Assembly (NCBI RefSeq): GCF_003143515.1
Contig: NZ_CP029343.1
Location: 496,001 to 560,000, forward strand
Reading direction: 5' to 3'
DNA: 64,000 nucleotides
Origin: Massilia oculi
GTDB lineage: Bacteria; Pseudomonadota; Gammaproteobacteria; Burkholderiales; Burkholderiaceae_D
The notes below the pieces were generated by a model. It made no database searches. It had not been told where the DNA came from and was given only the letters and a program-made list of their open reading frames with translations. The translations under genes and the position numbers were made by a program. Positions 1-64,000 of the stretch are shown one piece after another (within the stretch, counting starts at the first letter, position 1; each line of letters starts with the position of its first letter).

Positions 1-1
1 G

Positions 2-55
2 CTTGCCATCATCTTCTCCAGTCTCGCCCTGCTGGGCTCGGTTGCGATGGAGTGA
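2..55 (+). CDS. C-terminal end of an unknown gene, cut by the window edge
   Basis: The frame is open from the first bases to a TGA at 53-55 and encodes a hydrophobic tail of about 17 residues rich in Leu, Ile and Ala. It could be the last membrane helix of a protein encoded to the left. Too little is visible to name it, and it could also be a chance open frame. Confidence 0.3.
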   Translation, partial: LAIIFSSLALLGSVAME

Positions 56-157
56 TTATCGGACTTCCGGTAAGTCATGTCAACCGGTATTCCGTTATTT
101 TTGTGCGATAATTTTCCTGCCCGAGCAGTTCAGGCAGCCGGCCCCGGCGTAGGGGCG

Positions 158-181
158 TAAAAAAGCCCGCGCGTGGCGGGC
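158..181 (-). terminator. Intrinsic terminator for the leftward lysogeny genes
   Basis: Read on the minus strand, GCCCGC (181-176) pairs with GCGGGC (170-165) around a five-base loop and is followed by a run of T residues (164-158). It lies downstream of the minus-strand genes at 339-2396 and would end their transcript. Confidence 0.6.
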
Positions 182-338
182 ATGGAGGATGGGATGGAGC
201 CTGCACGACTAGTCGTGAAGCTGATCGAGCGACAGAACGGACGTTGCCGAATTTATGTACGGCGTTTTGGAACGGATCGGAAGGAGCGTTATTCGGTTTC
301 CGGGTTAAGTCAGGCAAGCCAGCTCATTGCTGGCATGG

Positions 339-713
339 CTAGCTCTTCTGTCCCTGGGCAGAAAGGGCCAGCAACCGATAACCCAGTTGCTGTGCCTCGC
401 CTGGACGCAGAGCGGCCGTTCGCCAGCCCAAACCATGAAAAGCCACACCTAGTATCACAAGTTCGCCTACGCTCAGAGATGCTGGATGAACCTGGATCGC
501 AGGTGAAAAGCTATCGATTTCCATCGGATCCGAATCAAATGGTGATCCAGATAGGGCTGCCACTGGAGCCATCATTTGACGGACTTCTGAAAGCCTGCTT
601 ATCAAATTCTCGACATCTTTTGGGCTCAGTATATGCGCTGATAAGTTATCTTCTGCGACGCTCAATACAACAGTTTTCCGATCCTCAGAAACTTTAAAAT
701 CCAATTCCAGCAT
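339..713 (-). CDS. Hypothetical phage lysogeny-region protein, 124 aa
   Basis: I do not recognise a family. The ATG at 713 is preceded by a strong GGAGGGGAT ribosome binding site, which favours this frame over the overlapping plus-strand frame. It is the last gene of a minus-strand group with the repressor at its head, so it is probably expressed in the lysogen. No signal peptide or membrane segment is visible. The 283 bases to its left hold only a terminator. Confidence 0.55.
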   Translation of the reverse strand: MLELDFKVSEDRKTVVLSVAEDNLSAHILSPKDVENLISRLSEVRQMMAPVAALSGSPFDSDPMEIDSFSPAIQVHPASLSVGELVILGVAFHGLGWRTAALRPGEAQQLGYRLLALSAQGQKS

Positions 714-729
714 ATCCCCTCCACTCCCC

Positions 730-749
730 GCTACGGCGGGGACTATTTT
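730..749. repeat. 20-bp intergenic repeat, copy 1
   Basis: These 20 bases match 1182-1201 at 18 positions (core CGGCGGGGA then TATTTT). Each copy sits just upstream of a minus-strand gene start (713 and 1166). Copy 1 extends into a small CCCCGC/GCGGGG hairpin at 726-740. It may be a shared operator or an RNA element of the lysogeny operon. Confidence 0.5.
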
Positions 750-767
750 AAAGGCATCATATGAAAG

Positions 768-1166
768 TTACTGCCTCAAGCCAGACTGAGTTGCCGCCTG
801 TTCAGCTAAAAGGGTGGTCCGAGCTTCCCCTAAAAGTTCTAGTAGCCTATCGCACAATTTCAGTTCCAAATGAATCGGCACCTGCATTCCCGTTTGAGTT
901 AAAAGGAAAATGGCAAGATCAGAATTTGGCAGAATCTGCAGGCTGGCGTCCAACGGAATATATGCCTCCGTCAGCTCCTTGAGTCCTTCGGGGAATTGGT
1001 CAATAGTCCCGGACAGCATTTGATGCATCCGCACCAAGAGTTCCGGGACCATTTCGCGCTTGAAGGACGCGTCGTAAATGTTTCCGCCTACATCCTTCAG
1101 GCGTGTATCCACGTCGCCCGAATTCGGGTCAAAACGCCACTGCTCCAACTTTACGAATTTCGGCAT
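768..1166 (-). CDS. Hypothetical phage lysogeny-region protein, 132 aa
   Basis: Family unknown. The start at 1166 has a good purine-rich ribosome binding site (AGAGAGGAA). The protein is acidic in its C-terminal half and predicted mostly helical, without a signal peptide. It lies between two other minus-strand genes in the cI transcript, 54 bases from the next gene, so a role in lysogenic conversion or immunity is possible but not shown by the sequence. Confidence 0.55.
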   Translation of the reverse strand: MPKFVKLEQWRFDPNSGDVDTRLKDVGGNIYDASFKREMVPELLVRMHQMLSGTIDQFPEGLKELTEAYIPLDASLQILPNSDLAIFLLTQTGMQVPIHLELKLCDRLLELLGEARTTLLAEQAATQSGLRQ

Positions 1167-1181
1167 ATTTCCTCTCTCGTA

Positions 1182-1201
1182 GCCACGGCGGGGATTATTT
1201 T
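1182..1201. repeat. 20-bp intergenic repeat, copy 2
   Basis: This is the partner of 730-749 (18 of 20 identical). It overlaps the stop of the secreted-protein gene at 1201 and precedes the gene starting at 1166. Confidence 0.5.
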
Positions 1202-1695
1202 TACAGAATTTGCGATGCTGGATTTTTTATCTTATTCCCCTTGGCTGGAGGAGTGCGAGCTTTTCGGATAGCCGCGGTAGCACCTGAACAGTCAAATCTG
1301 GATACGCTGAACTGGCCGTTTTGCAGCGGCACAGCGAATCCAATCTCTCCGCCCCCTTCGAATCCCAGAACCGACATGTTGAGATCGTCAAGGAACATCA
1401 GCCTGTTCCCAGCTACAGTAGCGCATGTCGCGTCGGTGTAATTGGCTCCAGCCGCTGAATTAATCAGGACCGGGAATTTCCCATTCTCGTCACATGTGAG
1501 ACTCCACGAGAAATATGCACTACATGAGTTTGTAGACGCAAAACAAAGAACACCAGCGACCTCTCCGTTTCTATTTGTAGTCTTGGCGATTTGGATATCG
1601 CCACCGTCTATTATGACCTCCCATGCTCCAATTTTCTCATTAGCATTGGCTTGCATTGATATGCCTAAGAGCGCGGCAAGAATAAAGAACTTCAT
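1201..1695 (-). CDS. Secreted hypothetical protein in the lysogeny region, 164 aa
   Basis: The N-terminus is a clear Sec signal peptide: a Lys, about 13 hydrophobic residues, then an ANA-type cleavage site near residue 19. The mature part has several cysteines that could form disulfides in the periplasm. A GGGG ribosome binding site precedes the ATG at 1695. It lies 29 bases downstream of the repressor gene and probably shares its transcript, so the lysogen would export it. Such cargo genes often alter the host envelope or block superinfection, but nothing in this sequence proves that. I do not recognise the family. Confidence 0.65.
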   Translation of the reverse strand: MKFFILAALLGISMQANANEKIGAWEVIIDGGDIQIAKTTNRNGEVAGVLCFASTNSCSAYFSWSLTCDENGKFPVLINSAAGANYTDATCATVAGNRLMFLDDLNMSVLGFEGGGEIGFAVPLQNGQFSVSRFDCSGATAAIRKARTPPAKGNKIKNPASQIL

Positions 1696-1724
1696 TCAAT
1701 TCCCCTAGTTGTACTTTGTTCTTA

Positions 1725-2396
1725 CTAGACCAGCTTTTGCTTTACTTCGGTGACCACGCCAATAACCACCAAAGTCTCTTGATCGCTTCGAAGTGTCGGG
1801 AAATCATCATTAAGCGGAACAAGCTCAAAAATCTCATTGCCATTTGCATCGATCCCGCGCGGCCGATATTTCTTGAACGTCGCCTGATTGCTGCCGTTGC
1901 GCGCCACAACAAAATTGCCGGGCCCAGGTGATCGATCAGGATCCACGAAAAGCCGGTCGCCAGGCTGAAAGCGCGGCGCCATCGACATCCCTTCCACGTC
2001 GAGACAGAAAGCCCAACGCGACAACTTCGGATCTTCCGTGTACTCGACTGCATAGCCATCACCCGGCTCATACGGGTTCTCCATGTCGCGCAGCGCACCG
2101 GCCTGCACCGACGAGATAACCGGTATAGGCCTAGACGCCAATCTGATCAACGACACGTTCTGATCAAATTGTTCAGTCGGCGGCTGCTCAGGCGACATCG
2201 GGCCCTTACCCGTCTCAAGCCAGAGCGCGCTGACGCCAAGAGCTGCAGCGAGCGACGCGAGGTTGGTCGTTCCCTGAGACTTGCCCACCTCAAGATCGGA
2301 AATGCTGCTCTGCTTGAGGTTCGACTTCTTCGCCAGCTCAATCTGAGTCAGCTTGGCCGCTTTCCGGGCCTGTTTAACGCGAGTTCCTATAGACAT
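1725..2396 (-). CDS. CI-type phage repressor (HTH plus S24 peptidase), 223 aa
   Basis: This is a lambda CI/LexA-like repressor. Residues 1-70 form a Cro/CI helix-turn-helix (TQIELAKKSNLKQSSISDLE). The C-terminal half is an S24 peptidase domain with the nucleophile Ser in a VEGMSMAPRFQPGD context and a Lys in ATFKKY. RecA-stimulated self-cleavage between the two domains is expected for the family. I start it at 2396 (MSIGTRVK) because the HTH begins there; an in-frame ATG at 2459 would add 21 residues lying across the operators. No ribosome binding site precedes 2396 and a weak -10 (GACAAT) lies just upstream, so the message may be leaderless, as lambda cI is when made from PRM. Confidence 0.9.
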   Translation of the reverse strand: MSIGTRVKQARKAAKLTQIELAKKSNLKQSSISDLEVGKSQGTTNLASLAAALGVSALWLETGKGPMSPEQPPTEQFDQNVSLIRLASRPIPVISSVQAGALRDMENPYEPGDGYAVEYTEDPKLSRWAFCLDVEGMSMAPRFQPGDRLFVDPDRSPGPGNFVVARNGSNQATFKKYRPRGIDANGNEIFELVPLNDDFPTLRSDQETLVVIGVVTEVKQKLV

Positions 2397-2457
2397 ACCG
2401 GTATTGTCATCTGGAACAAAACCGGAAAACCGGTTGACAGGGAATACCGGAGTTCCC
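2395..2457. promoter_or_regulatory. Immunity operators between cI and cro
   Basis: Four CCGG-centred sites lie in 63 bases. ATACCGGTAT (2395-2404) is a perfect palindrome on the cI start codon. Two close cores lie at 2422-2425 and 2430-2433, the second inside AACCGGTT. GGGAATACCGGAGTTCCC (2440-2457) is an imperfect 18-bp palindrome that fills the spacer of the rightward promoter. These are the expected binding sites for CI and Cro. The assignment is inferred from position and symmetry. Confidence 0.7.
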
Positions 2458-2462
2458 ATAAT
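2434..2462 (+). promoter_or_regulatory. Rightward early promoter (PR-like)
   Basis: TTGACA (2434-2439), a 17-base spacer and CATAAT (2457-2462) make a near-consensus sigma-70 promoter. The start would fall at about 2469-2470, on the ATG of the cro-like gene, giving a leaderless message. An 18-bp operator palindrome occupies the spacer, so repressor binding would block polymerase. Confidence 0.75.
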
Positions 2463-2469
2463 ACGTCTC

Positions 2470-2685
2470 ATGGACATCTCTTTCACGATCAAAAGCCTGC
2501 GCCAGGCCGGGCTCACCCAAACGCAGATCGGTAACGCGATTGGGCTGAGGCAAACCTCAATCAGCGACATGGAGTCCGGCAAGGCCGGCACGAAGCGTCC
2601 CTCATTCCAAGTGATCGACGGCTTGGCGCGACTGGCGAAGAAGCACAAGGTCGCGACCGAGCCGCCAGCACCCCAGCCGCAATAA
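2470..2685 (+). CDS. Cro-like transcription regulator, 71 aa
   Basis: A small HTH protein divergent from cI, with an XRE-type motif around residues 8-35 (LRQAGLTQTQIGNAIGLRQ) and a Pro/Ala-rich tail. By position and size it is the Cro counterpart that represses cI and opens the lytic programme. The ATG at 2470 was chosen because it coincides with the predicted start of transcription. A longer in-frame version from 2353 would run through the operator and repressor start, which is unlikely. Confidence 0.8.
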   Translation: MDISFTIKSLRQAGLTQTQIGNAIGLRQTSISDMESGKAGTKRPSFQVIDGLARLAKKHKVATEPPAPQPQ

Positions 2686-2775
2686 CCCGCGGCTTTTTCT
2701 TTCGGGCAGAAAGTTGCCTATGGGCTCCTGCCCAGCATCACCCACCCCGTAATCCGCATCACCAAGGAGAAGTAA

Positions 2776-3048
2776 ATGAAGAACCCGAGCCCGACCCTGA
2801 TCGAAGCAGCGCTGGCGAACTTAGACGATGGACCGCGCGACCAGATCATCCGAGTTCGTGCGACCCAGAAGCAGAAGGACATGTTCGCCAAATGTTCCGC
2901 TGCGAAGGGATTGCCAAGCGCTACCCATGCGCACCTGCTGCTCATGCGTGCTGTGAGTGCCCATGTTAGGCCGCGTCATCCGGTGCGTACAGGGGCCGGT
3001 CGTGGGCCAGTTGGCCGCGCGATGGCATCGGGCCGGAGGCACCTTTAA
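2776..3048 (+). CDS. Hypothetical early phage protein, 90 aa
   Basis: Family not recognised. An AAGGAG ribosome binding site precedes the ATG. The first 55 residues are mixed charge and helical. The last 35 are rich in Arg, Gly and His, which could bind nucleic acid. It is the first gene after the cro-like gene, in the position lambdoid phages use for CII-type regulators, but no HTH is evident. Confidence 0.5.
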   Translation: MKNPSPTLIEAALANLDDGPRDQIIRVRATQKQKDMFAKCSAAKGLPSATHAHLLLMRAVSAHVRPRHPVRTGAGRGPVGRAMASGRRHL

Positions 3049-3110
3049 TGGTTTCCGGCTTCGGTAAAAAAACAGCCCGGTGGGAGCCGGGCTTGGAAAG
3101 GATTGAAACA

Positions 3111-3311
3111 GTGAGCACATTATCACCCGAAACCCACGCGGCGACAAAGGTTATCGCCAAGGCGTGCAGCTGGGCCGACCAGCGGCGCATCGTTCGTGAT
3201 GCGGGCGCCGATCAGAAGGGTCGTGCAATCGGCCGCCTGGCCAAGAGCAGCAACGAGCTGGCCGAGGCCGTCGAGAAGTATCGCAAGGCGGGGAAGGCTG
3301 GCCAGCCATGA
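3111..3311 (+). CDS. Small early phage protein, 66 aa
   Basis: I start at GTG 3111, which has AAAGGA upstream; a longer in-frame start at 3048 would read through a CCCGG/CCGGG hairpin at about 3075-3092. The product is a helical, Lys/Arg- and Ala-rich protein with no recognised domain. It overlaps the next gene by four bases, indicating translational coupling in the early operon. Confidence 0.5.
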   Translation: MSTLSPETHAATKVIAKACSWADQRRIVRDAGADQKGRAIGRLAKSSNELAEAVEKYRKAGKAGQP

Positions 3312-3562
3312 CGCAGCTCGTCAGCATCCAGAAATGGCTCGGGCACCAGGGCGATACCATGTCGCCCGAGTCCCTCCAGTTCACCACCAGGCCGGCCAAG
3401 GGCTGCCGCGGCTGCCTGTTCCAGCATCAGCATTCCTCCATCTGCGATCGCGCCTGCACGGTCGCTCAGCGCGCCGAGCTCGAACACTGCGAGCGCGGCT
3501 TCATCTACGTCGCCAAGCCGGTAGACCCGCGCCAGGTGTCCCTGATCGAAAAGGGGCACTGA
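3308..3562 (+). CDS. Cysteine-containing early phage protein, 84 aa
   Basis: The protein holds a CRGC pair and three further Cys residues (about residues 33-61) plus a QHQH stretch, arranged like a small zinc-binding module. No named family is recognised. It overlaps the gene before it by ATGA and lies two bases before the replication gene, so it is part of the early transcript. Confidence 0.6.
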   Translation: MTQLVSIQKWLGHQGDTMSPESLQFTTRPAKGCRGCLFQHQHSSICDRACTVAQRAELEHCERGFIYVAKPVDPRQVSLIEKGH

Positions 3563-3563
3563 C

Positions 3564-4400
3564 ATGGCCGGCGAATGGATCAAATTCGAAGCGAACACCC
3601 CCGAGAAGCAAGAGGTCTTCACGATCACCGTTGCCATGGGCTGGGACGACCCTGACCTGACCGTTGGCAAGCTTCTGAAGGTATGGCGTTGGTTTGACCA
3701 ACAGACCGTGAATGGTAACGCTCCGCGCGTTACCGCAGCGTTAATGGATCGCATCATCGGCGTTACCGGCTTCGCACAAGCGATGTGCGATGTGGGCTGG
3801 CTGATCGCCGATGAGCATGGTATTTCGCTTCCAAACTTCGAGCGACACAACGGCCAGACCGCTAAAAACCGCGCGCTTACTGCGAAGCGCGTGGCGAAAC
3901 ACAAGGGAAACGCCAAGGATAACGATGAAGGTAACGCCGACAGCGTTACCGCAGCGTTACCTAAAGAAGAGAAGAGAAGAGAACAAAAGAAAGAACCAAG
4001 GTCAAAAGCAAAACCAGCGCCGGCTGCGCCGACGTTCGACCCTGGTGCTGAACTCGCTTCCCTGGCTGTCTCGCCTCAGATCGCTACCGACTGGCTTGCT
4101 CTCCGCAAGACCAAGCGTGCTGCGGTCACCCCCACCGCTCTGAAAAACATCATCGCTGAAGCTGGCAAAGCCGGTTTGTCGCTGGAAGCCGCCCTTTCGC
4201 TCTGCTGCACCAGGGGCTGGGCCGGGTTCGAGGCCGAATGGGTGCTGAAAGACCAGCGCGCCGGTCCAGCGCCGGCCTACCAGACCTCGAACGACAAAGC
4301 CAAAGCCTGGGCCGACAGCCTGACCGGAAAGAACCGAAGCCATGAACCTGACAACCGCATCATCGACCTCAACGACGCCCCTGCCCGCAAGCTGGGTTGA
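3564..4400 (+). CDS. Phage replication initiator, O-like, 278 aa
   Basis: The N-terminal 110 residues resemble the winged-helix replication proteins of lambdoid and Burkholderiales phages (DVGWLIADEHGISLPNFERH and an R/K-rich segment after NGQTAKNRAL). A charged linker follows, then a C-terminal helical domain with WAGFEAEWV. Such proteins bind origin iterons and recruit the helicase loader, here encoded by the next gene, which overlaps it by 59 bases. The gene itself contains a duplicated set of GCGTTACC octamers and a purine-rich tract, the arrangement lambda uses for ori inside O. Role inferred from architecture and context. Confidence 0.7.
   Translation: MAGEWIKFEANTPEKQEVFTITVAMGWDDPDLTVGKLLKVWRWFDQQTVNGNAPRVTAALMDRIIGVTGFAQAMCDVGWLIADEHGISLPNFERHNGQTAKNRALTAKRVAKHKGNAKDNDEGNADSVTAALPKEEKRREQKKEPRSKAKPAPAAPTFDPGAELASLAVSPQIATDWLALRKTKRAAVTPTALKNIIAEAGKAGLSLEAALSLCCTRGWAGFEAEWVLKDQRAGPAPAYQTSNDKAKAWADSLTGKNRSHEPDNRIIDLNDAPARKLG
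3714..3961. other. Candidate phage replication origin (iterons) inside the O-like gene
   Basis: The octamer GCGTTACC occurs at 3727, 3760, 3943 and 3954, its complement GGTAACGC at 3714 and 3930, and a shortened form at 3738. Inverted, direct and second direct copies have identical spacing in two modules (3714/3727/3738 and 3930/3943/3954: steps of 13 and 11). An A/G-rich, AT-richer stretch follows at about 3962-4015. Lambda ori has the same plan of iterons followed by a melting region. Confidence 0.6.
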
Positions 4401-5049
4401 GAAGCTGCTGCACAAGATGCTGCTCAGCTACGGCAAGAAGTTCACGGACCAGTGGGGCGCCACCAGCACCAACGAGCTGGTCGAGCATTGGGCCCAGGAA
4501 CTGGCCGGCTACCAGCCGATCGAGATCACGCGCGGCCTGAAGGCGCTCGAAACCCGCGACTGGCCACCGACTCTGCCCGAGTTCAAGAAGCTGTGCCGCG
4601 CACCGCTGGACCCGATGAAGACGTACTACGAGGCCGTGGCCGGCGTCCAGGCGCGAGCAGCCGGCGAGTATGGCAAGTGGTCCCACCCTGCCGTGTACTG
4701 GGCCGCCATGCCGCTGGCCTTCGACCTGGGCAACCAGACGTACAGCCAGATCAAGCCGCGCTGGGAGACGGCGCTGGCCGAGCAGATGGAGGCCGGCGAA
4801 TGGGCCGAGATTCCCCAGCCGATGCTGGCCCTGGCCGCGCCCGGCAAGTCCATGCCTACCCGCGAACAGGCCGAACAGATGCTACGCAAGCTCAAGGCGG
4901 CCACCGTCATCGCCAAGCCGAGCGACGGCCGTGACCACAATTCGTGGGCGAAAGCGATCCTGGCGCGCGCGGCTCGCGGCGACAAGACGCTGACGCTGAT
5001 CCAGGTGCAGTTCGCCCAGCAAGCCATGGGCGCCGAGGAGGCGCCATGA
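4342..5049 (+). CDS. Lambda P-like helicase loader, 235 aa
   Basis: The protein matches the replication protein P pattern: a short N-terminus, then LLSYGKKFTDQWG, an EHWAQELAGY segment, ITRGLKALETRDWPPTLPEF followed by a Cys, and a less conserved C-terminus. Family members load host DnaB at the phage origin by contacting the O-type initiator. It overlaps the initiator gene and is in turn overlapped by the next small gene, which supports coupled expression. Length is typical of the family. Confidence 0.75.
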   Translation: MNLTTASSTSTTPLPASWVEKLLHKMLLSYGKKFTDQWGATSTNELVEHWAQELAGYQPIEITRGLKALETRDWPPTLPEFKKLCRAPLDPMKTYYEAVAGVQARAAGEYGKWSHPAVYWAAMPLAFDLGNQTYSQIKPRWETALAEQMEAGEWAEIPQPMLALAAPGKSMPTREQAEQMLRKLKAATVIAKPSDGRDHNSWAKAILARAARGDKTLTLIQVQFAQQAMGAEEAP

Positions 5050-5204
5050 CCACCCACCAAGACACCCGCGCCACGTCGCGCCCTACCGCGCAGGAAATGG
5101 CGCTCATGGCCGCACGCGCCCAGCGCATCGCCGAATACCGCGCGCAGCTCGAGCTGATCGTGGCGCGCGGACTGGCACGCGAGATCGCGGAGGCGCAGCG
5201 ATGA
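5046..5204 (+). CDS. Small phage protein, 52 aa
   Basis: The ATG at 5046 overlaps the stop of the P-like gene (ATGAC) and its own stop overlaps the next gene. The product is an Ala- and Arg-rich helix with no recognised family. It is supported mainly by tight operon packing. Confidence 0.45.
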   Translation: MTTHQDTRATSRPTAQEMALMAARAQRIAEYRAQLELIVARGLAREIAEAQR

Positions 5205-5413
5205 GCGCCTACGACCCCTGCGCCATGTGTGAGCGCTTCACCCTGAACCGCGCCGACCTTCCGCCTGGCCACGGCTGGTGCACTGCCTGGGAGCGCGCCA
5301 CGCCCTGGAACGGCCAGATCGGCGTGCTGTTCAAGGAAGCGAAGGACCGGGCGCCGAGGGCGCGGTATGTGGCGCAGCAGCAGGCACAACAACAAGAATT
5401 GGAGAAAGCATGA
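5201..5413 (+). CDS. Small cysteine-containing phage protein, 70 aa
   Basis: The first half carries CAMC and a further Cys near residue 27, as in a small zinc-binding fold. The tail is a Gln-rich helix. It overlaps both neighbours by four bases. Function unknown; such short zinc-binding proteins are common in the nin-like regions of lambdoid phages. Confidence 0.55.
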   Translation: MSAYDPCAMCERFTLNRADLPPGHGWCTAWERATPWNGQIGVLFKEAKDRAPRARYVAQQQAQQQELEKA

Positions 5414-5757
5414 AATTACTTGTCTGCGGAGGGCGCGACTTCAAAAACGTTAGCCGAGTTCGCCACGTGCTGCACGCAATTCATGCAAAGCGCGCGGTCA
5501 CTCTGCTTATCGAGGGCGGCGCGGCGGGCGCGGATCGGCTGGCGCGTGAATGGGCGGTCGAGAACGGTATTCCGGTACAGACATTCCAAGCCGATTGGAA
5601 AGCGCATGGCAAGGCCGCCGGCCCGATCCGCAATGGCCGCATGATCAATGAGGGCAAGCCCGATGGGGTATGTGCGTTCCCCGGCGGCCGTGGCACCGCG
5701 AACATGGTCGAGCAGGCGCTAGAGGCCGGCATCAAAGTCATGGAGGTGGCCGCATGA
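5410..5757 (+). CDS. DUF2493 (SLOG-fold) protein, 115 aa
   Basis: The sequence fits the YspA/cpYpsA-related SLOG family: KLLVCGGRDF at the start, IEGGAAGADRLAREWA at about residues 35-50, ADWKAHGKAAGPIRNGRMI, then AFPGGRGTANMV. The glycine-rich loops form a nucleotide-binding Rossmann-like pocket. SLOG proteins sense or process nucleotide-derived ligands, but the role of the phage versions is not known. A GGAG ribosome binding site precedes the ATG at 5410 inside the end of the preceding gene. Confidence 0.88.
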   Translation: MKLLVCGGRDFKNVSRVRHVLHAIHAKRAVTLLIEGGAAGADRLAREWAVENGIPVQTFQADWKAHGKAAGPIRNGRMINEGKPDGVCAFPGGRGTANMVEQALEAGIKVMEVAA

Positions 5758-6422
5758 TCCGCACCTCTCCCATCGCCCGCACTGGCACCCTCAAGCGCAA
5801 GGCTCCGCTGCCGCGCGCTGCGGCGCCGGTGGTGGGCAAGCCGCGCACGAAGAAGTGCGGCAACCGCGCCTGCCGCGCGCCGTACGAGGTCGACGCCAAG
5901 CGCCCGTGGAAAAACTGGTGCAGCGACGACTGCGCTGTGGTCATCGCGGTGACGAAGCTCGACGCGCAGAAGGCCAAGCAGAAGCGCCAGGAGCGCGCGC
6001 AGGACAAGGCGAAGCTCGGCGGCATGAAGACGTACCCCCAGCTCATCGCGGACTGCCAGCGGGCGTTCAACGCGGTCGTGCGGCTCCGGGACATGCTGGC
6101 CGGCCACCGATGCATCTCGAGCGGCCGCACGCTGGACTGGACCGGCAACGCCGTTGATGCCGGCCACTATCGTTCGACCGGCTCGGCGCCGCACCTGCGC
6201 TTCAACTTCGACAACTGCCACGCGCAGTCCAAGCACGACAACCAGTACAAGGCCGGCAACGCCGTCGACTACCGCATCGGCCTGATCGATCGCATCGGCC
6301 TGACGCGCGTCGAGGCGCTGGAGGCCAACAACACTCCGGCGAAGTGGACGCATGACGACCTGCGCCGGATGACCAAAGAGTACCGCGCAATGCTGCGGGA
6401 TATGAAAAAGGAGACAGCGTGA
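5754..6422 (+). CDS. ninG: NinG/Rap-type recombination nuclease, 222 aa
   Basis: This is a NinG family protein. Lambda Rap cuts Holliday junctions and branched intermediates during phage recombination. Visible features are a Lys/Arg-rich N-terminus, a cysteine pair region (CGNRACRAPYEV then WCSDDC), a long charged helix at about residues 65-90 and the C-terminal core with HCISSGR-like RCISSGRTLDW, DAGHYRSTGSAPHLRF and HAQSKHDN. The start at 5754 overlaps the previous stop. It sits where lambdoid phages keep nin genes. Confidence 0.85.
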   Translation: MIRTSPIARTGTLKRKAPLPRAAAPVVGKPRTKKCGNRACRAPYEVDAKRPWKNWCSDDCAVVIAVTKLDAQKAKQKRQERAQDKAKLGGMKTYPQLIADCQRAFNAVVRLRDMLAGHRCISSGRTLDWTGNAVDAGHYRSTGSAPHLRFNFDNCHAQSKHDNQYKAGNAVDYRIGLIDRIGLTRVEALEANNTPAKWTHDDLRRMTKEYRAMLRDMKKETA

Positions 6423-6706
6423 TTTCAACTCTCATCGCCTGGGCCAAGTCGCTAATGCCGAAGCCAGTCAACCCGGAGGCAATGCGGCGACGCTATGCCT
6501 ACGGCGGCCCGAATCGCCGGGCGCTCGCCAACTGGATCGACCACAACATGCCCGAGCTCGGCGCCGAATTGGACCCGATGACAAAAAACCAAGTGCGCAT
6601 TCGCCTGAACGAGATCACAGGCTGCAACGTGCCGGCCGCGGGCCGCGTCGAGGATGGCTGTGCCGTGTTCCTGGCCGCGCTGAAGAAGATGAAGGAGGCA
6701 TCGTGA
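6419..6706 (+). CDS. Hypothetical phage protein, 95 aa
   Basis: It starts at a GTG overlapping the ninG stop. The sequence has a basic N-terminal helix and a compact helical core, with no family that I can name. Operon position between ninG and two winged-helix genes suggests an early regulatory or recombination accessory role, which is speculative. Confidence 0.5.
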   Translation: MISTLIAWAKSLMPKPVNPEAMRRRYAYGGPNRRALANWIDHNMPELGAELDPMTKNQVRIRLNEITGCNVPAAGRVEDGCAVFLAALKKMKEAS

Positions 6707-7146
6707 TCGAGAACCACACCTTCACCACGCCAAAGGCCCAGGCAAGGATCGCCCGGATCCTCGCCGCGCTCGAGCAGCAGCCGATGACCCGCGACGAACT
6801 GCAATGCCTGCTGGGCATCGCCAAGCCGACCATGCGCCGCTACATCGCATTCCTGACCACAGCACAGCGTCAGATCCATGTCCGGCGCTGGAAGCGCACC
6901 ACGGGCCAGCTCGCGCCTGTGTACGCCGTCGGCAGCCGCAAGGACGCCCCGCAACCGCGCATCGCCACCCGTGCCGAGCGCAACCAGCTCGAATGGCAGC
7001 GCATCAAGGCTGACCCGGACCGCCACGATCGGGTCAAGGCCGCCGCCCGCGTCTACGGCCGCATCAAGCGCGTGCGCCAGACACCGCAGCCCTGGTTCGC
7101 TGCACTGCTCAACACCCGCACCATTGAAAGGAAGTCCGCGCCATGA
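6703..7146 (+). CDS. HTH-containing phage protein, 147 aa
   Basis: Residues 15-60 form a predicted winged helix (RILAALEQQPMTRDEL, then LGIAKPTMRRYIAFL), the usual DNA-reading fold. The remainder is Arg-rich. It overlaps both neighbouring genes by four bases. No specific family is recognised; a DNA-binding regulator of the early-to-late switch is a reasonable guess. Confidence 0.6.
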   Translation: MIENHTFTTPKAQARIARILAALEQQPMTRDELQCLLGIAKPTMRRYIAFLTTAQRQIHVRRWKRTTGQLAPVYAVGSRKDAPQPRIATRAERNQLEWQRIKADPDRHDRVKAAARVYGRIKRVRQTPQPWFAALLNTRTIERKSAP

Positions 7147-7487
7147 ACATCCCGAAATTCCTCCCTCCAACCGTCCAAGAGCGCGTCGAGGAACACATCA
7201 AGAAGCGGCCGGGCATCATGACCCGCGAGCTGGTCGATGAGCTGGAAATCACCGCCGGCTCGGCCACCATGGCAGTCAACCGGCTCCAGGTCCAAGGAAA
7301 AATCCACCGCATCAACCTGCTCAACGAGCGCCGCGCGAAATGGGGAGCGGGGCCGGCGCCGGACTTCGATCCGGATAATCCGACGCCCGGCATCGGCCAA
7401 CCGAAGCAGCGCACCGTGAAGGACTGGGAGCGCAAGCCGGTGCCGCGCGATCCATTGCTGTGGGCACTGTACGGAGCGCAGCCATGA
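7143..7487 (+). CDS. Winged-helix phage protein, 114 aa
   Basis: The first 65 residues have the helix-turn-helix and wing pattern (KRPGIMTRELVDELEI, then SATMAVNRLQVQGKI). The tail is Pro-rich. It is coupled to its neighbours by overlapping stop and start codons. Likely DNA-binding; target unknown. Confidence 0.6.
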   Translation: MNIPKFLPPTVQERVEEHIKKRPGIMTRELVDELEITAGSATMAVNRLQVQGKIHRINLLNERRAKWGAGPAPDFDPDNPTPGIGQPKQRTVKDWERKPVPRDPLLWALYGAQP

Positions 7488-7870
7488 CGCGCGCGAGCCA
7501 CGACATCGAGGCCCGTCTTACCAACTGGAGCCGGTGGGCCACTGAGTCCGAGCGCCGCATCGAGGTCAGCCCGACCGGCAAGATGATCGACCGCGCCAAG
7601 ATCGCCGCCGGCATCATCGAGGACAAGTCGGGCGAGCGCCGCAACGTCGATGAGGCTGACGCCCAGCTCATCGAGAGTAACATGCGAATCTTGCTCCCGA
7701 AGTACCGGGTGATCCTGAAATGGCACTACATCAAACGAGCAAACCGGGGCGTCGTCTGCCGCAAGATGGGCATCGACCACCGGCCGGCGTCGATATTCGA
7801 TGACCTGCTGCGGAAGGCGCATGAGACAATTGAGGCGTTGGTGAATACGGATAAGGGGATAGTTGGATGA
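7484..7870 (+). CDS. Probable late-gene regulator (Q/ArpU-like), 128 aa
   Basis: The C-terminal half has the sigma-region-4-like pattern seen in ArpU and small Q-type phage proteins: LLPKYRVILKWHYI followed by VCRKMGI and a helix ending AHETIEAL. A 20-residue N-terminal helix carries WSRWATESERR. Proteins of this kind switch on late transcription. The context agrees: about 370 bases downstream lies a sigma-70-like promoter and then a terminator, the lambda Q-pR'-tR' layout. Family assignment is tentative. Confidence 0.5.
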   Translation: MTRASHDIEARLTNWSRWATESERRIEVSPTGKMIDRAKIAAGIIEDKSGERRNVDEADAQLIESNMRILLPKYRVILKWHYIKRANRGVVCRKMGIDHRPASIFDDLLRKAHETIEALVNTDKGIVG

Positions 7871-8235
7871 GGGTGGCCGATCTGGAGGGGCCCGCGCTCG
7901 ATCTGTGGGCGGGCAACGCGCTTGATGTGCGTGTGTCCATTGTCGAGACTACAATCGGCGCAACCTACTGCGCAGACCTGAGCAGGCGAGAGAGCTACGG
8001 ACCCGCCAAGTTCCAGCCGTCGAGAGATTGGGCGCTTGCTGGTCCGATCATCGAGCAGCGGTGCATTTCGATTGAGGCGCGCGCCGCTCACATCTGGATT
8101 GCGCGAGCACATCGTATCGAGACCCTAATGCGGCCCGCGCAGGACTTAGAGCACATGGGACCAACCCCGCTGATAGCAGCAATGCGTGTACTCGTTGCGT
8201 GGCGGTTTGGCGACGAGGTGCCTGCTTCTGCCTAG
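7867..8235 (+). CDS. NinX (DUF2591) protein, 122 aa
   Basis: The sequence fits DUF2591: VADLEGPALDLWAGNAL at the start, PSRDWALAGPIIEQ in the middle and MGPTPLIAAMRVLVAWRFG at the end. The function of the family is unknown; it is typical of the distal early operon of lambdoid phages. Start codon overlaps the previous stop. It is the last gene of the early operon here. Confidence 0.8.
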   Translation: MRVADLEGPALDLWAGNALDVRVSIVETTIGATYCADLSRRESYGPAKFQPSRDWALAGPIIEQRCISIEARAAHIWIARAHRIETLMRPAQDLEHMGPTPLIAAMRVLVAWRFGDEVPASA

Positions 8236-8242
8236 AAATTTA

Positions 8243-8271
8243 TTGACACCGAGCAAACTCAACAGTAAATT
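8243..8271 (+). promoter_or_regulatory. Candidate late promoter (pR'-like)
   Basis: TTGACA (8243-8248), a 17-base spacer and TAAATT (8266-8271, four of six matches to TATAAT). It lies just after the last early gene and 77 bases before a strong terminator, matching the lambda late promoter arrangement. Confidence 0.55.
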
Positions 8272-8347
8272 CCAAGCTACAACTTAATTCCGTCTAGAAA
8301 TTCGACGAGCGATTCCACCAGGATGACGCTCGTCCCTACGGACGACG

Positions 8348-8372
8348 AAGCCCGCCACTGTGCGGGCTTTTT
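8348..8372 (+). terminator. Terminator after the late promoter (tR'-like)
   Basis: AAGCCCGC (8348-8355) pairs with GCGGGCTT (8362-8369) around six bases, followed by T residues to 8372. An antiterminator acting on polymerase from 8243 would be needed to express the late genes. Confidence 0.7.
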
Positions 8373-8423
8373 GCATTGGTGGGTCGCACGCGCGCGTGAG
8401 GCGGCAACCAACTGGAGAAGCCC

Positions 8424-8597
8424 ATGGACGAGGCCAATTCGCATTCCTGCACCGACTACAACCGCCAGATCCGCGAATATGCGCTGGAAGCTGCACTGCG
8501 CACCGAGCACCCCTTGGGGCGCGACCACCGCAGCGTGCTGCAGGCAGCCAAGGCGTACGAGGCCTATCTCAAGGGCGAGGATGGCAGCGGCAAATAA
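8424..8597 (+). CDS. Small phage protein, 57 aa
   Basis: A short gene with GGAGAAG upstream of the ATG. The product is a single charged helix-rich protein (IREYALEAALRTEHPLG, then SVLQAAKAYEAYLKG). It lies between the late promoter and the packaging genes. No family is recognised. Confidence 0.5.
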   Translation: MDEANSHSCTDYNRQIREYALEAALRTEHPLGRDHRSVLQAAKAYEAYLKGEDGSGK

Positions 8598-9116
8598 AAC
8601 GTTCCTGCTCTGCTTCGGCATCAGGCTTGCAAGGTGAGCGCGTAACTTCGGGAGAAGCGCCAAGCCGGTGAAAGTCCGGCACCGTCCAATGGGGAGCAAC
8701 GCCCGATCAGCCGCTTGACCCGGTAGCCGCAAGGCTGTTGCCGCCTGACTGGCGTAACCAGTCACCACACGCATGCGCATTGAGCGCCGAACATGCAAGC
8801 CCGAGCAGCGCGCTCGGTTACTGCACGGGGAGTGCGCAGCCGTGTGGCCCCACCAGTTGCTGATGGTGGTTGATCAACCCCAGCTCGGTGCGATTGAGCG
8901 CGCGGCCGCCGCAAGATCGCCGGATGCCTCACGAAACGAGGTGCCACACGCATGCTGATTGGACGGCTGGGCGAATCCCGGCCGATGCGCACCAGTCAGC
9001 AGCCGTGTGGTGGACGCCCGCTCACCCTCCGTCCGCCGTGTGCGGCACATCGCGGGGCTGTCCACCCTCCTTGTCTCCTCCGGGGTGCGGGGCCCAATCC
9101 TTCCTGCATCCCCTTT
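8598..9116. other. Structured non-coding stretch before terminase, possible packaging site or RNA
   Basis: No convincing gene in about 520 bases. CCACACGCATGC occurs at 8765-8776 and 8944-8955, and GCAGCCGTGTGG at 8836-8847 and 8999-9010. CCACACG and CGTGTGG are complementary, so each pair can close a large stem, giving two successive units. Further local hairpins exist (for example AGCCGG/CCGGC near 8660-8680). Its place directly before terS fits a pac/cos region or a structured RNA. Confidence 0.5.
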
Positions 9117-9139
9117 GCCCGCCGCGCGCGGGCTTTTTT
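9117..9139 (+). terminator. Terminator upstream of terS
   Basis: GCCCGC (9117-9122), loop CGCGC, GCGGGC (9128-9133), then six T residues. It would stop readthrough into the packaging genes unless an antiterminator acts. Confidence 0.7.
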
Positions 9140-9153
9140 ATTCCGCGACCACT

Positions 9154-9597
9154 ATGAGTCTCACCGACAAGCAGCAGCGCTTCGTCGCTGAATACCTCAT
9201 TGACCTCAATGCAACACAGGCAGCGATCCGCGCCGGGTACAGCGCGAAAACCGCCAATGAGCAAGGTAGCCGCCTGTTAGCAAATGTTAGTGTCGCCGCC
9301 GCCATCCAGGCCGCCATGAATCAGCGCACCGAGCGCACTCAGGTGGACGCTGATTACGTCCTGCGCACGATCGTGGACACCATCGAGCGGTGCAAGCAGG
9401 CCGAGCCCGTCCGCGATCGTGATGGTGAAGCGACCGGCGAATACAAGTTCGATGCAAGCGCCGTCCTCAAGGGGGCCGAGCTGCTCGGCAAGCACCTGAA
9501 GATGTTCACCGATAAAACGGAGTTGACCGGCGCGAATGGCACCGGCCTGTTCACCGGCATCAAGGTCGAGTTCGTGAAACCCAATGGAAACAGCTAA
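9154..9597 (+). CDS. Terminase small subunit, 147 aa
   Basis: Terminase_2 (XtmA-like) family: LTDKQQRFVAEYLIDLNATQ then AAIRAGYSAKTANEQGSRLL in the first 50 residues form the HTH that recognises the packaging site. The middle is helical and oligomerising, and the end contacts the large subunit. The ATG at 9154 was chosen because the family motif starts at residue 3; upstream in-frame codons cross a terminator. It overlaps terL by 14 bases. Confidence 0.9.
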   Translation: MSLTDKQQRFVAEYLIDLNATQAAIRAGYSAKTANEQGSRLLANVSVAAAIQAAMNQRTERTQVDADYVLRTIVDTIERCKQAEPVRDRDGEATGEYKFDASAVLKGAELLGKHLKMFTDKTELTGANGTGLFTGIKVEFVKPNGNS

Positions 9598-10834
9598 GTT
9601 CCCCGAAAAACTCGCCTTCCTGTTCGAGCCAGCGCCCTACAAGACAGCGCACGGTGGGCGCGGCTCCGGCAAGAGTTGGGGCTTTGCCCGAGCGCTGCTG
9701 ATCCTGGGTGCCGAGCGGCCTCTCCGCATCCTGTGCGCGCGTGAGGTGCAAAAGTCGATCGAGGATTCGGTGCACACGCTGCTGAAGGACCAGATCGCCG
9801 AGCTTGGCCTGTCCGACTTCTACGAGGTGCTGGCCTACGAGATCAGAGGCAAGAACGGCACGACGTTTGCCTATTCCGGCCTGGCACAGCACACCGTCAC
9901 CACGATCAAGTCGTTCGAGGGCGTCGACATCTGCTGGGTAGAGGAAGCCCAGGCGGTCAGCAAGAAGTCGTGGGATGTCCTGCGACCGACCATCCGCAAG
10001 CCGGGCTCGGAAATCTGGATCACATTCAACCCAGAGTTGGAAACGGACGTGACCTACCAGATGTTCGTCGCTACCCCTCCGACCGGCGCGATGGTTGTGC
10101 AGATGAACTTCAATGACAACCCGTGGTTCACCGACAAGCTGGAGCAAGAGCGCCTCGACTGTTTGCAAAATCAGCCTAAGGACTACGACAACATTTGGGG
10201 TGGCGTGTGCAAGCCCGCGGTGGCCGGCGCGATCTACTACGACGAGATGACGAAGGTCGAGGCCGACAGGCGCATCTGCAACATCCCCTACGATCCGATG
10301 CTCAAGGTCCACGTCGTGTTCGATCTTGGTTGGAACGACGCCATGGCTATCAGCCTGGTGCAGAAGCACTCGTCGGAGCTGCGCATCATCGAGTACATCG
10401 AGGATAACCGGCGCACGCTCGACAGCTATTCGGCCGACCTGAAGCTCAAGGGATACAACTGGGGCAACGTCTACCTGCCCCACGACGGCGAGCACAAGAA
10501 CATCCAGACCGGCAAGAGTGCAAAGGAAATCATGGAGGCGCTGGGCTGGTCGGTACGCATCACGCCGAACATGAGCGTGGAGGATGGCATCCGTGTCACC
10601 CGCATGGCTTTCGGCCGCATGTACTTCGACAAGGACCGCACTGCGCGGTTGGTGCAGTGCGCCAAACGCTACCGCCGCTCGATCAACAAGCAGACCAACG
10701 AGCCAGGCGCGCCGCTTCACGATGAGTGGAGCCACGGCGCCGACAACCTCCGCTACGTGGCGATCAATGCCGACGACATGCGCAACGAGGAATGGGGCGG
10801 ATCACTCAACTACAGATCACTCGGAAGCACCTGA
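9584..10834 (+). CDS. Terminase large subunit (PBSX type), 416 aa
   Basis: This is the packaging motor. Walker A GGRGSGKS lies at residues 24-31 and Walker B VDICWVEEA at 114-122, giving the ATPase. The RNase H-like nuclease begins near VVFDLGWNDA (Asp about 247) and has a late acidic motif around DEWSHGADNLRY. The length is usual for Terminase_3/PBSX enzymes. It is preceded by terS and overlaps the portal gene by the shared ATGA. Confidence 0.95.
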   Translation: METAKFPEKLAFLFEPAPYKTAHGGRGSGKSWGFARALLILGAERPLRILCAREVQKSIEDSVHTLLKDQIAELGLSDFYEVLAYEIRGKNGTTFAYSGLAQHTVTTIKSFEGVDICWVEEAQAVSKKSWDVLRPTIRKPGSEIWITFNPELETDVTYQMFVATPPTGAMVVQMNFNDNPWFTDKLEQERLDCLQNQPKDYDNIWGGVCKPAVAGAIYYDEMTKVEADRRICNIPYDPMLKVHVVFDLGWNDAMAISLVQKHSSELRIIEYIEDNRRTLDSYSADLKLKGYNWGNVYLPHDGEHKNIQTGKSAKEIMEALGWSVRITPNMSVEDGIRVTRMAFGRMYFDKDRTARLVQCAKRYRRSINKQTNEPGAPLHDEWSHGADNLRYVAINADDMRNEEWGGSLNYRSLGST

Positions 10835-13152
10835 TGGCAAAAATGACAGACGACCAGCTGCGCGCGCTCACCGACGCAGAAATGCAGGACGCCAGCGCGG
10901 AATCCGGCTACGGCGGCCTGCTGGCGGCAGCGCGCGCCAAGGCTGAATACTATTTCCAGGGCCTCCCGAAAGGTGACCTGGCGCCGCCAGAGGTTGAGGG
11001 CCGCTCGTCGGTAGTCGACACCACGGTTGCCAATACCATCCTGGGCATGCACGGCCCGCTGATGAAGATATTCTGCGGCACCGACAACGTGGTCGAGTTC
11101 ACCGAAACCCAGCCGGATGACGAGAAGAAGGCCAAGCAGGCGACGGAGTACCTGAACTACCTGCTGCGCAAGAAGAACCCAGGCTACATGATCATCTACA
11201 CCTGGATCATGGACGCGCTCAAGTCCAAGGTCGGGTTCATCAAGGTCTGGTGGGACGATGCGCCGGTCGAAACGACCGAGGAATACCGCGGCCAGACCGA
11301 TGTGCAACTGGCGATCCTGCTGGACGACGAGGAAATCGAGGTAACCGGGCAGCGCGCATACGAGGACGAGGCGGCCGCCAAGCAGAAAGCCAGCGCACTC
11401 GAACAGGCAGGACAGCAGTTGCAGCAGATGGCTGCGCAAGTGCAGCAGCAATCCGCGCAGAATCCCCAGGCTGCGCAACAGGGCATGCAGCAGCTACAGC
11501 AGGCGCAGCAGCAGTTCGCCGCCATGCAGCAGCAGCCGGTCCCGATGCTCTACGACATCACCGTCAAGCGCACGCGCGAAGGTGGCCGCCTGTGCATCGA
11601 GAATATTCCGCCCGACGAGATGTTCGTGTCGCGCAGCTGCAAGGACATCGACGACAACACGTTCAAGGGTCATCGCGTGCGCCGCACTGTGGCGTACCTG
11701 AAGGAGCGGGGATACGACACCGAGGGCATGAGCTTCGACGACCCGGCCGAGACGCCAGAGGCACGCGAGCGCGATCTCCTCGGGCTGCAAAGCCAGTTGA
11801 TCGCCCCGGCTGAGTCCGAAGACAAGGATTCGCGCCTTGTCTGGCTGGAGGAATGCTACGTCTATGCCGACCTGGATGGCGATGGCGCCGCACTGTTTAA
11901 GGTGATGCGCGCCGGCGGCAAGATCCTCGATCGCGAGAAGGTGGACGCGAATCCGTTCGTTGACCTGGCATCGATCCCTCTGCCGCACCAGTTCTTCGGC
12001 TGGTCGATGGCTGATCTGGCCATGCCACACCAGAAGATCAAGACGAGCCTGAAGCGCTCGGTGCTGGACAACCTGTACCTGCAAGTGAACGGCCGCTATT
12101 GGGCGGTTCCGGAACAGGTGAACATCGACGACCTGCTCAACAGCCGTCCAGGCGGTGTGGTGCGTGTGAAGAACCCACAAGGCGTCGGCCGCCTCGACCA
12201 GGGCGTGGGCGACATCGCCAGCGCGATGGGCATGATGGAAGCGGCCGAGCGCGATGCAGAGGAAGCCACCGGCTACACCCGGCAGAGCCAGGGCGGCGGC
12301 ATGCAGGTTGCGCAGACCGCTACGCAGTCGAACATCGTCACCAACCGGGCAGATGAGCGCCTGGAGCTGGTGGCGCGCACCATGGCTGAAACTGGCTTCG
12401 CACGGCTGTTCAAGAAGATGCTGCGGCTCGTGTCGCAGTACCAGAACAAGGCCGAGCAGGTGAAGCTGTCCGGCGGCTGGGCCGACGTCGACCCGCGCGA
12501 ATGGACGAACCAGTTCGACATGTCGCCGGGCGTAGGCCTGGGCACCGGCAACAAGGATCAGCTGGTCCAGCACCTCATGGCTCTGAAGCAGTCGCAGGTC
12601 ACCGCGCTGCAGATCGGCTACGCCACGCCGGCCAACCTGTTCGCCGCGGACAAAAAGCTGACCGAGGCCCTGGGCTTCCGCGATGCTGACCGTTTCTTCA
12701 CCGACCCGGCGCAGATGCCGCAGAAGGAACCTCAGCAGGATCCGGCCGTAGTGAAGGCGCAGCTCGACGCGCAGGCCCGCAAGGAGCAGCTCGAGTTCGA
12801 GCGCGAGAAGGCGCAGATGCTGGCGCAGATCGAACGCGAGACGGCGGAGCGCAAAGCGCAGGCGCAGAAGGAAGTTGATCTGAATCGGCAGCAGCTCGAG
12901 GCGCAGCAGCAGGAGCAGCGCATCTTCCTGGAGGCAGAGCAGACCGAGCGCGACGCACAGCGCCGTCATGCCGAACAGATGGACAGGATAGCACTCGAGC
13001 GCGAAAAGCTGGCCCTGCGGCGCCACGAAATCGACGCTGGCCTGGATGCAAAGATCGTAGCAGCACAGATCTCCGCGCGCGCACAGAGCGAATCTCTGGC
13101 TGCCGCCGAAACCCAATCGAACGAGGACATGGCAGCCAATGGAAACGCTTGA
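10834..13152 (+). CDS. Portal protein, 772 aa
   Basis: A long portal of the podophage type. The N-terminal part has the expected clip/stem pattern (YGGLLAAARAKAEYYFQGLP, SSVVDTTVANTILGMHGPLM, then WIMDALKSKVGFIKVWW). A Gln-rich insertion lies at about residues 185-230, and a very long charged coiled coil fills the last 120 residues, like the barrel or tail of P22-type portals. It forms the dodecameric ring through which DNA is packaged. It directly follows terL and precedes scaffold and capsid genes. Confidence 0.85.
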   Translation: MAKMTDDQLRALTDAEMQDASAESGYGGLLAAARAKAEYYFQGLPKGDLAPPEVEGRSSVVDTTVANTILGMHGPLMKIFCGTDNVVEFTETQPDDEKKAKQATEYLNYLLRKKNPGYMIIYTWIMDALKSKVGFIKVWWDDAPVETTEEYRGQTDVQLAILLDDEEIEVTGQRAYEDEAAAKQKASALEQAGQQLQQMAAQVQQQSAQNPQAAQQGMQQLQQAQQQFAAMQQQPVPMLYDITVKRTREGGRLCIENIPPDEMFVSRSCKDIDDNTFKGHRVRRTVAYLKERGYDTEGMSFDDPAETPEARERDLLGLQSQLIAPAESEDKDSRLVWLEECYVYADLDGDGAALFKVMRAGGKILDREKVDANPFVDLASIPLPHQFFGWSMADLAMPHQKIKTSLKRSVLDNLYLQVNGRYWAVPEQVNIDDLLNSRPGGVVRVKNPQGVGRLDQGVGDIASAMGMMEAAERDAEEATGYTRQSQGGGMQVAQTATQSNIVTNRADERLELVARTMAETGFARLFKKMLRLVSQYQNKAEQVKLSGGWADVDPREWTNQFDMSPGVGLGTGNKDQLVQHLMALKQSQVTALQIGYATPANLFAADKKLTEALGFRDADRFFTDPAQMPQKEPQQDPAVVKAQLDAQARKEQLEFEREKAQMLAQIERETAERKAQAQKEVDLNRQQLEAQQQEQRIFLEAEQTERDAQRRHAEQMDRIALEREKLALRRHEIDAGLDAKIVAAQISARAQSESLAAAETQSNEDMAANGNA

Positions 13153-13435
13153 ACAACGCATCACGCAGGGCGAGCAGGCGCGCCAAGTGCTGGACAACCC
13201 CGCCTTCGCCAAGGCCTTCGCCGATATTGAACAGGAGCATGTCGAAGCATGGAAAAACAGCCCAGCACGCGACCCCGCAGGGCGCGAAACGTTGTGGATG
13301 ACGGTAAAGCTGCTGCACAAGCTGCGCTCGACGCTGGAAGCGGCAATGACGGACGGCCGACTGGCGAAAGTGGACCTGGAGCACGAGCAGGCGATGCTGG
13401 CGCGGGAGCGGGCGGAGGGAGTGGTAATTCGCTGA
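13139..13435 (+). CDS. Small head-region phage protein, 98 aa
   Basis: A helical, charged protein (LEQRITQGEQARQVLDNPAF, then WMTVKLLHKLRSTLE) of a type often found between portal and scaffold genes. It starts inside the end of the portal gene. The exact role is unknown. Confidence 0.65.
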   Translation: METLEQRITQGEQARQVLDNPAFAKAFADIEQEHVEAWKNSPARDPAGRETLWMTVKLLHKLRSTLEAAMTDGRLAKVDLEHEQAMLARERAEGVVIR

Positions 13436-13473
13436 CCTCTGCCCCGCCGCCCCGTCCGGTCGATTGGCTCACT

Positions 13474-13638
13474 GTGATGGACGCCGCCCGTAAGGATACC
13501 CGGCTGACCACGCGCATCTGGTATCCAGAAGCGCGTGGTGACCTGTTCGACCTGGGCGGCGGGATCAATGCCCAAGTCCTCATTGGCAAACCGGCCTATC
13601 AAGTCTCCAGCGGCGAAGTCGTCGCGATCGAAGGATAA
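13474..13638 (+). CDS. Small phage protein, about 54 aa, start uncertain
   Basis: The coding signal is clear at the end (RIWYPEARGDLFDLGGGINA). The frame is open from 13249, but the first 60 codons overlap the preceding gene and read as low-complexity Gly/Ala, so I place the start at GTG 13474 or ATG 13477. No function is known. Confidence 0.45.
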   Translation: MMDAARKDTRLTTRIWYPEARGDLFDLGGGINAQVLIGKPAYQVSSGEVVAIEG

Positions 13639-13641
13639 CGA

Positions 13642-14673
13642 ATGCACCCGAATTACTGGAATAAGCCCCGCCTGATGGATCAGGCCACCGACGGCGCCAC
13701 CGGCTCGGCTGGCGGCCCGATGGACGCCTTCGCCGCCGCCAGCGCGTTCGAATCGCGCCTGAGCGACGAGCCCGAGGCAGTCCCTGCAGCCGCCGAACCT
13801 TCGCCTGCTGAAGCCGCGCCGGCCGAGGAAACCGAAGCCGAAGCGGCAGAGCGTCTGGCGCGTGAGCAGGTCGAAGGCGACGGTAACCCTGCCGACGATG
13901 CTCCGGCCGCGCCCCAGTCGTTCACGATCAAAGTCGACGGCAAGGACGTCACCCTGACCGCCGATGAGATGGCTGAGCACGTCAAGGCAGGCATGCGTCT
14001 GCAGGACTACACGCAGAAGACGATGGCCCTGGCCGAACAGCGCAAGGAAGCTGATGCCCAGGCCGTTCAAGCCCGCGCTCAGCGAGACGAATATGCGACG
14101 AAGTTGGGCAGCTTCGCCGACCAGGCAACATACGAGCTGAATGCCCTCGCGGCGCAGCTCACTGAAGAACTGCTGCAGAACGACCCAACGGAATACCTGA
14201 TGAAGCAACGCACCTTGCAAGCAAGGCACGCTGAGCTCCAGCAGGCCCAGCAGGAGCTGCAGAAGATCAACGATCAGCGTCAATCCGAGCAACTGGACGC
14301 CCAACGTCAGCACCTCGCAACGCAGCAAGAACTCCTCCTTGCCAAGCTGCCCGAGTGGCGTGATCCGGCGAAAGCGAAAGCGGAATCGACGCAGATCAAA
14401 GAGTATCTGATGAGCCAGGGTCTGACGCCGGAGGAAGCGGTATTCACCGACCACCGCGCAGTACTGATGGCCCGTAAGGCGATGCAATTCGACGCATTGA
14501 TGGAACGTGCACGAGCTACCACCAAGAAAGTCGCAGCCGCGCCGCCAAAGGTCGAGCGCCCTGGTAATGCCGATTCGGCACGCCCGGGCGATGGCCGCAC
14601 CACCGCAATCAAACAGCTCAAGCAGACCGGCTCCGTCAAGGACGCTGCTGCCGCCTTATCTGCTTTCCTGTAA
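13642..14673 (+). CDS. Scaffold protein, 343 aa
   Basis: Acidic Ala/Glu/Pro-rich N-terminus (residues 30-80), a small beta-rich segment (FTIKVDGKDVTLTADEM), then long amphipathic helices with Gln-rich coiled coil (about 110-220) and a basic C-terminal tail. This composition and its place between portal and major capsid are typical of scaffold proteins that template procapsid assembly and then leave. A second start at 13675 is possible. Confidence 0.75.
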   Translation: MHPNYWNKPRLMDQATDGATGSAGGPMDAFAAASAFESRLSDEPEAVPAAAEPSPAEAAPAEETEAEAAERLAREQVEGDGNPADDAPAAPQSFTIKVDGKDVTLTADEMAEHVKAGMRLQDYTQKTMALAEQRKEADAQAVQARAQRDEYATKLGSFADQATYELNALAAQLTEELLQNDPTEYLMKQRTLQARHAELQQAQQELQKINDQRQSEQLDAQRQHLATQQELLLAKLPEWRDPAKAKAESTQIKEYLMSQGLTPEEAVFTDHRAVLMARKAMQFDALMERARATTKKVAAAPPKVERPGNADSARPGDGRTTAIKQLKQTGSVKDAAAALSAFL

Positions 14674-14697
14674 CCACCAAATTCATAGGAGGCCACA

Positions 14698-15621
14698 ATG
14701 GCCGCACCAACCAATACCTACGTTTCGACCGCCGCAGTCGGCAACCGCGAAGACCTGACCGACATCATCGACATGATCACCCCGAGTGAGACGCCGTTCT
14801 ACTCGATGATCGGCAAGTCCTCGGCCTCGGGCACGCTGCACGAATGGCAAACCCAGGCCCTGCGCGCTGCCAAGCAGAACGCGCAAGCCGAAGGCGACGA
14901 TACCACCGCCACCGCAGTGACCCCACAAGTCCGCCTGGGCAACTACACCCAGATCCTGAAAGAAGCTGCGAGCGTTTCGGGCACCCAGGAAAGCGTCGAC
15001 AAAGCCGGTAAGAAGTCGGAAATGGCCAAGCAGATGGCCCTGAAATCGGCCGAGATGAAGCTGGATCTGGAGTTCGCCCTGACCCGCAACAGCGTGACCG
15101 CCAACGGCCCGCGCCAAATGCGTGGCCTGGTCGGCTGGATGGTCGGCGCGAACGTGAGCTCGGGCGCCGGCTACGTTGCCCCGAACTACGTAACCAATGT
15201 GGCGCAGACTGACGGTACCGCCCGCGCGTTCACCGAGTCGCTGCTGAAGGACACGCTGCAGAAGACCTACATCGCCGGCGGGCGCCCGAACGTCATCATG
15301 ATGGGCGCCACCCAGAAGCAGACCTTCTCGACCTTCACCGGCAACGCGACCCGCCAGAAGGACGCCGACAACAAGCTGAACGCTTCGATCGATGTCTATG
15401 TGTCGGACTTCGGCACCCTGAAGGCGGTCGTGAACATCCAGCAGCGCGCTCGCGACGTGTTCGTCCTGCAGTCGGACAAATGGGCCTTCGCCACCCTCCG
15501 CCCATGGCAGAAATCGCCGCTGGCCAAGACCGGCGACAGCGAGCGCAACCAAATCCTGCTGGAAGGCACGCTGGAAGCGATCAACCCGGCCGCCAACGGC
15601 GCCGTGCTCGACGTGCTGTAA
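14698..15621 (+). CDS. Major capsid protein (SU10/DUF5309 type), 307 aa
   Basis: The sequence fits the SU10-like HK97-fold major capsid family: EDLTDIIDMITPSETPFYS near the start, then TLHEWQTQALRA, EGDDTTATAVTPQVRLGNYTQ split over residues 64-83, and MKLDLEFALTRNSV. A strong AGGAGG ribosome binding site precedes the ATG, as expected for the most abundant virion protein. It is followed by a UUCG-loop terminator. Confidence 0.88.
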   Translation: MAAPTNTYVSTAAVGNREDLTDIIDMITPSETPFYSMIGKSSASGTLHEWQTQALRAAKQNAQAEGDDTTATAVTPQVRLGNYTQILKEAASVSGTQESVDKAGKKSEMAKQMALKSAEMKLDLEFALTRNSVTANGPRQMRGLVGWMVGANVSSGAGYVAPNYVTNVAQTDGTARAFTESLLKDTLQKTYIAGGRPNVIMMGATQKQTFSTFTGNATRQKDADNKLNASIDVYVSDFGTLKAVVNIQQRARDVFVLQSDKWAFATLRPWQKSPLAKTGDSERNQILLEGTLEAINPAANGAVLDVL

Positions 15622-15644
15622 CCCACGGCGCTGGCAGTGGAATG

Positions 15645-15671
15645 GGCGGCCCTTCGGGGTCGCCTTTTTTT
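15645..15671 (+). terminator. Terminator after the major capsid gene
   Basis: GGCGGCCC pairs with GGGTCGCC around a TTCG tetraloop (15645-15664), followed by seven T residues. It probably attenuates transcription so that capsid message exceeds that of the tail genes. Confidence 0.85.
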
Positions 15672-15728
15672 ATCCTTGCTCGGAACAATCATGACCCTGA
15701 AAACCTTCGCCCCTCCGGCGCTGACACT

Positions 15729-15983
15729 GTGACGCTGGCGGCGACCACGACGTCGGCACGCGTGCAGATCGATCCCAACTCGAGCGTGGTGCGCGTGGTC
15801 AACGACGGCACCGCGACCGCCTTCCTGCATTTCGGCGATGTCACCGTGGCCTCGAACGCCGCGAAGATGCCGATCAAGGCCGGCGCCACCGAGACGTTCA
15901 CCACCGGCACCGCGTCGCATGTGGCCGCAGTCACCGCCAGCGGCACCACCAATCTGTACTTCACCAATGGCGAGGGTCTGTAA
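15729..15983 (+). CDS. Beta-rich phage structural protein, about 84 aa, 5' end frameshifted
   Basis: Residues such as SVVRVVNDGTATAFLHFGDV and a Gly/Thr-rich end suggest a small beta-sandwich, perhaps a head decoration or fibre-associated protein. The natural ATG seems to be 15691 (MTLKTFAPPA), which runs into a stop after 13 codons; the downstream frame would join it after a one-base shift near 15715. As it stands, GTG 15729 is the first usable start. It may be a sequencing error, a mutation or a recoding site. Confidence 0.5.
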   Translation: MTLAATTTSARVQIDPNSSVVRVVNDGTATAFLHFGDVTVASNAAKMPIKAGATETFTTGTASHVAAVTASGTTNLYFTNGEGL

Positions 15984-16255
15984 TGGGACTGCTCGACCGC
16001 TTCAAGAAGTCGACCGTGGATCAGACGATCTCCGCCAGCCCTGACCCTCGCGGAGCCCCGGGCAGCCGCGCCTACCACGAATACTTCATCAACCCCGAGC
16101 CGACCGATGGGCGCTGGCACTGGCACTGCCGCGTGTACGGCGCCGACGGCAAGCCGATCGAGACCACTGGATCGGAAGAGACCGAGCACGCTGCACGCGC
16201 TGCGGCTATCGCCTGGGCGGAAGCAACGAAAGCCAGCCTGCGAGGTGCCGCATGA
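15983..16255 (+). CDS. Hypothetical phage structural-region protein, 90 aa
   Basis: Contains a compact stretch (RAYHEYFINPEPTDGRWHWH, then CRVYGADGKPIETTG) of alternating beta pattern and an Ala-rich C-terminal helix. The family is not recognised. It overlaps its neighbours by one and four bases in the late operon. Confidence 0.55.
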   Translation: MGLLDRFKKSTVDQTISASPDPRGAPGSRAYHEYFINPEPTDGRWHWHCRVYGADGKPIETTGSEETEHAARAAAIAWAEATKASLRGAA

Positions 16256-16653
16256 CGATCGGCTTCAACACTGCACTGCGTAACACGCGCGCCAACGCAA
16301 TCAAGACTGACATCGATAAGGGCGGCGCTGCCGGAACCCTGCGCGTCTATGACGGCACCCGGCCAGCCACTGGCGGCGCAGGAACCACGCTCCTTGCTGA
16401 ACTGGTCCTGTCGTTTCCAAGCGCGCCGAATGCATCCGGCGGCGTGCTGACGTTCTCAGCGATCTCGCCGGACGCATCGGCCAATGCTACCGGAACTGCC
16501 ACCTGGGGCCGCGTGGTCGACTCGACCGGTGCATTCGTCAAGGACTTCAGTGTCGGTACGTCCGGCGCCGACTTCAACCTGAACACGACCGCAATCACGG
16601 CCGGCGTCCAAGTCTCCTGCACCTCTGCTGTCATTACCGAAGGGAACCCATGA
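16252..16653 (+). CDS. Beta-rich phage structural protein, 133 aa
   Basis: The product is rich in Gly, Thr, Ala and Ser with alternating hydrophobic residues (GTLRVYDGTRPATGGAG, TLLAELVLSFPSAPN), like an immunoglobulin-like or head-fibre domain. Proteins of this kind are frequent next to capsid genes in podophages. A precise function cannot be given. Confidence 0.6.
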   Translation: MTIGFNTALRNTRANAIKTDIDKGGAAGTLRVYDGTRPATGGAGTTLLAELVLSFPSAPNASGGVLTFSAISPDASANATGTATWGRVVDSTGAFVKDFSVGTSGADFNLNTTAITAGVQVSCTSAVITEGNP

Positions 16654-17537
16654 AAAAGCTCGCAATCCACGTCATCACGCTCTTGCTGGCCGTTTCCGCC
16701 GCCACTGAAGCTTCGGCGGCTGCGAACAGCATCATCGTCACGCAGCGCAACAGCACCGATACCGCCAATCAGGCGCGCACGCTGGACAATCCTGCCAGCG
16801 ACGGCATCCTGATCTGGAGCCACGCTACGAAGCTGCCGGCGTACCTGACCGTCGGCGCCGGCCTGGTCGCGAGCAATGGCGTGCTCTCGGCGAACATCCC
16901 GGCCCAGGTCAACCCGGACTGGAACGCCACCAGCGGTGCCGGCCAGATCCTGAACAAGCCGCTGCTCAAGACGGTGGCGATGACCGGCGAGGCGGCCGAC
17001 CTGACCGGCCTGGCGCCCGTAGCGATCACTGGCGCGTGGGCCGAGCTGGTGGGCAGGCCCACACTGTTCAGCGGCGCATATGCGGACCTGACCGGCAAAC
17101 CAACGTTCGCGCCAGTGGCCAGCACCGGCGACTACAACGACCTCATCAACAAGCCTGCGCCGGTCGGCCCATACACGTTCGACTATGGCCTGCCGACCAC
17201 CCGCACGGTCGCTGTGTCGACCGCATACCAGGCGATCAACGCCACCAAGGCCGCGATCGTGACGATCAGCCCATCCTGCTCGGCGTCGCTCAACCTCGCT
17301 GGCGGCAGCACGTGCTCGTTGCAGGCCCGAGTCGGCACGGCTCCGCTGACCTGCTCGAGCGGCACGATCGTGGCCACCTGGACGAACGGAAACACCGGGG
17401 CCCTCACAGTCGGCCTGGCGCTGAACCAGACCGTCGGCGCGCCCTACGGCATCAACCTGCCGATCGGCGCCAGTTTCATCCTGTGCCCAGTCTCGGGCGC
17501 GTTCACCATCACCGCCTCCGAGCAAACCGCAGGCTAA
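16650..17537 (+). CDS. Phage fibre-like protein with signal peptide, 295 aa
   Basis: Residues 1-23 form a typical Sec signal (Lys-Lys, hydrophobic core, cleavage after a SAA site), which is unusual in a virion operon. The middle has repeats of the YADLTGKPTF and YNDLINKPAP type seen in phage fibre and knob proteins. The C-terminal third is beta-rich with four Cys that could form disulfides. It may be a fibre or a lysogen-exported surface protein. Start overlaps the previous stop. Confidence 0.55.
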   Translation: MKKLAIHVITLLLAVSAATEASAAANSIIVTQRNSTDTANQARTLDNPASDGILIWSHATKLPAYLTVGAGLVASNGVLSANIPAQVNPDWNATSGAGQILNKPLLKTVAMTGEAADLTGLAPVAITGAWAELVGRPTLFSGAYADLTGKPTFAPVASTGDYNDLINKPAPVGPYTFDYGLPTTRTVAVSTAYQAINATKAAIVTISPSCSASLNLAGGSTCSLQARVGTAPLTCSSGTIVATWTNGNTGALTVGLALNQTVGAPYGINLPIGASFILCPVSGAFTITASEQTAG

Positions 17538-17548
17538 AGGAGATCAGC

Positions 17549-17938
17549 ATGACCGCCACCAAGCGCTACTACGTGAGCAACGTGCAGCTGTATGGACCTG
17601 AAGAAGACCCGATCAATGAGCCAGTGGTCGGCGAATACACGCGCGACTTCGGAGCAGCTTACGCGGCTGACCTGAGTTGGGCGCTGGCGCTCGCAAAATC
17701 ACAAGACCACTCCGGCATGCTGGCGGATCCGCGCTTGCTCGCGCTGCCTGACTTCGGCCGCGACGACCCGGTGTCGAGCATCCCATCGGCCGAGATCGTC
17801 ACGTTGGCTGACGGCCTGGCCGCCCGCGGGATCAGCGCGGCATTTCTCGCTACCGCCGCAACATTCAAGGACATCGTCGAGGGAATCGGCAAGCAGGCAT
17901 TCCCGACGTTCACCTACGGCGGCATGCAGATCAACTGA
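17549..17938 (+). CDS. Hypothetical late phage protein, 129 aa
   Basis: An AAGGAG site precedes the ATG. The protein is mixed alpha/beta and acidic, without recognisable domains. It lies between two fibre-like genes, so a role in the virion or its assembly is likely, but not shown. Confidence 0.5.
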   Translation: MTATKRYYVSNVQLYGPEEDPINEPVVGEYTRDFGAAYAADLSWALALAKSQDHSGMLADPRLLALPDFGRDDPVSSIPSAEIVTLADGLAARGISAAFLATAATFKDIVEGIGKQAFPTFTYGGMQIN

Positions 17939-17939
17939 T

Positions 17940-18935
17940 ATGGCCCAGATATTCCGCGACGAGTTCGCCGGGCCCGATGGACAGTTGCTGGAGAACTACA
18001 ACGCCGCATGGGTCCGCTCGACGCTCGCCGCGGCATCTGGCACCTCCCAGCTCTTAGGAAGTCGCGCCCGGCAATCTACAACAGCAACTTCCGTCTACTG
18101 CCGCTCCGATGTCCAAGCCGAAACCGCCGACTACGACGTCAGCGCCGGCCTGTTCTTCGCTAGCGCGGCCAATTCTCCATCTGTCGGGGTTTGCGGCCGC
18201 ATGACCGGTCCTGGCGGCGCAGCCCTGACCTTTTACCAGGTCAGACTGGTCAACAACGGCTCGGGGCTGGTGCTGGCTCGGTTTGTCAACAATAACGCGA
18301 TCACCTTGCTGTCGCAGTCGATGAACTTCGGTGTTGGCGCCGAGCCGAAGATCACGCTGCGTATGCGGGGTGATCAGATAAGTGCGCTGCTCGATGATGT
18401 AACGATACTAGGGCCGGTTGCGGACGCAACCATCACGGCCCGCGGCTACACAGGATTGCGTTTCGCCAGTGCTTCGACTGACCAGATCCGGGTCGACAAC
18501 TTCACCGTCGACACGCCAGACCAGGGTGTATCGGGGGCGCTGTCGTCGACTACCGGTGATGTAGGTATGTCAAGCAGCGGCGCAGTGATTGTCAGTGGCG
18601 TGCTCGTGTCAGCCCTGGATAACGCTGGGATGGCTGCTGGCGGCACGGTCGGCAATTCGCCTTCCGGCGCCCTCGCCTCGCAGCTTTCGGGCGCCTCGAT
18701 GTCTGGTGCTGGCGCGGTGCTGAACCGCGGCGCTTTTGCCTCAGCGCTTGCTGGTGCCGAGATGTCTGCTGCCGGCACGGTGGCTTTGAAGCCCTCGGGC
18801 GCCCTTGCATCAACCCTCGCCGGAGCATCGATGTTCGCGGCCGGTTACCTCGGTGACGAGCCGCCGGCTAATCCGGTCCGTCCTTATAGGTGGCGCGTTA
18901 TGCGTCGCCATCAATCAACCCAAGGTCTGCAATGA
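17940..18935 (+). CDS. Virion surface-type protein with lectin-like domain and repeats, 331 aa
   Basis: Residues 1-195 look like a concanavalin-like beta-sandwich (IFRDEFAGPDGQLLENYN, later GLRFASASTDQIRVDNFTV). Residues 197-305 are about five degenerate repeats of roughly 22 residues built on SGALASxLxGAxMSxAGxV. The C-terminus is Arg-rich. The layout suits a capsid or tail decoration protein that binds glycans. This is inference from fold pattern and position. Confidence 0.5.
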   Translation: MAQIFRDEFAGPDGQLLENYNAAWVRSTLAAASGTSQLLGSRARQSTTATSVYCRSDVQAETADYDVSAGLFFASAANSPSVGVCGRMTGPGGAALTFYQVRLVNNGSGLVLARFVNNNAITLLSQSMNFGVGAEPKITLRMRGDQISALLDDVTILGPVADATITARGYTGLRFASASTDQIRVDNFTVDTPDQGVSGALSSTTGDVGMSSSGAVIVSGVLVSALDNAGMAAGGTVGNSPSGALASQLSGASMSGAGAVLNRGAFASALAGAEMSAAGTVALKPSGALASTLAGASMFAAGYLGDEPPANPVRPYRWRVMRRHQSTQGLQ

Positions 18936-19216
18936 ACCTCGAAACCCGCATCTTTACCCAAGACGACAAGCTGGTAATCGGCCGTTCGCAGGACTGCACG
19001 GCGATCCTCGAAGACGCCAAGCGCCGGCACAGCGAAGGCCACCACGGTACTGCCGATGTGAAGCATGCGGCGCGCATCCCGAACGTGATCGTCGAGAAAT
19101 ACTGTAACGACAACGGCATCTCGTTCTATGAGTTCATGGGCAACGAGGTGCACATCAAGCGCCTCGTGCAGCACCCCGACAACAGCATGTTCCGCATCTG
19201 GAAAGGCAATTTCTAA
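18932..19216 (+). CDS. Hypothetical head-tail region protein, 94 aa
   Basis: A compact protein (LETRIFTQDDKLVIGRSQDC; later YCNDNGISFYEFMGNEVHIK) found directly upstream of the adaptor gene. I do not recognise the family. The ATG at 18932 overlaps the previous stop. Confidence 0.55.
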   Translation: MNLETRIFTQDDKLVIGRSQDCTAILEDAKRRHSEGHHGTADVKHAARIPNVIVEKYCNDNGISFYEFMGNEVHIKRLVQHPDNSMFRIWKGNF

Positions 19217-19827
19217 TGGCCGCTCGCGATTACACCTGGCTTCTCGATGCCGTGGTCAGCTGGTCGCACCGCAAGGACTTGACGCCGCGCATTCCCGATT
19301 TCGTGATGCTGGCCGAGGAGCGCATGAGCGCCGACCTGGAAGCCCGCGGCATCGAGTCGAGCATGAGCATCACGACCGTGGCGGGCCAGAGCATGCTGCC
19401 GCTGCCCACTGAGGTGATCGAGATCCGCTCGATCGGTGTCCCGGGTGCGAAGCCGCTGGGACACCTGACGGCCGACTCGTTCAATGCGCGCTACGACGAC
19501 GCCACGACCGGCCGCCCGGCCTGCTACGCGACGATCGGCGATTTCCTGTATCTCGGCCCCTCCCCCGACGGTGTCTACCAGCTCAACCTGTCGGCGCGCA
19601 TGACGCTGCCGCCGCTGGCCGATGCGGAAGACGGCAGCAACTGGCTCATCGCCCGCAACCCGTCGCTCTACCTCGCTGCGACGATGGCCGAGCTGATGAT
19701 CTGGGTGCGCGACCAGGAAGGCCTGGCGACGTGGGAAGGCAAGTACCAGGCCGCGCTCGGCGCCGCCAACTCGACAAAAGGCACGGCCGGCGATCTGGTC
19801 GTGCGAAACGACACCTCTACACCATAG
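19216..19827 (+). CDS. Head-tail adaptor protein, 203 aa
   Basis: It resembles the adaptor proteins of SU10-like and P22-like podophages that sit under the portal. There is an N-terminal helix pair (YTWLLDAVVSWSHRKDL, PDFVMLAEERMSADLEARGI), a small beta domain with LPTEVIEIRSI, and a helical C-terminus. It is placed before the fibre and nozzle genes, as in those phages. One base overlap with the gene before it. Confidence 0.65.
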   Translation: MAARDYTWLLDAVVSWSHRKDLTPRIPDFVMLAEERMSADLEARGIESSMSITTVAGQSMLPLPTEVIEIRSIGVPGAKPLGHLTADSFNARYDDATTGRPACYATIGDFLYLGPSPDGVYQLNLSARMTLPPLADAEDGSNWLIARNPSLYLAATMAELMIWVRDQEGLATWEGKYQAALGAANSTKGTAGDLVVRNDTSTP

Positions 19828-19834
19828 GCAACAC

Positions 19835-22018
19835 ATGGCCCTCGAATCCGCTACCCACATTTCCGAACTGGTGCCGACCAACCCGACGCCGGGGGATCCA
19901 AAATCCCAGGGCGACGACCACATCCGCAACGTCAAGACCTCGCTGCTGAACGACCTGGCTGGCTTCGAAGGCGCGATCATGTGCACCGGCGTCGACGGCG
20001 GCGCAGCCAATGCGTACACCGTCGCGCCGGCCCGGCCAATCATCGGCTACGGCAAGCGCATGACCGTCGTGTTCGGCGTGACCGTGGCGAACACCGGCGC
20101 GTCGACCATCAAGATCTCGGCGCTGGACGCCAAGCCACTCAAGAGCGTGAACGGCCTCGACCTGATCCAGGGCGACCTGGTGCCGGGCGTCATCTACGCC
20201 GCCTGCTATACCGGCACCGAGTTCCGCCTGCTGTCGATCACGAAGAATGCGCTCGACCAGGCTGCGTTCAGCGCTGCCCTGCCCGGCCTGGACGATCCGG
20301 CGAACAACGGCAAGTACGTGCGCGTGCTGAACGGCTCGGTCGTCTATTCGAATCCCGGCATTGCGACCGTCGCCGCCACCGCTACCGACAATGTCGCGCT
20401 CACCACGGCTTTCCAGCTGGTGCCGGTGCAAATGACCGCCCAGGGCAAGTCCGTCACGCTACCGAGCGCGACCGGCCTGACCCTGGGCGGCCCGCAGTTC
20501 ATCATCGACAACAGCAAGGGCATGTACTCGACCGGGATCCGCGATAACGCTGGCACGCTGCTCCAGGCGGTGGCCGCCGGCGGCGTCGCCTTCGTCTCGC
20601 TCAAGGAGAACGCGACGGCTGCCGGCGTCTGGCTGGTCACCGGCATGGGCATGGAGCCGGGCATGATCACCGGCGACGTGCTGTTCCCGGCTGGCTTCGG
20701 TACGACGATCTTCCCGGCCTTCGTCGCCATGGACGCGAACACCAGCGTCCACTTCGCTGCGCTGTCGACCGGCTATGCCGCCTTCGTCGTGGACAACTTG
20801 GGCAAGGTGGTGAGTACGCCGGTGACGGTGGATACGACTTCCGGCCAGACGCCGCTGAACGCCTACAGGATCGACGCCACGCGCCTGATCGTGTTCACGA
20901 ACGGTAAGGCGGTCGTGATCTCGCTGACCGGCGCGAGCCCGACGTATTCGCTGTCGGTCGGGGTGCTGGCGACCGTGCCGAATGCCGATACCGGCATTGG
21001 ATCGCCACGCATGGCGCAGTTGTCCCCGACACTGTATGTCGTGATGAGCAATAGCACGACCGTCATGTCGGTCTCTGTGAGTGGCACAACCGTAACTCCA
21101 GGCACGCAACTCAACATGGGGGTGCCCGTATCCGGCGAGTACGCAATTTATCCGCTCACGGCTACTACAGCGGTCTTCATCTACTCAACCTCAAGCGGCG
21201 CCGGGCCAGGGGCACTTATCGTAACGGTGAACGGGGTAACCTCTACCGCTGGAACCCCCGTGGCTTTGGCCAACGCTGCCAGCCCAATCTTTACCTCGTC
21301 ATGCCAGCTGTCTGCAACGAAGTTCTTGCTAACCGTCGGCAACGGCACGTCGCAGCAGGTATTCGTTATGGCTATGACGGTTGTTGGCGCCACGATCACT
21401 TCCGGGGCCGCGACTGGGCTTGGCGCTGGCAATGCGGTGATTGCGTATTCGAATATCGTCACGCGCTTCAATCCTCAGCTATTCCCACTCGGCCTAAACT
21501 CGGCGCTGCTGACATGGACGGACAGCGGCGCAACCCGGGCTGTGGTCGTGACGGAGGCTAGCAATGTTCTGACCTTCGGTACGCTGCTATCGGGCAGCTT
21601 CACGGGTGGCTTCGTCGCGGCGCAGAACACCACCGACTTTATCGCAATCACGAACTCCGGCATCACCGGCAATCAGCGATACAACATCGTCCCGCACAAG
21701 ATCAGCGGCACCAGCGTGGCCCTCGGCACCGCCCAGCTGATCCCGGAGGTCTCGCCAACCGGTACGGCTGGCGTGATCGGCACCACCCCTGCCGTGCGCT
21801 TGTCGCAGGGCGACTACCTGGTCTTCGGCGCCGGCATCCAGGCCATACCGGTCTACCGGTCGAACGGTGATCTGGCGGTCAAGCGCGGCTCGATCGTGGT
21901 GCCGGAGCTAGGTGGTCCGACCATGCAGCCGATCCAGGCGGTGGCGCAGAACCGCGTCTTGGTTTTGGCCCCCTTTAACTCGCGGCTCCGGCTGCTTAAC
22001 ATCGAGGTAGCAGCATGA
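19835..22018 (+). CDS. Tail fibre/spike-like protein, 727 aa
   Basis: The N-terminal 100 residues carry a motif common at the virion-attached end of podophage fibres (PTPGDPKSQGDDHIRNVK). The rest is beta-rich and full of Gly, Thr, Ser and Val, with repeated short segments resembling a beta-propeller or beta-helix (for example FPAFVAMDANTSVHFAALS). This is the likely receptor-binding protein. No enzymatic motif is obvious. GC falls slightly around 21.1-21.7 kb, suggesting an exchanged receptor module. Confidence 0.7.
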   Translation: MALESATHISELVPTNPTPGDPKSQGDDHIRNVKTSLLNDLAGFEGAIMCTGVDGGAANAYTVAPARPIIGYGKRMTVVFGVTVANTGASTIKISALDAKPLKSVNGLDLIQGDLVPGVIYAACYTGTEFRLLSITKNALDQAAFSAALPGLDDPANNGKYVRVLNGSVVYSNPGIATVAATATDNVALTTAFQLVPVQMTAQGKSVTLPSATGLTLGGPQFIIDNSKGMYSTGIRDNAGTLLQAVAAGGVAFVSLKENATAAGVWLVTGMGMEPGMITGDVLFPAGFGTTIFPAFVAMDANTSVHFAALSTGYAAFVVDNLGKVVSTPVTVDTTSGQTPLNAYRIDATRLIVFTNGKAVVISLTGASPTYSLSVGVLATVPNADTGIGSPRMAQLSPTLYVVMSNSTTVMSVSVSGTTVTPGTQLNMGVPVSGEYAIYPLTATTAVFIYSTSSGAGPGALIVTVNGVTSTAGTPVALANAASPIFTSSCQLSATKFLLTVGNGTSQQVFVMAMTVVGATITSGAATGLGAGNAVIAYSNIVTRFNPQLFPLGLNSALLTWTDSGATRAVVVTEASNVLTFGTLLSGSFTGGFVAAQNTTDFIAITNSGITGNQRYNIVPHKISGTSVALGTAQLIPEVSPTGTAGVIGTTPAVRLSQGDYLVFGAGIQAIPVYRSNGDLAVKRGSIVVPELGGPTMQPIQAVAQNRVLVLAPFNSRLRLLNIEVAA

Positions 22019-22479
22019 CGCAACTTCTCGTCGTGGGCACCGCCATCTTGGCGGTCGGCCCGTTCACGATGACGCCGGACGAGATCCGCGCGCCTGACGT
22101 CATCTTCCCCGTGCACACGGTCGAAGGCTGGCAGATGGTAAGCACCGAGCTGCCGCCAGACTTCTCGCCGCTGGCCTACGAGTGGGTCAAGGGCGGGCTG
22201 GCAGCCAAGGAGCCGCCGGCGGCGCCGATCGAGGTGCCGGCGCGCGTGCCGATGCTCAACGCGCAGCTCGTGCTCATCGAAATGGGCTGGTGGGAGCCGC
22301 TGCAGGCCTACATCAGCGCCATGCCGGCGAAGGAACAGCTGCTGGCGCGCACCTATATGGCCCAGGCGCTGACCATGGCGCGCGACCACGAGCTGGTGCT
22401 GGCCATCCCGACCGCCCTGGGCAAGACGGAAGCCGAGGTCGACCAGCTGTTCATCATGGCGGGGGCGCTCGATGTCTAA
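22015..22479 (+). CDS. Fibre-associated protein, possibly assembly chaperone, 154 aa
   Basis: The gene follows the fibre gene with an overlapping start, the usual place for a fibre assembly chaperone. The C-terminal half (MLNAQLVLIEMGWWEPLQAY; then TALGKTEAEVDQLFIMAGAL) is helical and looks like that of such chaperones. Function inferred from position. Confidence 0.45.
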   Translation: MTQLLVVGTAILAVGPFTMTPDEIRAPDVIFPVHTVEGWQMVSTELPPDFSPLAYEWVKGGLAAKEPPAAPIEVPARVPMLNAQLVLIEMGWWEPLQAYISAMPAKEQLLARTYMAQALTMARDHELVLAIPTALGKTEAEVDQLFIMAGALDV

Positions 22480-24043
22480 GGTCACCATCGAAAGCGCCGG
22501 CTCGGTGGGCGTGATCAAGGACCTGACGCAGCAGAAGCTGCCGCCGGCCGCCTGGACGGACGCGCAGAACGTGCGCTTCCTGGACGGCGCGGCGCGCCAG
22601 TTCTTCGGCCACGGCCCGGCCTATGGCGCGCCAACGATCACGCCCTACCACGTGGCGCAGCTGAACATCAGCGGCAACAGCTACTGGCTCTACGCCGGCG
22701 CCGCCAAGGTCTACGCGGTGTCGGTGGTCAACGGCGCCGCGGTGCACACGAATCTGACGCGCCAGACCGCCGGCGCCGACGTCGATTACACAGGCAAGCA
22801 GAACGCCTGGACCAGCACCATGCTGTCGGGCATCCCGATTTTGAACCCCGGGAACGAGGTCGACCCTCCGCAGCGCTGGAATCTGGACATTGCCGGGCGC
22901 TTCCAGGTGCTCGACAACTGGCCGGCCAACACCTTCTGCAAGTCTCTCCGGGCGTACAAGAACTTCCTGGTCGCGCTGAATATCACGCGCGGTGGCGTCA
23001 ACCTGGGCTACATGGTCAAGTGGTCGTCGCCGGCAGACCCGGGCGGCGTGCCGATCACCTGGGACCCGAGCGATCCGACGCAGGACGCTGGCGAGACCGA
23101 CCTGGCCGAGGGGGGTGACCGCATCGTGGACGGCCTGCAGCTGCGCGACAGCTTCATGATCTACAAGGAGCAGTCGGTTTGGCGCATGGACTATACCGGC
23201 GGCCCGTTCGTGTTCAGCTTCCGCAAGGTTCTCGGCACCGCCGGCGCCATGAACCGCAACTGCATCGTCGAGCTCGACGGCGTGCACTTCGTGCTGGGCA
23301 GCTCCGACGTTTATGTGCATGACGGGCAGTCTGCGGTGTCGGTGCTGGACAAGGTGGCGCGCCGGGCCCTGTTCCAGGACATGGACACGGCCTACACCGA
23401 CCGCGCGTTCGTGTTCAAGAACCCGTTTATGAATGAGGTCTTCGTCTGCTACGTGAGCGTGGGCGGCACGGTGCCGAACAAGGCGCTGGTCTGGAACTAC
23501 GTCGACAAGACGGTCAGCTATCGCGACATCCCGAATCTGAACCATGCCGCCTTCGGCCCGGTGAATAGCACGCTGAGCGACAGCTGGGCATCGGACGGCG
23601 ATCCGTGGGAATCCGATATCTCGTCCTGGAATGGCCCGGGCTTCGTCCCGAACCAGGCGCGCGTGCTGATGGCGTCCAACGACGCACAGCTGCTGCTGCT
23701 CGACGCCTCGGCGACGTTCAACGGAACCCTGCCCATGGCCTACCTCGAGCGGCGCGGGCTGTCGTTCGGCGACGCCACCACCACGAAGCGCATCACCGGC
23801 GTGCGCCTGCGCGTGACCGGCAACGTGGGCGAGACCGTGATTGTGAGGGTGGGCGGCCACCAGACCGACCCGTTCGCAGATCCGGAGTGGGAAGCCGAGA
23901 TGGAGCACGTCATCGGCGAGACGATCGCCTGCGACTGCTTCGTGGATTCCCGCTACCCGGCGCTGCGAATCGAGTCCGGCACGGCCGCGCAATGGCTGCT
24001 GGAGAGCTACGACTACGACATTCAACCTGGGAGCCGCTGGTGA
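22472..24043 (+). CDS. Tail nozzle/tube protein, 523 aa
   Basis: A beta-propeller-like protein with the pattern of P22 gp10 and SU10 nozzle proteins: KDLTQQKLPPAAWTDAQNVR at the start, ITRGGVNLGYMVKWSSPADP, LRDSFMIYKEQSVWRMDYTG, and a C-terminal beta domain. It forms the distal tail tube through which DNA leaves. It overlaps the preceding gene by eight bases and precedes the ejection-protein genes. Confidence 0.7.
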   Translation: MSKVTIESAGSVGVIKDLTQQKLPPAAWTDAQNVRFLDGAARQFFGHGPAYGAPTITPYHVAQLNISGNSYWLYAGAAKVYAVSVVNGAAVHTNLTRQTAGADVDYTGKQNAWTSTMLSGIPILNPGNEVDPPQRWNLDIAGRFQVLDNWPANTFCKSLRAYKNFLVALNITRGGVNLGYMVKWSSPADPGGVPITWDPSDPTQDAGETDLAEGGDRIVDGLQLRDSFMIYKEQSVWRMDYTGGPFVFSFRKVLGTAGAMNRNCIVELDGVHFVLGSSDVYVHDGQSAVSVLDKVARRALFQDMDTAYTDRAFVFKNPFMNEVFVCYVSVGGTVPNKALVWNYVDKTVSYRDIPNLNHAAFGPVNSTLSDSWASDGDPWESDISSWNGPGFVPNQARVLMASNDAQLLLLDASATFNGTLPMAYLERRGLSFGDATTTKRITGVRLRVTGNVGETVIVRVGGHQTDPFADPEWEAEMEHVIGETIACDCFVDSRYPALRIESGTAAQWLLESYDYDIQPGSRW

Positions 24044-24324
24044 GAACACCGACCATTGCAACAATCCAGTATTCGCCAGGCCCGATGCCGAGCGACCTGC
24101 CGCCGAGTGCACAGCGATACCTGGAGGAAGAGCTCGGCAAGATCGCCGTCGCGATCCAGCGCCTGGCCGAAGGCCACATAGACGTCACATACGCGCCGCC
24201 GCCGAAGCCACGCCAAGGGGATATCCGCTACGCCGACGGCGTGCTGTGGAACCCGGGCAGCGGCCGCGGCCTGTACCTGCACAACGGCATGAACTGGAGC
24301 TGGTTCGGGGTGAGTAGCTCCTGA
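24040..24324 (+). CDS. Small tail-region protein, 94 aa
   Basis: GTG start at 24040, overlapping the stop of the nozzle gene. The sequence has PSDLPPSAQRYLEEELGKIA and ends with a beta hairpin-like segment (GLYLHNGMNWSWFGVSS). Proteins like this accompany nozzle genes in several podophages; function unknown. Confidence 0.6.
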   Translation: MRTPTIATIQYSPGPMPSDLPPSAQRYLEEELGKIAVAIQRLAEGHIDVTYAPPPKPRQGDIRYADGVLWNPGSGRGLYLHNGMNWSWFGVSSS

Positions 24325-24355
24325 GCTGGTATCAACTTACACAAAGGAAAACACT

Positions 24356-25864
24356 ATGGGCTTTTTGAAAAGCTTGGTCGGCATCGCGGCTCCAATTGTA
24401 GGGACGGCCCTCGGTGGCCCTGTAGGCGGCGCTATCGGCGGGGCGATCGGCGGCGCCGTCTCTGGTAGTGGCGCTCCGAAAAGCACCACCACGTCGCAGA
24501 ACGGCACGCAGAATGGAACGCAGTCGAACACCTCAACTACGACTCTTGACCCGCGTGTCGCCCAACTCTTGGGCCTCAGCGGCCAAGGTGGCGTGTTGGG
24601 CGGCCTGGAATCCCTGCTCGGCAACGGCGGCTCGAGCCTGGCCGGCCAGAGCAACAGCTTCCTGAACTCGAATGCCGGCCAGATCCTGAACAATGGCCTG
24701 GCGGGCAGCAACGCCCTCATGAGCGGCCAATTCAACGCGCCGGCGATCCAGGGCGCGCAGGTTCAGGCGCCGTCGCAAAACGGCATCAACCTGTCGCCCA
24801 CGTTCCAGAGCCTGCTCGGCGGCGGCGACACGTCGGCGCTGATGAAGTCGCTCCAGGCCGGGAACGCGCTCGCCGGCGCCCAGTTCCAGCAGAACCAGCA
24901 GAACCTGACCGACAACCTGCAGCGCAGCATCCTGCCCGGTATTCGTGGCGGCGCCATCGCAGCGGGCCAGTATGGCGGCTCGCGCCAGGGCATTGCCGAG
25001 GGCCTGGCCATCAGCGATCTGACGAAGCAGCTCAACAACTCGAACACGCAGTTCGGCCTGGGCGCCACGGCGGCCAACTCGTCTGCGCTGGCCAACGCGT
25101 ACGAGAACGGCCAAAACCGCGCCCTGTCGGCGGCACAGGGTCTTTCCGGACAGCAGTACGGCGTCGCCTCCCAGGACGCGGCGGCGCGCCAAGCGGCCGA
25201 CAACACGAACGTGCAGGCGCTGCTCGCCACGCGCGGTCAGAACAGCAACAACCTGGCTACCGGCATCGGCCTGCAGCAAGGCCTTTTGGGCGGCGCGGCA
25301 AACTACAGCAATACCGACTTGGGCCGCCTGGGCATGGGTAGCGGCATCCTGGCACCCTTCCTTGGTGCCGGCGCTACATCAACCAATAACTCGACCACGA
25401 CCAACACCACTACCGGGAATGTCAGTCAGCCGCTTTATAACAGCACGGCAGGTAATGCCCTGGGTGGTGCGCTTCTCGGAAGCCAGCTTGGCGGGATGTT
25501 CGGCGGCGGCGCCGGGGGAACCACCGGAACCCTCGGTAGCCTGTTCGGCAGCGGCGGCTGGGCACCAGCGGCAGCTATTTCTAAGGAGACATCATGGCAG
25601 GACTACTCGACATCTTCGGCGGCGACCCGCAATCCCAGGGCCTGCTCGCCGCCGCGGCGCAGATTCTCCAGGCCTCGGGCCCGTCGCGCACTCCGACCAG
25701 CTTGGGCCAGATCCTGGGCAGCGGCCTCATGGCTGGCCAGCAGGCCACGCAGCAGGCGCAGCAGGCTTCCCAGCTCGAGCAGATGCGCGCGCTGCAGATC
25801 AAGAACGCCGAATCCGACCTGGCGGCGCAGGAGGCGCAGCGCGAGCGCGCGCAGAACCTGCTGA
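24356..25864 (+). CDS. Internal virion/DNA-ejection-type protein, C-terminus frameshifted
   Basis: The first 45 residues hold a glycine-zipper membrane segment (GPVGGAIGGAIGGAVSG); the rest is rich in Asn, Gln, Gly and Ala with helical repeats, as in podophage ejection proteins that form a channel in the host envelope. The natural end seems to be a TAA at 25582-25584, ten bases before the next ATG, but it lies in the -1 frame, so one base has probably been lost near 25559-25562. The printed frame instead runs 90 codons into the next gene as Arg/Pro/Ser-rich nonsense. Confidence 0.65.
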   Translation: MGFLKSLVGIAAPIVGTALGGPVGGAIGGAIGGAVSGSGAPKSTTTSQNGTQNGTQSNTSTTTLDPRVAQLLGLSGQGGVLGGLESLLGNGGSSLAGQSNSFLNSNAGQILNNGLAGSNALMSGQFNAPAIQGAQVQAPSQNGINLSPTFQSLLGGGDTSALMKSLQAGNALAGAQFQQNQQNLTDNLQRSILPGIRGGAIAAGQYGGSRQGIAEGLAISDLTKQLNNSNTQFGLGATAANSSALANAYENGQNRALSAAQGLSGQQYGVASQDAAARQAADNTNVQALLATRGQNSNNLATGIGLQQGLLGGAANYSNTDLGRLGMGSGILAPFLGAGATSTNNSTTTNTTTGNVSQPLYNSTAGNALGGALLGSQLGGMFGGGAGGTTGTLGSLFGSGGWAPAAAISKETSWQDYSTSSAATRNPRACSPPRRRFSRPRARRALRPAWARSWAAASWLASRPRSRRSRLPSSSRCARCRSRTPNPTWRRRRRSASARRTC

Positions 25865-27009
25865 AGCTGACGTCGCAATACGGCCAGTCGCGCGGCGCCG
25901 GTCAACCGAAGTCGGCGCCGCCGGCGGACCGCTCGGCCAATGCAATGTTCCAGAGCTTGATGCCGGGCGCGGCGCCGTCGATGACCACGCCTGGCGCGCC
26001 GATGGCTGCCGCGAGCATGACCGCGCCAGGCGGCGCCGGCGGCCGCAGCGCCCTAGTGCAAGAGCGCTTGCAGTACGCACAGTTCTTGCGCGACAACGGC
26101 TATGCGGCCGAGGCGAACGCCGCCGAAAACCAGGCCCTGAAGCTGCAGCCGAAGGTCAAGGAGTGGCAGAAGGTGAACGTGGGCGACCAGACGCTGTATG
26201 CGCCCTACTTTGAAGATGGCTCGAGCGGACAGCCGGTTCCCCTCGAGGTGGCGCAGAACCTCGAGCGCGTGAACCTGGGCGGAACGACTGAACTGATCCA
26301 TCCGACTACCGGCAAATCGGTCCGGTCGATGGCAAACACGGTCACGCCCGGAGATCTTCTCTCGGCCCAGGTTCAGCGCGAGAACTCGCTCCGTCAAGAT
26401 ACCCGCGCACGCGAGCTGAATGCACTGACCCGGGAAGGGCAGCAGACTCAGATTATCAACGATCCCTTGCGCGGACCGCTGTTGATCGATAAAGCGACCG
26501 GTGTGGCACGACCAGCCACCATGAATGGTCAGGCACTTCCCGGCGAGGCTGCCGTAAAACGCGAGGCCGCGGCGAAAAACTTGATGCCACTGATCAAGCA
26601 GGCAGGAAAGCTTATCGATGGCGCAACAGGATCGTATCTTGGCGCTGCCATCGATCAGGGCGCTCGCTACTACGGGTCGTCCACGGACGGCGCCAAGAAC
26701 ATCGCCCAGCTGCGAGTCCTCGAGGGCAACATCATGATGGCGCAGCCGCGCATGGAAGGTCCGCAGTCGAACCTGGACGTCGAGCTGTACCGCCAGATGG
26801 CTGCGCAAATCGGTGACCCTACTGTGCCAAACGATACCAAGAAGGCAGCGCTCAAAACGTTGGAATCGATGTACGAAAAGTATGGCAGCAAGCCACCGGC
26901 CGACATTCCGCGCGACGCGATCAACCATTTGAAGCTGAACCCGAAACTACGCGACGCCTTCGACGCCAAGTATGGCGCCGGCTCCGCCGCTTCCGTCCTG
27001 GGACGATAA
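25594..27009 (+). CDS. Internal virion protein, 471 aa
   Basis: It starts with a short hydrophobic helix region (LLDIFGGDPQSQGLLAAAAQ), followed by Gln/Ala-rich coiled coil, a middle domain (VGDQTLYAPYFEDG) and a long helical C-terminal half. Together with its neighbours it matches the set of three ejection proteins in podophages. A GGAG ribosome binding site lies at 25585-25588. Confidence 0.65.
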   Translation: MAGLLDIFGGDPQSQGLLAAAAQILQASGPSRTPTSLGQILGSGLMAGQQATQQAQQASQLEQMRALQIKNAESDLAAQEAQRERAQNLLKLTSQYGQSRGAGQPKSAPPADRSANAMFQSLMPGAAPSMTTPGAPMAAASMTAPGGAGGRSALVQERLQYAQFLRDNGYAAEANAAENQALKLQPKVKEWQKVNVGDQTLYAPYFEDGSSGQPVPLEVAQNLERVNLGGTTELIHPTTGKSVRSMANTVTPGDLLSAQVQRENSLRQDTRARELNALTREGQQTQIINDPLRGPLLIDKATGVARPATMNGQALPGEAAVKREAAAKNLMPLIKQAGKLIDGATGSYLGAAIDQGARYYGSSTDGAKNIAQLRVLEGNIMMAQPRMEGPQSNLDVELYRQMAAQIGDPTVPNDTKKAALKTLESMYEKYGSKPPADIPRDAINHLKLNPKLRDAFDAKYGAGSAASVLGR

Positions 27010-28616
27010 TGAGCAATCCATTCGATCGATACGATCCACCGGCCGCCGGCGCGAACCCCTTCGACCGGTACGACGCTCCTGCGAAGGCAGAGATGAAGCC
27101 GAAATCGGAGAAAAGCACGGCGCGCCGTTTGCTGGAAGGCGGCGCCCTCGGCATCGCCGATATTGGTAATACGCTGCTCAACGCAGGTAGTTACCTGCCG
27201 GGCAAAGTGACCAATGCGATCCGCGAAGCATTGCCAGCGGAACATCGTCATCGCATTCCCGACATCGCCCAGGCCACGCGCACGCGCAACGCCGACTTCG
27301 ACGCTCTGACCGAGGAGAACAAGGACTCGACCGCGTTCAAGGCAGGGCGGCTCGGTGCCAACATCGCGGCTACGCTGCCGGTCGGCGGCACGCTGGCGGC
27401 GGGCGCGCGCGCAGCTGGAGCATCTCCGGCGCTGGTATCTGCCCTGGCATCAAGCGGTATGCAAGCGAATGGCCTCGGCGGCGCAGCCGGGCTCGGCGTA
27501 CGCGCCTTGGGCGGCGGCATCAGTGGCGCGGCGTCTGCCGGATTGGTCAGCCCCGACGACGCGCTGGCGGGAGGCGCAATCGGCGCCGGCTTGCCTGTGG
27601 CTGGGAAGGCAGCGCTGGCCGTTACCCGCGGGACTGGGCGTGCGATGCGAGGCGGAGCCGTCAAACCCGAAGTGGCGAATCTGGCGCGTCGCGCCCAGGA
27701 GCTTGGGATTGACGTCCCGGTCGACCGCATCACGAACAGCAAGCCGCTGAATGCGATTGCGTCGAGCCTGAACTACGTCCCGTTCAGCGGGCGCGCGGCG
27801 ACCGAAGAGGCGATGCAGAGCCAGCTGAACCGGGCGCTGAGCCGCACCTTCGGCCAGGATTCCGACAACGTCACGATGGCATTGCGGAATGCACAGCAGC
27901 AGCTCGGCGGAGAGTTCGACCGCGTGCTCAGCTCCAACAAAGTCCGCGTCGATTCGCAGTTCCTCGACGAACTGGCCGAGCACGAAGCGACTGCCTTCCG
28001 CGAGCTTGGCGCCGACGGCGCCGGCATCATCTCGCGCCAGATCGACGAGATCATGTCGAAGGGCGCATCAGGCGAACTGGACGGCCAGGCGGCCTACAAC
28101 GTCAAGAAGATGCTCGACCGGATCGGCAAACGGAATTCGCCAGAGGCCCACTATGCGACAGAGCTGCGGCGCAGCCTCATGGGCGCCTTGAACCGCTCGA
28201 TCGGGCCCGAGGCGGCAGAAGCCTTTGGCACGACCCGCAAGCAGTACGGGAACATGCTGGCGCTGGAGCGCCTGGCGCAGAACGGCGTAGACGGCGATAT
28301 CTCAATCGGCCGCCTAGCGAACATGCGCAACATCGGCAATCAGGATCTACAAGAGCTGGCAGACATTGCGGCGCAGTTTCTCAAGTCTCGAGAGGGCAAT
28401 CACGGAGCCGCGCAGCGTGCGGTAGTCGGCGGGGTCACAGCAATGGCATCGGGGCCGGTCGGGCTTGCTGCAGGCGCTGCTGCTGGGCGTGGGGTGAACT
28501 CAGTCCTGAACAGCAAGACAGCGAAGAAGTTGGTGCTCGACCCAGCTTATTCTGGACTGCCGATCGAAGTGCAGTTGATGCTGGCACGCAGCGCACCAGT
28601 GCTCGGCAGTCAGTGA
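27009..28616 (+). CDS. Internal virion/DNA-transfer protein, 535 aa
   Basis: The N-terminus repeats the motif NPFDRYD at residues 3-9 and 17-23. Next come Gly/Ala-rich amphipathic or membrane-prone segments (about residues 115-200) and long helices. The C-terminus has another Gly/Ala-rich segment. This fits the third ejection protein. The ATG overlaps the previous TAA by one base. Confidence 0.65.
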   Translation: MSNPFDRYDPPAAGANPFDRYDAPAKAEMKPKSEKSTARRLLEGGALGIADIGNTLLNAGSYLPGKVTNAIREALPAEHRHRIPDIAQATRTRNADFDALTEENKDSTAFKAGRLGANIAATLPVGGTLAAGARAAGASPALVSALASSGMQANGLGGAAGLGVRALGGGISGAASAGLVSPDDALAGGAIGAGLPVAGKAALAVTRGTGRAMRGGAVKPEVANLARRAQELGIDVPVDRITNSKPLNAIASSLNYVPFSGRAATEEAMQSQLNRALSRTFGQDSDNVTMALRNAQQQLGGEFDRVLSSNKVRVDSQFLDELAEHEATAFRELGADGAGIISRQIDEIMSKGASGELDGQAAYNVKKMLDRIGKRNSPEAHYATELRRSLMGALNRSIGPEAAEAFGTTRKQYGNMLALERLAQNGVDGDISIGRLANMRNIGNQDLQELADIAAQFLKSREGNHGAAQRAVVGGVTAMASGPVGLAAGAAAGRGVNSVLNSKTAKKLVLDPAYSGLPIEVQLMLARSAPVLGSQ

Positions 28617-28711
28617 TCGCGACCGGTGAATCCCTGCCACAGCCCAACCAGGCAGATCACCACCAGGATGGCACCGGCCTTCAGTAGTTTGTACGTGATG
28701 TAGCCGCTCAT
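28610..28711 (-). CDS. Tiny membrane protein antisense to the late operon, 33 aa
   Basis: Minus-strand ATG at 28711 with AGGGGCAGGA upstream. The product is one transmembrane helix (AGAILVVICLVGLW) with a basic N-terminal segment and a polar end. Its stop overlaps the end of the ejection gene on the other strand. It could be an antiholin, a lysogen envelope peptide or a chance frame; hydrophobicity and ribosome binding site favour a real gene. Confidence 0.4.
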   Translation of the reverse strand: MSGYITYKLLKAGAILVVICLVGLWQGFTGRDH

Positions 28712-28739
28712 TCCTGCCCCTAGAAGTTTCAACAATTAT

Positions 28740-28770
28740 AGGCCACCTCCGGGTGGCCTTTCTCTTTTCT
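28740..28770 (+). terminator. Terminator between virion and lysis genes
   Basis: AGGCCACC (28740-28747) pairs with GGTGGCCT (28752-28759) around TCCG, followed by a T-rich tail. It separates the ejection genes from the holin gene. Confidence 0.7.
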
Positions 28771-28781
28771 GAAAGGTCCCC

Positions 28782-29027
28782 GTGACCACCACCACCGACC
28801 AGCAAAACATGATCGCCCTGGCCCAGCTCCAGGTCGAAGTCGCGTACATGAAGGCCGCAATCGCGCGGCTGGACGCCTCCAACCAAGAACTCGACCAGAA
28901 GCTCGATCGCGTGCTCAACCAGCTGGCCCAGGCCCGCGGAGGCTGGCGCACGCTGATGCTGATCGGCGGCGCCGCCGGCTCGCTCGGCAGCGGGCTGACC
29001 TGGCTCATCTCCCACCTGAAGGGCTGA
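28782..29027 (+). CDS. Holin-like protein, 81 aa
   Basis: GTG start with GAAAGG upstream. Residues 8-52 form a coiled-coil helix (AIARLDASNQELDQKLDRVL); residues 57-76 are one transmembrane segment (TLMLIGGAAGSLGSGLTWLI) ending in HLKG. This is the topology of small class III or pinholin-like proteins, directly before the endolysin gene. It would trigger lysis timing at the inner membrane. Confidence 0.65.
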   Translation: MTTTTDQQNMIALAQLQVEVAYMKAAIARLDASNQELDQKLDRVLNQLAQARGGWRTLMLIGGAAGSLGSGLTWLISHLKG

Positions 29028-29029
29028 CC

Positions 29030-29491
29030 ATGCCACCACTCGCTTTCATCAACATGCTACTGCCGGCCGCCCAACGCGTGCACCGCGAGCACGGCATCCC
29101 GGCGTCGATTACGATCGGCCAGGCGGCGCTCGAGTCCGGCTGGGGTTCCCGCGCGCCCGGCAACAACCTGTTCGGCATCAAGGCCGACCGCGCCTGGAAG
29201 GGCAAGACCGTCGACGTCGCCACGCACGAATACGTCGCCGGCAAACGCGTAAACGTGGTCGACAAGTTCCGCGCCTACGCCAGCATCGACGACTGCATCG
29301 CCGACCGCGCGCGCTTCTTCAAGGCCAACCCGCGCTACGCCGCGTGCTTCAAGGAAGTGACCGGCGAGGCCTGGGCGCGCGCGCTGCAGAAGGCCGGCTA
29401 TGCCACCGACCCGAAGTATGCCGAGAACCTGATCGCCGTCATGCGCGGCAGGAACATGTCCCAGTACGACCACCTGAAAGGAAAGCCATGA
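29030..29491 (+). CDS. Endolysin, GH73 glucosaminidase, 153 aa
   Basis: The domain is that of FlgJ-type endo-beta-N-acetylglucosaminidases: IPASITIGQAALESGWGS with the catalytic Glu at residue 35, NNLFGIKAD, then FRAYASIDDCIADRARFF and GYATDPKYAENLI near the end. It cuts the peptidoglycan glycan chain during lysis. There is no signal peptide, so it depends on the holin encoded two bases upstream. Confidence 0.92.
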   Translation: MPPLAFINMLLPAAQRVHREHGIPASITIGQAALESGWGSRAPGNNLFGIKADRAWKGKTVDVATHEYVAGKRVNVVDKFRAYASIDDCIADRARFFKANPRYAACFKEVTGEAWARALQKAGYATDPKYAENLIAVMRGRNMSQYDHLKGKP

Positions 29492-29607
29492 AACGCATCT
29501 TGCTGCTCGCCGCCCTGCTCGCCCTAGCCGGCTGCTCGAACCTGGCCCTGCAGTGCTCCGGCACCTATACCGGCGACGAGGTGCGCAATGGCGCCGCGGG
29601 CAAGTAA
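29488..29607 (+). CDS. Small lipoprotein (Rz1-like position), 39 aa
   Basis: A signal peptide with the lipobox LAGC, giving a mature lipoprotein of about 23 residues with a second Cys. It overlaps the endolysin stop and the next gene. Position and size suggest an Rz1-type spanin subunit, but no Rz partner is obvious, so the role is uncertain. Confidence 0.6.
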   Translation: MKRILLLAALLALAGCSNLALQCSGTYTGDEVRNGAAGK

Positions 29608-29986
29608 GGCCCGCTTCCTGTCGACGCTGCGCACCGATCGCGTGAGCCTGACCAGCGCCGACCGGATCCTGCTGGCGCCGCTGGCGTTCTCGTCGGCGCT
29701 GCTCGACCGCTACGTAGTCGTGCCGGAAGGCTTCGTCACCGACTTCGCCAGCGTGCCGCGTGCGCCGCTCACCTACTGGCTGTTCGGCGGCGTGGGCGAC
29801 GAGGCTGCGGTCGTGCACGACTTCCTCTACGAGACCGGCGCCGTGCCGCGCGCGCTGGCCGACGAGGTCTACGGCGAGGCGCTCGAGGCGTGCGGCGTTC
29901 CGGCATGGCGCCGTGGCCCCATGGTGCTGGCGGTGCGCCTGTTCGGTGGCAGCCGGTACACCCCGCCCGCCCCGGCGGCGCCGTGA
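29588..29986 (+). CDS. DUF1353 phage protein, 132 aa
   Basis: The family signature is clear: VVPEGFVTDFASVPRAPLTY followed by GDEAAVVHDFLYE. DUF1353 proteins are common near lysis genes of tailed phages; their biochemical role is not established. It overlaps both neighbours. Confidence 0.85.
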   Translation: MAPRASKARFLSTLRTDRVSLTSADRILLAPLAFSSALLDRYVVVPEGFVTDFASVPRAPLTYWLFGGVGDEAAVVHDFLYETGAVPRALADEVYGEALEACGVPAWRRGPMVLAVRLFGGSRYTPPAPAAP

Positions 29987-30198
29987 TGGAGTTCGACATC
30001 TACGCGCTCACGCCGGGCGGTGGCGGCCACGTCCTGACCGTTCACCAGGAGCGCAAGGACGCCGGGCCGCGGCTGGTGGTCATCGCTGGTGGCGAGGTGT
30101 CGGCGCCCGCCGAAGCGATGATGCAGCGGATGCTGGGTGAGCCGCTCGAGGACGGGAAACTCAGCGGTGCTACACTGCCCGGATGCTCGCCAAAGTAA
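29986..30198 (+). CDS. Hypothetical phage protein, 70 aa
   Basis: The ATG at 29986 overlaps the stop of the DUF1353 gene. The product looks like a small alpha/beta domain (FDIYALTPGGGGHVLTVHQ) and has no recognised family. It runs 16 bases into the next gene. Confidence 0.5.
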   Translation: MEFDIYALTPGGGGHVLTVHQERKDAGPRLVVIAGGEVSAPAEAMMQRMLGEPLEDGKLSGATLPGCSPK

Positions 30199-30473
30199 AA
30201 CTCCTCCGCAAGCGCGGCCAGCGCATGTCCGACAACGAGATAGCCCGCGCGCCGTTCGTTGAGGGCGAGCTGGTCGTGCACGGCTTGGGTGGCATGATCG
30301 TGGCGGAGCTGCAGCGCCCAGGCAACCAAGTGGCCGATCCACTGCTGATTCTCTACGAGGCGAAGCTGACCACGATGCACGGCGCCGGCATGCTGCTCAA
30401 GGGCGAGGAACGGCCGCAGGGCGACAAGGGGCCGGCGTATGTCCAGGAGTGGTCGGTGCGGCTGGGGCCATAA
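30183..30473 (+). CDS. Hypothetical phage protein, 96 aa
   Basis: The product begins with a basic helix and has a central hydrophobic beta segment (GELVVHGLGGMIVAELQ). It is the last rightward late gene. Its end overlaps the 3' part of the GIY-YIG pseudogene on the other strand. Function unknown. Confidence 0.5.
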   Translation: MLAKVKLLRKRGQRMSDNEIARAPFVEGELVVHGLGGMIVAELQRPGNQVADPLLILYEAKLTTMHGAGMLLKGEERPQGDKGPAYVQEWSVRLGP

Positions 30474-30986
30474 GCGCGTCAACCTGGGGCCGGTCGAGCC
30501 CGAGTTTATCCACCAGCTCCGAATACGTCACTTCATTCGGGAAGCTGCTGTTGAAGCATGGCCTCATACGCCTAATGTAGTAGGCCTCGATCGCCTTCGC
30601 ATGCCTTTTCGGCGCTTCGAAATAAGCATGTGAGGTCCAGCGGAGGCCGTTTTTTTGATGCTGCTGAGACCGATCCCAGAAGCACTTCGTTTGCCCCACG
30701 TACACGCACTCATTGTCGTCAAACAGGAAATAGATACCCCTGCGAATGGCATATCGCTAGACGTCCGCGCCGCTAGAATTTCCTCATTGCTGAAATGGAA
30801 GGCGCTGGCATAATGCGTCAACCATGCGGCAGGGGTCTTGTGCTGCTTATCCCACCCCTCCCAAACAAAACTCCTGTTCACCTGTGGACTTAGCTCTCGA
30901 GACGGAACTTGGAAGCGCTCACGTTCGTAAAGGTCAGCCCATTCAGCCTCGCTTATTTTATCTGGCATTTTTTTGGCAAATCCCAC
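30397..30986 (-). pseudogene. GIY-YIG nuclease gene with frameshift
   Basis: The 5' part (30986 to about 30755) encodes a 75-residue N-terminal domain ending FSNEEILAARTSS. The 3' part, in another frame, begins RRGIYFLFDDNECVYVGQTK, which carries both the GIY and the YVG halves of the GIY-YIG active site, then a following Arg (CFWDRSQQHQ) and a conserved Glu (KAIEAYYI). A TAG lies just upstream of the second part in its own frame, so an indel near 30740-30760 splits the gene. It looks like a homing or moron nuclease gained at the end of the late operon and then inactivated. Confidence 0.7.
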
Positions 30987-31098
30987 GGTAAGTTGTTGAA
31001 TTTAATAGCTCAACGTTACCGGCTCCGGGCACCAGTGTTTATGCACCCCTCTGCAAATCCCCACCCCTTGCGATGGTTCCGCAAAAGTGCGTGCCAAG

Positions 31099-31727
31099 CT
31101 ACTTCGCGCCGATGATCTGGACCGCCCATTCCTGCTCGAGGCCGAAGGCGCCGTCACGCTCAATGCCGCTGAATAGCATCATTTTGCCGTGCAATAGTAA
31201 TTGACCTCGCATCGCGCAGCGGCGTGATGAGCGGTTTCGCTGATGAGTCGCAACCATATCGAGCACCTTCTCGCGCTCGATCGCGCCGCCCTGGATCGGC
31301 TCAAGGCCGGTGCCGTCGCAATGCGTGCACGCACTCCCGCCGACGACCTTGGTGTCGTGGCAGCACTCGCACTCGCCGCCCAGCCAATGGGAGAGACTCG
31401 CGCGGGCGATCTTCTTATAGAGACCGCAGACGGCGGCGATGTCCCATTCAGCCTTAATGTTGAACGATTTCCGCTTGAATCCCTTATGCGCCACCGCGCA
31501 GGTTCAGACGCGCAGCAGTACCGCCAGCGCGCGCGCCGCACTCTCAACGGGCTGACGCGGCATGCCAGCGATATGCGCGCGCAACAGCATTGACCCGAAC
31601 AGCTCGCCCGAGCCTCCGGACAGGTCTGCCAGCGCTGCGGCACCAGCTGCCCGGTCTGGTGGTGCTGGTCGTCGTCCTCCAGGTTGGAGGTGCTCAGTGC
31701 GTTGAGGTAGCGCTCGGCAAACTTTAG
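31099..31727 (-). pseudogene. Decayed phage gene with Cys4 zinc-finger segment
   Basis: Coding signal continues through three broken pieces: LKFAERYLNALSTSNLEDDD (starting at CTA instead of ATG after an intact AAGGAG site), then after a frameshift GGSGELFGSMLLRAHIAGMP up to a TGA, then AHKGFKRKSFNIKAEW and a zinc-finger-like CECCHDTK...CTHCDGTG segment. The finger recalls lambda Q antiterminators and DnaJ-type motifs, but I cannot assign the family. Lost start, frameshift and stop indicate a dead gene; the last 131 codons from GTG 31494 stay open. Confidence 0.5.
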
Positions 31728-31857
31728 ATTTCTCCTTGAAATGCTTCTGACGACACCAGCACTTTTATCCCATGAAAGCCTGCCCGAGATTTTCTATTTA
31801 TCAACCTTAAAGTTGCACCTAGTTATCGAAGGCATCTTGGTATAACAAGTATTCTTA

Positions 31858-32983
31858 TGGTCAGCTTGGTGACGTTAGATGTCGAGTCCCGTCTGATCGT
31901 AGACGCGTTTGACGAATAGATCAGGTTTGCGTTTCTGCCAATTCTTGAGCGCCTGAATCGGTGTCGTTGAGCCGATAGCTCGCTGCGGGATATGGTGGTT
32001 GTAAAGCTTGAGGTAATTGTGCAATGTGGTCTCCAGATCGGCCCTGCTATCGAAGCGGGTCTGCGCGATCAGCTCACTGATCCTGCCATTGAAGCGTTCC
32101 ACCATGCCGTTAGTTTGCGGGTGGCGCGGAGGCGCCAGGCGATGCTCGACTTCCATGCTGCCACATGCCTTGTCGAAGGCGTGATTGCCGCTGGGCTTCT
32201 TGTCTTTGGTGGCAAAGCGGTCGGTAAATTGCGAGCCGTTGTCGGTCAGTATCTTGGTGATCTTGATCGGCGATGCGAGCTTCAAACGGCGCAGGAAATC
32301 GACGCTACTACGTTCAGTCATATCGTTGTAAATATGCAGAAAAACCCAGCGCGTCGCGCGGTCAATGGCAACAAACAGGTAGCGGCGTGAGGTTTCGTCA
32401 GGCATCTGTGGCAGGTACTTGATATCGACGTGCAGGAAGCCTGGCTCATAGTCCTTGAAGGTCTTCTTGGCCTTGATCGTTTCGCCTTCAGCTTGAGGGA
32501 TCACGTCCTCCAGTCGTGCCATGCCTTCGCGTTTGAGCAGTCGCGCAATGCCTGAACGGGAGACCTCGGGATTGATGTATTGCCGGGTGATGTAGAGCAG
32601 GTCGTCGAGCGGTAAGTAAAGCGTCTGGCGCAGGGACAGCACGACCAGTTCCTGGGCTGCGCTCAGGGTCGTATGCAGGGTGTGAGCACGATGCGAGCGG
32701 TCTTGCACGTCGTCCCGCTTGAGCCATTTGGCAGCGGTGGCCCGAGTGATATTGAACACCTTGGCCGCTTGACGGTCGGACAGGCCGGAATCCTTGATCT
32801 CCTGACGGATTTTTGGCGTGGTGCGGGCTTGCGGGTGAATGCGTGAACTCATGCTCGATATGGTGATGTTCTGCGAGGGGCTGACGAACGATGCGGGAAG
32901 CCAGCAATTATCTCATCGAGCACGGCCTTTGCACGGAACAAGGCCATGCTGCGACGGGGAACATGATCACACGAAACTAAACA
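31858..32983 (-). mobile_element. IS481-family insertion sequence
   Basis: A complete transposase gene flanked by weakly matching ends: TGGTCAGCTTGGTG at 31858 and, inverted, TGTTTAGTTTCGTG ending at 32983 (10 of 14 match). The length (1.13 kb) is usual for the family. No clear target duplication is seen, so the exact borders are tentative. It separates the decayed phage gene from the secreted protein and metallopeptidase fragment. Confidence 0.7.
31875..32852 (-). CDS. IS481-family transposase, 325 aa
   Basis: An N-terminal HTH (SDRQAAKVFNITRATAAKWL) is followed by the rve integrase core with the three acidic residues: HVDIKYLPQM (Asp), LTDNGSQF (Asp) and MVERFNGRI (Glu). The C-terminal segment YNHHIPQRAIG is typical for the family. 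The frame is intact, so the element may be active. Confidence 0.92.
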   Translation of the reverse strand: MSSRIHPQARTTPKIRQEIKDSGLSDRQAAKVFNITRATAAKWLKRDDVQDRSHRAHTLHTTLSAAQELVVLSLRQTLYLPLDDLLYITRQYINPEVSRSGIARLLKREGMARLEDVIPQAEGETIKAKKTFKDYEPGFLHVDIKYLPQMPDETSRRYLFVAIDRATRWVFLHIYNDMTERSSVDFLRRLKLASPIKITKILTDNGSQFTDRFATKDKKPSGNHAFDKACGSMEVEHRLAPPRHPQTNGMVERFNGRISELIAQTRFDSRADLETTLHNYLKLYNHHIPQRAIGSTTPIQALKNWQKRKPDLFVKRVYDQTGLDI

Positions 32984-33229
32984 GCTAGATAACTATTTCC
33001 CAACCAGCAAAAATTGTTTGTAAACACCCTGAGGTCGATCATCAACTAATTGACTCGTTTCCGCCAAGAATCTCTCTTTTGTTACACTTTGTGAACATTC
33101 GCAAGTTGTCGTTGGCGATGATTTTATTACCGTCGCTTGAGCAGTTCTGCGCGCGGACTGCTCTGCACAGGAAAAGGTAATTACATTGGCCTGCGCAACT
33201 AGTACTGCCACTATGACTTGGAAGGCCTG

Positions 33230-33751
33230 ATGAACCTGAAACTAAAAATGCTCAGATCTTCGTTCGCTGCTGCAGCAGCCATTTTATCTTCGACTCACGT
33301 TGCCGCCGACGAGAGAATTGGGCAGATCCCGCTGGCAAAAGACATTAAGAGCGCGAAGTTGGTATTTTATCCCTTAAGCGTGAACACTTACGCTCCGGTT
33401 ACTGAGGCCGACATGCTACGGAACGGATGCATCTATGATATTGACGGCAATTCGGAGAAGATTGCCGAACTGTCTGCGATTTTAAGCGGAGGGATAATTA
33501 TCTCGAATGAAGGTGAAGAACAATTCCAGCTTCGCAACGTAATTTATTTTACTCTTCGCGACGGATCCAAAGTTCGAATGCTTATTAGTGATGCGCACAA
33601 CTTGAAGCCCGGAGTATTTGGAATTATCGATAAGGGTACAACTTCTAAACACTCATACCTTACGTCGGATGAGAAGACTCTAAAGCTCCTGCGCACTTGG
33701 GCTAAGTCTAGAGTTCATAAAAATAACGCAAGCACATATTGTGATATGTAG
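33230..33751 (+). CDS. Secreted hypothetical protein upstream of the metallopeptidase fragment, 173 aa
   Basis: I use the ATG at 33230, which has GGAAGG upstream. Residues 1-25 form a signal peptide ending at an Ala-Ala site. The mature part is alpha/beta with Cys residues at two points and no recognised domain. Its codon use is AT-richer than the flanks, suggesting recent gain. It ends eight bases before the M91-like fragment, so the two were probably one operon; an immunity or accessory role for the enzyme is possible. Confidence 0.6.
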   Translation: MNLKLKMLRSSFAAAAAILSSTHVAADERIGQIPLAKDIKSAKLVFYPLSVNTYAPVTEADMLRNGCIYDIDGNSEKIAELSAILSGGIIISNEGEEQFQLRNVIYFTLRDGSKVRMLISDAHNLKPGVFGIIDKGTTSKHSYLTSDEKTLKLLRTWAKSRVHKNNASTYCDM

Positions 33752-33758
33752 GAAAATT

Positions 33759-34025
33759 ATGCCAACCATTTACCGCGGCAGCATTACCCAAGATCAGAAA
33801 GACCTGTTTGAACTTTCGCTGAACTATCTTGATAAATCAATTAACATGAGACCTGTGAAGGATAAGCTCATGACGGAGTTTTTAATCCTTCAAGTTCACA
33901 ACGGCGACACGTTCTACGACAACAATGCCGGAATTCTCTATTGGAACCCATGGAGGGCACACAAAGTCATAACCGAGGACGGCTCAATAGGTGTTACCTC
34001 CCCAGCGATGGCATTATCGACTTGA
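33759..34025 (+). pseudogene. Truncated M91-like metallopeptidase
   Basis: The 88 residues include a segment like the M91 effector peptidases just before their active site: NAGILYWNPWRAHKV, then GVTSPAMAL. In full-length members the zinc-binding HExxH follows at once, but here the frame ends after two more residues and the DNA changes to unrelated GC-rich phage sequence. So the catalytic part was cut off, probably by recombination at about 34022. An AGGAAA site precedes the ATG at 33759. Family match is from memory of the motif and moderately sure. Confidence 0.5.
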
Positions 34026-34094
34026 CGTCCAGCCGGTCGCAGCGAGAGCAGATTCCGGGCGCACAACCACTACGCGGCCCTTGACATCGGCGGG

Positions 34095-34313
34095 TTACGG
34101 CGCACCAGGTTCTTGAGCACCAGTCCCTCCGGCTTGACGCCGCGACGCTCGGTCGGTGCCGCCGGCACTGGCGCGACCGGCGGGGCGACCGACACCGGCG
34201 CCGCTGGCGCGCAGGCGATCCAGTTCATCCAGCAACTCGACCACCGACGAAGACCTCAAGTGCACGGTCGGGCTGGACGCGGCCAGGCCGCGCAATGGGA
34301 AGTAGTCAAGCAT
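34095..34313 (-). CDS. Hypothetical small gene downstream of the antirepressor remnant, 72 aa
   Basis: The start overlaps the antirepressor stop (ATG inside GCATGC). The first 35 residues look coding (VVELLDELDRLRASGAG); the rest is Gly/Ala/Arg-rich and may be read-through of non-coding DNA. No family recognised. Confidence 0.3.
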   Translation of the reverse strand: MLDYFPLRGLAASSPTVHLRSSSVVELLDELDRLRASGAGVGRPAGRASAGGTDRASRRQAGGTGAQEPGAP

Positions 34314-34932
34314 GGGCTGCCTCCCCGTGGTGCTGACGCAGCGCTACTTGGTGCTTTGCCCACTCGCCCGCGGTCCAGGTCACGCCCTTCGGGATAAAGC
34401 GCGCGGCGTTGAACGCGTGGTTGTTCTGGGCAGTGCCGGCCTTCACGCAGAAGCGGCTGGCGTCCATGTACTGGGCATGGGGCGTCAGCGCGCCGCCGAG
34501 GCGGTACATGATCTTCTGGTCGAGCAGTAACTCCCCGAATGCGCTTTCGTTCGCACCCAGCAGCCTGGCCACCTCGCGGAAGCCTTTGGTGCCGCTCGAG
34601 TCGGCATAGCGCTCGACGAACTCCACGGCCGGCGCCGCCGCGGCGAGCTGGGCGGCCTGAGCATCGATCAACTCCTGCTGCTCGGCCGTGAGACGCAGCG
34701 CCGCCGCGAACGACTGCGGCACGACCTGCGCTGGCCCGACGGCCTCCAGCCCCTGCCAACGGTCGACCAGCCGCGCGGTGAACTGGGGCGACAGCTGCGC
34801 CGCGATCACATAGGAGTCGCGCTTGCCGACGCGGTCTTGACGGATCATCTTCGGGTCCGGGCCGTCGTTCGGCACTTCCTCAAGTTGAGGGAGTGCGATC
34901 ATGCCGCGCGCCAGCAGGCTCTTGATCGTCAA
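34306..34932 (-). CDS. Phage antirepressor (Rha/KilAC type), N-terminally shortened, 208 aa
   Basis: Residues 1-62 match the second half of a Rha domain (LLARGMIALPQLEEVP, KRDSYVIAAQLSPQFTARLV, DRWQGLE). Residues 95-205 are a KilAC domain (SSGTKGFREVARLLGANESA, HAFNAARFIPKGVTW, AEWAKHQV). About 30 N-terminal residues present in relatives are missing, and the only start is a TTG that overlaps the stop of the upstream remnant. Intact versions lift CI repression in phages. Here it is part of a decayed element. Confidence 0.7.
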   Translation of the reverse strand: MTIKSLLARGMIALPQLEEVPNDGPDPKMIRQDRVGKRDSYVIAAQLSPQFTARLVDRWQGLEAVGPAQVVPQSFAAALRLTAEQQELIDAQAAQLAAAAPAVEFVERYADSSGTKGFREVARLLGANESAFGELLLDQKIMYRLGGALTPHAQYMDASRFCVKAGTAQNNHAFNAARFIPKGVTWTAGEWAKHQVALRQHHGEAAHA

Positions 34933-35200
34933 GCGGCCTCATTGTAGACGTGGCCCTCATCGATCCGGCGGCTCACCAGCTGCAGCGCGGCGACCGTCTC
35001 GCCCTGGGTGGCGACTTCCATCCGGCAGTCGTGGATCGTTAGTGCAGTGTCGATGTCGCGCATGGCGTCGCCGTCCAGGCGAAAGTCGCCGGTCTTGGCG
35101 CTCCGGACCTTGGCGCGGAAGGCGCCGTCAAGCGCGCGGACGATGGCTCGCTCGTGCCGCCAACCGCTGCGGAACGCGGTCTGCAGCGCCCATCCTTCTT
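34929..35200 (-). pseudogene. Remnant of a small phage gene without start codon
   Basis: The frame ends at a TGA (34929-34931) overlapping the antirepressor TTG. It reads as convincing protein (WALQTAFRSGWRHERAIVRA, KTGDFRLDGDAMRDIDTALT, ALQLVSRRIDEGHVYNEAA), yet has no ATG, GTG or TTG upstream of the Met near its end, and upstream it runs antisense through the integrase fragment. It is the 3' part of a phage gene that lost its beginning. Confidence 0.45.
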
Positions 35201-35335
35201 GCTCAACTTGCGACCGATGCCAGTGATCGCGAAAAACTTCCCGAATCGGCCTGGGGCCGTGCTTGTGCAGGTACTGGCCTGGGATATCTGCGACGCTGCC
35301 GCGGAACGCGCGGCAAACAAGAGTCTCAGGGTATC

Positions 35336-35431
35336 GTAGCAGCCCAGAATCAGCTGGGGCACTCGACCCAGACGATGACCCAGCACTACGTCCGTCACCG
35401 AAGGGGCAAGCTCGTTACGCCAACAAAGTAG
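35336..35431 (+). pseudogene. C-terminal fragment of a tyrosine recombinase (left element)
   Basis: The last 31 codons read as the end of a phage integrase: QLGHSTQTMTQHYVR with the conserved Gly-His and the catalytic Tyr, then RRGKLVTPTK and a TAG. Upstream the same frame is Arg-rich nonsense, so the body of the gene is missing. It points toward the att core 115 bases to its right. Confidence 0.7.
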
Positions 35432-35546
35432 TTCCGCAAAACGACATATGGATAGCGCTGCTCACGGTACAGAACTGCGCTCCCGTTTACAGATTTGCGG
35501 AACGCAAACCCGGCTTAAGGTTTTGATTTTAATAACCTTGGCGCTA

Positions 35547-35597
35547 GACTTAAAATCTGCTGCCAGCAATCGCGTGCCGATTCGATTCCCGCTCCGG
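35547..35597 (+). other. tRNA-Leu(UAA)-like attachment core
   Basis: The 51 bases look like the 3' half of a leucine tRNA: an anticodon stem-loop AGA-CTTAAAA-TCT with anticodon TAA, a variable arm, a T loop TTCGATT and an acceptor end CTCCGG. The 5' half is absent and the T stem has mismatches, so it is not a functional tRNA. Such 3' halves mark where integrases insert elements into tRNA genes. Remains of integrases lie on both sides. Confidence 0.6.
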
Positions 35598-35629
35598 ACA
35601 TCAAGGATTTATGCTGATCAACGGGTTTC

Positions 35630-35684
35630 TGCGGGGTATCTGCGGGGTATGCGCGGGGTATGTGCAGGGAATATGCGGGGTCAG
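35630..35684. repeat. Five tandem 11-bp repeats beside the att core
   Basis: Units at 35630, 35641, 35652, 35663 and 35674 follow TGCGGGGTATG (first three with one or no change, the last two degenerate). The 11-bp step equals about one helical turn, so bound proteins would lie on one face. Between an att core and an integrase remnant this suggests arm-type integrase or excisionase sites. Confidence 0.55.
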
Positions 35685-35696
35685 TACGTGCTCCTT

Positions 35697-35939
35697 TTAC
35701 CGCTCCAACGTTCCCCAAACTGCGCGTTTTTTCACAAAAGCCTTTAATTCTCGTCTTTTCAAACTCTTTGGCTTGACCAACTCGCGTTTGCGGCGATCCA
35801 CATAGCTCGAACTCATCGACGGCACGGTATGGCCTAGCTATCCCACCGCGGCAATGTTCAGCTGAACCTCGTCGATGCTGATTGTTGCCTTTGCGCGCAG
35901 TTCCCGCAGGCCGTCTTCCTTGATGCCAGCGTACTCAAG
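35697..35939 (-). pseudogene. C-terminal fragment of a second tyrosine recombinase (right element)
   Basis: Minus-strand reading gives GIKEDGLRELRAKATISID, then a TAG at 35840-35838, then LGHTVPSMSSSYVDRRKREL and a Lys-rich tail ending at 35697. The HDLR-like block, the LGH block and the catalytic Tyr are recognisable, while HDLR itself is eroded. A stop inside and loss of the N-terminal part show it is dead. It differs in sequence from the left fragment, so two unrelated elements used this site. Confidence 0.65.
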
Positions 35940-36402
35940 AGAACCTCCACAAAATTCTTTGAAATTACATTGAATGTACCGGGGGAGCCGCTATAGGCAG
36001 ACCCAACACCGCTTCTGCGCGGGGGCGGACATGGTTGACTCACTGAAATACTGTACGCTGATGCAGTATCGATTGGTGCCAACATGCCCACTGTTGCGCC
36101 AGCATCGCATTTAGATGCACTACGCATAGTCTTCTCTTGAGCAGATACCGAATGTAGCCATTTCTGCCATACTTTCCGCATGAATCAAGTAATTGACCGT
36201 TTCGCAGCCGTAAAGGTCGACCTTGGTTCTGATATCGCCGCCGCATCTGGAATGGCTGCCGGTTTCCTCTCGCTCTACCAAGCAGGCGCGCCTCTTCCGG
36301 CTGATTCAGCGCGCGCTGATCCAGGGTGGCCGCGCCGGCCACTCGATAACCGGCTTCGCAACCGACTAGCAGCCTTCATTCAGAAATTGGTCCTTCGAGA
36401 TC
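35940..36402. other. No convincing gene
   Basis: About 460 bases follow the integrase remnant. Short open frames exist on both strands (for example 36180-36410 plus), but none has a ribosome binding site or recognisable content. It is probably decayed element DNA and the promoter region of the next gene. Confidence 0.4.
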
Positions 36403-36939
36403 ATGAATAAAAAAACCATCAAGTACGCGATATATAGCCTCGTCGCCATGTCTATCGCAGCAAGCATGGCACATGCAAAAAGCGATTTCCAAACGCCCCC
36501 ATCCCTTTCCCGTGGAAGCACAATGAAGGCGCCGGATGCGATGCAAGCGCTGCGCGACGCCGAGATGCTTCGAGAAGACGCAATGGCGCGAGGAGATGTA
36601 GAGCTCTTGAAGAACCTTTTCTCTGATTATTATTACCACGTTGAAAGCAATGGCCGAGTTCGATCGAAAACTCAGCTTCTGATGGCAGTGCAACGAGGGG
36701 AGCTCAAATTCCTGAGCTACAAAGTCGATGAAGTCGAAATCAGGCTTAACGGTTTTGTCGCAGTGGCCGTTGGGCGCTTCACGGTCACCCGAGAAGTTGG
36801 TCTCGACAAAATTCAATACACCGGCAGGTTCATGCGCGTGTGGGAACGCCATGGGAACCGTTGGCGCAACACGATGCATCAGTCGACGGAAGTGAAACCT
36901 GCGGTCAGCGCTCTGCGTAATTCGGTGTCAACGCAATAA
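36403..36939 (+). CDS. Secreted NTF2-like (SnoaL/DUF4440) protein, 178 aa
   Basis: Residues 1-25 are a Sec signal peptide ending in AHA. The mature part has the cone-shaped NTF2-like pattern: an N-terminal helix pair (DAEMLREDAMARGDVELLKN), then LFSDYYYHVESNGRVRSKTQ and beta strands ending MRVWERHGNRWRN. Family members range from small enzymes to ligand-binding periplasmic proteins; no active site can be assigned here. It stands alone. Confidence 0.7.
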   Translation: MNKKTIKYAIYSLVAMSIAASMAHAKSDFQTPPSLSRGSTMKAPDAMQALRDAEMLREDAMARGDVELLKNLFSDYYYHVESNGRVRSKTQLLMAVQRGELKFLSYKVDEVEIRLNGFVAVAVGRFTVTREVGLDKIQYTGRFMRVWERHGNRWRNTMHQSTEVKPAVSALRNSVSTQ

Positions 36940-37272
36940 GTTTGTTCGCGAGGCACGCTGTACGCTATTGCATCACTGTGGCCGGGACTGCAGTGTTTCT
37001 CGTCGGCAATGTCATGTCTGACTTTCAGGCACGGGCTCACCATGTGAAGCGTCAGGCGTCGTGGCGCAGGCAGTGTCGGTCGTACACGAGGAGCCGGGTG
37101 CCGCGGCGGTCGGGCCGCTGCGGTATCGACATTGTCACCGCCGAATGCCGAAAAAGGTAGCTCATTGATGACCTGTAGGAGAAGTCCCGCCTGCCTGAAC
37201 GGCGAGCGCTGCTACTGTTAGGGAATGAATCAACAGTAAAGTCGAGCCAAGTAGCTAGAACATGGTGCCGAC
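36940..37272. other. Intergenic, nothing recognised
   Basis: About 330 bases with only short frames on each strand and no clear promoter, terminator or RNA structure that I can support. Confidence 0.4.
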
Positions 37273-37707
37273 ATGAAAGCAGCATTGGTAGTCGGTGACA
37301 GCCGTGAGCTGTGCGGGGATCTGAAGATTCATATGACCTCGCTCGGCTATATGACTATCACCACCGAAAAGCATGATGCCGCGTTGAGCGCGGTGGGGAC
37401 GACACGGTTCGATGTAGTGTTGATCTGCAGCCCGACGCGCCCGGTGGAGCGGCGCTCATTTGCTGGTGAGTTGAAAAGCCGCTGCCATACCGCCGCTGTC
37501 ATTCTGATCACAGCAAGCGATGCAACGTACGCAGCCGCAAAAGCCTGCCGATTTGCTGGCATTACCGCTGTGATCAAAGGTCCAGTCTCGCTCGTCGCGC
37601 TATGGCGTGTGATCGAGTTCGGCCTGGAGGGCCTGGGCTGTCACAGGGGATGGGTCGACGAGACCGACGATCGACGTCACGCGGGCGCCCAGGCGGAACG
37701 GCTCTAG
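37273..37707 (+). CDS. Receiver-like protein lacking the phospho-acceptor, 144 aa
   Basis: The first 120 residues follow the CheY/REC fold: ALVVGDSRELCGDLKIHM, FDVVLICSP at strand 3, VILITASDA with the conserved Ser/Thr, and ITAVIKGPV with the conserved Lys. The Asp that is normally phosphorylated at the end of strand 3 is replaced (ICSP) and the acidic pair near the start is absent. So it would not be phosphorylated in the usual way. Its last 108 bases overlap a convergent gene, so the true 3' end is uncertain. Confidence 0.55.
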   Translation: MKAALVVGDSRELCGDLKIHMTSLGYMTITTEKHDAALSAVGTTRFDVVLICSPTRPVERRSFAGELKSRCHTAAVILITASDATYAAAKACRFAGITAVIKGPVSLVALWRVIEFGLEGLGCHRGWVDETDDRRHAGAQAERL

Positions 37708-38046
37708 AAGTTCGGCGGCAGTCCGGTGAGCCCAGGGTGCCTGCACCGGTCTTGTCGACGTCTCGGCGCTTCGATGCCTCAGACTGCTTGCCATCTCCGC
37801 GACGAGTTGTTCGATTGATATCTCTGACAACATGGTAGGGTAGGCCCCCCCGAAGTTACCGCAAAGCCAGCTCTGGTACGACGAAAGATCACAGAATTGA
37901 ACGGCGTGCGCAAGCAGATCCGTACCACTCACCGATCCTTTTACGTACGCGCACAGCATCGCCTGATCCGCTTCGGAGATGACGACTCCCTCAGCTTCCA
38001 GTTCGTTCATCATCTGCGCGACGCGCTTTCCTCGTAACTTCTGCAT
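37600..38046 (-). CDS. Hypothetical protein with antitoxin-VbhA-like N-terminus, 148 aa
   Basis: Residues 1-50 (VAQMMNELEAEGVVISEADQ then AYVKGSVSGTDLLAHA) resemble the helix bundle of VbhA-type Fic antitoxins and similar short modules. The rest is helical with no known domain. No Fic toxin gene is nearby. It overlaps the receiver-like gene tail to tail over 108 bases, which is odd for two real genes. Confidence 0.45.
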   Translation of the reverse strand: MQKLRGKRVAQMMNELEAEGVVISEADQAMLCAYVKGSVSGTDLLAHAVQFCDLSSYQSWLCGNFGGAYPTMLSEISIEQLVAEMASSLRHRSAETSTRPVQAPWAHRTAAELLEPFRLGARVTSIVGLVDPSPVTAQALQAELDHTP

Positions 38047-38477
38047 TATTCCACCTTTTGGGCCACATCAATCGCTGGGAGTTAACGCTAGCGTGACAAT
38101 TGGAGAGATTTCTTTCTAAATATTAATTGCAGTTTGCAACCTCGTACAGCACCGTTCACTTAGGAGCTTCTTAAAAACAACAAATAATGCATTTCACCAA
38201 CTATCGGATGGGTGTTCTCTCCAGCCCCATGCCACCCCTGGCTTCCGGCCATTCCAGCCATGAGGCCCTTCGGCGATGCGCAGCCCATTGCAGACCCGGT
38301 TACAGCCGGCGGTAGCGAGGCTCGCGACGCTTTTGGCAAACTTCAGCCGTTCAAGGCGAGAAACGCCGTATGCATTCAGCATGGCCGGTACGAATTTGAA
38401 CCGCTGTTGATATGCTTTGTACTGACCTCAGGCCCCGCCGCTCGTAAAATAAGTTGTCGATTTAGAACGAGGGGTTT
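38047..38477. other. Intergenic, nothing recognised
   Basis: About 430 bases; the first 130 are AT-rich and could hold promoters for the genes on either side, but no consensus pair stands out. Confidence 0.35.
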
Positions 38478-38744
38478 ATGGACAGCTTCGGCTCAACAAG
38501 GTCGGTCAACCCTTGGGATGAAGGCGATTACCGCATCCATGGTCGCGTGGTGGAAGCCCCCGACGGGGGATTCTGGCCCGCATACTCGATCGAGAGAATC
38601 CGCGGCATCCCCGATGCACCGAAACAGGCGGCTGCCTTGCACGAGGTCCGCGCGCAAAGCTTTACTACCAGGGGCCTTGCAGAAATGATGGCCATATCCC
38701 ACGGCGTGCAAAGGGTTCGTACACTGTACCGGCTGGATTGCTGA
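38478..38744 (+). CDS. Hypothetical protein, 88 aa
   Basis: ATG after a purine-rich stretch. The product has a beta-rich start (GDYRIHGRVVEAPDGGFWPA) and a helical end. I do not recognise a family. Supported by regular amino acid composition in contrast to its neighbours. Confidence 0.5.
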   Translation: MDSFGSTRSVNPWDEGDYRIHGRVVEAPDGGFWPAYSIERIRGIPDAPKQAAALHEVRAQSFTTRGLAEMMAISHGVQRVRTLYRLDC

Positions 38745-39046
38745 ATTCTGCTGCGATCACCCGAACAGCTTGCCAATGCGTGCCGCTGCTTGCATTCGCC
38801 AGTATCAGATCTGACGCTAGTCCTGATACCGGGTCTCGCGCTTGCGCTCGTCGCTGCAGGCGATGCAGATCTGGTGTCGGCCATGGCACTGTGGCAGGCC
38901 CTTTTTCCGGCCTGCCTCGGCCAGGCCGATGCGTTGGCTGAGGCGCAATGAGTATCGACGCCCGCGATAGCACCCGTTTTGCCGGCTCACGGCTCATTCA
39001 CCTTTGCACTAGGCGGCTTCAACATGCCCATGCGTAAAGAAGCGCC
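38745..39046. other. Intergenic, nothing recognised
   Basis: About 300 bases without a gene that I can support on either strand. Confidence 0.35.
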
Positions 39047-39359
39047 ATGGCAACCGTTTCAGCCACCGTCAACATCGACGGCCTCGCTGACCGACAGCGC
39101 CGCCAGCTTCGTCGCTGCCGATGAAGCAACGGGCGGACCGGACGAGGCGGCCCTCGTCGCCCATCTGTACCGAACGGCACTCGGGCGCGACGCGACGGCG
39201 CTCGAACTGTCGGAATGGAATGCGCTGCTGGTCAATGGCCAGTCGATCGCGGCGACGTGCTGCCGGCACTGGTCGAGTCGGGTCGGGTCGGGTCGGGTCG
39301 GGTCGGCCGAGATGGTGGCGCTGGTCGGCGTCATGAGCGCGACTTTCGAAGTCACTTGA
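39047..39359 (+). pseudogene. DUF4214-domain gene, broken by frameshifts
   Basis: A start (MATVSATVNIDGL) in one frame continues as TDSAASFVAADEATGGPDEA and LVAHLYRTALGRDATALELS in another, the DUF4214 signature found in secreted repeat proteins. Then the frame shifts again around 39250, where DVLPALVES would continue, and a GGTCG repeat interrupts it before AEMVALVGVMSATFEVT. At least two shifts are needed to join the parts, so it is probably dead or switched off. The beta-helix gene at 50657-52042 carries an intact domain of this type. Confidence 0.6.
39271..39305. repeat. GGTCG pentanucleotide repeat
   Basis: Seven consecutive five-base units at 39271-39305; six are GGTCG and the second is AGTCG. 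The last five units are perfect. It lies inside the DUF4214 pseudogene, where a change in unit number shifts the frame. Confidence 0.8.
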
Positions 39360-39518
39360 ATCGCCAAGGATCGCCACGCCCCTGGTCCGGCCTCTGATTC
39401 ATCCATTTCACAACACTCGAGCAGCCGCGAGCGAGGGACTGTTGCCTTTGTCTGTTCAGTATCTTGCGTAACGACAAGTTCCGTAATAGGCTGACCAGGT
39501 TAACTTCTGGCGAGCATC

Positions 39519-39794
39519 ATGGGATTTCTCTCGGCATCAAAATCGTTCTTTTCGGCCATCACGAGCGCAATCGCGACGACCCATTCCTGGCAGTACGAAA
39601 GGACCCGAGACCAGCGCACCTGCACCTGCTGCGGCCGGCAAGAGGAAATGGTCCTCGACCTCGTTAGCACGAACTGGGAAGTACTCGTTCCCGGCGACCT
39701 GGCCGCGCACGCCGCCAAGCCCGTCACTGCCGCCGCGCGACCGTCCGCCGCGCCGGACCTCGCCACAGCGCATGCCACGGATCCTGCCATCTGA
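39519..39794 (+). CDS. Hypothetical protein with Cys motif, 91 aa
   Basis: Residues 1-25 are amphipathic and Ser-rich, residues 26-50 contain CTCCGRQEEMVLDLV with a close Cys pair, and the end is Ala/Pro-rich. No family recognised; the ribosome binding site is weak. It ends two bases before the terminator of the predicted antisense RNA. Confidence 0.45.
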   Translation: MGFLSASKSFFSAITSAIATTHSWQYERTRDQRTCTCCGRQEEMVLDLVSTNWEVLVPGDLAAHAAKPVTAAARPSAAPDLATAHATDPAI

Positions 39795-39795
39795 T

Positions 39796-39889
39796 AAAAA
39801 AAAGCCGCTGCCGCACGAAGCAGGCAACGGCCAAGTCCTCGGCAGGGCCGAGATGGAGACACAAGAGAACCGACCACATCGCCGGTAAT
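39796..39889 (-). ncRNA. Candidate small RNA
   Basis: On the minus strand: a possible promoter TTGTGA (39923-39918), 16 bases, CATACT (39901-39896); then a hairpin CTCGGC/GCCGAG (39852-39838); then a strong stem GCCGTTGCC/GGCAGCGGC (39831-39804) followed by eight T residues. That is a typical sRNA layout of about 95 nt. No gene uses this terminator otherwise. Confidence 0.4.
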
Positions 39890-40024
39890 GACATGAGTAT
39901 GCGGCCAAGCCGGATAGTCACAAGGCCTGAAAGTGGTAATCGCGACCGCGTCCTTGCGTCAGAACAGTCGTACACCTTCAGGACAATGCTCCTCGGCATT
40001 TCTCCGCCTTCTTTGTTAGATTTT

Positions 40025-40038
40025 TTGATTCACATCAA
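40025..40038. promoter_or_regulatory. FNR/Anr-type box upstream of usp-phaC
   Basis: TTGATTCACATCAA is a perfect TTGAT-N4-ATCAA palindrome, 152 bases before the usp start. It would place usp and phaC under oxygen control by an FNR-family regulator. A -10-like GAATAA lies about 35 bases downstream of its centre. Confidence 0.7.
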
Positions 40039-40189
40039 CCGCGCCCCTGACACGTCTCCGATCCGGGAATAAAGTGGACTTTAAATAATCCAAGCGTATA
40101 GGCCAGAAACCGTCCAGGGTCGCTCCCTTGGCAGGTTCCGGAACGTCTATCCGCCCGAGTCCGCTTTTACCGAAAAGAAAGGAACGAGC

Positions 40190-41038
40190 ATGTACAAGAC
40201 TATCGTGGTTCACGTCGACGGCAGTCCCGAGCAAGAGGCGCGCCTGCGCGCCGGCGCGCTGCTGGCCAATGCCTTCGACGCCCACCTCGTCGGCAGCGCC
40301 GCCACCGGCATTTCCTGGCTCGACTATTCCCTCCTGGTCGGCTCGATGGGGGCACCGATGATGCCCGAATCCGATTTCAGCGGGGTGCGCGAGGCAGTCG
40401 AGGCGCGGCTCGAAGAATTCAGCACCGCCGTCCAGCGCCAAGGGGTCACCAGTTTCGAGACGCGCATGCTCGAAGACGACGCCCGCTACGCCCTGCTGCT
40501 CGAATCGCGCTATGCCGATCTCGTGATCGTCAGCCGCGACGGCGAACCGATCGCCGTGCCGGGCATCCCGGCCCAGGCGCGCGGCTTGCCCGAATACGTC
40601 GCGCTGCACGGTGCGCGTCCCGTGCTGGTGGTGCCGCCCGGCTGGAAAAACCGGCCCCTGCCCGGCACCGCCGTCGTCGGCTGGGATGGCAGCATGCAGG
40701 CGATCCGCGCGATCTCCGCCGCCCTGCCCCTGCTACGGCAAGCCGATACGGTCAAGCTCACCCTCATCAATCCCGGCGCCATGGCCGAGATGCATGGAGA
40801 GGAACCGGGCGCCGACATGGCGCTGCACCTGGCGCGCCACGGGGTCAAGGTCGACGTCGTCATCGAGACCACGCGCAGCAGCACCGGCGAGGCGCTCCTC
40901 AAGGTCGCGCGCGAGCACGATGCCGGCCTGCTGGTCACAGGCGCCTTCGGCCATAGCCGCTACCGCGAATTCGTCCTCGGCGGTGTCACGCGCGCGCTGC
41001 TGGCGGGCAGCGACACACCGCTCCTGATCGCGCACTGA
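40190..41038 (+). CDS. Tandem universal stress protein, 282 aa
   Basis: Two UspA domains in tandem: residues 1-150 begin YKTIVVHVDGSPEQEARLRA; residues 155-282 begin GTAVVGWDGSMQAIRAI and end with GAFGHSRYREFVLGG, which fits the ATP-binding G-2x-G-9x-G pattern. Such proteins bind ATP and support survival in stress or low oxygen. A GAAAGGAACGAGC ribosome binding region precedes the ATG. PhaC follows after ten bases, and an FNR-type box lies upstream, suggesting an oxygen-limitation operon. Confidence 0.9.
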   Translation: MYKTIVVHVDGSPEQEARLRAGALLANAFDAHLVGSAATGISWLDYSLLVGSMGAPMMPESDFSGVREAVEARLEEFSTAVQRQGVTSFETRMLEDDARYALLLESRYADLVIVSRDGEPIAVPGIPAQARGLPEYVALHGARPVLVVPPGWKNRPLPGTAVVGWDGSMQAIRAISAALPLLRQADTVKLTLINPGAMAEMHGEEPGADMALHLARHGVKVDVVIETTRSSTGEALLKVAREHDAGLLVTGAFGHSRYREFVLGGVTRALLAGSDTPLLIAH

Positions 41039-41048
41039 GCGCAACTGC

Positions 41049-42863
41049 ATGCCGCGAGCCCCCGCCATGGCGCCCGATACCTTGCCCAATCGGCGACCCG
41101 ATGCCGCCGGCAGCACGCGCCGGCTCGAAGGCAGCGCCTGGCTCGGCGGCACCCACCGCCATGCGCGGGTCGCCGGCAGCGGGCAAGTCCATGCCGACCT
41201 GGTGCTGTGGGCCTGGCTGGGCCGCCTCACCGGCAACCTGTCGCCGGCAGCGCTCTCCATGGCCTGGTTCGACTGGGCCAGCCACCTCATGATGTCGCCC
41301 GACAAGCAGCACGAGCTGGCCACCGACGCTGCCCTCGGCTGGCAGCGCTGGCTGCACTACCTGGTCACGCCGGCCGGCGATGCCGCCGATCTGGTGCGAC
41401 CGCTGGCCCAGGATAAACGTTTCGTCGATCCGGCCTGGAATGCCTGGCCCTGGCGCCAGCTCAGCCAGGGCTTCCTGCTGAGCCAGCAATGGTGGCACCG
41501 CGCCACCTCCAGCGTGCGCGGCGTGGCGCCGCACCATGCCGACGTCGTCACCTTCGTCGCCCGCCAGCTGCTCGACTGCGTGGCGCCGTCGAATTTCGTC
41601 ACCACCAACCCCGTCGTGCAACGCGCCGTGCTGGCCAGCGGCGGGATGAACCTCGTCAACGGCGCCATGCGCGCCCGGCGCGACGTGCAAGGGCTGCTCG
41701 CGGGCAAGCCGCGCGTGGTCAACTACCGGCCGGGGCGCGAGGTGGCCATCACGCCGGGCAAGGTGGTGATGCGGAACCGGCTCATCGAATTGCTGCGCTA
41801 CGACCCCGTAGGCCCCGCCGTGCACGAAGTGCCGCTCCTGATCGTGCCGGCCTGGATCATGAAGTTCTACATTCTCGACCTGTCACCGCACAATTCCCTG
41901 GTGCGCTACCTGGTCGAGCGCGGCCATACCGTGTACATGGTGTCGTGGAAGAACCCCCAGGCCGAAGATCGCGACCTCTCCATGGACGACTACCGCCAAC
42001 TGGGCATCACTGCCGCGCTCGACGCCATCGTCGCCCAGACCGGCGCCAGCAAGATCAATGCCGCTGGATATTGCCTGGGCGGCACCCTGCTGGCGATCGC
42101 CGCCGCCGCCATGGCGCGCGACCACGATCTGCGCCTGGCCAGCATCTCGCTGCTGGCGGCCCAGGTTGACTTTACCGAGCCCGGCGAGCTGTCGCTGTTC
42201 ATCGACGACAGCCAGGTCAGCTTCCTGGAGGCCGCCATGTGGCAGCAGGGCTACCTCGACACGCGCCAGATGGCCGGCGCCTTCCAGCTGCTGCGCTCCA
42301 ACGACCTCATCTGGTCGCGGCGCTTGCGCCACTACCTGCTCGACCTGCCCGAGAAAGAGAGCGACCTGATGTCCTGGAATGCCGACGCCACTCGCATGCC
42401 CTATCGCATGCATTCCGAATACCTGCACCGCCTGTTCCTGAGCAACAGCCTGGCCAGCTCGCGCTACCTGGCCGGCGGACATCCCGTCTCGCTGAGCGAC
42501 ATCGACGTGCCCATCTGCGCGGTCGGCACGCTCACCGACCATGTCGCGCCATGGCGCTCGGTGTACAAGATCATCCCTCTCACCGATACCGAAATCACTT
42601 TCATCCTCACCAGCGGCGGCCACAATGCCGGCGTGGTCTCACCGCCAGGCAGTCCCAACCGTAGCTACCAGATCGCCGTGCACGGGCATGACGATCCCTA
42701 CATCGATCCCGACCGTTGGCTGGCGTGCGTGCCCCAGGTAGAAGGCAGTTGGTGGCCCGCCTGGGAACAATGGTTGTCAGGCCATGCCGGCAAGCATGTT
42801 CCGCCGCCGGCACCAATGCCCAATACGGCGCCGGCGCCGGGCGACTACGTCCTTCAGCAATAG
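41049..42863 (+). CDS. phaC: Class I polyhydroxyalkanoate synthase, 604 aa
   Basis: PhaC polymerises hydroxyacyl-CoA into storage polyester on the granule surface. The N-terminal PhaC_N domain (about residues 75-240) precedes the alpha/beta hydrolase part. The lipase-like box AAGYCLGG puts the nucleophile Cys at residue 342; the catalytic Asp is in GTLTDHVAPW and the His in TSGGHNAG. Length is normal for class I. No phaA, phaB or phaR is in the window, so this is likely a second, stress-linked synthase coupled to the universal stress protein gene. Confidence 0.93.
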   Translation: MPRAPAMAPDTLPNRRPDAAGSTRRLEGSAWLGGTHRHARVAGSGQVHADLVLWAWLGRLTGNLSPAALSMAWFDWASHLMMSPDKQHELATDAALGWQRWLHYLVTPAGDAADLVRPLAQDKRFVDPAWNAWPWRQLSQGFLLSQQWWHRATSSVRGVAPHHADVVTFVARQLLDCVAPSNFVTTNPVVQRAVLASGGMNLVNGAMRARRDVQGLLAGKPRVVNYRPGREVAITPGKVVMRNRLIELLRYDPVGPAVHEVPLLIVPAWIMKFYILDLSPHNSLVRYLVERGHTVYMVSWKNPQAEDRDLSMDDYRQLGITAALDAIVAQTGASKINAAGYCLGGTLLAIAAAAMARDHDLRLASISLLAAQVDFTEPGELSLFIDDSQVSFLEAAMWQQGYLDTRQMAGAFQLLRSNDLIWSRRLRHYLLDLPEKESDLMSWNADATRMPYRMHSEYLHRLFLSNSLASSRYLAGGHPVSLSDIDVPICAVGTLTDHVAPWRSVYKIIPLTDTEITFILTSGGHNAGVVSPPGSPNRSYQIAVHGHDDPYIDPDRWLACVPQVEGSWWPAWEQWLSGHAGKHVPPPAPMPNTAPAPGDYVLQQ

Positions 42864-43196
42864 GCGCAGCCCTTCCTCATGCTCCAACACCGCCCTGGCC
42901 GGCGCCGCCGGTCCGGACGATCGAGCCCTGCCCGTTGGTCCGCGTGAGGTTTCGTGTGCCTGCGTGCGGGCTTGCATCCCCCCACCATGTGCCCGCATGG
43001 ACCGATGTGCCATGTGCGACCGAGGCGTGCTTAACAGCCAGCCAGATCCTTCAGGTTTCAAGTGAACGCGGCCTTCCCGGCAGCTGACTTAGAATCAATT
43101 CGACAACTCCGCAAGCCCTTCCACACCTGTCGGCGCCGCAATATTGACGCCGAGAACAGGCGTGGGCAACGCACTCTAGAGAAGGAAGCCATAAGC
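42864..43196. other. Intergenic region before paoA, nothing recognised
   Basis: About 330 bases. A frame in phase with paoA is open from 43062, but ATG 43197, with GAGAAGGAAG upstream, fits the Tat signal better. No promoter consensus stands out. Confidence 0.4.
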
Positions 43197-43850
43197 ATGG
43201 ACCAATTTAGCGACGTCAAGCTCACCCGGCGCGACCTGTTGATCGCCGGCGCCCTGTCGGTATCGACCGCGGCCGTCCCGGGCGCGCATGCCCAGCAGGC
43301 CGCACCGACGGCTGGCGCGGCCACCACTCCCGAGCCGGTCACCACCGGCGTCACCTTCACCGTCAACGGCAAGCAGGTCACCCTGGAGCTGGACACCCGC
43401 ACCAGCCTGCTCGACGCGCTGCGCGAGCACCTGCACCTGACCGGTTCCAAGAAGGGCTGCGACCAGGGCCAGTGCGGCGCCTGCACCGTCATCATGGACG
43501 GGCGCCGCATCAACTCCTGCCTGTCGCTGGCGGTCATGCACGAAGGCGCCAGCATCACCACCATCGAGGGCCTCGGGACGCCAGAGAAGCTCCATCCGAT
43601 GCAGGCCGCCTTCATCAAGCACGACGGCTACCAGTGCGGCTACTGTACCCCCGGTCAGATCTGTGCCAGCGTGTCCGTGATCGAGGAAATCCGCCAGGGC
43701 ATTCCGAGCCACGTGACCGCCGACCTGAATGCGAAACCCCTGCTCTCCGTCGAAGAGATCCGCGAACGCATGAGCGGCAATATCTGCCGATGTGGCGCCT
43801 ACTCGAACATCATCGATGCGATCACCGAAGTGGGAGGGGTCAAGGCATGA
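43197..43850 (+). CDS. paoA: Aldehyde oxidoreductase iron-sulfur subunit PaoA, 217 aa
   Basis: A twin-arginine signal ([13 protein letters not shown]) exports the folded complex to the periplasm. Two [2Fe-2S] domains follow: a plant-type ferredoxin part with CDQGQCGAC and a further Cys (INSC), and a helical domain with CGYCTPGQ and CRCG. In E. coli PaoABC oxidises aromatic aldehydes, with electrons leaving through this subunit. Overlaps paoB by ATGA. Confidence 0.93.
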
Positions 43851-44800
43851 AGGCATTCACCTACCAGCGCGCCACCTCGCCGGCTCAGGCCGCCCAGCTC
43901 GTCGCCCGCACCCCGAACGCCCGCTTCATCGCCGGCGGCACCAATCTGCTCGACCTCATGAAACTCGAGATCGAGACCCCGACCGCCCTGGTCGACGTCA
44001 ACGGTCTTGGCTTCGACGAGATCGAGCCCACCGCCGACGGCGGCCTCCGTGTGGGCGCCCTGGTGCGCAACACCGACCTGGCGGCCGACGCGCGCGTGCG
44101 CAAGGATTACGCCGTGCTGTCGCGCGCCCTGCTGGCGGGTGCGTCGACGCAGTTGCGCAACAAGGCGACCACTTCGGGCAACCTGTTGCAGCGCACCCGC
44201 TGCCCGTATTTCTACGATACGGCGCAGAAGTGCAACAAGCGCCAGCCGGGCAGCGGCTGCGCCGCCATCGGCGGCTTCACCCGCCACCACGCCGTGGTCG
44301 GCGCCAGCGAAGCCTGCATCGCCGTCCACCCGAGCGATATGGCGATCGCCATGCGCCTGCTCGACGCCGAGGTGGAGACGGTGAAGGCCGACGGCAGCAT
44401 GCGCAGCATCCCGATCGCCGATTTCCACCGGCTGCCGGGCAATACCCCGCACATCGAGACCGTGCTCGAGCCGGGCGAATTGATCACCTCCGTCAAATTG
44501 CCGAGGCCGCTGGGCGGCGTGCACGCCTACCGCAAGGTGCGCGACCGCGCTTCCTACGCTTTTGCCCTGGTATCGGTCGCCACCGTGATCCTGCCCGACG
44601 GCAGCGGCCGCGTGGCGGTCGGCGGCGTGGCGCACAAGCCGTGGCGGGTCGAAGAGGCCGAACGGCAGATGGCGCAAGGCGCCAGGGCGGTATCCGATCG
44701 CCTGATGGCCGGCGCCCGTACCACCGAAGACAACGCATTCAAGGTGACCCTGGTGCACCGTACCCTCGCGGAAGCGATGTCCGCAGCGAAGAAAGGCTGA
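43847..44800 (+). CDS. paoB: Aldehyde oxidoreductase FAD subunit PaoB, 317 aa
   Basis: FAD-binding subunit of the molybdenum hydroxylase family: [17 protein letters not shown] near the start binds FAD, and [16 protein letters not shown] with [16 protein letters not shown] carries the Cys residues that in PaoB hold an extra [4Fe-4S] cluster. The C-terminal CO dehydrogenase flavoprotein domain is complete. It lies between the other two subunit genes. Confidence 0.93.
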
Positions 44801-44804
44801 TCCC

Positions 44805-47009
44805 ATGAAATTCACGACTCCAGCCACCACCAATCCCATCGACCGCCAGCGCTACGTCGGCCAGCCGCTCGACCGCATCGATGGCCCGCTCAAGTGCACC
44901 GGCACCGCGCCCTACGCCTACGAGCACCACAAGGAAGTGCCGAACGCCGCCCACGGCTTCGTGGTCGGCTCCAGCATCGCCAAGGGCCGCATCGCCTCGG
45001 TCGAGATCGACGCCGCGCGCCGCGCACCCGGCGTGCTGGCCGTGGTCACGGCCGCCAATGCCGGCAAGCTGGGTAAAGGCGACATGAACGTCGCCCACCT
45101 GCTGGCCGGCCCCAAGGTCGAGCACTACCACCAGGCCGTCGCGCTCGTGGTGGCCGAGACCTTCGAGCAGGCGCGCGCCGCATCGCATCTTGTGCGTGTG
45201 AAGTACGTCGAAGAGAAAGGTCGCTTCGACCTCGCCGCCGAGAAGGACAAGGCCGTGAAGCCCGACTGGGAATCCGACCCGCCCGACTCCAAGGCCGGCA
45301 ACTTCCAGCGTGGTTTCGATACCGCCCCGGTGAAGCTCGACGCTACCTATACCACCCCGGACCAGTCGCACGCGATGATGGAGCCGCATGCCTCCACCGC
45401 CGTGTGGGAAGGCGACAAGCTGACGGTATGGACCTCGAATCAGATGATCAACTGGTGCGTCAAGGACCTGTCGAAGACGCTGAACATCCCGAAGGACAAG
45501 GTGCGCGTGATCTCGCCTTACGTCGGCGGCGGCTTCGGGTCCAAGCTGTTCCTGCGCGCCGACGCCCTGCTGGCGTCGCTGGGCGCGCGCGCAGCCAAGC
45601 GTCCGGTGAAAGTGGCGCTGCACCGTCACCTCATCTTCAATAACACCACGCACCGCCCGGCGACCATCCAGCGCATCCGCATCGGCGCCGGCCGCGACGG
45701 CCGCATCACGGCGATCGGCCACGAGTCCTGGAACGGCAATCTGCCCAAGGGCAGTTCGGAAGTCGCCACCCAGCAGACCCGCCTCCTGTACGCCGGCGCC
45801 GACCGCATGACCGCGACCCGCGTCGCCATGCTCGACCTGCCCGAAGGAAATGCGATGCGCGCGCCGGGTGAGGCGCCAGGCATGATGGCGCTCGAAATCG
45901 CGATCGACGAGATGGCCGAAAAGCTGAACATCGACCCGGTCCAGTTCCGCATCCTCAACGACACCAAGGTCGATCCCGAGAAGCCGATCCGCAAGTTTTC
46001 CGAGCGCCGCTTCGTCGAGTGCATGCGCATGGGCGCCGAGAAGTTCGGCTGGAACAAGCGCAATCCCAAGCCGGGCCAGACACGCGACGGCCGCTGGCTG
46101 ATCGGCTACGGCGTGGCCTCGGCCTTCCGCAACAGTCCGGTGATGAAGTCGGCGGCGCGGGTGCGGCTCACGGGCGAAGGTAAGGTCATCGTCGAAACCG
46201 ACATGACCGATATCGGCACCGGCAGCTACACCATCATCGGCCAGACGGCGGCCGAAATGCTGGGCGTGCCGCTCGATCGGGTCGAGGTGCGCCTGGGCGA
46301 CTCCAGCTTCCCCGTCTCGGCAGGCTCCGGCGGCCAGTGGGGCGCGAACAGCTCGACCTCGGGCGTCTACGCCGCCTGCGCCAAGCTGCGCGAACAGGTC
46401 GCCGCCAAGCTTGGCGTCAAGGAGAGCGAGGCCGAGTTCGTGGACGGCGCCGTGCGTGCCGGCGGGCGCAACCTGCCGCTGGCGCAAGCCGCCGCCGGCG
46501 GCGAGCTGGTGGCCGAGGACACCATCGAATTTTCCGGTGGCCTCGACAAGAAGAACCAGCTGTCGACCTTCGGCGCCCACTTCGTCGAAGTCGCGGTCGA
46601 CGCGATCAGCGGCGAAGTGCGGGTGCGGCGCATGCTGGCCGTGTGCGCGGCCGGCCGCATCCTCAATCCAAAGCAGGCGCGCAGCCAGGTGATCGGCGCG
46701 ATGACGATGGGCGTGGGGGCGGCGCTGATGGAACACCTGGTGGTCGACAAGCGCCTCGGCTTCTTCGCCAACCACGATCTCGCCACCTACGAGGTGCCGA
46801 TTCACGCCGACATCCCCCACCAGGAAGTCGTGTTCCTCAAGGAAGAAGACGAGCTGTCCTCGCCCATGAAAGCAAAGGGCGTCGGCGAGCTCGGTATCTG
46901 CGGAGTCGGCGCCGCGGTCGCGAATGCGATCTACAACGCCACCGGCGTGCGCGTGCGCGAGTATCCGGTCACGCTCGACAAGCTGCTGGACCGGCTGCCG
47001 CCCGTCTGA
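44805..47009 (+). CDS. paoC: Aldehyde oxidoreductase molybdenum subunit PaoC, 734 aa
   Basis: Large molybdenum-cofactor subunit. The aldehyde oxidase/xanthine dehydrogenase a/b hammerhead lies at about residues 20-140, followed by cofactor-binding segments (YVGGGFGSKLF, MRAPGEAPGMMALE, GSGGQWGANSS) and the catalytic Glu in KAKGVGELGICG near the C-terminus. Length is normal. The usual chaperone gene paoD (XdhC-like) is not found next to it; a diguanylate cyclase gene converges on its end with four bases between. Confidence 0.93.
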   Translation: MKFTTPATTNPIDRQRYVGQPLDRIDGPLKCTGTAPYAYEHHKEVPNAAHGFVVGSSIAKGRIASVEIDAARRAPGVLAVVTAANAGKLGKGDMNVAHLLAGPKVEHYHQAVALVVAETFEQARAASHLVRVKYVEEKGRFDLAAEKDKAVKPDWESDPPDSKAGNFQRGFDTAPVKLDATYTTPDQSHAMMEPHASTAVWEGDKLTVWTSNQMINWCVKDLSKTLNIPKDKVRVISPYVGGGFGSKLFLRADALLASLGARAAKRPVKVALHRHLIFNNTTHRPATIQRIRIGAGRDGRITAIGHESWNGNLPKGSSEVATQQTRLLYAGADRMTATRVAMLDLPEGNAMRAPGEAPGMMALEIAIDEMAEKLNIDPVQFRILNDTKVDPEKPIRKFSERRFVECMRMGAEKFGWNKRNPKPGQTRDGRWLIGYGVASAFRNSPVMKSAARVRLTGEGKVIVETDMTDIGTGSYTIIGQTAAEMLGVPLDRVEVRLGDSSFPVSAGSGGQWGANSSTSGVYAACAKLREQVAAKLGVKESEAEFVDGAVRAGGRNLPLAQAAAGGELVAEDTIEFSGGLDKKNQLSTFGAHFVEVAVDAISGEVRVRRMLAVCAAGRILNPKQARSQVIGAMTMGVGAALMEHLVVDKRLGFFANHDLATYEVPIHADIPHQEVVFLKEEDELSSPMKAKGVGELGICGVGAAVANAIYNATGVRVREYPVTLDKLLDRLPPV

Positions 47010-47013
47010 CGCT

Positions 47014-48021
47014 TCAGGCGGCGGCGTCCACTTCGTCGCCGTCGGCGACCACGCGATTGCGGCCGCCGCGCTTGGCCGCGTATAGCGCCTTGTCGGCAGC
47101 CTCGATCAGCGCTTCCGGCGCATTCAGGCGCGCCCGGTCGAAGGCGGAGACGCCGATGCTGAGCGTGACCTGCGGATGGTGGGCGGCCGGCGCCTGCTGC
47201 AGGCCCAGGCCGGCGACGTGGGCGCGGATGCGGTCGGCCAGCACGCGCGCCTGTTCCAAAGTAGTCTCGGGCAACACCGCCGCGAACTCTTCGCCGCCAT
47301 AGCGCGCCGCCAGGTCGGCCGGCCGCTTGAGCATGCCGGCCAGCTCCTGGGCCACCATTGCCAGGCAGCTGTCGCCCTGCTGGTGGCCGAAGTGGTCGTT
47401 ATAGGCCTTGAACGAATCGATATCGACCAGCAGCAGCGCCAGCGCGCCATCCGCGCGCTGCGCGCGGCGCAGTTCGCGCTCCAGCGCCACGTCGAAATGG
47501 CGGCGGTTGGCGATCCCGGTCAGGCCATCGATATAGGAACGCGCGCGCAGCGATTCGGCGTGCTCCATCAGGCGCCGCTCGCGCACCGCGATGCTGCTCA
47601 CGTCGCGGATCTCGACCAGGCAGAAGCGCTGGCCGCCTTCGTCGAACGGCGTGACCGAGACCGCCTGGTCGATCAGGGCGCCGTCGAAACTGCCCGGCGC
47701 GCGCAGCGGGAATGGCGCACGGCTGTTCGAGGGCGGCACGTGCTCGGTGGCGACGCCTTCGAGCAGCGCGGCGAAGATGGCCGCCTCGACGCGCGATCCG
47801 CGCAGGTCGGGGAAGACGTCGATCAAGGCATGGCCCTGCATCCGGGCCGCGCCGCGGCCGGAACGCGGCACCAGCCAGCCGTTCCAGAGGACGATGCAAC
47901 CTTCATGGTCGAGCACGATGACACCGCAATCGACGAGATTGAGCGCCCGCGCCGGCAGGCTGCTGATGGGTTCTGGATTGGTTTGAGTCACGGATCGGCA
48001 AATGTTGAATTTGGGAAACAA
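47014..48021 (-). CDS. Diguanylate cyclase with PAS-like sensor, 335 aa
   Basis: Residues 20-140 form a PAS-type sensor (VIVLDHEGCIVLWNGW). Residues 160-325 are a GGDEF domain with the active-site GGEEF and an inhibitory RPAD site exactly five residues before it, so product inhibition by c-di-GMP is expected. DGLTGIANRRHFD opens the domain as usual. No transmembrane segment, so the enzyme is cytosolic. It would raise c-di-GMP in response to an unknown ligand. Confidence 0.92.
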   Translation of the reverse strand: MFPKFNICRSVTQTNPEPISSLPARALNLVDCGVIVLDHEGCIVLWNGWLVPRSGRGAARMQGHALIDVFPDLRGSRVEAAIFAALLEGVATEHVPPSNSRAPFPLRAPGSFDGALIDQAVSVTPFDEGGQRFCLVEIRDVSSIAVRERRLMEHAESLRARSYIDGLTGIANRRHFDVALERELRRAQRADGALALLLVDIDSFKAYNDHFGHQQGDSCLAMVAQELAGMLKRPADLAARYGGEEFAAVLPETTLEQARVLADRIRAHVAGLGLQQAPAAHHPQVTLSIGVSAFDRARLNAPEALIEAADKALYAAKRGGRNRVVADGDEVDAAA

Positions 48022-48090
48022 TTCAAATCATACCGGAGTTTACCGGACCAACGGAAGAACCAAGATTGCCGGCGCCCACGCCGGCCGGGG

Positions 48091-48300
48091 TCAAGGCGGG
48101 CTCTGCAGCATATGCCAGGCCATCGCCACGCAGACGATCGCCACGAAGAACAGCAAGCCGAACACGAAGATGCGCATCGAATTGGCCAGGCCGGTCACGG
48201 CGCGGTTGGCGCTCTCGTTGAGCTTGCCGCGTTGGCGCGCACCGTTCAGCAGCATCGAAATGAAGATGAACAGTGTCGCGCAGATCAGTACCAGTTTCAT
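48091..48300 (-). CDS. Small membrane protein, 69 aa
   Basis: Two transmembrane helices (about residues 2-18 and 45-65) joined by a polar stretch (ARQRGKLNESANRAVTGLAN). It starts at ATG 48300, six bases after the stop of the next minus gene, and is probably co-transcribed with it. Family not recognised. Confidence 0.65.
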   Translation of the reverse strand: MKLVLICATLFIFISMLLNGARQRGKLNESANRAVTGLANSMRIFVFGLLFFVAIVCVAMAWHMLQSPP

Positions 48301-48305
48301 TTCAT

Positions 48306-48710
48306 CTAGGTCCGCACTGCCACCAGGATCAGTGCCACCACGGCCAGCAGCCCGGACAGGCCGGCGGTCACGCCGAGCCAGGTGATCTTCTGGCGCTGCA
48401 CGTCCATCTTGGCGATCAGCTGGGCATTCTGGTCGGCCAGGTTGGCGATCAGCTCGGAGGCCGCGCGCATCTGGTTGCGCAAATCGTTCAGCTCCGCATC
48501 GTTCTGTTCTGAACGCGCGATCAGGAGGCCGATGATGTCGTCTTCTTGCGCGGCCATCTCGGGACTCAGGCCGGTCGCCGGGTCCACCGACCCCGGTTTG
48601 CGATTGACCGTGTCCCACAGGCGGCGCGCGCCGGTCGCCACCTGCGGCGCGGCGCTGATCACCTCGCTCCAAGGGACGGTCTTCAATACGGTCCACCAGC
48701 CTGCTGCCAT
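48306..48710 (-). CDS. Membrane-anchored coiled-coil protein, 134 aa
   Basis: A long helical coiled coil (about residues 50-108, with LNDLRNQMRAASELIANLAD) is followed by one C-terminal transmembrane helix (GVTAGLSGLLAVVALILVAV). This topology places the coiled coil in the cytoplasm. Probably in one operon with the small membrane protein downstream. Function unknown. Confidence 0.65.
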   Translation of the reverse strand: MAAGWWTVLKTVPWSEVISAAPQVATGARRLWDTVNRKPGSVDPATGLSPEMAAQEDDIIGLLIARSEQNDAELNDLRNQMRAASELIANLADQNAQLIAKMDVQRQKITWLGVTAGLSGLLAVVALILVAVRT

Positions 48711-48831
48711 ACCTGCTCCTCGTCAATCATATGATCCCGGAGCATACCATTGCCGGACGGTGCGGCCAAACGCCACACGCCTCGCGCGCTGCCGCGTGCT
48801 GCCTTCATGCGGCTTGCGCTAGTATCGATCC

Positions 48832-49512
48832 ATGTGTGGACGATTCGACCAGAGCCAGACGGCTCGCAACTACGCCAGCGCGCTCGGCTGGCTCGACGCG
48901 GTGTATGACAGCGAAGCCACGCCCGCCTACAACGTGCCGCCCGGCACCTACCGGCCGCTGCTGCACATCCAGGATGGCGAGCGGCGGGTGGACGACGTGT
49001 ACTGGAGCTACCAGGCGCGCTGGGCCAAGGGCAAGGTGCCGGTGACGATCAATGCGCGCATGGACAAGCTCACCAACCGCTATTGGCGCGGCCTGCTCAA
49101 GTCGGGTCGGGCGCTGGTGCCGGCCCAGGGCTGGTACGAGTGGACCGGAGAAAAAGGCCATAAACAACCCTGGCACATCCACCGCCGGGACGGCGCGCCG
49201 CTATTCATGCTGGCCCTGGCCAATTTCGGCGGTTTTACCGAACACCGCGCCGAGGCCGGCTTCGTGCTCGTGACCGACGATGCCTCGGGAGGCATGCTCG
49301 ACATCCACGACCGGCGGCCGGTGGTGCTGGATGCGCTGGATGCCGAGACCTGGCTCGATCCTGCGCTCTCGAGCGAGGAAGCGCTGGCGTTCGCGCGCCG
49401 CGCCGCCCTGCCCTCGGACGCGTTCGAGTGGCACGCGGTCAGCACCCTGCTCAACCGGGCCGGGCTCGGCGGTCCAGAGGTCGTGCAACCGGTCGATACC
49501 GAATCCGAATAA
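48832..49512 (+). CDS. yedK: SRAP (YedK/HMCES) DNA-protein crosslink protein, 226 aa
   Basis: The SRAP family caps abasic sites in single-stranded DNA by a thiazolidine link through Cys2. Here the protein begins MCGRFDQS, with the conserved Asn in VTINARMD, the Glu in PAQGWYEWTG and the His in LDIHDRRP. Length is normal. An IS1595-family element starts four bases after the stop codon. Confidence 0.93.
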   Translation: MCGRFDQSQTARNYASALGWLDAVYDSEATPAYNVPPGTYRPLLHIQDGERRVDDVYWSYQARWAKGKVPVTINARMDKLTNRYWRGLLKSGRALVPAQGWYEWTGEKGHKQPWHIHRRDGAPLFMLALANFGGFTEHRAEAGFVLVTDDASGGMLDIHDRRPVVLDALDAETWLDPALSSEEALAFARRAALPSDAFEWHAVSTLLNRAGLGGPEVVQPVDTESE

Positions 49513-49515
49513 AAA

Positions 49516-50585
49516 GGCGCTGTACCCGTTAGATATGGATGAGCATTGAACTGCTGAGCTGACCCGCGGTCCAACCCCGGTCGTCATCGATCGGGAGCGC
49601 GCAATGAAAGCGCCGGAGTTTGCGAAGCTGTTCACCGGGTTGCCGCTGCTGAACCAGCCGCAGCGCCAGCAGGTGCTCGCCGTCCTGCATCCGGCAGCCG
49701 GGCTCGACCGAGTGATCGCCCTCATCGGCGAGATCCGGTCAAAGAAGCGCTGCTGCCCGGATTGCGGCTGCGAGCGTTGTCACCGCCATGGCCGGGCCAA
49801 CGACTTGCAACGCTTTCGCTGCTGCGCATGCGGCCGCACCTTCAACGACCTGACCGGCACGCCGCTGGCGCGGCTCAGGCACAAGGACAAGTGGCTCGAT
49901 TACCTGGACACGGTGCTCGATGCCCGCACGGTGCGTTCTGCGGCCAAGCGAGTAGGCGTGCATCGGAACACGACCTTTCGCTGGCGCCACCGCTTCCTCG
50001 AGCGGGTCAAGGACGACCGGCCCGAGCGCCTGGCCGGCATCGTCGAGGCCGACGAGATGCTCCTGCTCGAATCGCAGAAGGGGTCGCGCAAGCTCGATCG
50101 CCCTGCGCGCAAACGCGGTGGCAGGGCCGCCCTGCGCGGCATTTCACGTCACCTCGACTGCATCCTGGTGGCGCGCGACCGCAGCGGACAGACCATCGAT
50201 GCCGTCACCGGCCGCGGCGCCCTTACGGTGACCCAACTGTTCAAGCACCTGCCGCCGAAACTCGATCCCCAGGCGCTGCTGGTCACCGACGCCAACGCCG
50301 CCTATCGCGCCTTCGCCCAATCGCATGGCATTGCGCACCAGGCCGTCAATCTCAGTGCCGGTGAACGGGTGCGCAGCGGCGTCGAGGGCGCGATCCATGT
50401 TCAACATGTGAACGCTTATCATCGGCGCTTCAAGGAATGGCTGGCGCGCTTCCATGGCGTGGCGTCGCGCTGGCTACCCAACTACCTTGGCTGGCATTGG
50501 GCGATTGATGGTGGAAGGGTCCCTTCCGTCGAGCAATTGCTGCGTATCGCGTTCAAGGTCATCAACAGATAACGATGACAGCGCC
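49516..50585 (+). mobile_element. IS1595-family insertion sequence
   Basis: Ends carry inverted repeats beginning GGCGCTGT with GTTA a few bases in (49516 and, inverted, 50585). Length is 1.07 kb with one transposase gene. The flanks ATAAAAA and ATAGAAA differ by one base and may be the remains of a target duplication. It lies directly after yedK. Confidence 0.8.
49604..50572 (+). CDS. IS1595-family transposase, 322 aa
   Basis: A zinc ribbon (CPDCGCERCHRHG, then CCACGRTF) is followed by an HTH (RSAAKRVGVHRNTTFRWRHR) and the ISXO2-like DDE domain with IVEADEMLL, LVTDANAAY and an HVQHVNAYHRRFKEWL segment typical of the family. The frame is intact. Confidence 0.9.
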   Translation: MKAPEFAKLFTGLPLLNQPQRQQVLAVLHPAAGLDRVIALIGEIRSKKRCCPDCGCERCHRHGRANDLQRFRCCACGRTFNDLTGTPLARLRHKDKWLDYLDTVLDARTVRSAAKRVGVHRNTTFRWRHRFLERVKDDRPERLAGIVEADEMLLLESQKGSRKLDRPARKRGGRAALRGISRHLDCILVARDRSGQTIDAVTGRGALTVTQLFKHLPPKLDPQALLVTDANAAYRAFAQSHGIAHQAVNLSAGERVRSGVEGAIHVQHVNAYHRRFKEWLARFHGVASRWLPNYLGWHWAIDGGRVPSVEQLLRIAFKVINR

Positions 50586-50588
50586 ATA

Positions 50589-50623
50589 GAAAAAGTGGCC
50601 CGGACGCTCGCACGTCCGGGCCA
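50589..50623 (-). terminator. Terminator of the first beta-helix gene
   Basis: On the minus strand TGGCCCGGACG (50623-50613) pairs with CGTCCGGGCCA (50606-50596) around six bases and is followed by C and five T residues. It lies 34 bases after the stop at 50657. Confidence 0.8.
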
Positions 50624-50656
50624 TTCGCCTCGCGGCCATGCCGCCATCACCAGCTG

Positions 50657-52042
50657 TTATCGCTGGTATGCGCCCAGGTCGATGCTGCTGCCACGCGCCT
50701 TGCCGTCGATGTCGGTCTTCGGCGCGTAGGTGGCGAGGCCGCGGCCGATCGCTGGCGAGCTGGTCGACAGCTTGTAGTCCGGGGTTGCCGCGGTGCGCGA
50801 GTAACCGGCGAACAGCGGTTCCGAGCTGATGGTGCCCGTATGGGTCAGGCCGTTACGCAGCCGGAAGTTGTAGGTCGTGTTCTTGGTGACCAGGTTGTTT
50901 TTATACGTGTTGCCCTTGCCGGTGGTCCCTTGCTCCGAGATGCCGTACTTGTTGTCGTAGACGATGTTGTTGTGCACGTGGACGTTGTTGGCGCCTGCCC
51001 TCGTGAAGTAGAAGTCGCCACCGCCGACGATGATGCCGAACACCGACGAGCTCACCGTGTTGTTGACGATCTGCAGGTCGGTCGCATCGTGCCACAGGTG
51101 GATCGCCGCCGAGCCCACGCGGTAGACGATGTTGTTCTTGATCGTGCCCGAAGTGCTGTGATAGATGCCCTGGACGTAGGTGCAGCCGGCCGGGCCGATA
51201 TCGTGCACGACGTTGCCGATCACATCGCCCTTGACGCCCTTGTAATAGCTGTCGACGCCGATCGCCGAGCCGCCGGCGCTATTGCACGGGATGGTCGTCG
51301 CCATGTGGTGCACGCGGTTGCCCTCGATGACGTTGTACGAACCGCCGGTGTAGATCCCGAGCACCCATTTGGTGCCGGTGCCGATCTTGCTGCCGTCGAC
51401 GTCGAAACCGATGATGCTGACGTAGTTGCCCCGGTTGTCCCAGGCGGTCTTGTTGGTCGAATTGGCAGGTGGCACGATCTTGGCGCCCCACTTGGTGGTC
51501 GACACCCAGTAGATGCGGTTGCTTGCCGTACCGCTGGCGGTGGTCCTGATGCCGCCGGCATAGGTGCCCGGCGCCACGAACACGGTCGTGCCGGCCTTGG
51601 TTGCTGCTTTGGCGGCGCGTGCCAGCGTCTTGAACGGCGCGGCCTTGGTGCCGGCGGCGCTGTCCGAACCGTTCGGCGAGACGTAGTAGTTGTACGGCGT
51701 GGCCGGGATCGTGCTCGGGCCGGCGACAGGGCCTGGATGACGCTTGGTGTACTCGGCGCTGCGCTTGATCTCCGCTTCGACGCTCACGAGACTGACGCCG
51801 CGGCTCATTGCCTGGGTCCAGTACTGCAGGCCGCCCGCATCCGGCTCACGGCCGAGAAGGGTCAGGTACAGCTGACGCACTTGTTCCTGGGCCGAGGCAG
51901 CGGCAGTGGCGGCTGGCGCCGCACTTTGCGGGGCTGTAGCGGCGTGGACCGATGCGGTAGCGGCCAGCAGCAAGGTTGCTGCGGCGGCGACACGGGTCAT
52001 ATTGGTGCGGAGGTGCGAGGCGATCATGGTGCTGCTTTTCAT
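50657..52042 (-). CDS. Secreted right-handed beta-helix protein with DUF4214 domain, 461 aa
   Basis: Signal peptide at residues 1-34, a DUF4214 domain at about 50-97 (VRQLYLTLLGREPDAGGLQY), then a right-handed parallel beta-helix of the pectate lyase/DUF1565 type: NYYVSPNGSDSAAGTKAAPF, coils with repeated NNxV patterns (IEGNRVHHM, IKNNIVYRV, IVNNTVSSS, VHNNIVYDN). Such proteins bind or cut polysaccharides; no catalytic residues can be assigned. From about residue 110 on it is nearly identical to the next gene, 1646 bases away. Confidence 0.8.
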   Translation of the reverse strand: MKSSTMIASHLRTNMTRVAAAATLLLAATASVHAATAPQSAAPAATAAASAQEQVRQLYLTLLGREPDAGGLQYWTQAMSRGVSLVSVEAEIKRSAEYTKRHPGPVAGPSTIPATPYNYYVSPNGSDSAAGTKAAPFKTLARAAKAATKAGTTVFVAPGTYAGGIRTTASGTASNRIYWVSTTKWGAKIVPPANSTNKTAWDNRGNYVSIIGFDVDGSKIGTGTKWVLGIYTGGSYNVIEGNRVHHMATTIPCNSAGGSAIGVDSYYKGVKGDVIGNVVHDIGPAGCTYVQGIYHSTSGTIKNNIVYRVGSAAIHLWHDATDLQIVNNTVSSSVFGIIVGGGDFYFTRAGANNVHVHNNIVYDNKYGISEQGTTGKGNTYKNNLVTKNTTYNFRLRNGLTHTGTISSEPLFAGYSRTAATPDYKLSTSSPAIGRGLATYAPKTDIDGKARGSSIDLGAYQR

Positions 52043-52302
52043 CTAAGGGTTTCCTTCTAGTCCGGAAAAATGACCGGGCAACGGAGGGGCCACGCACAGG
52101 GCGCGACTGTCCACGCGAGGCGTGGGCTTCTCCTGATGTGTCGGAGCGGACGGGGCGCAGGCGCCCGTCCACGAGATCTGCCAGCTGGCGCTGGCGCGGG
52201 TGACGCCGGACAAAGCTGGCCGGGGCTGGCTTCGGTCCGGGTCGGTACTGCCGGGGTGCTGCTGGGTAGTGCCGGGTGCTGCTGGGTGGTGCTGAGTGCT
52301 GC

Positions 52303-53457
52303 TTAGCGCTGGTAAGCGCCGAGATCGATGGCGGTGCCGCGTGCCTTGCCGTCGATGTCGGTCTTCGGCGCGTAGGTGGCGAGACCGCGGCCGATCGCTG
52401 GCGAGCTGGTCGACAGCTTGTAATTCGGCATTGCGGCGGTGCGCGAGTAACCGGCGAACAGCGGTTCCGAGCTGATGGTGCCCGTATGGGTCAGGCCGTT
52501 ACGCAGCCGGAAGTTGTAGGTCGTGTTCCTGGTGACCAGGTTGTTTTTATACGTGTTGCCCTTGCCGGTGGTCCCTTGTTCCGAGATGCCGTACTTGTTG
52601 TCGTAGACGATGTTGTTGTGCACGTGGACGTTGTTGGCGCCTGCCTTCGTGAAGTAGAAGTCGCCGCCGCCGACGATGATGCCGAACACAGACGAGCTCA
52701 CCGTGTTGTTGACGATCTGCAGGTCGGTCGCATCGTGCCACAGGTGGATCGCCGCCGAGCCCACGCGGTAGACGATGTTGTTCTTGATCGTGCCCGAAGT
52801 GCTGTGATAGATGCCCTGGACGTAGGTGCAGCCGGCCGGGCCGATATCGTGCACGACGTTGCCGATCACATCGCCCTTGACGCCCTTGTAATAGCTGTCG
52901 ACGCCGATCGCCGAGCCGCCGGCGCTATTGCACGGGATGGTCGTCGCCATGTGGTGCACGCGATTGCCCTCGATGACGTTGTACGAACCGCCGGTGTAGA
53001 TGCCGAGCACCCATTTGGTGCCGGTGCCGATCTTGCTGCCGTCGACGTCGAAACCGATGATGCTGACGTAGTTGCCCCGGTTGTCCCAGGCGGTCTTGTT
53101 GGTCGAATTGGCAGGTGGCACGATCTTGGCGCCCCACTTGGTGGTCGACACCCAGTAGATGCGGTTGCTTGCCGTACCGCTGGCGGTCGTCCTGATACCG
53201 CCGGCATAGGTGCCCGGCGCAACGAACACAGTCGTGCCGGCCTTGGTTGCTGCTTTGGCGGCGCGTGCCAGCGTCTTGAATGGTGCGGCCTTGGTGCCGG
53301 CGGCGGTGTCCGAGCCGGTTGGCGAGACGTAGAAATTGTTCGGGGTGGTCGGGATCGTTGCGGCGTTGGCCGACATGGCGGCGGCTAGCAAAGCGACAGC
53401 GGCAGCGGCGTGGGTGACGTTGGTACGGATCGAAGCGAAGGTGGCGAAGGTCTGCAT
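52303..53457 (-). CDS. Secreted right-handed beta-helix protein, near copy of its neighbour, 384 aa
   Basis: A signal peptide (residues 1-33), then at once the beta-helix beginning NFYVSPTGSDTAAGTKAAPF. It lacks the DUF4214 domain. From about residue 50 to the end it is almost identical to the protein at 50657-52042, also at the DNA level, with only scattered changes. So the pair arose by recent duplication or is kept alike by gene conversion, with different N-termini. Confidence 0.8.
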   Translation of the reverse strand: MQTFATFASIRTNVTHAAAAVALLAAAMSANAATIPTTPNNFYVSPTGSDTAAGTKAAPFKTLARAAKAATKAGTTVFVAPGTYAGGIRTTASGTASNRIYWVSTTKWGAKIVPPANSTNKTAWDNRGNYVSIIGFDVDGSKIGTGTKWVLGIYTGGSYNVIEGNRVHHMATTIPCNSAGGSAIGVDSYYKGVKGDVIGNVVHDIGPAGCTYVQGIYHSTSGTIKNNIVYRVGSAAIHLWHDATDLQIVNNTVSSSVFGIIVGGGDFYFTKAGANNVHVHNNIVYDNKYGISEQGTTGKGNTYKNNLVTRNTTYNFRLRNGLTHTGTISSEPLFAGYSRTAAMPNYKLSTSSPAIGRGLATYAPKTDIDGKARGTAIDLGAYQR

Positions 53458-53873
53458 GAATGTGTCTTACCCCAAATAATGAATGCAACCCTTTGAGCTT
53501 GGGAAACTTCCTAAGTTCAACTTTTTTAGAGAAATTTTTCTTGAAGTAATAAATCTCCAAGAACAATTTCCCTATAGAAATCGAATACTCGCCTTGGATT
53601 GTCCCCATGTAGCGCGCCAGCGGACGAGTTTGCAGAGAGAAATGGCAAGGACGCGCAGATAGTTGCTCGGGGCGGTCCGGATGGCGGCGACGGCGGACAT
53701 GGCGGCGGCCAGCCAGGCGACGGCAGCAGTGCTGCGGGTAGCGTCTGTGCGGACCGGGGCGATCCTTCTCCTTAGAAATTAGACGCGACCATGATCTAAA
53801 TCGAACCCAACACGAAACCAAAAGTCGCGCTCAGCAGTCTTATCCCACGGCTACTTAACGCGAGGAGATTTCA
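53458..53873. other. Intergenic region holding a beta-helix gene remnant
   Basis: The first 130 bases are AT-rich and probably hold the minus-strand promoter of the gene ending at 52303. The rest includes the remnant at 53655-53772 and the start region of the DUF1566 gene. Confidence 0.4.
53655..53772 (-). pseudogene. Ghost of a third beta-helix gene (signal peptide part only)
   Basis: Minus-strand translation gives VRTDATRSTAAVAWLAAAMS followed by AVAAIRTAPSNY, matching the signal peptide region of the gene at 52303-53457 (RTNVTHAAAAVALLAAAMSA, then TPNNFY). No beta-helix follows. It is the cut-off start of a third copy of the family. Confidence 0.55.
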
Positions 53874-54245
53874 ATGGGCGAATACATGCAAATCCGGGGA
53901 TTGCTGCAAGACGGCGAAGAATATGCCGGTCTGATCTTGGGCAAGGACGAACCCGACTACCACCTGGTCCTGCTGCCAGGCGACTCCGCCGACGTCAGCT
54001 GGCCCACGGCCGTGGACTGGGCGAGCGCCCATGGGGGTGCGCTGCCGACGCGGCGCGAACTGGCGCTGCTGTTCGCGAACCTGCGCGAATCGTTCGAGCG
54101 CAACTGGTACTGGTCGAGCGAGCCGCACGCCACCCGCGCGCAGCTGGTCTGGGGCCAGAATTTCGCGAGTGGCATCCAGACCATCTATGGCCGGCCCTAC
54201 CGCGGCCATGCGCGCGCGATCCGGCGCATCAGCACAGCGGCCTGA
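53874..54245 (+). CDS. DUF1566 (Lcl C-terminal-like) protein, 123 aa
   Basis: The pattern WPTAVDWASAHGGALPTRRE, then NWYWSSEPHATRAQ and a closing Arg-rich strand fits DUF1566, a C-type-lectin-like fold common in bacterial surface proteins and phage tails. This version has no signal peptide. AGGAG precedes the ATG. Similar stand-alone proteins occur next to phage or fibre genes, but no such context exists here. Confidence 0.75.
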   Translation: MGEYMQIRGLLQDGEEYAGLILGKDEPDYHLVLLPGDSADVSWPTAVDWASAHGGALPTRRELALLFANLRESFERNWYWSSEPHATRAQLVWGQNFASGIQTIYGRPYRGHARAIRRISTAA

Positions 54246-54269
54246 GCCGGCGGCGCGGGCGAACCGGGA

Positions 54270-55712
54270 TCAGGGCTTCGGCACGCTGGAGCGGCCGATG
54301 TCCTGCTCCATATTCGCCAGGTACCAGGCGGTCGCGGTCATCAGCGCCACGTGGCGGCGCAGGATGTCCGGATCGACCTTGTCCAGGGTGTCGGCCGGCG
54401 TGTGGTGATAGTCGAAATAGCTCGAGGTGTCGACGATCGGCGCGAAACTCGGCACGCCCGCGCGTTCCAGACCGGCGAGGTCGCCGGTGGCCAGCACGTC
54501 CTGGCGTTGGAACACATTGGCGCCGATCGGCTGCATTGCCGCTTGCAGCGGCGCGAACAGCTTGACCGACTGCGGCATGACGCTGGCGCGCAGGCCGAAG
54601 GGACGGCCGACGCCGTTGTCGCTTTCGATGGCGCCGAAGTGCTTGCCCGCGTTGGCCTGTTCGGCGGCCAGGTAGGCGGCCGCGCCGCGCTGGCCATTCT
54701 CTTCGTTCATCCAGGCGACGAAGCGGATGGTGCGGCGTGGCCGGTAGTCGAGCTTCTTGAGCACCTCGAACACGGCCATCGCGCTGGCGACGGCCGCGGC
54801 ATCGTCGTGCGCGCCCGGCGACAGGTCCCAGGAATCGAGGTGGCCCGAGACGATCACGATCTCGTCCGGTTTCTCGGTGCCCGGCAAGTCGGCGATCACA
54901 TTGAAGCTGTCGGCGTCCGGCAGGTTCTGTGGGGTCAGCACGAGCTTCATGCTCAGCGGGCCGCGCTTGGCCAGGCGCGCCATCAGCATCGCGTCCTCCG
55001 CCGTCACGGCGGCGGCCGGGATGCGTGCGTTCTCGAGCAGGCCCGAGGAACCGGTATGCGGCAGGCGGTAGGCGGCGCCGCCGACCGAACGCACCAGCGC
55101 GCCGACAGCGCCGAGCTCGGCCGCCATGCGCGGGCCGTTGCGGCGGTAGGCCGAACCCTGGCCATAGGCATGACCGGCCAGGCCGCGGTCGGCCATGTGC
55201 TGGTCGAACGCCACGTCGAACAGGACGATCTTGCCCTTCACTTCAGCGGCGCGGCTCTTGAGCTCGTCGAAACTCTTGAGCACCAGCACCGGCGCCACCA
55301 GTCCCTCGGCCGGGGTCGCGCCCGAACCGCCCAGTGCGGACAGCACGACGCGCTGGGTCACGCCCTGCGGACGACCTGTGTACTCGACCAGCTCGCCGGT
55401 CTCGATGCCGCGCACCCAGTGCGGCACTTTTACAGGTTGCAAGGTCACCTTGGCGCCGAGCTTGCGCATCGCTTCCGCCAGCTGGGTCACCGCGGCGGCC
55501 GCGCCGGGCGAACCGGACAGGCGCGGACCGATCAGGTCGGTCATGTCTTCGGTACGTTGCCAGGCGTAATCGCTGCTCATCGCCGTGTCGCGAATCCTGG
55601 CGAGGGCTGCCGGATCGTTGCCGGGGCTGGCGGCCAGGGCCGGGACGCTCAGCAGCGCGGCGGCGATGACGCCCATGACGGGAAGGTGGTGGAGACGGAA
55701 GCTGCGTTTCAT
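54270..55712 (-). CDS. Secreted M28 aminopeptidase, 480 aa
   Basis: I start at ATG 55712, which gives a signal peptide ending ALA near residue 27. A PA domain insertion lies in the first half. The M28 zinc site is visible: GHLDSWD (His and Asp), GAHDDAAAV (bridging Asp), WMNEENGQRG (catalytic Glu and ligand Glu), ESDNG (Asp) and DYHHTPADT (His). It would remove N-terminal residues from peptides in the periplasm or outside. Length is normal for the family. Confidence 0.9.
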   Translation of the reverse strand: MKRSFRLHHLPVMGVIAAALLSVPALAASPGNDPAALARIRDTAMSSDYAWQRTEDMTDLIGPRLSGSPGAAAAVTQLAEAMRKLGAKVTLQPVKVPHWVRGIETGELVEYTGRPQGVTQRVVLSALGGSGATPAEGLVAPVLVLKSFDELKSRAAEVKGKIVLFDVAFDQHMADRGLAGHAYGQGSAYRRNGPRMAAELGAVGALVRSVGGAAYRLPHTGSSGLLENARIPAAAVTAEDAMLMARLAKRGPLSMKLVLTPQNLPDADSFNVIADLPGTEKPDEIVIVSGHLDSWDLSPGAHDDAAAVASAMAVFEVLKKLDYRPRRTIRFVAWMNEENGQRGAAAYLAAEQANAGKHFGAIESDNGVGRPFGLRASVMPQSVKLFAPLQAAMQPIGANVFQRQDVLATGDLAGLERAGVPSFAPIVDTSSYFDYHHTPADTLDKVDPDILRRHVALMTATAWYLANMEQDIGRSSVPKP

Positions 55713-55823
55713 GCGGCAAACCCTTGCTAGTTCGAAAGGATTCAAACGATAGCGCATTCGGCAACTTTTCGCCCCTGTTTTTTGCCGTACGTACATTTAA
55801 ACGGTAAGGGCGCAGCTCCTTGC

Positions 55824-56960
55824 TCAGGCCGGCACCAGGCGCACCAGCGTGATTTCCGACGGCGCGCCGAAGCGCTTCGGCGGTCCCCAGTAGCCTGTGC
55901 CGCGGCTGGTATAAACCCACATATCGCGTACGCGGTTCAGACCGGCAACAAAAGGCTGCTGCAACGGTACGAATAAATTCCATGGGAAGAACTGGCCGCC
56001 GTGGGTGTGGCCCGATAATTGCAAGTCGAAGCCGGCCTTTGCCGCTTCGGGCGCGCTGCGCGGCTGGTGGGCCAGCAGCACCTTCACGCCGACCCCGGGC
56101 GGCGCGCCATGGACGGCGCGCTGCGGGTCGCTCTTGTGCTCGGGGTGGAAGTGATGGGCCGTGTAATCGGCCACGCCGGCAATCATGAGGGCGGCATTGC
56201 CGCGCCGGCGCACCACGTGCTCGTTCATGAGCACCGTCAGGCCCAGGCGGCGCACCTCGGCGATCCACTCCAGCGCGCCGGAATAGTATTCGTGGTTGCC
56301 GGTGACAAAGAACACGCCGTCGCTCGCCTTCAGGCGCGCCAGCGGTTCGGTATGCATGGCCAGGCGCTGCACGCTGCCATCGACCAGGTCGCCGGTGACG
56401 GCGATGGCGTCGGCGCCGAGCTTGTTGACCTTGTTGACGATGGCGTTCAGGTAGGGCCGCTTGATGGTCGGGCCGACGTGGATGTCCGAGATCTGGGCGA
56501 TGGCGTAGCCGTGCAGCTCGGCCGGCAAGTCCCGGATCGGCACGTCGACCTTCACCACCCGCGCTACCCGCCGCGCGTTGACGTAGCCGACCACGGTCAC
56601 GGCCAGCGCCACCAGCGGCACGGCCAGTGCACTGCCGTAGCCGATCGCCGGCGTCAACGCGCCGAAAGGCAGCAGCGCCAGCAGGACCAGGTCGCGCAGC
56701 AAGGTAATCACCAGCAGCGACGAGAACAGACCCATCGACAGCAAGCCTAGCCAGGCAACCAGGTTCGACCAGCGCCGCCGGCGCAGCGAGGACGACATCA
56801 GGCCGACCGGCACCAGCGCGCCGAGCAGGCCCAGCAGGACGACGGAGAAGGCATTGCCGGCCAGGCCCAGCCCGAGATCGGGCAGCAGGCGCATGCCGAT
56901 ATAGACAAGCAGCAAGACCAGCAGGGAGAGGACGACGACGAAGCTACGGCTCGGGCGCAT
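55824..56960 (-). CDS. Membrane metallophosphoesterase, 378 aa
   Basis: Start taken at ATG 56960. Four or five transmembrane helices fill residues 8-130. The C-terminal domain has the calcineurin-like metal motifs in order: QISDIHVGP, TGDLVDG, VTGNHEYYSG, LLAHQPR and LSGHTHGGQFFP. It is similar to YaeI-type phosphodiesterases. The active domain probably faces the periplasm. Substrate unknown. Confidence 0.88.
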   Translation of the reverse strand: MRPSRSFVVVLSLLVLLLVYIGMRLLPDLGLGLAGNAFSVVLLGLLGALVPVGLMSSSLRRRRWSNLVAWLGLLSMGLFSSLLVITLLRDLVLLALLPFGALTPAIGYGSALAVPLVALAVTVVGYVNARRVARVVKVDVPIRDLPAELHGYAIAQISDIHVGPTIKRPYLNAIVNKVNKLGADAIAVTGDLVDGSVQRLAMHTEPLARLKASDGVFFVTGNHEYYSGALEWIAEVRRLGLTVLMNEHVVRRRGNAALMIAGVADYTAHHFHPEHKSDPQRAVHGAPPGVGVKVLLAHQPRSAPEAAKAGFDLQLSGHTHGGQFFPWNLFVPLQQPFVAGLNRVRDMWVYTSRGTGYWGPPKRFGAPSEITLVRLVPA

Positions 56961-57155
56961 GGTGATGATCGAATGACGGTGGTTGTTCCTAGATGGGGCG
57001 CCTGCCGCTGCTTGCAAGGCGGAATGTTACCGGCTGAGAAGCAGTTGTAAAAAACTGTATTAACGAAAGGCACAATCCGGCGTCGGGAATATAGTACGTC
57101 CATACCCGGTGTCGCAGTCATCATCCCGATCTCCGCCAGGGTAAAAGGAAAGACC

Positions 57156-57677
57156 ATGTTGAAATCGACAACCCTTGGTGCTGTGCTGCTGGCCGCTGTC
57201 GCGGTATCGCCGGCGGCAATGGCCGGTGATCGTGGTACGAACACGGCCGTTGGCGCGGTGCTCGGCGCCGTCGTCGGCCACACGGTCGGCGGCACCGGCG
57301 GCGCCGTCGCCGGCGGCGTGATCGGCGCGGCGGTGGGCAACTCCATCAAGACCCGCGACGACCGCCGTCATTACGGCCACCACAATGGCTACAACAACGG
57401 CTACAACAACGGCTACTACCAGTCGCAACCGGTGTACGTGCAGCCGCGCCCCGTGTATGTGCAACCGCGTCCGGTCTACGTGCAGCCACGCCCGGTGTAT
57501 GTGGAATCCCGTCCGGTCTATGTCCAGCCCCGTCCGGTGTACGTGCAACCGCGCCCGGTCTACATCGACAATCGCGGCCGCGGCTGGGACCGGCATGATC
57601 GCCATGACCGTCGGGATCGCCACGACCGCTGGGATCGCGACGACCGCCGAGGTCATCACTACGGCCACGGCCGCTGA
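57156..57677 (+). CDS. Glycine-zipper envelope protein with YVQPRPV repeats, 173 aa
   Basis: Signal peptide (residues 1-24), then a glycine-zipper segment (VGAVLGAVVGHTVGGTGG then AVAGGVIGAAVGN) that probably inserts in a membrane. An Asn/Tyr/Gly stretch follows, then seven copies of a YVQPRPV-like heptad, and a tail of alternating Arg, Asp and His that could bind metal or anionic surfaces. AAAGGAAAG precedes the ATG. Proteins with such a zipper occur in the outer envelope; the repeat tail is not of a kind I can name. Confidence 0.75.
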   Translation: MLKSTTLGAVLLAAVAVSPAAMAGDRGTNTAVGAVLGAVVGHTVGGTGGAVAGGVIGAAVGNSIKTRDDRRHYGHHNGYNNGYNNGYYQSQPVYVQPRPVYVQPRPVYVQPRPVYVESRPVYVQPRPVYVQPRPVYIDNRGRGWDRHDRHDRRDRHDRWDRDDRRGHHYGHGR

Positions 57678-57694
57678 TCCACGCCGATCCAATG

Positions 57695-57719
57695 AGCCGC
57701 GCACCGCGCGGCTTTTTTT
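57695..57719 (+). terminator. Terminator after the glycine-zipper gene
   Basis: AGCCGCGC (57695-57702), loop ACC, GCGCGGCT (57706-57713), then T residues to 57719. It isolates the kinase operon from upstream transcription. Confidence 0.85.
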
Positions 57720-57775
57720 CGTCTCCCCTCCGCTAGTTCCCCACATCGGCGCCATGCGCCAGGTTCGGGGACACC

Positions 57776-58738
57776 ATGTACGAAGCAGGCACCGTCGTTT
57801 CGCTGGCCGGCGGCCAGTATCGCTTGCGCGAGGCGCTGGCCGGATCGGCCTATGGCGTCGTGTGGCGCGCCGACAGCCTGCAGGCCAACGGTTGCGTGGC
57901 CCTCAAGCTGGTCAACCTGGAACAGATGGAACGCGCCCCAACCGGCCTGCGCGCACGCTGGCTGGCCAGCGCCAGCACCGAGATCGCCTTCCTGCGCGGC
58001 CTGGCGCCGTGGGATGGCCGCCACATCGTGCGCCTGCTCGACAGCGGCGAGCACGCCGGCATGCCGGCGATGGCGCTCGAGCTGCTCGACGGCGACCTGG
58101 CCGGCCACCTGACCCGCGAGATGGCGCTGGGGCGCACGATCGCCCCTGCCCGCGCGCTGGCCTGGATCGGCCAGGTCAGCCAGGCGCTGGCCAAGGTGCA
58201 CGCCAGCGGCTGGCGCTATCTCGACCTCAAACCGGGCAACCTGCTGCTGGACGGCGCGAACGACAGCGTCAAGCTGGCCGATTTCGGCACCAACCGCCGC
58301 CTCGACGACCTGCGCGCGCACACCTATGCCGGCACCGCCAACTGGCAAGCCCCGGAACAGTTCTTCCCCGACGCCAACGGCTACGCCACCGAGGCGCGCA
58401 CCGATTATTTCGCCCTTGGCGCCCTGCTCTACTACCTGGTCTGCGGGCGCCTGCTGCGCTACAGCAGCGCCTGCGGCCAGGCCTGGCAGGCGCACGGGCG
58501 CGACGCGGCGGCCAGCCTGCTGGCCGAGCGCCAGGCCCGGCCAGCTGTACTACAACCGGACGAAGCGGCGCTGTTCGCCAGCCGACTGGGCCCGGCCGCC
58601 GCGCCCGGCCTTGCGCTGCTGCGCGCGCTGGTGGCCGAGCGTCCCGCCGATCGTCCGAGCCATGCGCTGGACATCAGCCGCGGCCTGGCGGACATCGTCT
58701 CCGCCCTGAATGCCGAACCGCTGCGGAGCGCGGCATGA
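57776..58738 (+). CDS. Ser/Thr protein kinase (Hanks type, non-RD), 320 aa
   Basis: A complete eukaryote-like kinase domain without membrane segment. The ATP Lys is in VALKL (residue 44), the helix C Glu at about 69, the catalytic loop is YLDLKPGN (Asp 150, Asn 155) and the metal motif is ADFG (169-171), followed by TANWQAPEQ. The Arg before the catalytic Asp is replaced by Leu, so it is a non-RD kinase that may not need activation-loop phosphorylation. It overlaps the SEDS gene by ATGA; the proteins with FHA-like domains encoded next are its likely partners. Confidence 0.88.
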   Translation: MYEAGTVVSLAGGQYRLREALAGSAYGVVWRADSLQANGCVALKLVNLEQMERAPTGLRARWLASASTEIAFLRGLAPWDGRHIVRLLDSGEHAGMPAMALELLDGDLAGHLTREMALGRTIAPARALAWIGQVSQALAKVHASGWRYLDLKPGNLLLDGANDSVKLADFGTNRRLDDLRAHTYAGTANWQAPEQFFPDANGYATEARTDYFALGALLYYLVCGRLLRYSSACGQAWQAHGRDAAASLLAERQARPAVLQPDEAALFASRLGPAAAPGLALLRALVAERPADRPSHALDISRGLADIVSALNAEPLRSAA

Positions 58739-61074
58739 GGCGCCTATCCCTCGGCGCCACCCTGGCCGCGACCCTGCTCGCGCTGCTGTGCGCCGTGCAG
58801 CTGCTGGCCTTGATGAGGGCGCCGGCCGCCTGGACGCCGGCCGGGATCGCAGTGACCCTCGCCCCCGGAGAATCGGCCATGCTGGGCCGCCAGGAACTGG
58901 GCGCGCCGCGCGCGGCGCCGCGCCAGGTGGTGCTGCGCCGCGACCGTGACGGCGACTGGCTGCTGCGCAACGCCGAACCGCAGCAAGCCGTCGTGCTGCG
59001 CCGGGGCGATGCGCGCCAGCGCAGCAGCGACCTGCCGCTCGCGGCCGGCCAGCGCATCCAGGCCGGCGCGCGGCGATTGCAGGTGGTCTCCGCCGAAGCG
59101 GGACGCGTCACCCTGCACGATGGCGAGCAGACCTGGACCTACGACGGCGCCACCGTGCTGCGCGACGGCCAGCCCCAGCCGGCCTGTCCCGACGCCGGCC
59201 TGTCGGCGCGCGCGGTAGCGGCCTGGAACCGCTGGCTGCCGCAAGGAGCGAGCCTGGCCCGTCCCCTGAGCCTCGGCGGTCTGCTCTACTGCGGCAACCG
59301 CATCGCCGCCGCCGCGATCGAACCCGGCGACGCCCTGCTGCTGCGCCAGGAGGACGGTCGCATCGCCCTGTCGGCGCGCGGCGCCCAGCCGGTGCTGGTC
59401 TCGCAGGGCGCCGGCTGGATCGACGCCGCCCAGCGCGAGCTGCCGCTGGCGGACGTGGACGGCTTCGCCGTCGGCCGCACCCTGTTCACCATCGCGCGGG
59501 ATGGCGCTACCTTGCTCCTGTCGCCGTCGCGCCAGGTCGCGCTGTCGGCGTCGCCCGCGAATCAGTTGCCGGCCACGGTGAGCTGGCGCTGGGAGCAACG
59601 CGACCATCTCGCCCTGCCCGCGCCGCCGTCGCTGGCCTGGGCCGCCGCCTGCCTCGTCCTGATGATGGGACTCGCCTGCATCGCGCCATCGCTGCGCCAG
59701 CGCAGGGGATATTCGGCGCTCGTGCGCCCCTTCGCAGCAAGCCTGCTGGCCGCCAGCGCCATGCTGTTGCTGGTGACCCAGCGCACCGTCGGCGCACCCG
59801 GCGCTGCCATCTCCCTGCTGCTGGCATGGGCCACGCTCTGGCTCACCCTGCTGTATCCGCGCCGCGCCTCGCTGCTGGCATCCAGCGCCGTGCTGCTGCT
59901 CGGCGCCGGCCTGCTGGTGCAGCTCGAGATGGGGCTGGGGGCGAGCGACACGGCCTGGCTGCGCCACTTCCAGAACACGACCGCGCTGCTGGGGCTTGGC
60001 CTGCCCGGCGCCCTGCTGTTGCTGTCGTGTTTCGCCCGCGGCGCCGTGTCGCGCCCGGTCACCGAACGCGTGCTGCTGGTATGCGCCGCGCTCGCGCTGG
60101 GCGGCTTGCTGCTGCAGGTGTGCTTCGGCGGCGAAACCGGCGTGTTCGACATCCAGCCCTTCGAATTCGCCAAGTTCGCCCTGGCCGCGTTGAGCGCCCA
60201 CTGCCTGGCGCTGGCCGCCGGCGGGGCCGCGCACGAGCGGCGCGACTGGCGCTTCTGGCTGCGGATGGCTGCGCCGGTGCTGCTGTTCGTGTTCCTGCTC
60301 GCCGCGGCCCTGGTGCGGGTCGACGATTATTCTCCGCTGCTGCTGCTGCTGGTCTGGAGCGGCGCCATGCTGCTGGCCTGGTGCGCGAGTCACGGGCGGC
60401 GCGCGGCGCTGGCCTCGGTCCTCGTGGCCGCAGCCCTGCTGGCGGCGGGCGGCGTGACGATGCGCGCCGGCGGCGACCTGCTCGGCGCCTTCGGCTTCTA
60501 TCCCGAGCGCTTCCAGGTCTGGAGCGAGCCGGCCATTCACCCTCACACCGGCCAGCAGATGCTGCAGGGCAGCCGCGCCATCGTGCAGGGCGGCTGGCTG
60601 GGCGCCGACCAGTTGCTCGGCCTGGCGGCGCTGGGCGGCGCGGCCGGCGAGGCCCTGTCCATTCCCGCGATCCAGGACGACTTCGCCCCCTCCTTCCTGC
60701 TGCACCGCCATGGGCTGGCGGCGGGCCTGGCCTTGTGGAGCCTGCAAGCGCTGTTCCTGGCGGCGCTGCTGCGCGCCGCCGCCGGCGCCTGGCGCTGCTC
60801 GAACGAGGCCAAGGACTTCCGGCGCGCCTGGAGCGGCCGCTTCCAGTGCTTCGCCCTGTGCGGCGGCGCGGCCTTCGTCGCCGGCCACCTGCTGCTGTCG
60901 TGGGGCACCAACCTCGCCATGTTCCCGATCATGGGCCAGCCCATGAGCTTCCTGTCCGCGGGCGGCTCGCACCTGCTGTTTTTCATCTGCCCCCTGCTAG
61001 CGTTCGGCATGGCGAGCACCCAATTCAACGAGGAGAGTCAATCATGCCGGTCTATGTCCAACACGAAGTCCTAG
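58735..61074 (+). CDS. SEDS-family (FtsW/RodA-like) protein with FHA-like N-terminal domain, 779 aa
   Basis: One transmembrane helix (residues 7-27), a region of about 110 residues with an FHA-like pattern (GESAMLGRQELG, GQRIQAGARRLQVV), a further extracytoplasmic-looking domain to about 285, then some ten transmembrane helices. The SEDS signature is present: PFEFAKFALAAL, GSRAIVQGGWLG, IPAIQDDF with the acidic residues at 648-649 where RodA has its catalytic Asp, and MFPIMGQPMSFLSAGGS at the end. SEDS proteins polymerise lipid II with a class B penicillin-binding protein, but none is encoded here. Twice the usual length because of the N-terminal part. Confidence 0.82.
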   Translation: MRRLSLGATLAATLLALLCAVQLLALMRAPAAWTPAGIAVTLAPGESAMLGRQELGAPRAAPRQVVLRRDRDGDWLLRNAEPQQAVVLRRGDARQRSSDLPLAAGQRIQAGARRLQVVSAEAGRVTLHDGEQTWTYDGATVLRDGQPQPACPDAGLSARAVAAWNRWLPQGASLARPLSLGGLLYCGNRIAAAAIEPGDALLLRQEDGRIALSARGAQPVLVSQGAGWIDAAQRELPLADVDGFAVGRTLFTIARDGATLLLSPSRQVALSASPANQLPATVSWRWEQRDHLALPAPPSLAWAAACLVLMMGLACIAPSLRQRRGYSALVRPFAASLLAASAMLLLVTQRTVGAPGAAISLLLAWATLWLTLLYPRRASLLASSAVLLLGAGLLVQLEMGLGASDTAWLRHFQNTTALLGLGLPGALLLLSCFARGAVSRPVTERVLLVCAALALGGLLLQVCFGGETGVFDIQPFEFAKFALAALSAHCLALAAGGAAHERRDWRFWLRMAAPVLLFVFLLAAALVRVDDYSPLLLLLVWSGAMLLAWCASHGRRAALASVLVAAALLAAGGVTMRAGGDLLGAFGFYPERFQVWSEPAIHPHTGQQMLQGSRAIVQGGWLGADQLLGLAALGGAAGEALSIPAIQDDFAPSFLLHRHGLAAGLALWSLQALFLAALLRAAAGAWRCSNEAKDFRRAWSGRFQCFALCGGAAFVAGHLLLSWGTNLAMFPIMGQPMSFLSAGGSHLLFFICPLLAFGMASTQFNEESQSCRSMSNTKS

Positions 61075-62627
61075 GCAAGGTCCAGGATGTGTTCAACGCC
61101 GACGCCCTGTGGCAGGCGCCTGGCCTCGCGCTGTTCTCGCGCCGTCCGCTGCTGCGCGACCTGCTCGAGCGCTCGCCGCGCGAGCAGCGCGGCCGCGCGG
61201 CCACCCGCTGCTTCTCGCACGTAACCCTGGTGCTGCCGCAGGACGAGGTCGACGACGACCGTCACCTGACCCGCGGCGCGCGCGTGCGCGACCTGGCGCA
61301 ATCGCTGGCCGCCCTGCACCAGAAAGATTTCGGCGACCTGCTCGGCGGCGACGAAGTACGCTACCACGTGCTGGGCAGCGACGACCTCGATCCGGGCGAA
61401 GTGCAGGTCAAGTTCGGCCACGCCGTCTACCTGCCGGCGCCGGGCGAGCAAGTCCAGTACACGGTGACCGCCTCGCGCGACAGCGCGATCTGGCAGCCGG
61501 TCTGCGCCATCTATCCGAACCAGCGCCTGACCCTGGTCGGCCTGGACGGCGCCAACGCCACCTTCGCGGTGCCCGGCTGGCCGTTCGGCCCGGAAGGCGG
61601 GCTGCTGCTGGTAAACGACGGCGCAGGCGCCCCGCTCGAACTGCAGGTGCGTCCGAAGGACAGTTTCGAATGCCGCTTCGATGCCGCCAACGGCTACTAC
61701 GTCCTGCGCGGCAAGGGCGCCAGCGCCCAGCGCCTGCTCCTGAAAATCAGCCGCGTCGGCGCCAGCGCGGGCGCCGCCGTCCGTCCGCAGCCTGCGCCGA
61801 CGTCCAGCGCCGCACCCGCCACACCAAGCGCGCAGCCTCAGCGCAGCCCGGCGGTATGGAAGTCGCGCACCACCACGCCGCTGGCCGCCGACATGACCGC
61901 GATGCCGCTGGCCGCTCCGAGCCCGGCGACTAAACCGACGCCAACGACCGAGCTCGATGCGACCTACGCCCCGGTTGCGCGCCACCGCATCACACTGGCC
62001 GCGCTGGCCCTGCCGCGCCTGAGCCGCTACCGTGAGACCGGCGCCCAGGAACTCGAGGTCGGCCTGAACGCCCAGCTGCTGCCCGGTGCGCCGGGCAAGG
62101 ACAGCGTCATCCGCTTCGCGGTCGACGATGCCGACGAGCTGCACGCAATCACTCCGGCCGGCCGCCAGCGCATCGCCGCGCCGTCGCAGTTCGCGCCGCT
62201 CGACAACGCCAGCATCCGCCTGCTTGCGGTCCAGCAGCAGCTGGCCGAGCGCTACCGCGCGCTGCTGGTGCTGCCGGAAGGCCCGTCGCAGCCTGCGGCA
62301 GCGGGCACGCGCCTGACCTTCGGGCGCGGCATGCCGTCGCTGGGCGCGCTGCGCGTGCTCGACACGCCGCAATTCGTGCGTCAGGGTGACGGCGCCCCGG
62401 CCGCCAGCGCCGACCGTCTTGGCCTGTCGCGCAACGCCTTCAGCTGGGAAGCCTCCAGCGAAGGCCTGCGTATCGCGCGCCTGTCGCCTACCCAGGCGCT
62501 GTACCACCTCGACGAGCATTTGGCCCTGGTGGCCCAGATCGAGAGCGCGACCCAGGATCAACCCTATGTGATCCCGCCTGGCCATCACCTGGTGGCCGGA
62601 CACTACGTGCTGCGTTTCGACGCTTGA
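61044..62627 (+). CDS. Soluble protein with FHA-like C-terminal domain, 527 aa
   Basis: No signal peptide. Residues 1-240 form a domain of unknown family (VYVQHEVLGKVQDVFNADAL, DLLGGDEVRYHVLGSDDLDP). A Pro/Ala/Thr linker (about 245-300) precedes a second region, and the last 110 residues have an FHA-like arrangement of strands (TRLTFGRGMPSLGALRVLD, DRLGLSRNAFSW, PPGHHLVAGHYVLRF). FHA domains read phosphothreonine, which fits a kinase in the same operon. It starts 31 bases inside the SEDS gene. Confidence 0.6.
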   Translation: MPVYVQHEVLGKVQDVFNADALWQAPGLALFSRRPLLRDLLERSPREQRGRAATRCFSHVTLVLPQDEVDDDRHLTRGARVRDLAQSLAALHQKDFGDLLGGDEVRYHVLGSDDLDPGEVQVKFGHAVYLPAPGEQVQYTVTASRDSAIWQPVCAIYPNQRLTLVGLDGANATFAVPGWPFGPEGGLLLVNDGAGAPLELQVRPKDSFECRFDAANGYYVLRGKGASAQRLLLKISRVGASAGAAVRPQPAPTSSAAPATPSAQPQRSPAVWKSRTTTPLAADMTAMPLAAPSPATKPTPTTELDATYAPVARHRITLAALALPRLSRYRETGAQELEVGLNAQLLPGAPGKDSVIRFAVDDADELHAITPAGRQRIAAPSQFAPLDNASIRLLAVQQQLAERYRALLVLPEGPSQPAAAGTRLTFGRGMPSLGALRVLDTPQFVRQGDGAPAASADRLGLSRNAFSWEASSEGLRIARLSPTQALYHLDEHLALVAQIESATQDQPYVIPPGHHLVAGHYVLRFDA

Positions 62628-62632
62628 CGACG

Positions 62633-63097
62633 ATGGTCACCTGGACTCACGCGGCCGCCTACGCGGTGGCTTTGGTGCTGACCTTGTGTGCCTGCGCCTG
62701 GCTCACGCCGCGCGCCTGGTGGCGGCGGCCGAATGCGCGCGCGCTCGGCGTGCTCGGAGTCGGGACCGCGGTTGGCGGGACGCTGTTGCTGGCCGTGTCC
62801 GGGACTTCGGCGCCGGCCCTGGAGCCGGTGCAGTCGGCACAGGCGCGGGAGGTGGCAGGCATCGATCTGCCGGTCGCCGGTGCCCGCTACCGCGTGCACG
62901 ATGCGCTCAACCTGCGTGTGGCGGGCGGCGTCGGCGCTGAACGGCTGCTGGTGGTGCCGGCCGGCGCGCGGGTGGAAGCGACCGGCTTGCGCGAAGGCGA
63001 CTGGTGGCAGGTGCGTGCGACGGTCGATGGCAAGGCGGTCGAGGGCTGGGCCAGCAGCCTGTGGCTGCGGCGGGCAGGCGAAGGACCCGGTGTCTGA
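62633..63097 (+). CDS. Membrane-anchored SH3-type protein, 154 aa
   Basis: Two N-terminal transmembrane helices (about residues 5-22 and 36-55), then a bacterial SH3 domain (RYRVHDALNLRVAGG, RVEATGLREGDWWQVRA, VEGWASSLWL) facing the periplasm. SH3 domains of this type often bind cell-wall peptides. It follows the FHA-like gene by five bases and completes the kinase-SEDS unit. Confidence 0.75.
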   Translation: MVTWTHAAAYAVALVLTLCACAWLTPRAWWRRPNARALGVLGVGTAVGGTLLLAVSGTSAPALEPVQSAQAREVAGIDLPVAGARYRVHDALNLRVAGGVGAERLLVVPAGARVEATGLREGDWWQVRATVDGKAVEGWASSLWLRRAGEGPGV

Positions 63098-63119
63098 ATG
63101 GGAGATCGAGCCTCGGGGA

Positions 63120-63812
63120 TCAGTCACTACCGCCCAGCATGACGAAATTCTCCAGCTCTCGACGCCCCAGCTCCGCAGAGAGCAGCTCAAGTTCTCTTAC
63201 CAGCACGGCGAGTTTCGCTGATTTGCGCGTAATTTCCGCGTGAACGCTCGTATCGACGTTACTCGTCGATACATGGATTCGAATATCGTCTGATAACCGT
63301 TTCGCCGAATCCGAGAGTGCGCGGAAATGTTGGTCCATCGCCGCATGGACGCTGGCATCATGCTGCGCCTTCGCCCGGTTGGTGATAGCTGCACTGGCCA
63401 GTGCGCCGGCAAACGCGCCCGCGACCAGCTGAAGTAACGTCGCTCTGTGATCCAGATGCGCTGTGGCGCTGCGTATCTTCGTGGCCGATTCGGTCAGCTG
63501 ACCCGATTGGCGCCTCCATTCTTGGATTCTTTGCCTGTCGGCCGGGAGAACATCCTTCGACTTGGCGCGCGCGGCGCTTTCCAAATTTTCGATCTTCTGG
63601 TCCAGGGAACGAGCAGAGTTTTCCATCTTGACGATTGAGGCATTCCGGGAATTGTTCGCCAGGCTGAAGCCGTAGCCGATCACAATCATCACGAGCGCGG
63701 CAATAAAGAACCGCCCGGGGCGACTGTGCGATTTGGCACCACTGGCCAGATAAGCCGTCAGCGCAAACGTCGTCACGAACGAGAAAACCAGAATCAACTG
63801 GCCTGTGAACAT
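63120..63812 (-). CDS. Membrane protein with coiled coil, 230 aa
   Basis: Two N-terminal transmembrane helices (about residues 4-24 and 33-50), a long coiled coil (NSARSLDQKIENLESAARAK onward), a further hydrophobic Ala-rich segment near 128-145 and a charged helical C-terminus. It converges on the SH3 gene with 22 bases between. No family recognised. Confidence 0.6.
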   Translation of the reverse strand: MFTGQLILVFSFVTTFALTAYLASGAKSHSRPGRFFIAALVMIVIGYGFSLANNSRNASIVKMENSARSLDQKIENLESAARAKSKDVLPADRQRIQEWRRQSGQLTESATKIRSATAHLDHRATLLQLVAGAFAGALASAAITNRAKAQHDASVHAAMDQHFRALSDSAKRLSDDIRIHVSTSNVDTSVHAEITRKSAKLAVLVRELELLSAELGRRELENFVMLGGSD

Positions 63813-63844
63813 AGAACTCCTTATTTCCTGTTGACGAAGCGATG

Positions 63845-64000
63845 CTAATCGCGCGCGGTGCGCCAGACTTGCTGCTTGGCCGGCGTTTCATGCGTCGGAC
63901 AGTTGGTGAAGCGCTGCCGGCCATGCATCTCGATCATCTCGACATTGGTCGTCGGCGCCCTGTCGGTGACACAGTAGGTACCCCTCCCGGTGATCACCCG
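63845..64000 (-). CDS. 3' end of an unknown gene, cut by the window edge
   Basis: The last 51 codons of a minus-strand frame, with two Cys residues (GTYCVTDRAPTTN and FTNCPTHETP) and a polar composition that suggests a small exported, disulfide-bonded protein. The start lies beyond 64000. Family unknown. Confidence 0.5.
   Translation of the reverse strand, partial: RVITGRGTYCVTDRAPTTNVEMIEMHGRQRFTNCPTHETPAKQQVWRTARD

Follow-up and report, generated by a model that had tools for sequence, protein, structure and literature searches.

A kinase, SEDS-like, FHA-ended and SH3 operon of Massilia oculi as a candidate auxiliary peptidoglycan synthase under putative phosphorylation control

To our knowledge, the control of cell wall synthesis by Ser/Thr phosphorylation has been studied mainly in Gram-positive and mycobacterial species. 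Among the closest described systems is the actinobacterial locus fhaA-fhaB-pstP-rodA-pbpA-pknA-pknB (PMC6554272), where genes for Ser/Thr kinases and FHA proteins stand with those for a PP2C phosphatase, a SEDS protein and a PBP; this layout is best known from the kin of the tuberculosis bacterium. A linkage of the same kind is found in Massilia oculi, where four plus-strand genes within a 64,000-nucleotide stretch of DNA (the window) encode, in this order, a Hanks-type kinase, a SEDS-like protein, an FHA-ended protein and an SH3 protein. The first two junctions are overlaps of 4 and 31 bases and the third a 5-base gap, as an earlier note on this DNA had read them, and its coordinates are confirmed. 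All four genes evolve as proteins, judging from dN/dS ratios against the L045 locus of 0.24 (kinase), 0.27 (SEDS), 0.14 (FHA gene) and 0.24 (SH3 gene); the FHA-gene value against L054 (0.49) was left out, the L054 locus having a frame break there. The Massilia genes differ from the actinobacterial locus in several respects: the kinase has neither a membrane segment nor a PASTA match, an outer domain is added to the SEDS protein, the module includes an SH3 protein as well as another kinase joined to an FGE domain, the N-terminal part of the FHA protein has no Pfam match and the host is a proteobacterium. Since it lacks the PASTA membrane kinase, the module is not a member of the actinobacterial locus, but it would work like it. 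Among the titles and opening lines of open-licence PMC papers, no description of this gene set in Proteobacteria was found.

We propose, with a probability of roughly 0.6, that the operon encodes one half, polymerase and regulators, of an auxiliary SEDS-PBP peptidoglycan synthase under kinase/PP2C/FHA control, and that this synthase is separate from RodA-PBP2 and FtsW-FtsI. Lipid II would be polymerised in the membrane by the SEDS protein, and the strands would be cross-linked by a co-inherited PBP (1,044 residues) whose gene lies 19 kb away. The cytoplasmic kinase and a linked PP2C-like phosphatase would set how far the synthase, in its cytoplasmic parts, or the kinase itself is phosphorylated; the FHA-ended protein would read this state and dock or switch the synthase, and on the periplasmic side the condition of the wall may be sensed by the SH3 protein and the outer domain of the SEDS protein. 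The computations establish the gene content and its conserved order, the predicted folds, the conservation of catalytic residues, the co-occurrence of SEDS and PBP and one case in which both are clearly absent; we infer the substrate (lipid II), the formation of a complex, phosphorylation and its direction, and the condition of use. Of the readings considered this one is the best supported. Its synthase half has structural, residue-level and co-occurrence evidence behind it; the regulatory and sensing half would follow from gene content and from analogy with the actinobacterial locus (PMC6554272). The envelope reading of the earlier note gains support from a PBP that co-occurs with the SEDS protein, is missing along with it from M. 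terrae and has a gene overlapping that of the SEDS protein in one distant genome, as well as from the linked PP2C-like gene and from the lytic transglycosylase gene adjoining the FHA gene in one relative. The label 'phospho-regulated' rests on gene content, and the PP2C label on matches below cut-off.

An extended version of this proposal, which we hold tentatively and at somewhat less than even odds, would make the module a third dedicated Gram-negative peptidoglycan synthase, with a SEDS polymerase bearing an FHA-like outer domain, a PBP dedicated to it and about 1,000 residues long, and a kinase/PP2C/FHA switch on the inside. Its origin would be either independent of the actinobacterial locus or a transfer between phyla, and its role would be a specialised one in the wall, for instance in repairing the envelope or in forming a differentiated surface. 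The module would give Gram-negatives another SEDS-PBP pair besides RodA-PBP2 and FtsW-FtsI. The compact and conserved version in environmental betaproteobacteria would make the phospho-gating of a SEDS-PBP synthase testable in easy hosts, with the natural absence in Massilia terrae as a guide, and the extra outer domain and the missing, reportedly invariant Trp bear on the SEDS enzyme mechanism.

A SEDS-like protein with an added outer domain

The second gene (58735..61074, plus strand) encodes an integral membrane protein of 779 amino acids with 14 predicted membrane helices, which matches Pfam FTSW_RODA_SPOVE (PF01098) with 56.5 bits over residues 469-751 (gathering cut-off 26.4). The genome's own RodA and FtsW score about 345 bits against the same family, compared with 57 for the operon protein, which also stays below the NCBIfam equivalog cut-offs (46.2 of 337.5 bits for ftsW, 41 of 336.7 for rodA) and is therefore an orthologue of neither. 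A fourth, weak PF01098 match in this genome lies at C1:395845-396177 (26.5 bits against the cut-off of 26.4), in an ORF of 439 amino acids.

The SEDS assignment of the earlier note is borne out by the structure model (pLDDT 80.8, pTM 0.81), which predicts a ten-helix SEDS core at residues 373-770 (59851..61044) with the catalytic Asp in a long outer loop. This residue, Asp649 (codon 60679..60681), aligns with RodA D262 in all 26 rows of the alignment and again when the protein is compared with RodA and FtsW of the same genome. Within the core, six catalytic-site residues are invariant (26/26). Residues 33-288 (58831..59598) form a beta-rich domain outside the membrane, tentatively FHA-like, in which C151 and C186 are likewise invariant (26/26). 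The system resembles RodA-PBP2 and FtsW-FtsI in its SEDS fold, catalytic-site residues and co-occurring PBP, but differs from them in the four added N-terminal helices and outer domain of the SEDS protein, in the replacement of Trp102, in a PBP of about 1,000 residues and in the linked kinase and FHA genes. Trp102 in loop PL2 of RodA is reported to be invariant across the species analysed, and its replacement by Ala reduced activity (PMC10449877, section 8). The operon protein has Gly465 at this position, as do its relatives (26/26), and this counts against an auxiliary synthase.

A linked PBP and its co-occurrence with the SEDS protein

The module extends past the four genes first reported: in relatives they are followed by genes for a PP2C-like phosphatase and for another FHA protein, and then by a convergent block ending in a PBP of about 1,000 residues. 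In M. oculi the PP2C and PBP genes lie outside the window, 7 and 19 kb beyond the SH3 gene, and were found with the corresponding proteins of G829, a genome of another family in the same order, as queries. The PBP (C1:578141-581275, 1,044 residues) matches its query at 37.7% over 1,025 residues; the PP2C-like protein, encoded at 566.5 kb, falls under the curated cut-offs (15 of 24 bits in Pfam, 35 of 230 in NCBIfam), a further point against the proposal, and the second FHA protein scores 23.9 bits against PF00498 (cut-off 20.7). The convergent block encodes a second kinase with an FGE domain (C1:569598-571918), the two lying in different, overlapping frames in this genome; its other products are a zinc-ribbon protein, recognised by eye, five proteins without a name, and the PBP. 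The zinc-ribbon and five unnamed proteins (C1:571872-578048) accompany the PBP block in relatives; five of these six were scanned and none rose above a curated Pfam or NCBIfam cut-off.

Linkage to a PP2C-like gene and a PBP, as at the actinobacterial locus, holds for most relatives. Among the named loci the PP2C lies downstream in 75 of 80, in 29 of these within 150 bases of the SH3 match. In the downstream DNA of 18 within-family relatives it was present in 15 (missing in G305, G202 and G101), and the PBP lay inside the stretch in 12 (missing from G291, G043, G101, G039, G241 and G299). That the PBP gene sits kilobases away in a convergent block, in M. oculi and in most relatives, counts against the auxiliary synthase. 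In G829 the kinase, SEDS and FHA genes are followed by one for a lytic transglycosylase (SLT and LysM). A 1,054-residue PF00905 protein is encoded divergently from the kinase, and PP2C-like (by eye and by its match to the M. oculi genome), AAA+-like (by eye) and caspase/FGE genes lie nearby. Its locus L206 carries, at 612-6717, a small coiled-coil-like gene together with the AAA+-like, PP2C-like and caspase/FGE genes near the SEDS-PBP cluster. A PF00905 tandem at about 1.12 Mb of the M. oculi genome was considered as a source of spare PBPs and dropped, the proteins being by eye of beta-lactamase or BlaR type; C1:1122095-1124345 (L200) encodes a metallo-beta-lactamase-like part fused to a class D-like part, plus a BlaR-like protein (by eye).

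SEDS and PBP profiles were run against 80 genomes; 61 belong to the genus and a further 19 were picked by presence or absence of the FHA gene, a set that is neither random nor phylogenetically independent. The SEDS profile matched 74 and the PBP profile 75 at E<=0.001; with the weak PBP matches of G108 (27 bits) and G436 (43 bits) excluded from the counts, both proteins occur in 73 genomes, neither in six (G006, G039, G101, G105, G108 and G567), the SEDS protein alone in one (G436) and the PBP alone in none. The FHA gene is kept without either in G039, G101 and G567, and G039, where the rest of the locus is intact on either side, is the clearest joint absence. In G567 no SEDS remnant was found upstream of the FHA gene in ORFs of at least 60 residues of the stretch, in its first 663 bases when read in frame 1, or by genome search. 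The exceptions that count against the proposal are G436, which has SEDS and FHA genes but lacks linked kinase and SH3 genes and matches the PBP profile only over the 43-bit stretch, and G043, a close relative of M. oculi, whose SEDS gene is whole and whose PBP is split between C1:5589706-5591397 and 6001376-6002791, about 410 kb apart, as if rearranged. Several module genes of G038 have broken frames, and the PBP match comes in two pieces in G202 and G030. G1068, of another class, encodes a 943-residue PBP-profile protein (94.8 bits, hhalign 99.4%) whose gene overlaps by 17 bases that of a 1,106-residue protein with a total of 70.7 bits to the SEDS profile (core stretches 54 and 22, outer-domain stretch 6); the 499-residue protein preceding the PBP does not match the FHA profile.

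Two other readings bear on this pair. The SEDS-like protein might work on another lipid-linked glycan, in the manner of an O-antigen ligase or surface-polysaccharide polymerase, so that the operon would regulate envelope polysaccharide and not peptidoglycan; we judge this unlikely. A similarly low probability attaches to the idea that the SEDS protein and PBP are inactive relatives serving as wall sensors for a kinase circuit, the module sensing peptidoglycan and not making it. This would fit the large outer domain and the SH3 protein, the Gly at the Trp102 position and the persistence of the kinase, FHA and SH3 genes without SEDS and PBP in G039 and G101, which also counts against an auxiliary synthase and from which we conclude that these genes have, or can take, another target. 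A sensor, however, would not need the six SEDS catalytic-site residues kept in 26 of 26 sequences, nor the three transpeptidase motifs SxxK, SxN and KTG that the PBP family retains in 13 of 13.

Kinase, FHA-ended and SH3 proteins

The kinase gene (57776..58738, plus strand) encodes 320 amino acids with a Pkinase match of 101.1 bits (Pfam). K44, E69, D150, N155 and D169 are kept in 22 of 22 relatives and the DFG motif is present, as expected of a Hanks-type kinase; the HRD motif reads YLD or HLD in these 22, with Leu in place of Arg. No hydrophobic segment rose above threshold, so no membrane segment is predicted, and the Pfam matches are to kinase families only, PASTA not being among them.

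Kinase, PP2C and FHA proteins also form the phosphorylation set of type VI secretion systems (T6SS), and the operon could accordingly belong to T6SS regulation or to anti-phage defence. The genome does have a T6SS sheath gene, and PADLOC models for kinases match the operon's kinase, PD-T4-6 best with 112 bits. The sheath gene, however, is 1.09 Mb distant and linkage to T6SS structural genes was not found; no T6SS family occurs among the proteins scanned with Pfam and NCBIfam; of the nine proteins scanned with PADLOC besides the kinase, eight have no match and one has a trace of 15.7 bits; and the FHA-ended protein, in 60 of 61 genomes of the genus, is distributed unlike a defence island. With so distant a sheath gene and PADLOC matches nearly absent beyond the kinase, both readings were set aside as very improbable.

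The auxiliary synthase reading assigns the reader's part to the FHA-ended cytoplasmic protein (P0003; 61044..62627, plus strand, 527 amino acids), modelled with a pLDDT of 81.3 as an N-terminal domain of unassigned fold, a disordered linker (241-310) and a C-terminal FHA fold (residues 309-527, 61968..62624), in line with the FHA-like end noticed earlier. The usual FHA ligand residues are Arg, Ser, His and Asn. The first two are represented by R428 and S462, present in 28 of 28 sequences within the conserved GR (427-428) and SR (462-463) motifs; at what we take to be the His position 26 of 28 have Ala, which counts against the proposal, and residue 484, presumably near the Asn position, is Gln in 26 and Met in two. 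Unlike phosphothreonine-binding FHA domains such as that of mycobacterial FhaA (3oun), P0003 has no Pfam FHA match at E<=1, and neither Pfam nor NCBIfam gave any match for any part of the protein at that threshold. The FHA domain seems to lack some of the usual ligand residues, and phosphothreonine binding is putative. The last gene (62633..63097, plus strand) encodes a membrane protein of 154 amino acids with hydrophobic segments at 4-26 and 37-58 and a bacterial SH3 domain (SH3_3, 30.2 bits in Pfam).

Distribution and gene order

Distribution was assessed in genome samples and one contig scan. A single-sequence search with P0003 matched 60 of 101 genomes, all 60 within the genus (60 of its 61 genomes, M. 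oculi included) and none among 40 of other genera; the sole miss in the genus, G006, is 83% complete. An alignment search reached 68 of 294 genomes of the family, across six of 44 genera. Beyond it, with at most two to four candidates scored per genome, matches came from three of 369 genomes of the class (M. oculi, G436 and G567), five of 300 of the order (M. oculi, three of its genus and G829) and, in a phylum sample of 378, M. oculi, G012 and G1068 (58 bits).

The scan of named genomes found 115 relatives, of which 80, titled Massilia, Telluria, Duganella, Pseudoduganella, Rugamonas, Janthinobacterium or Oxalobacteraceae, were kept. The order kinase-SEDS-FHA-SH3 is unbroken in 74 of these; L093, L096, L117, L155 and L157 end at a contig edge, and L122 (Massilia terrae JCM 31606) has no SEDS gene. 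The neighbourhood search that the earlier note had proposed therefore finds the order conserved well past one strain. A separate set drew 40 loci from within the family (20 from the genus, 20 from other genera). The SEDS gene is present in 38 of them, where the commonest spacings, which depend on start codons chosen by script, are the 4-base kinase-SEDS overlap (21/38) and the 31-base SEDS-FHA overlap (13/38).

Just before the operon lies a PXPV-repeat/glycine-zipper gene (window 57156-57677, plus strand), and a PXPV-like neighbour occurs at 36 of the 40 within-family loci. Further upstream are a metallophosphoesterase gene (55824-57017, minus strand) and two adjoining minus-strand ORFs (50657-52042 and 52303-53457; 461 and 384 amino acids) that by eye are near-identical along most of their sequence; they form a tandem duplicate, and the protein looks secreted.
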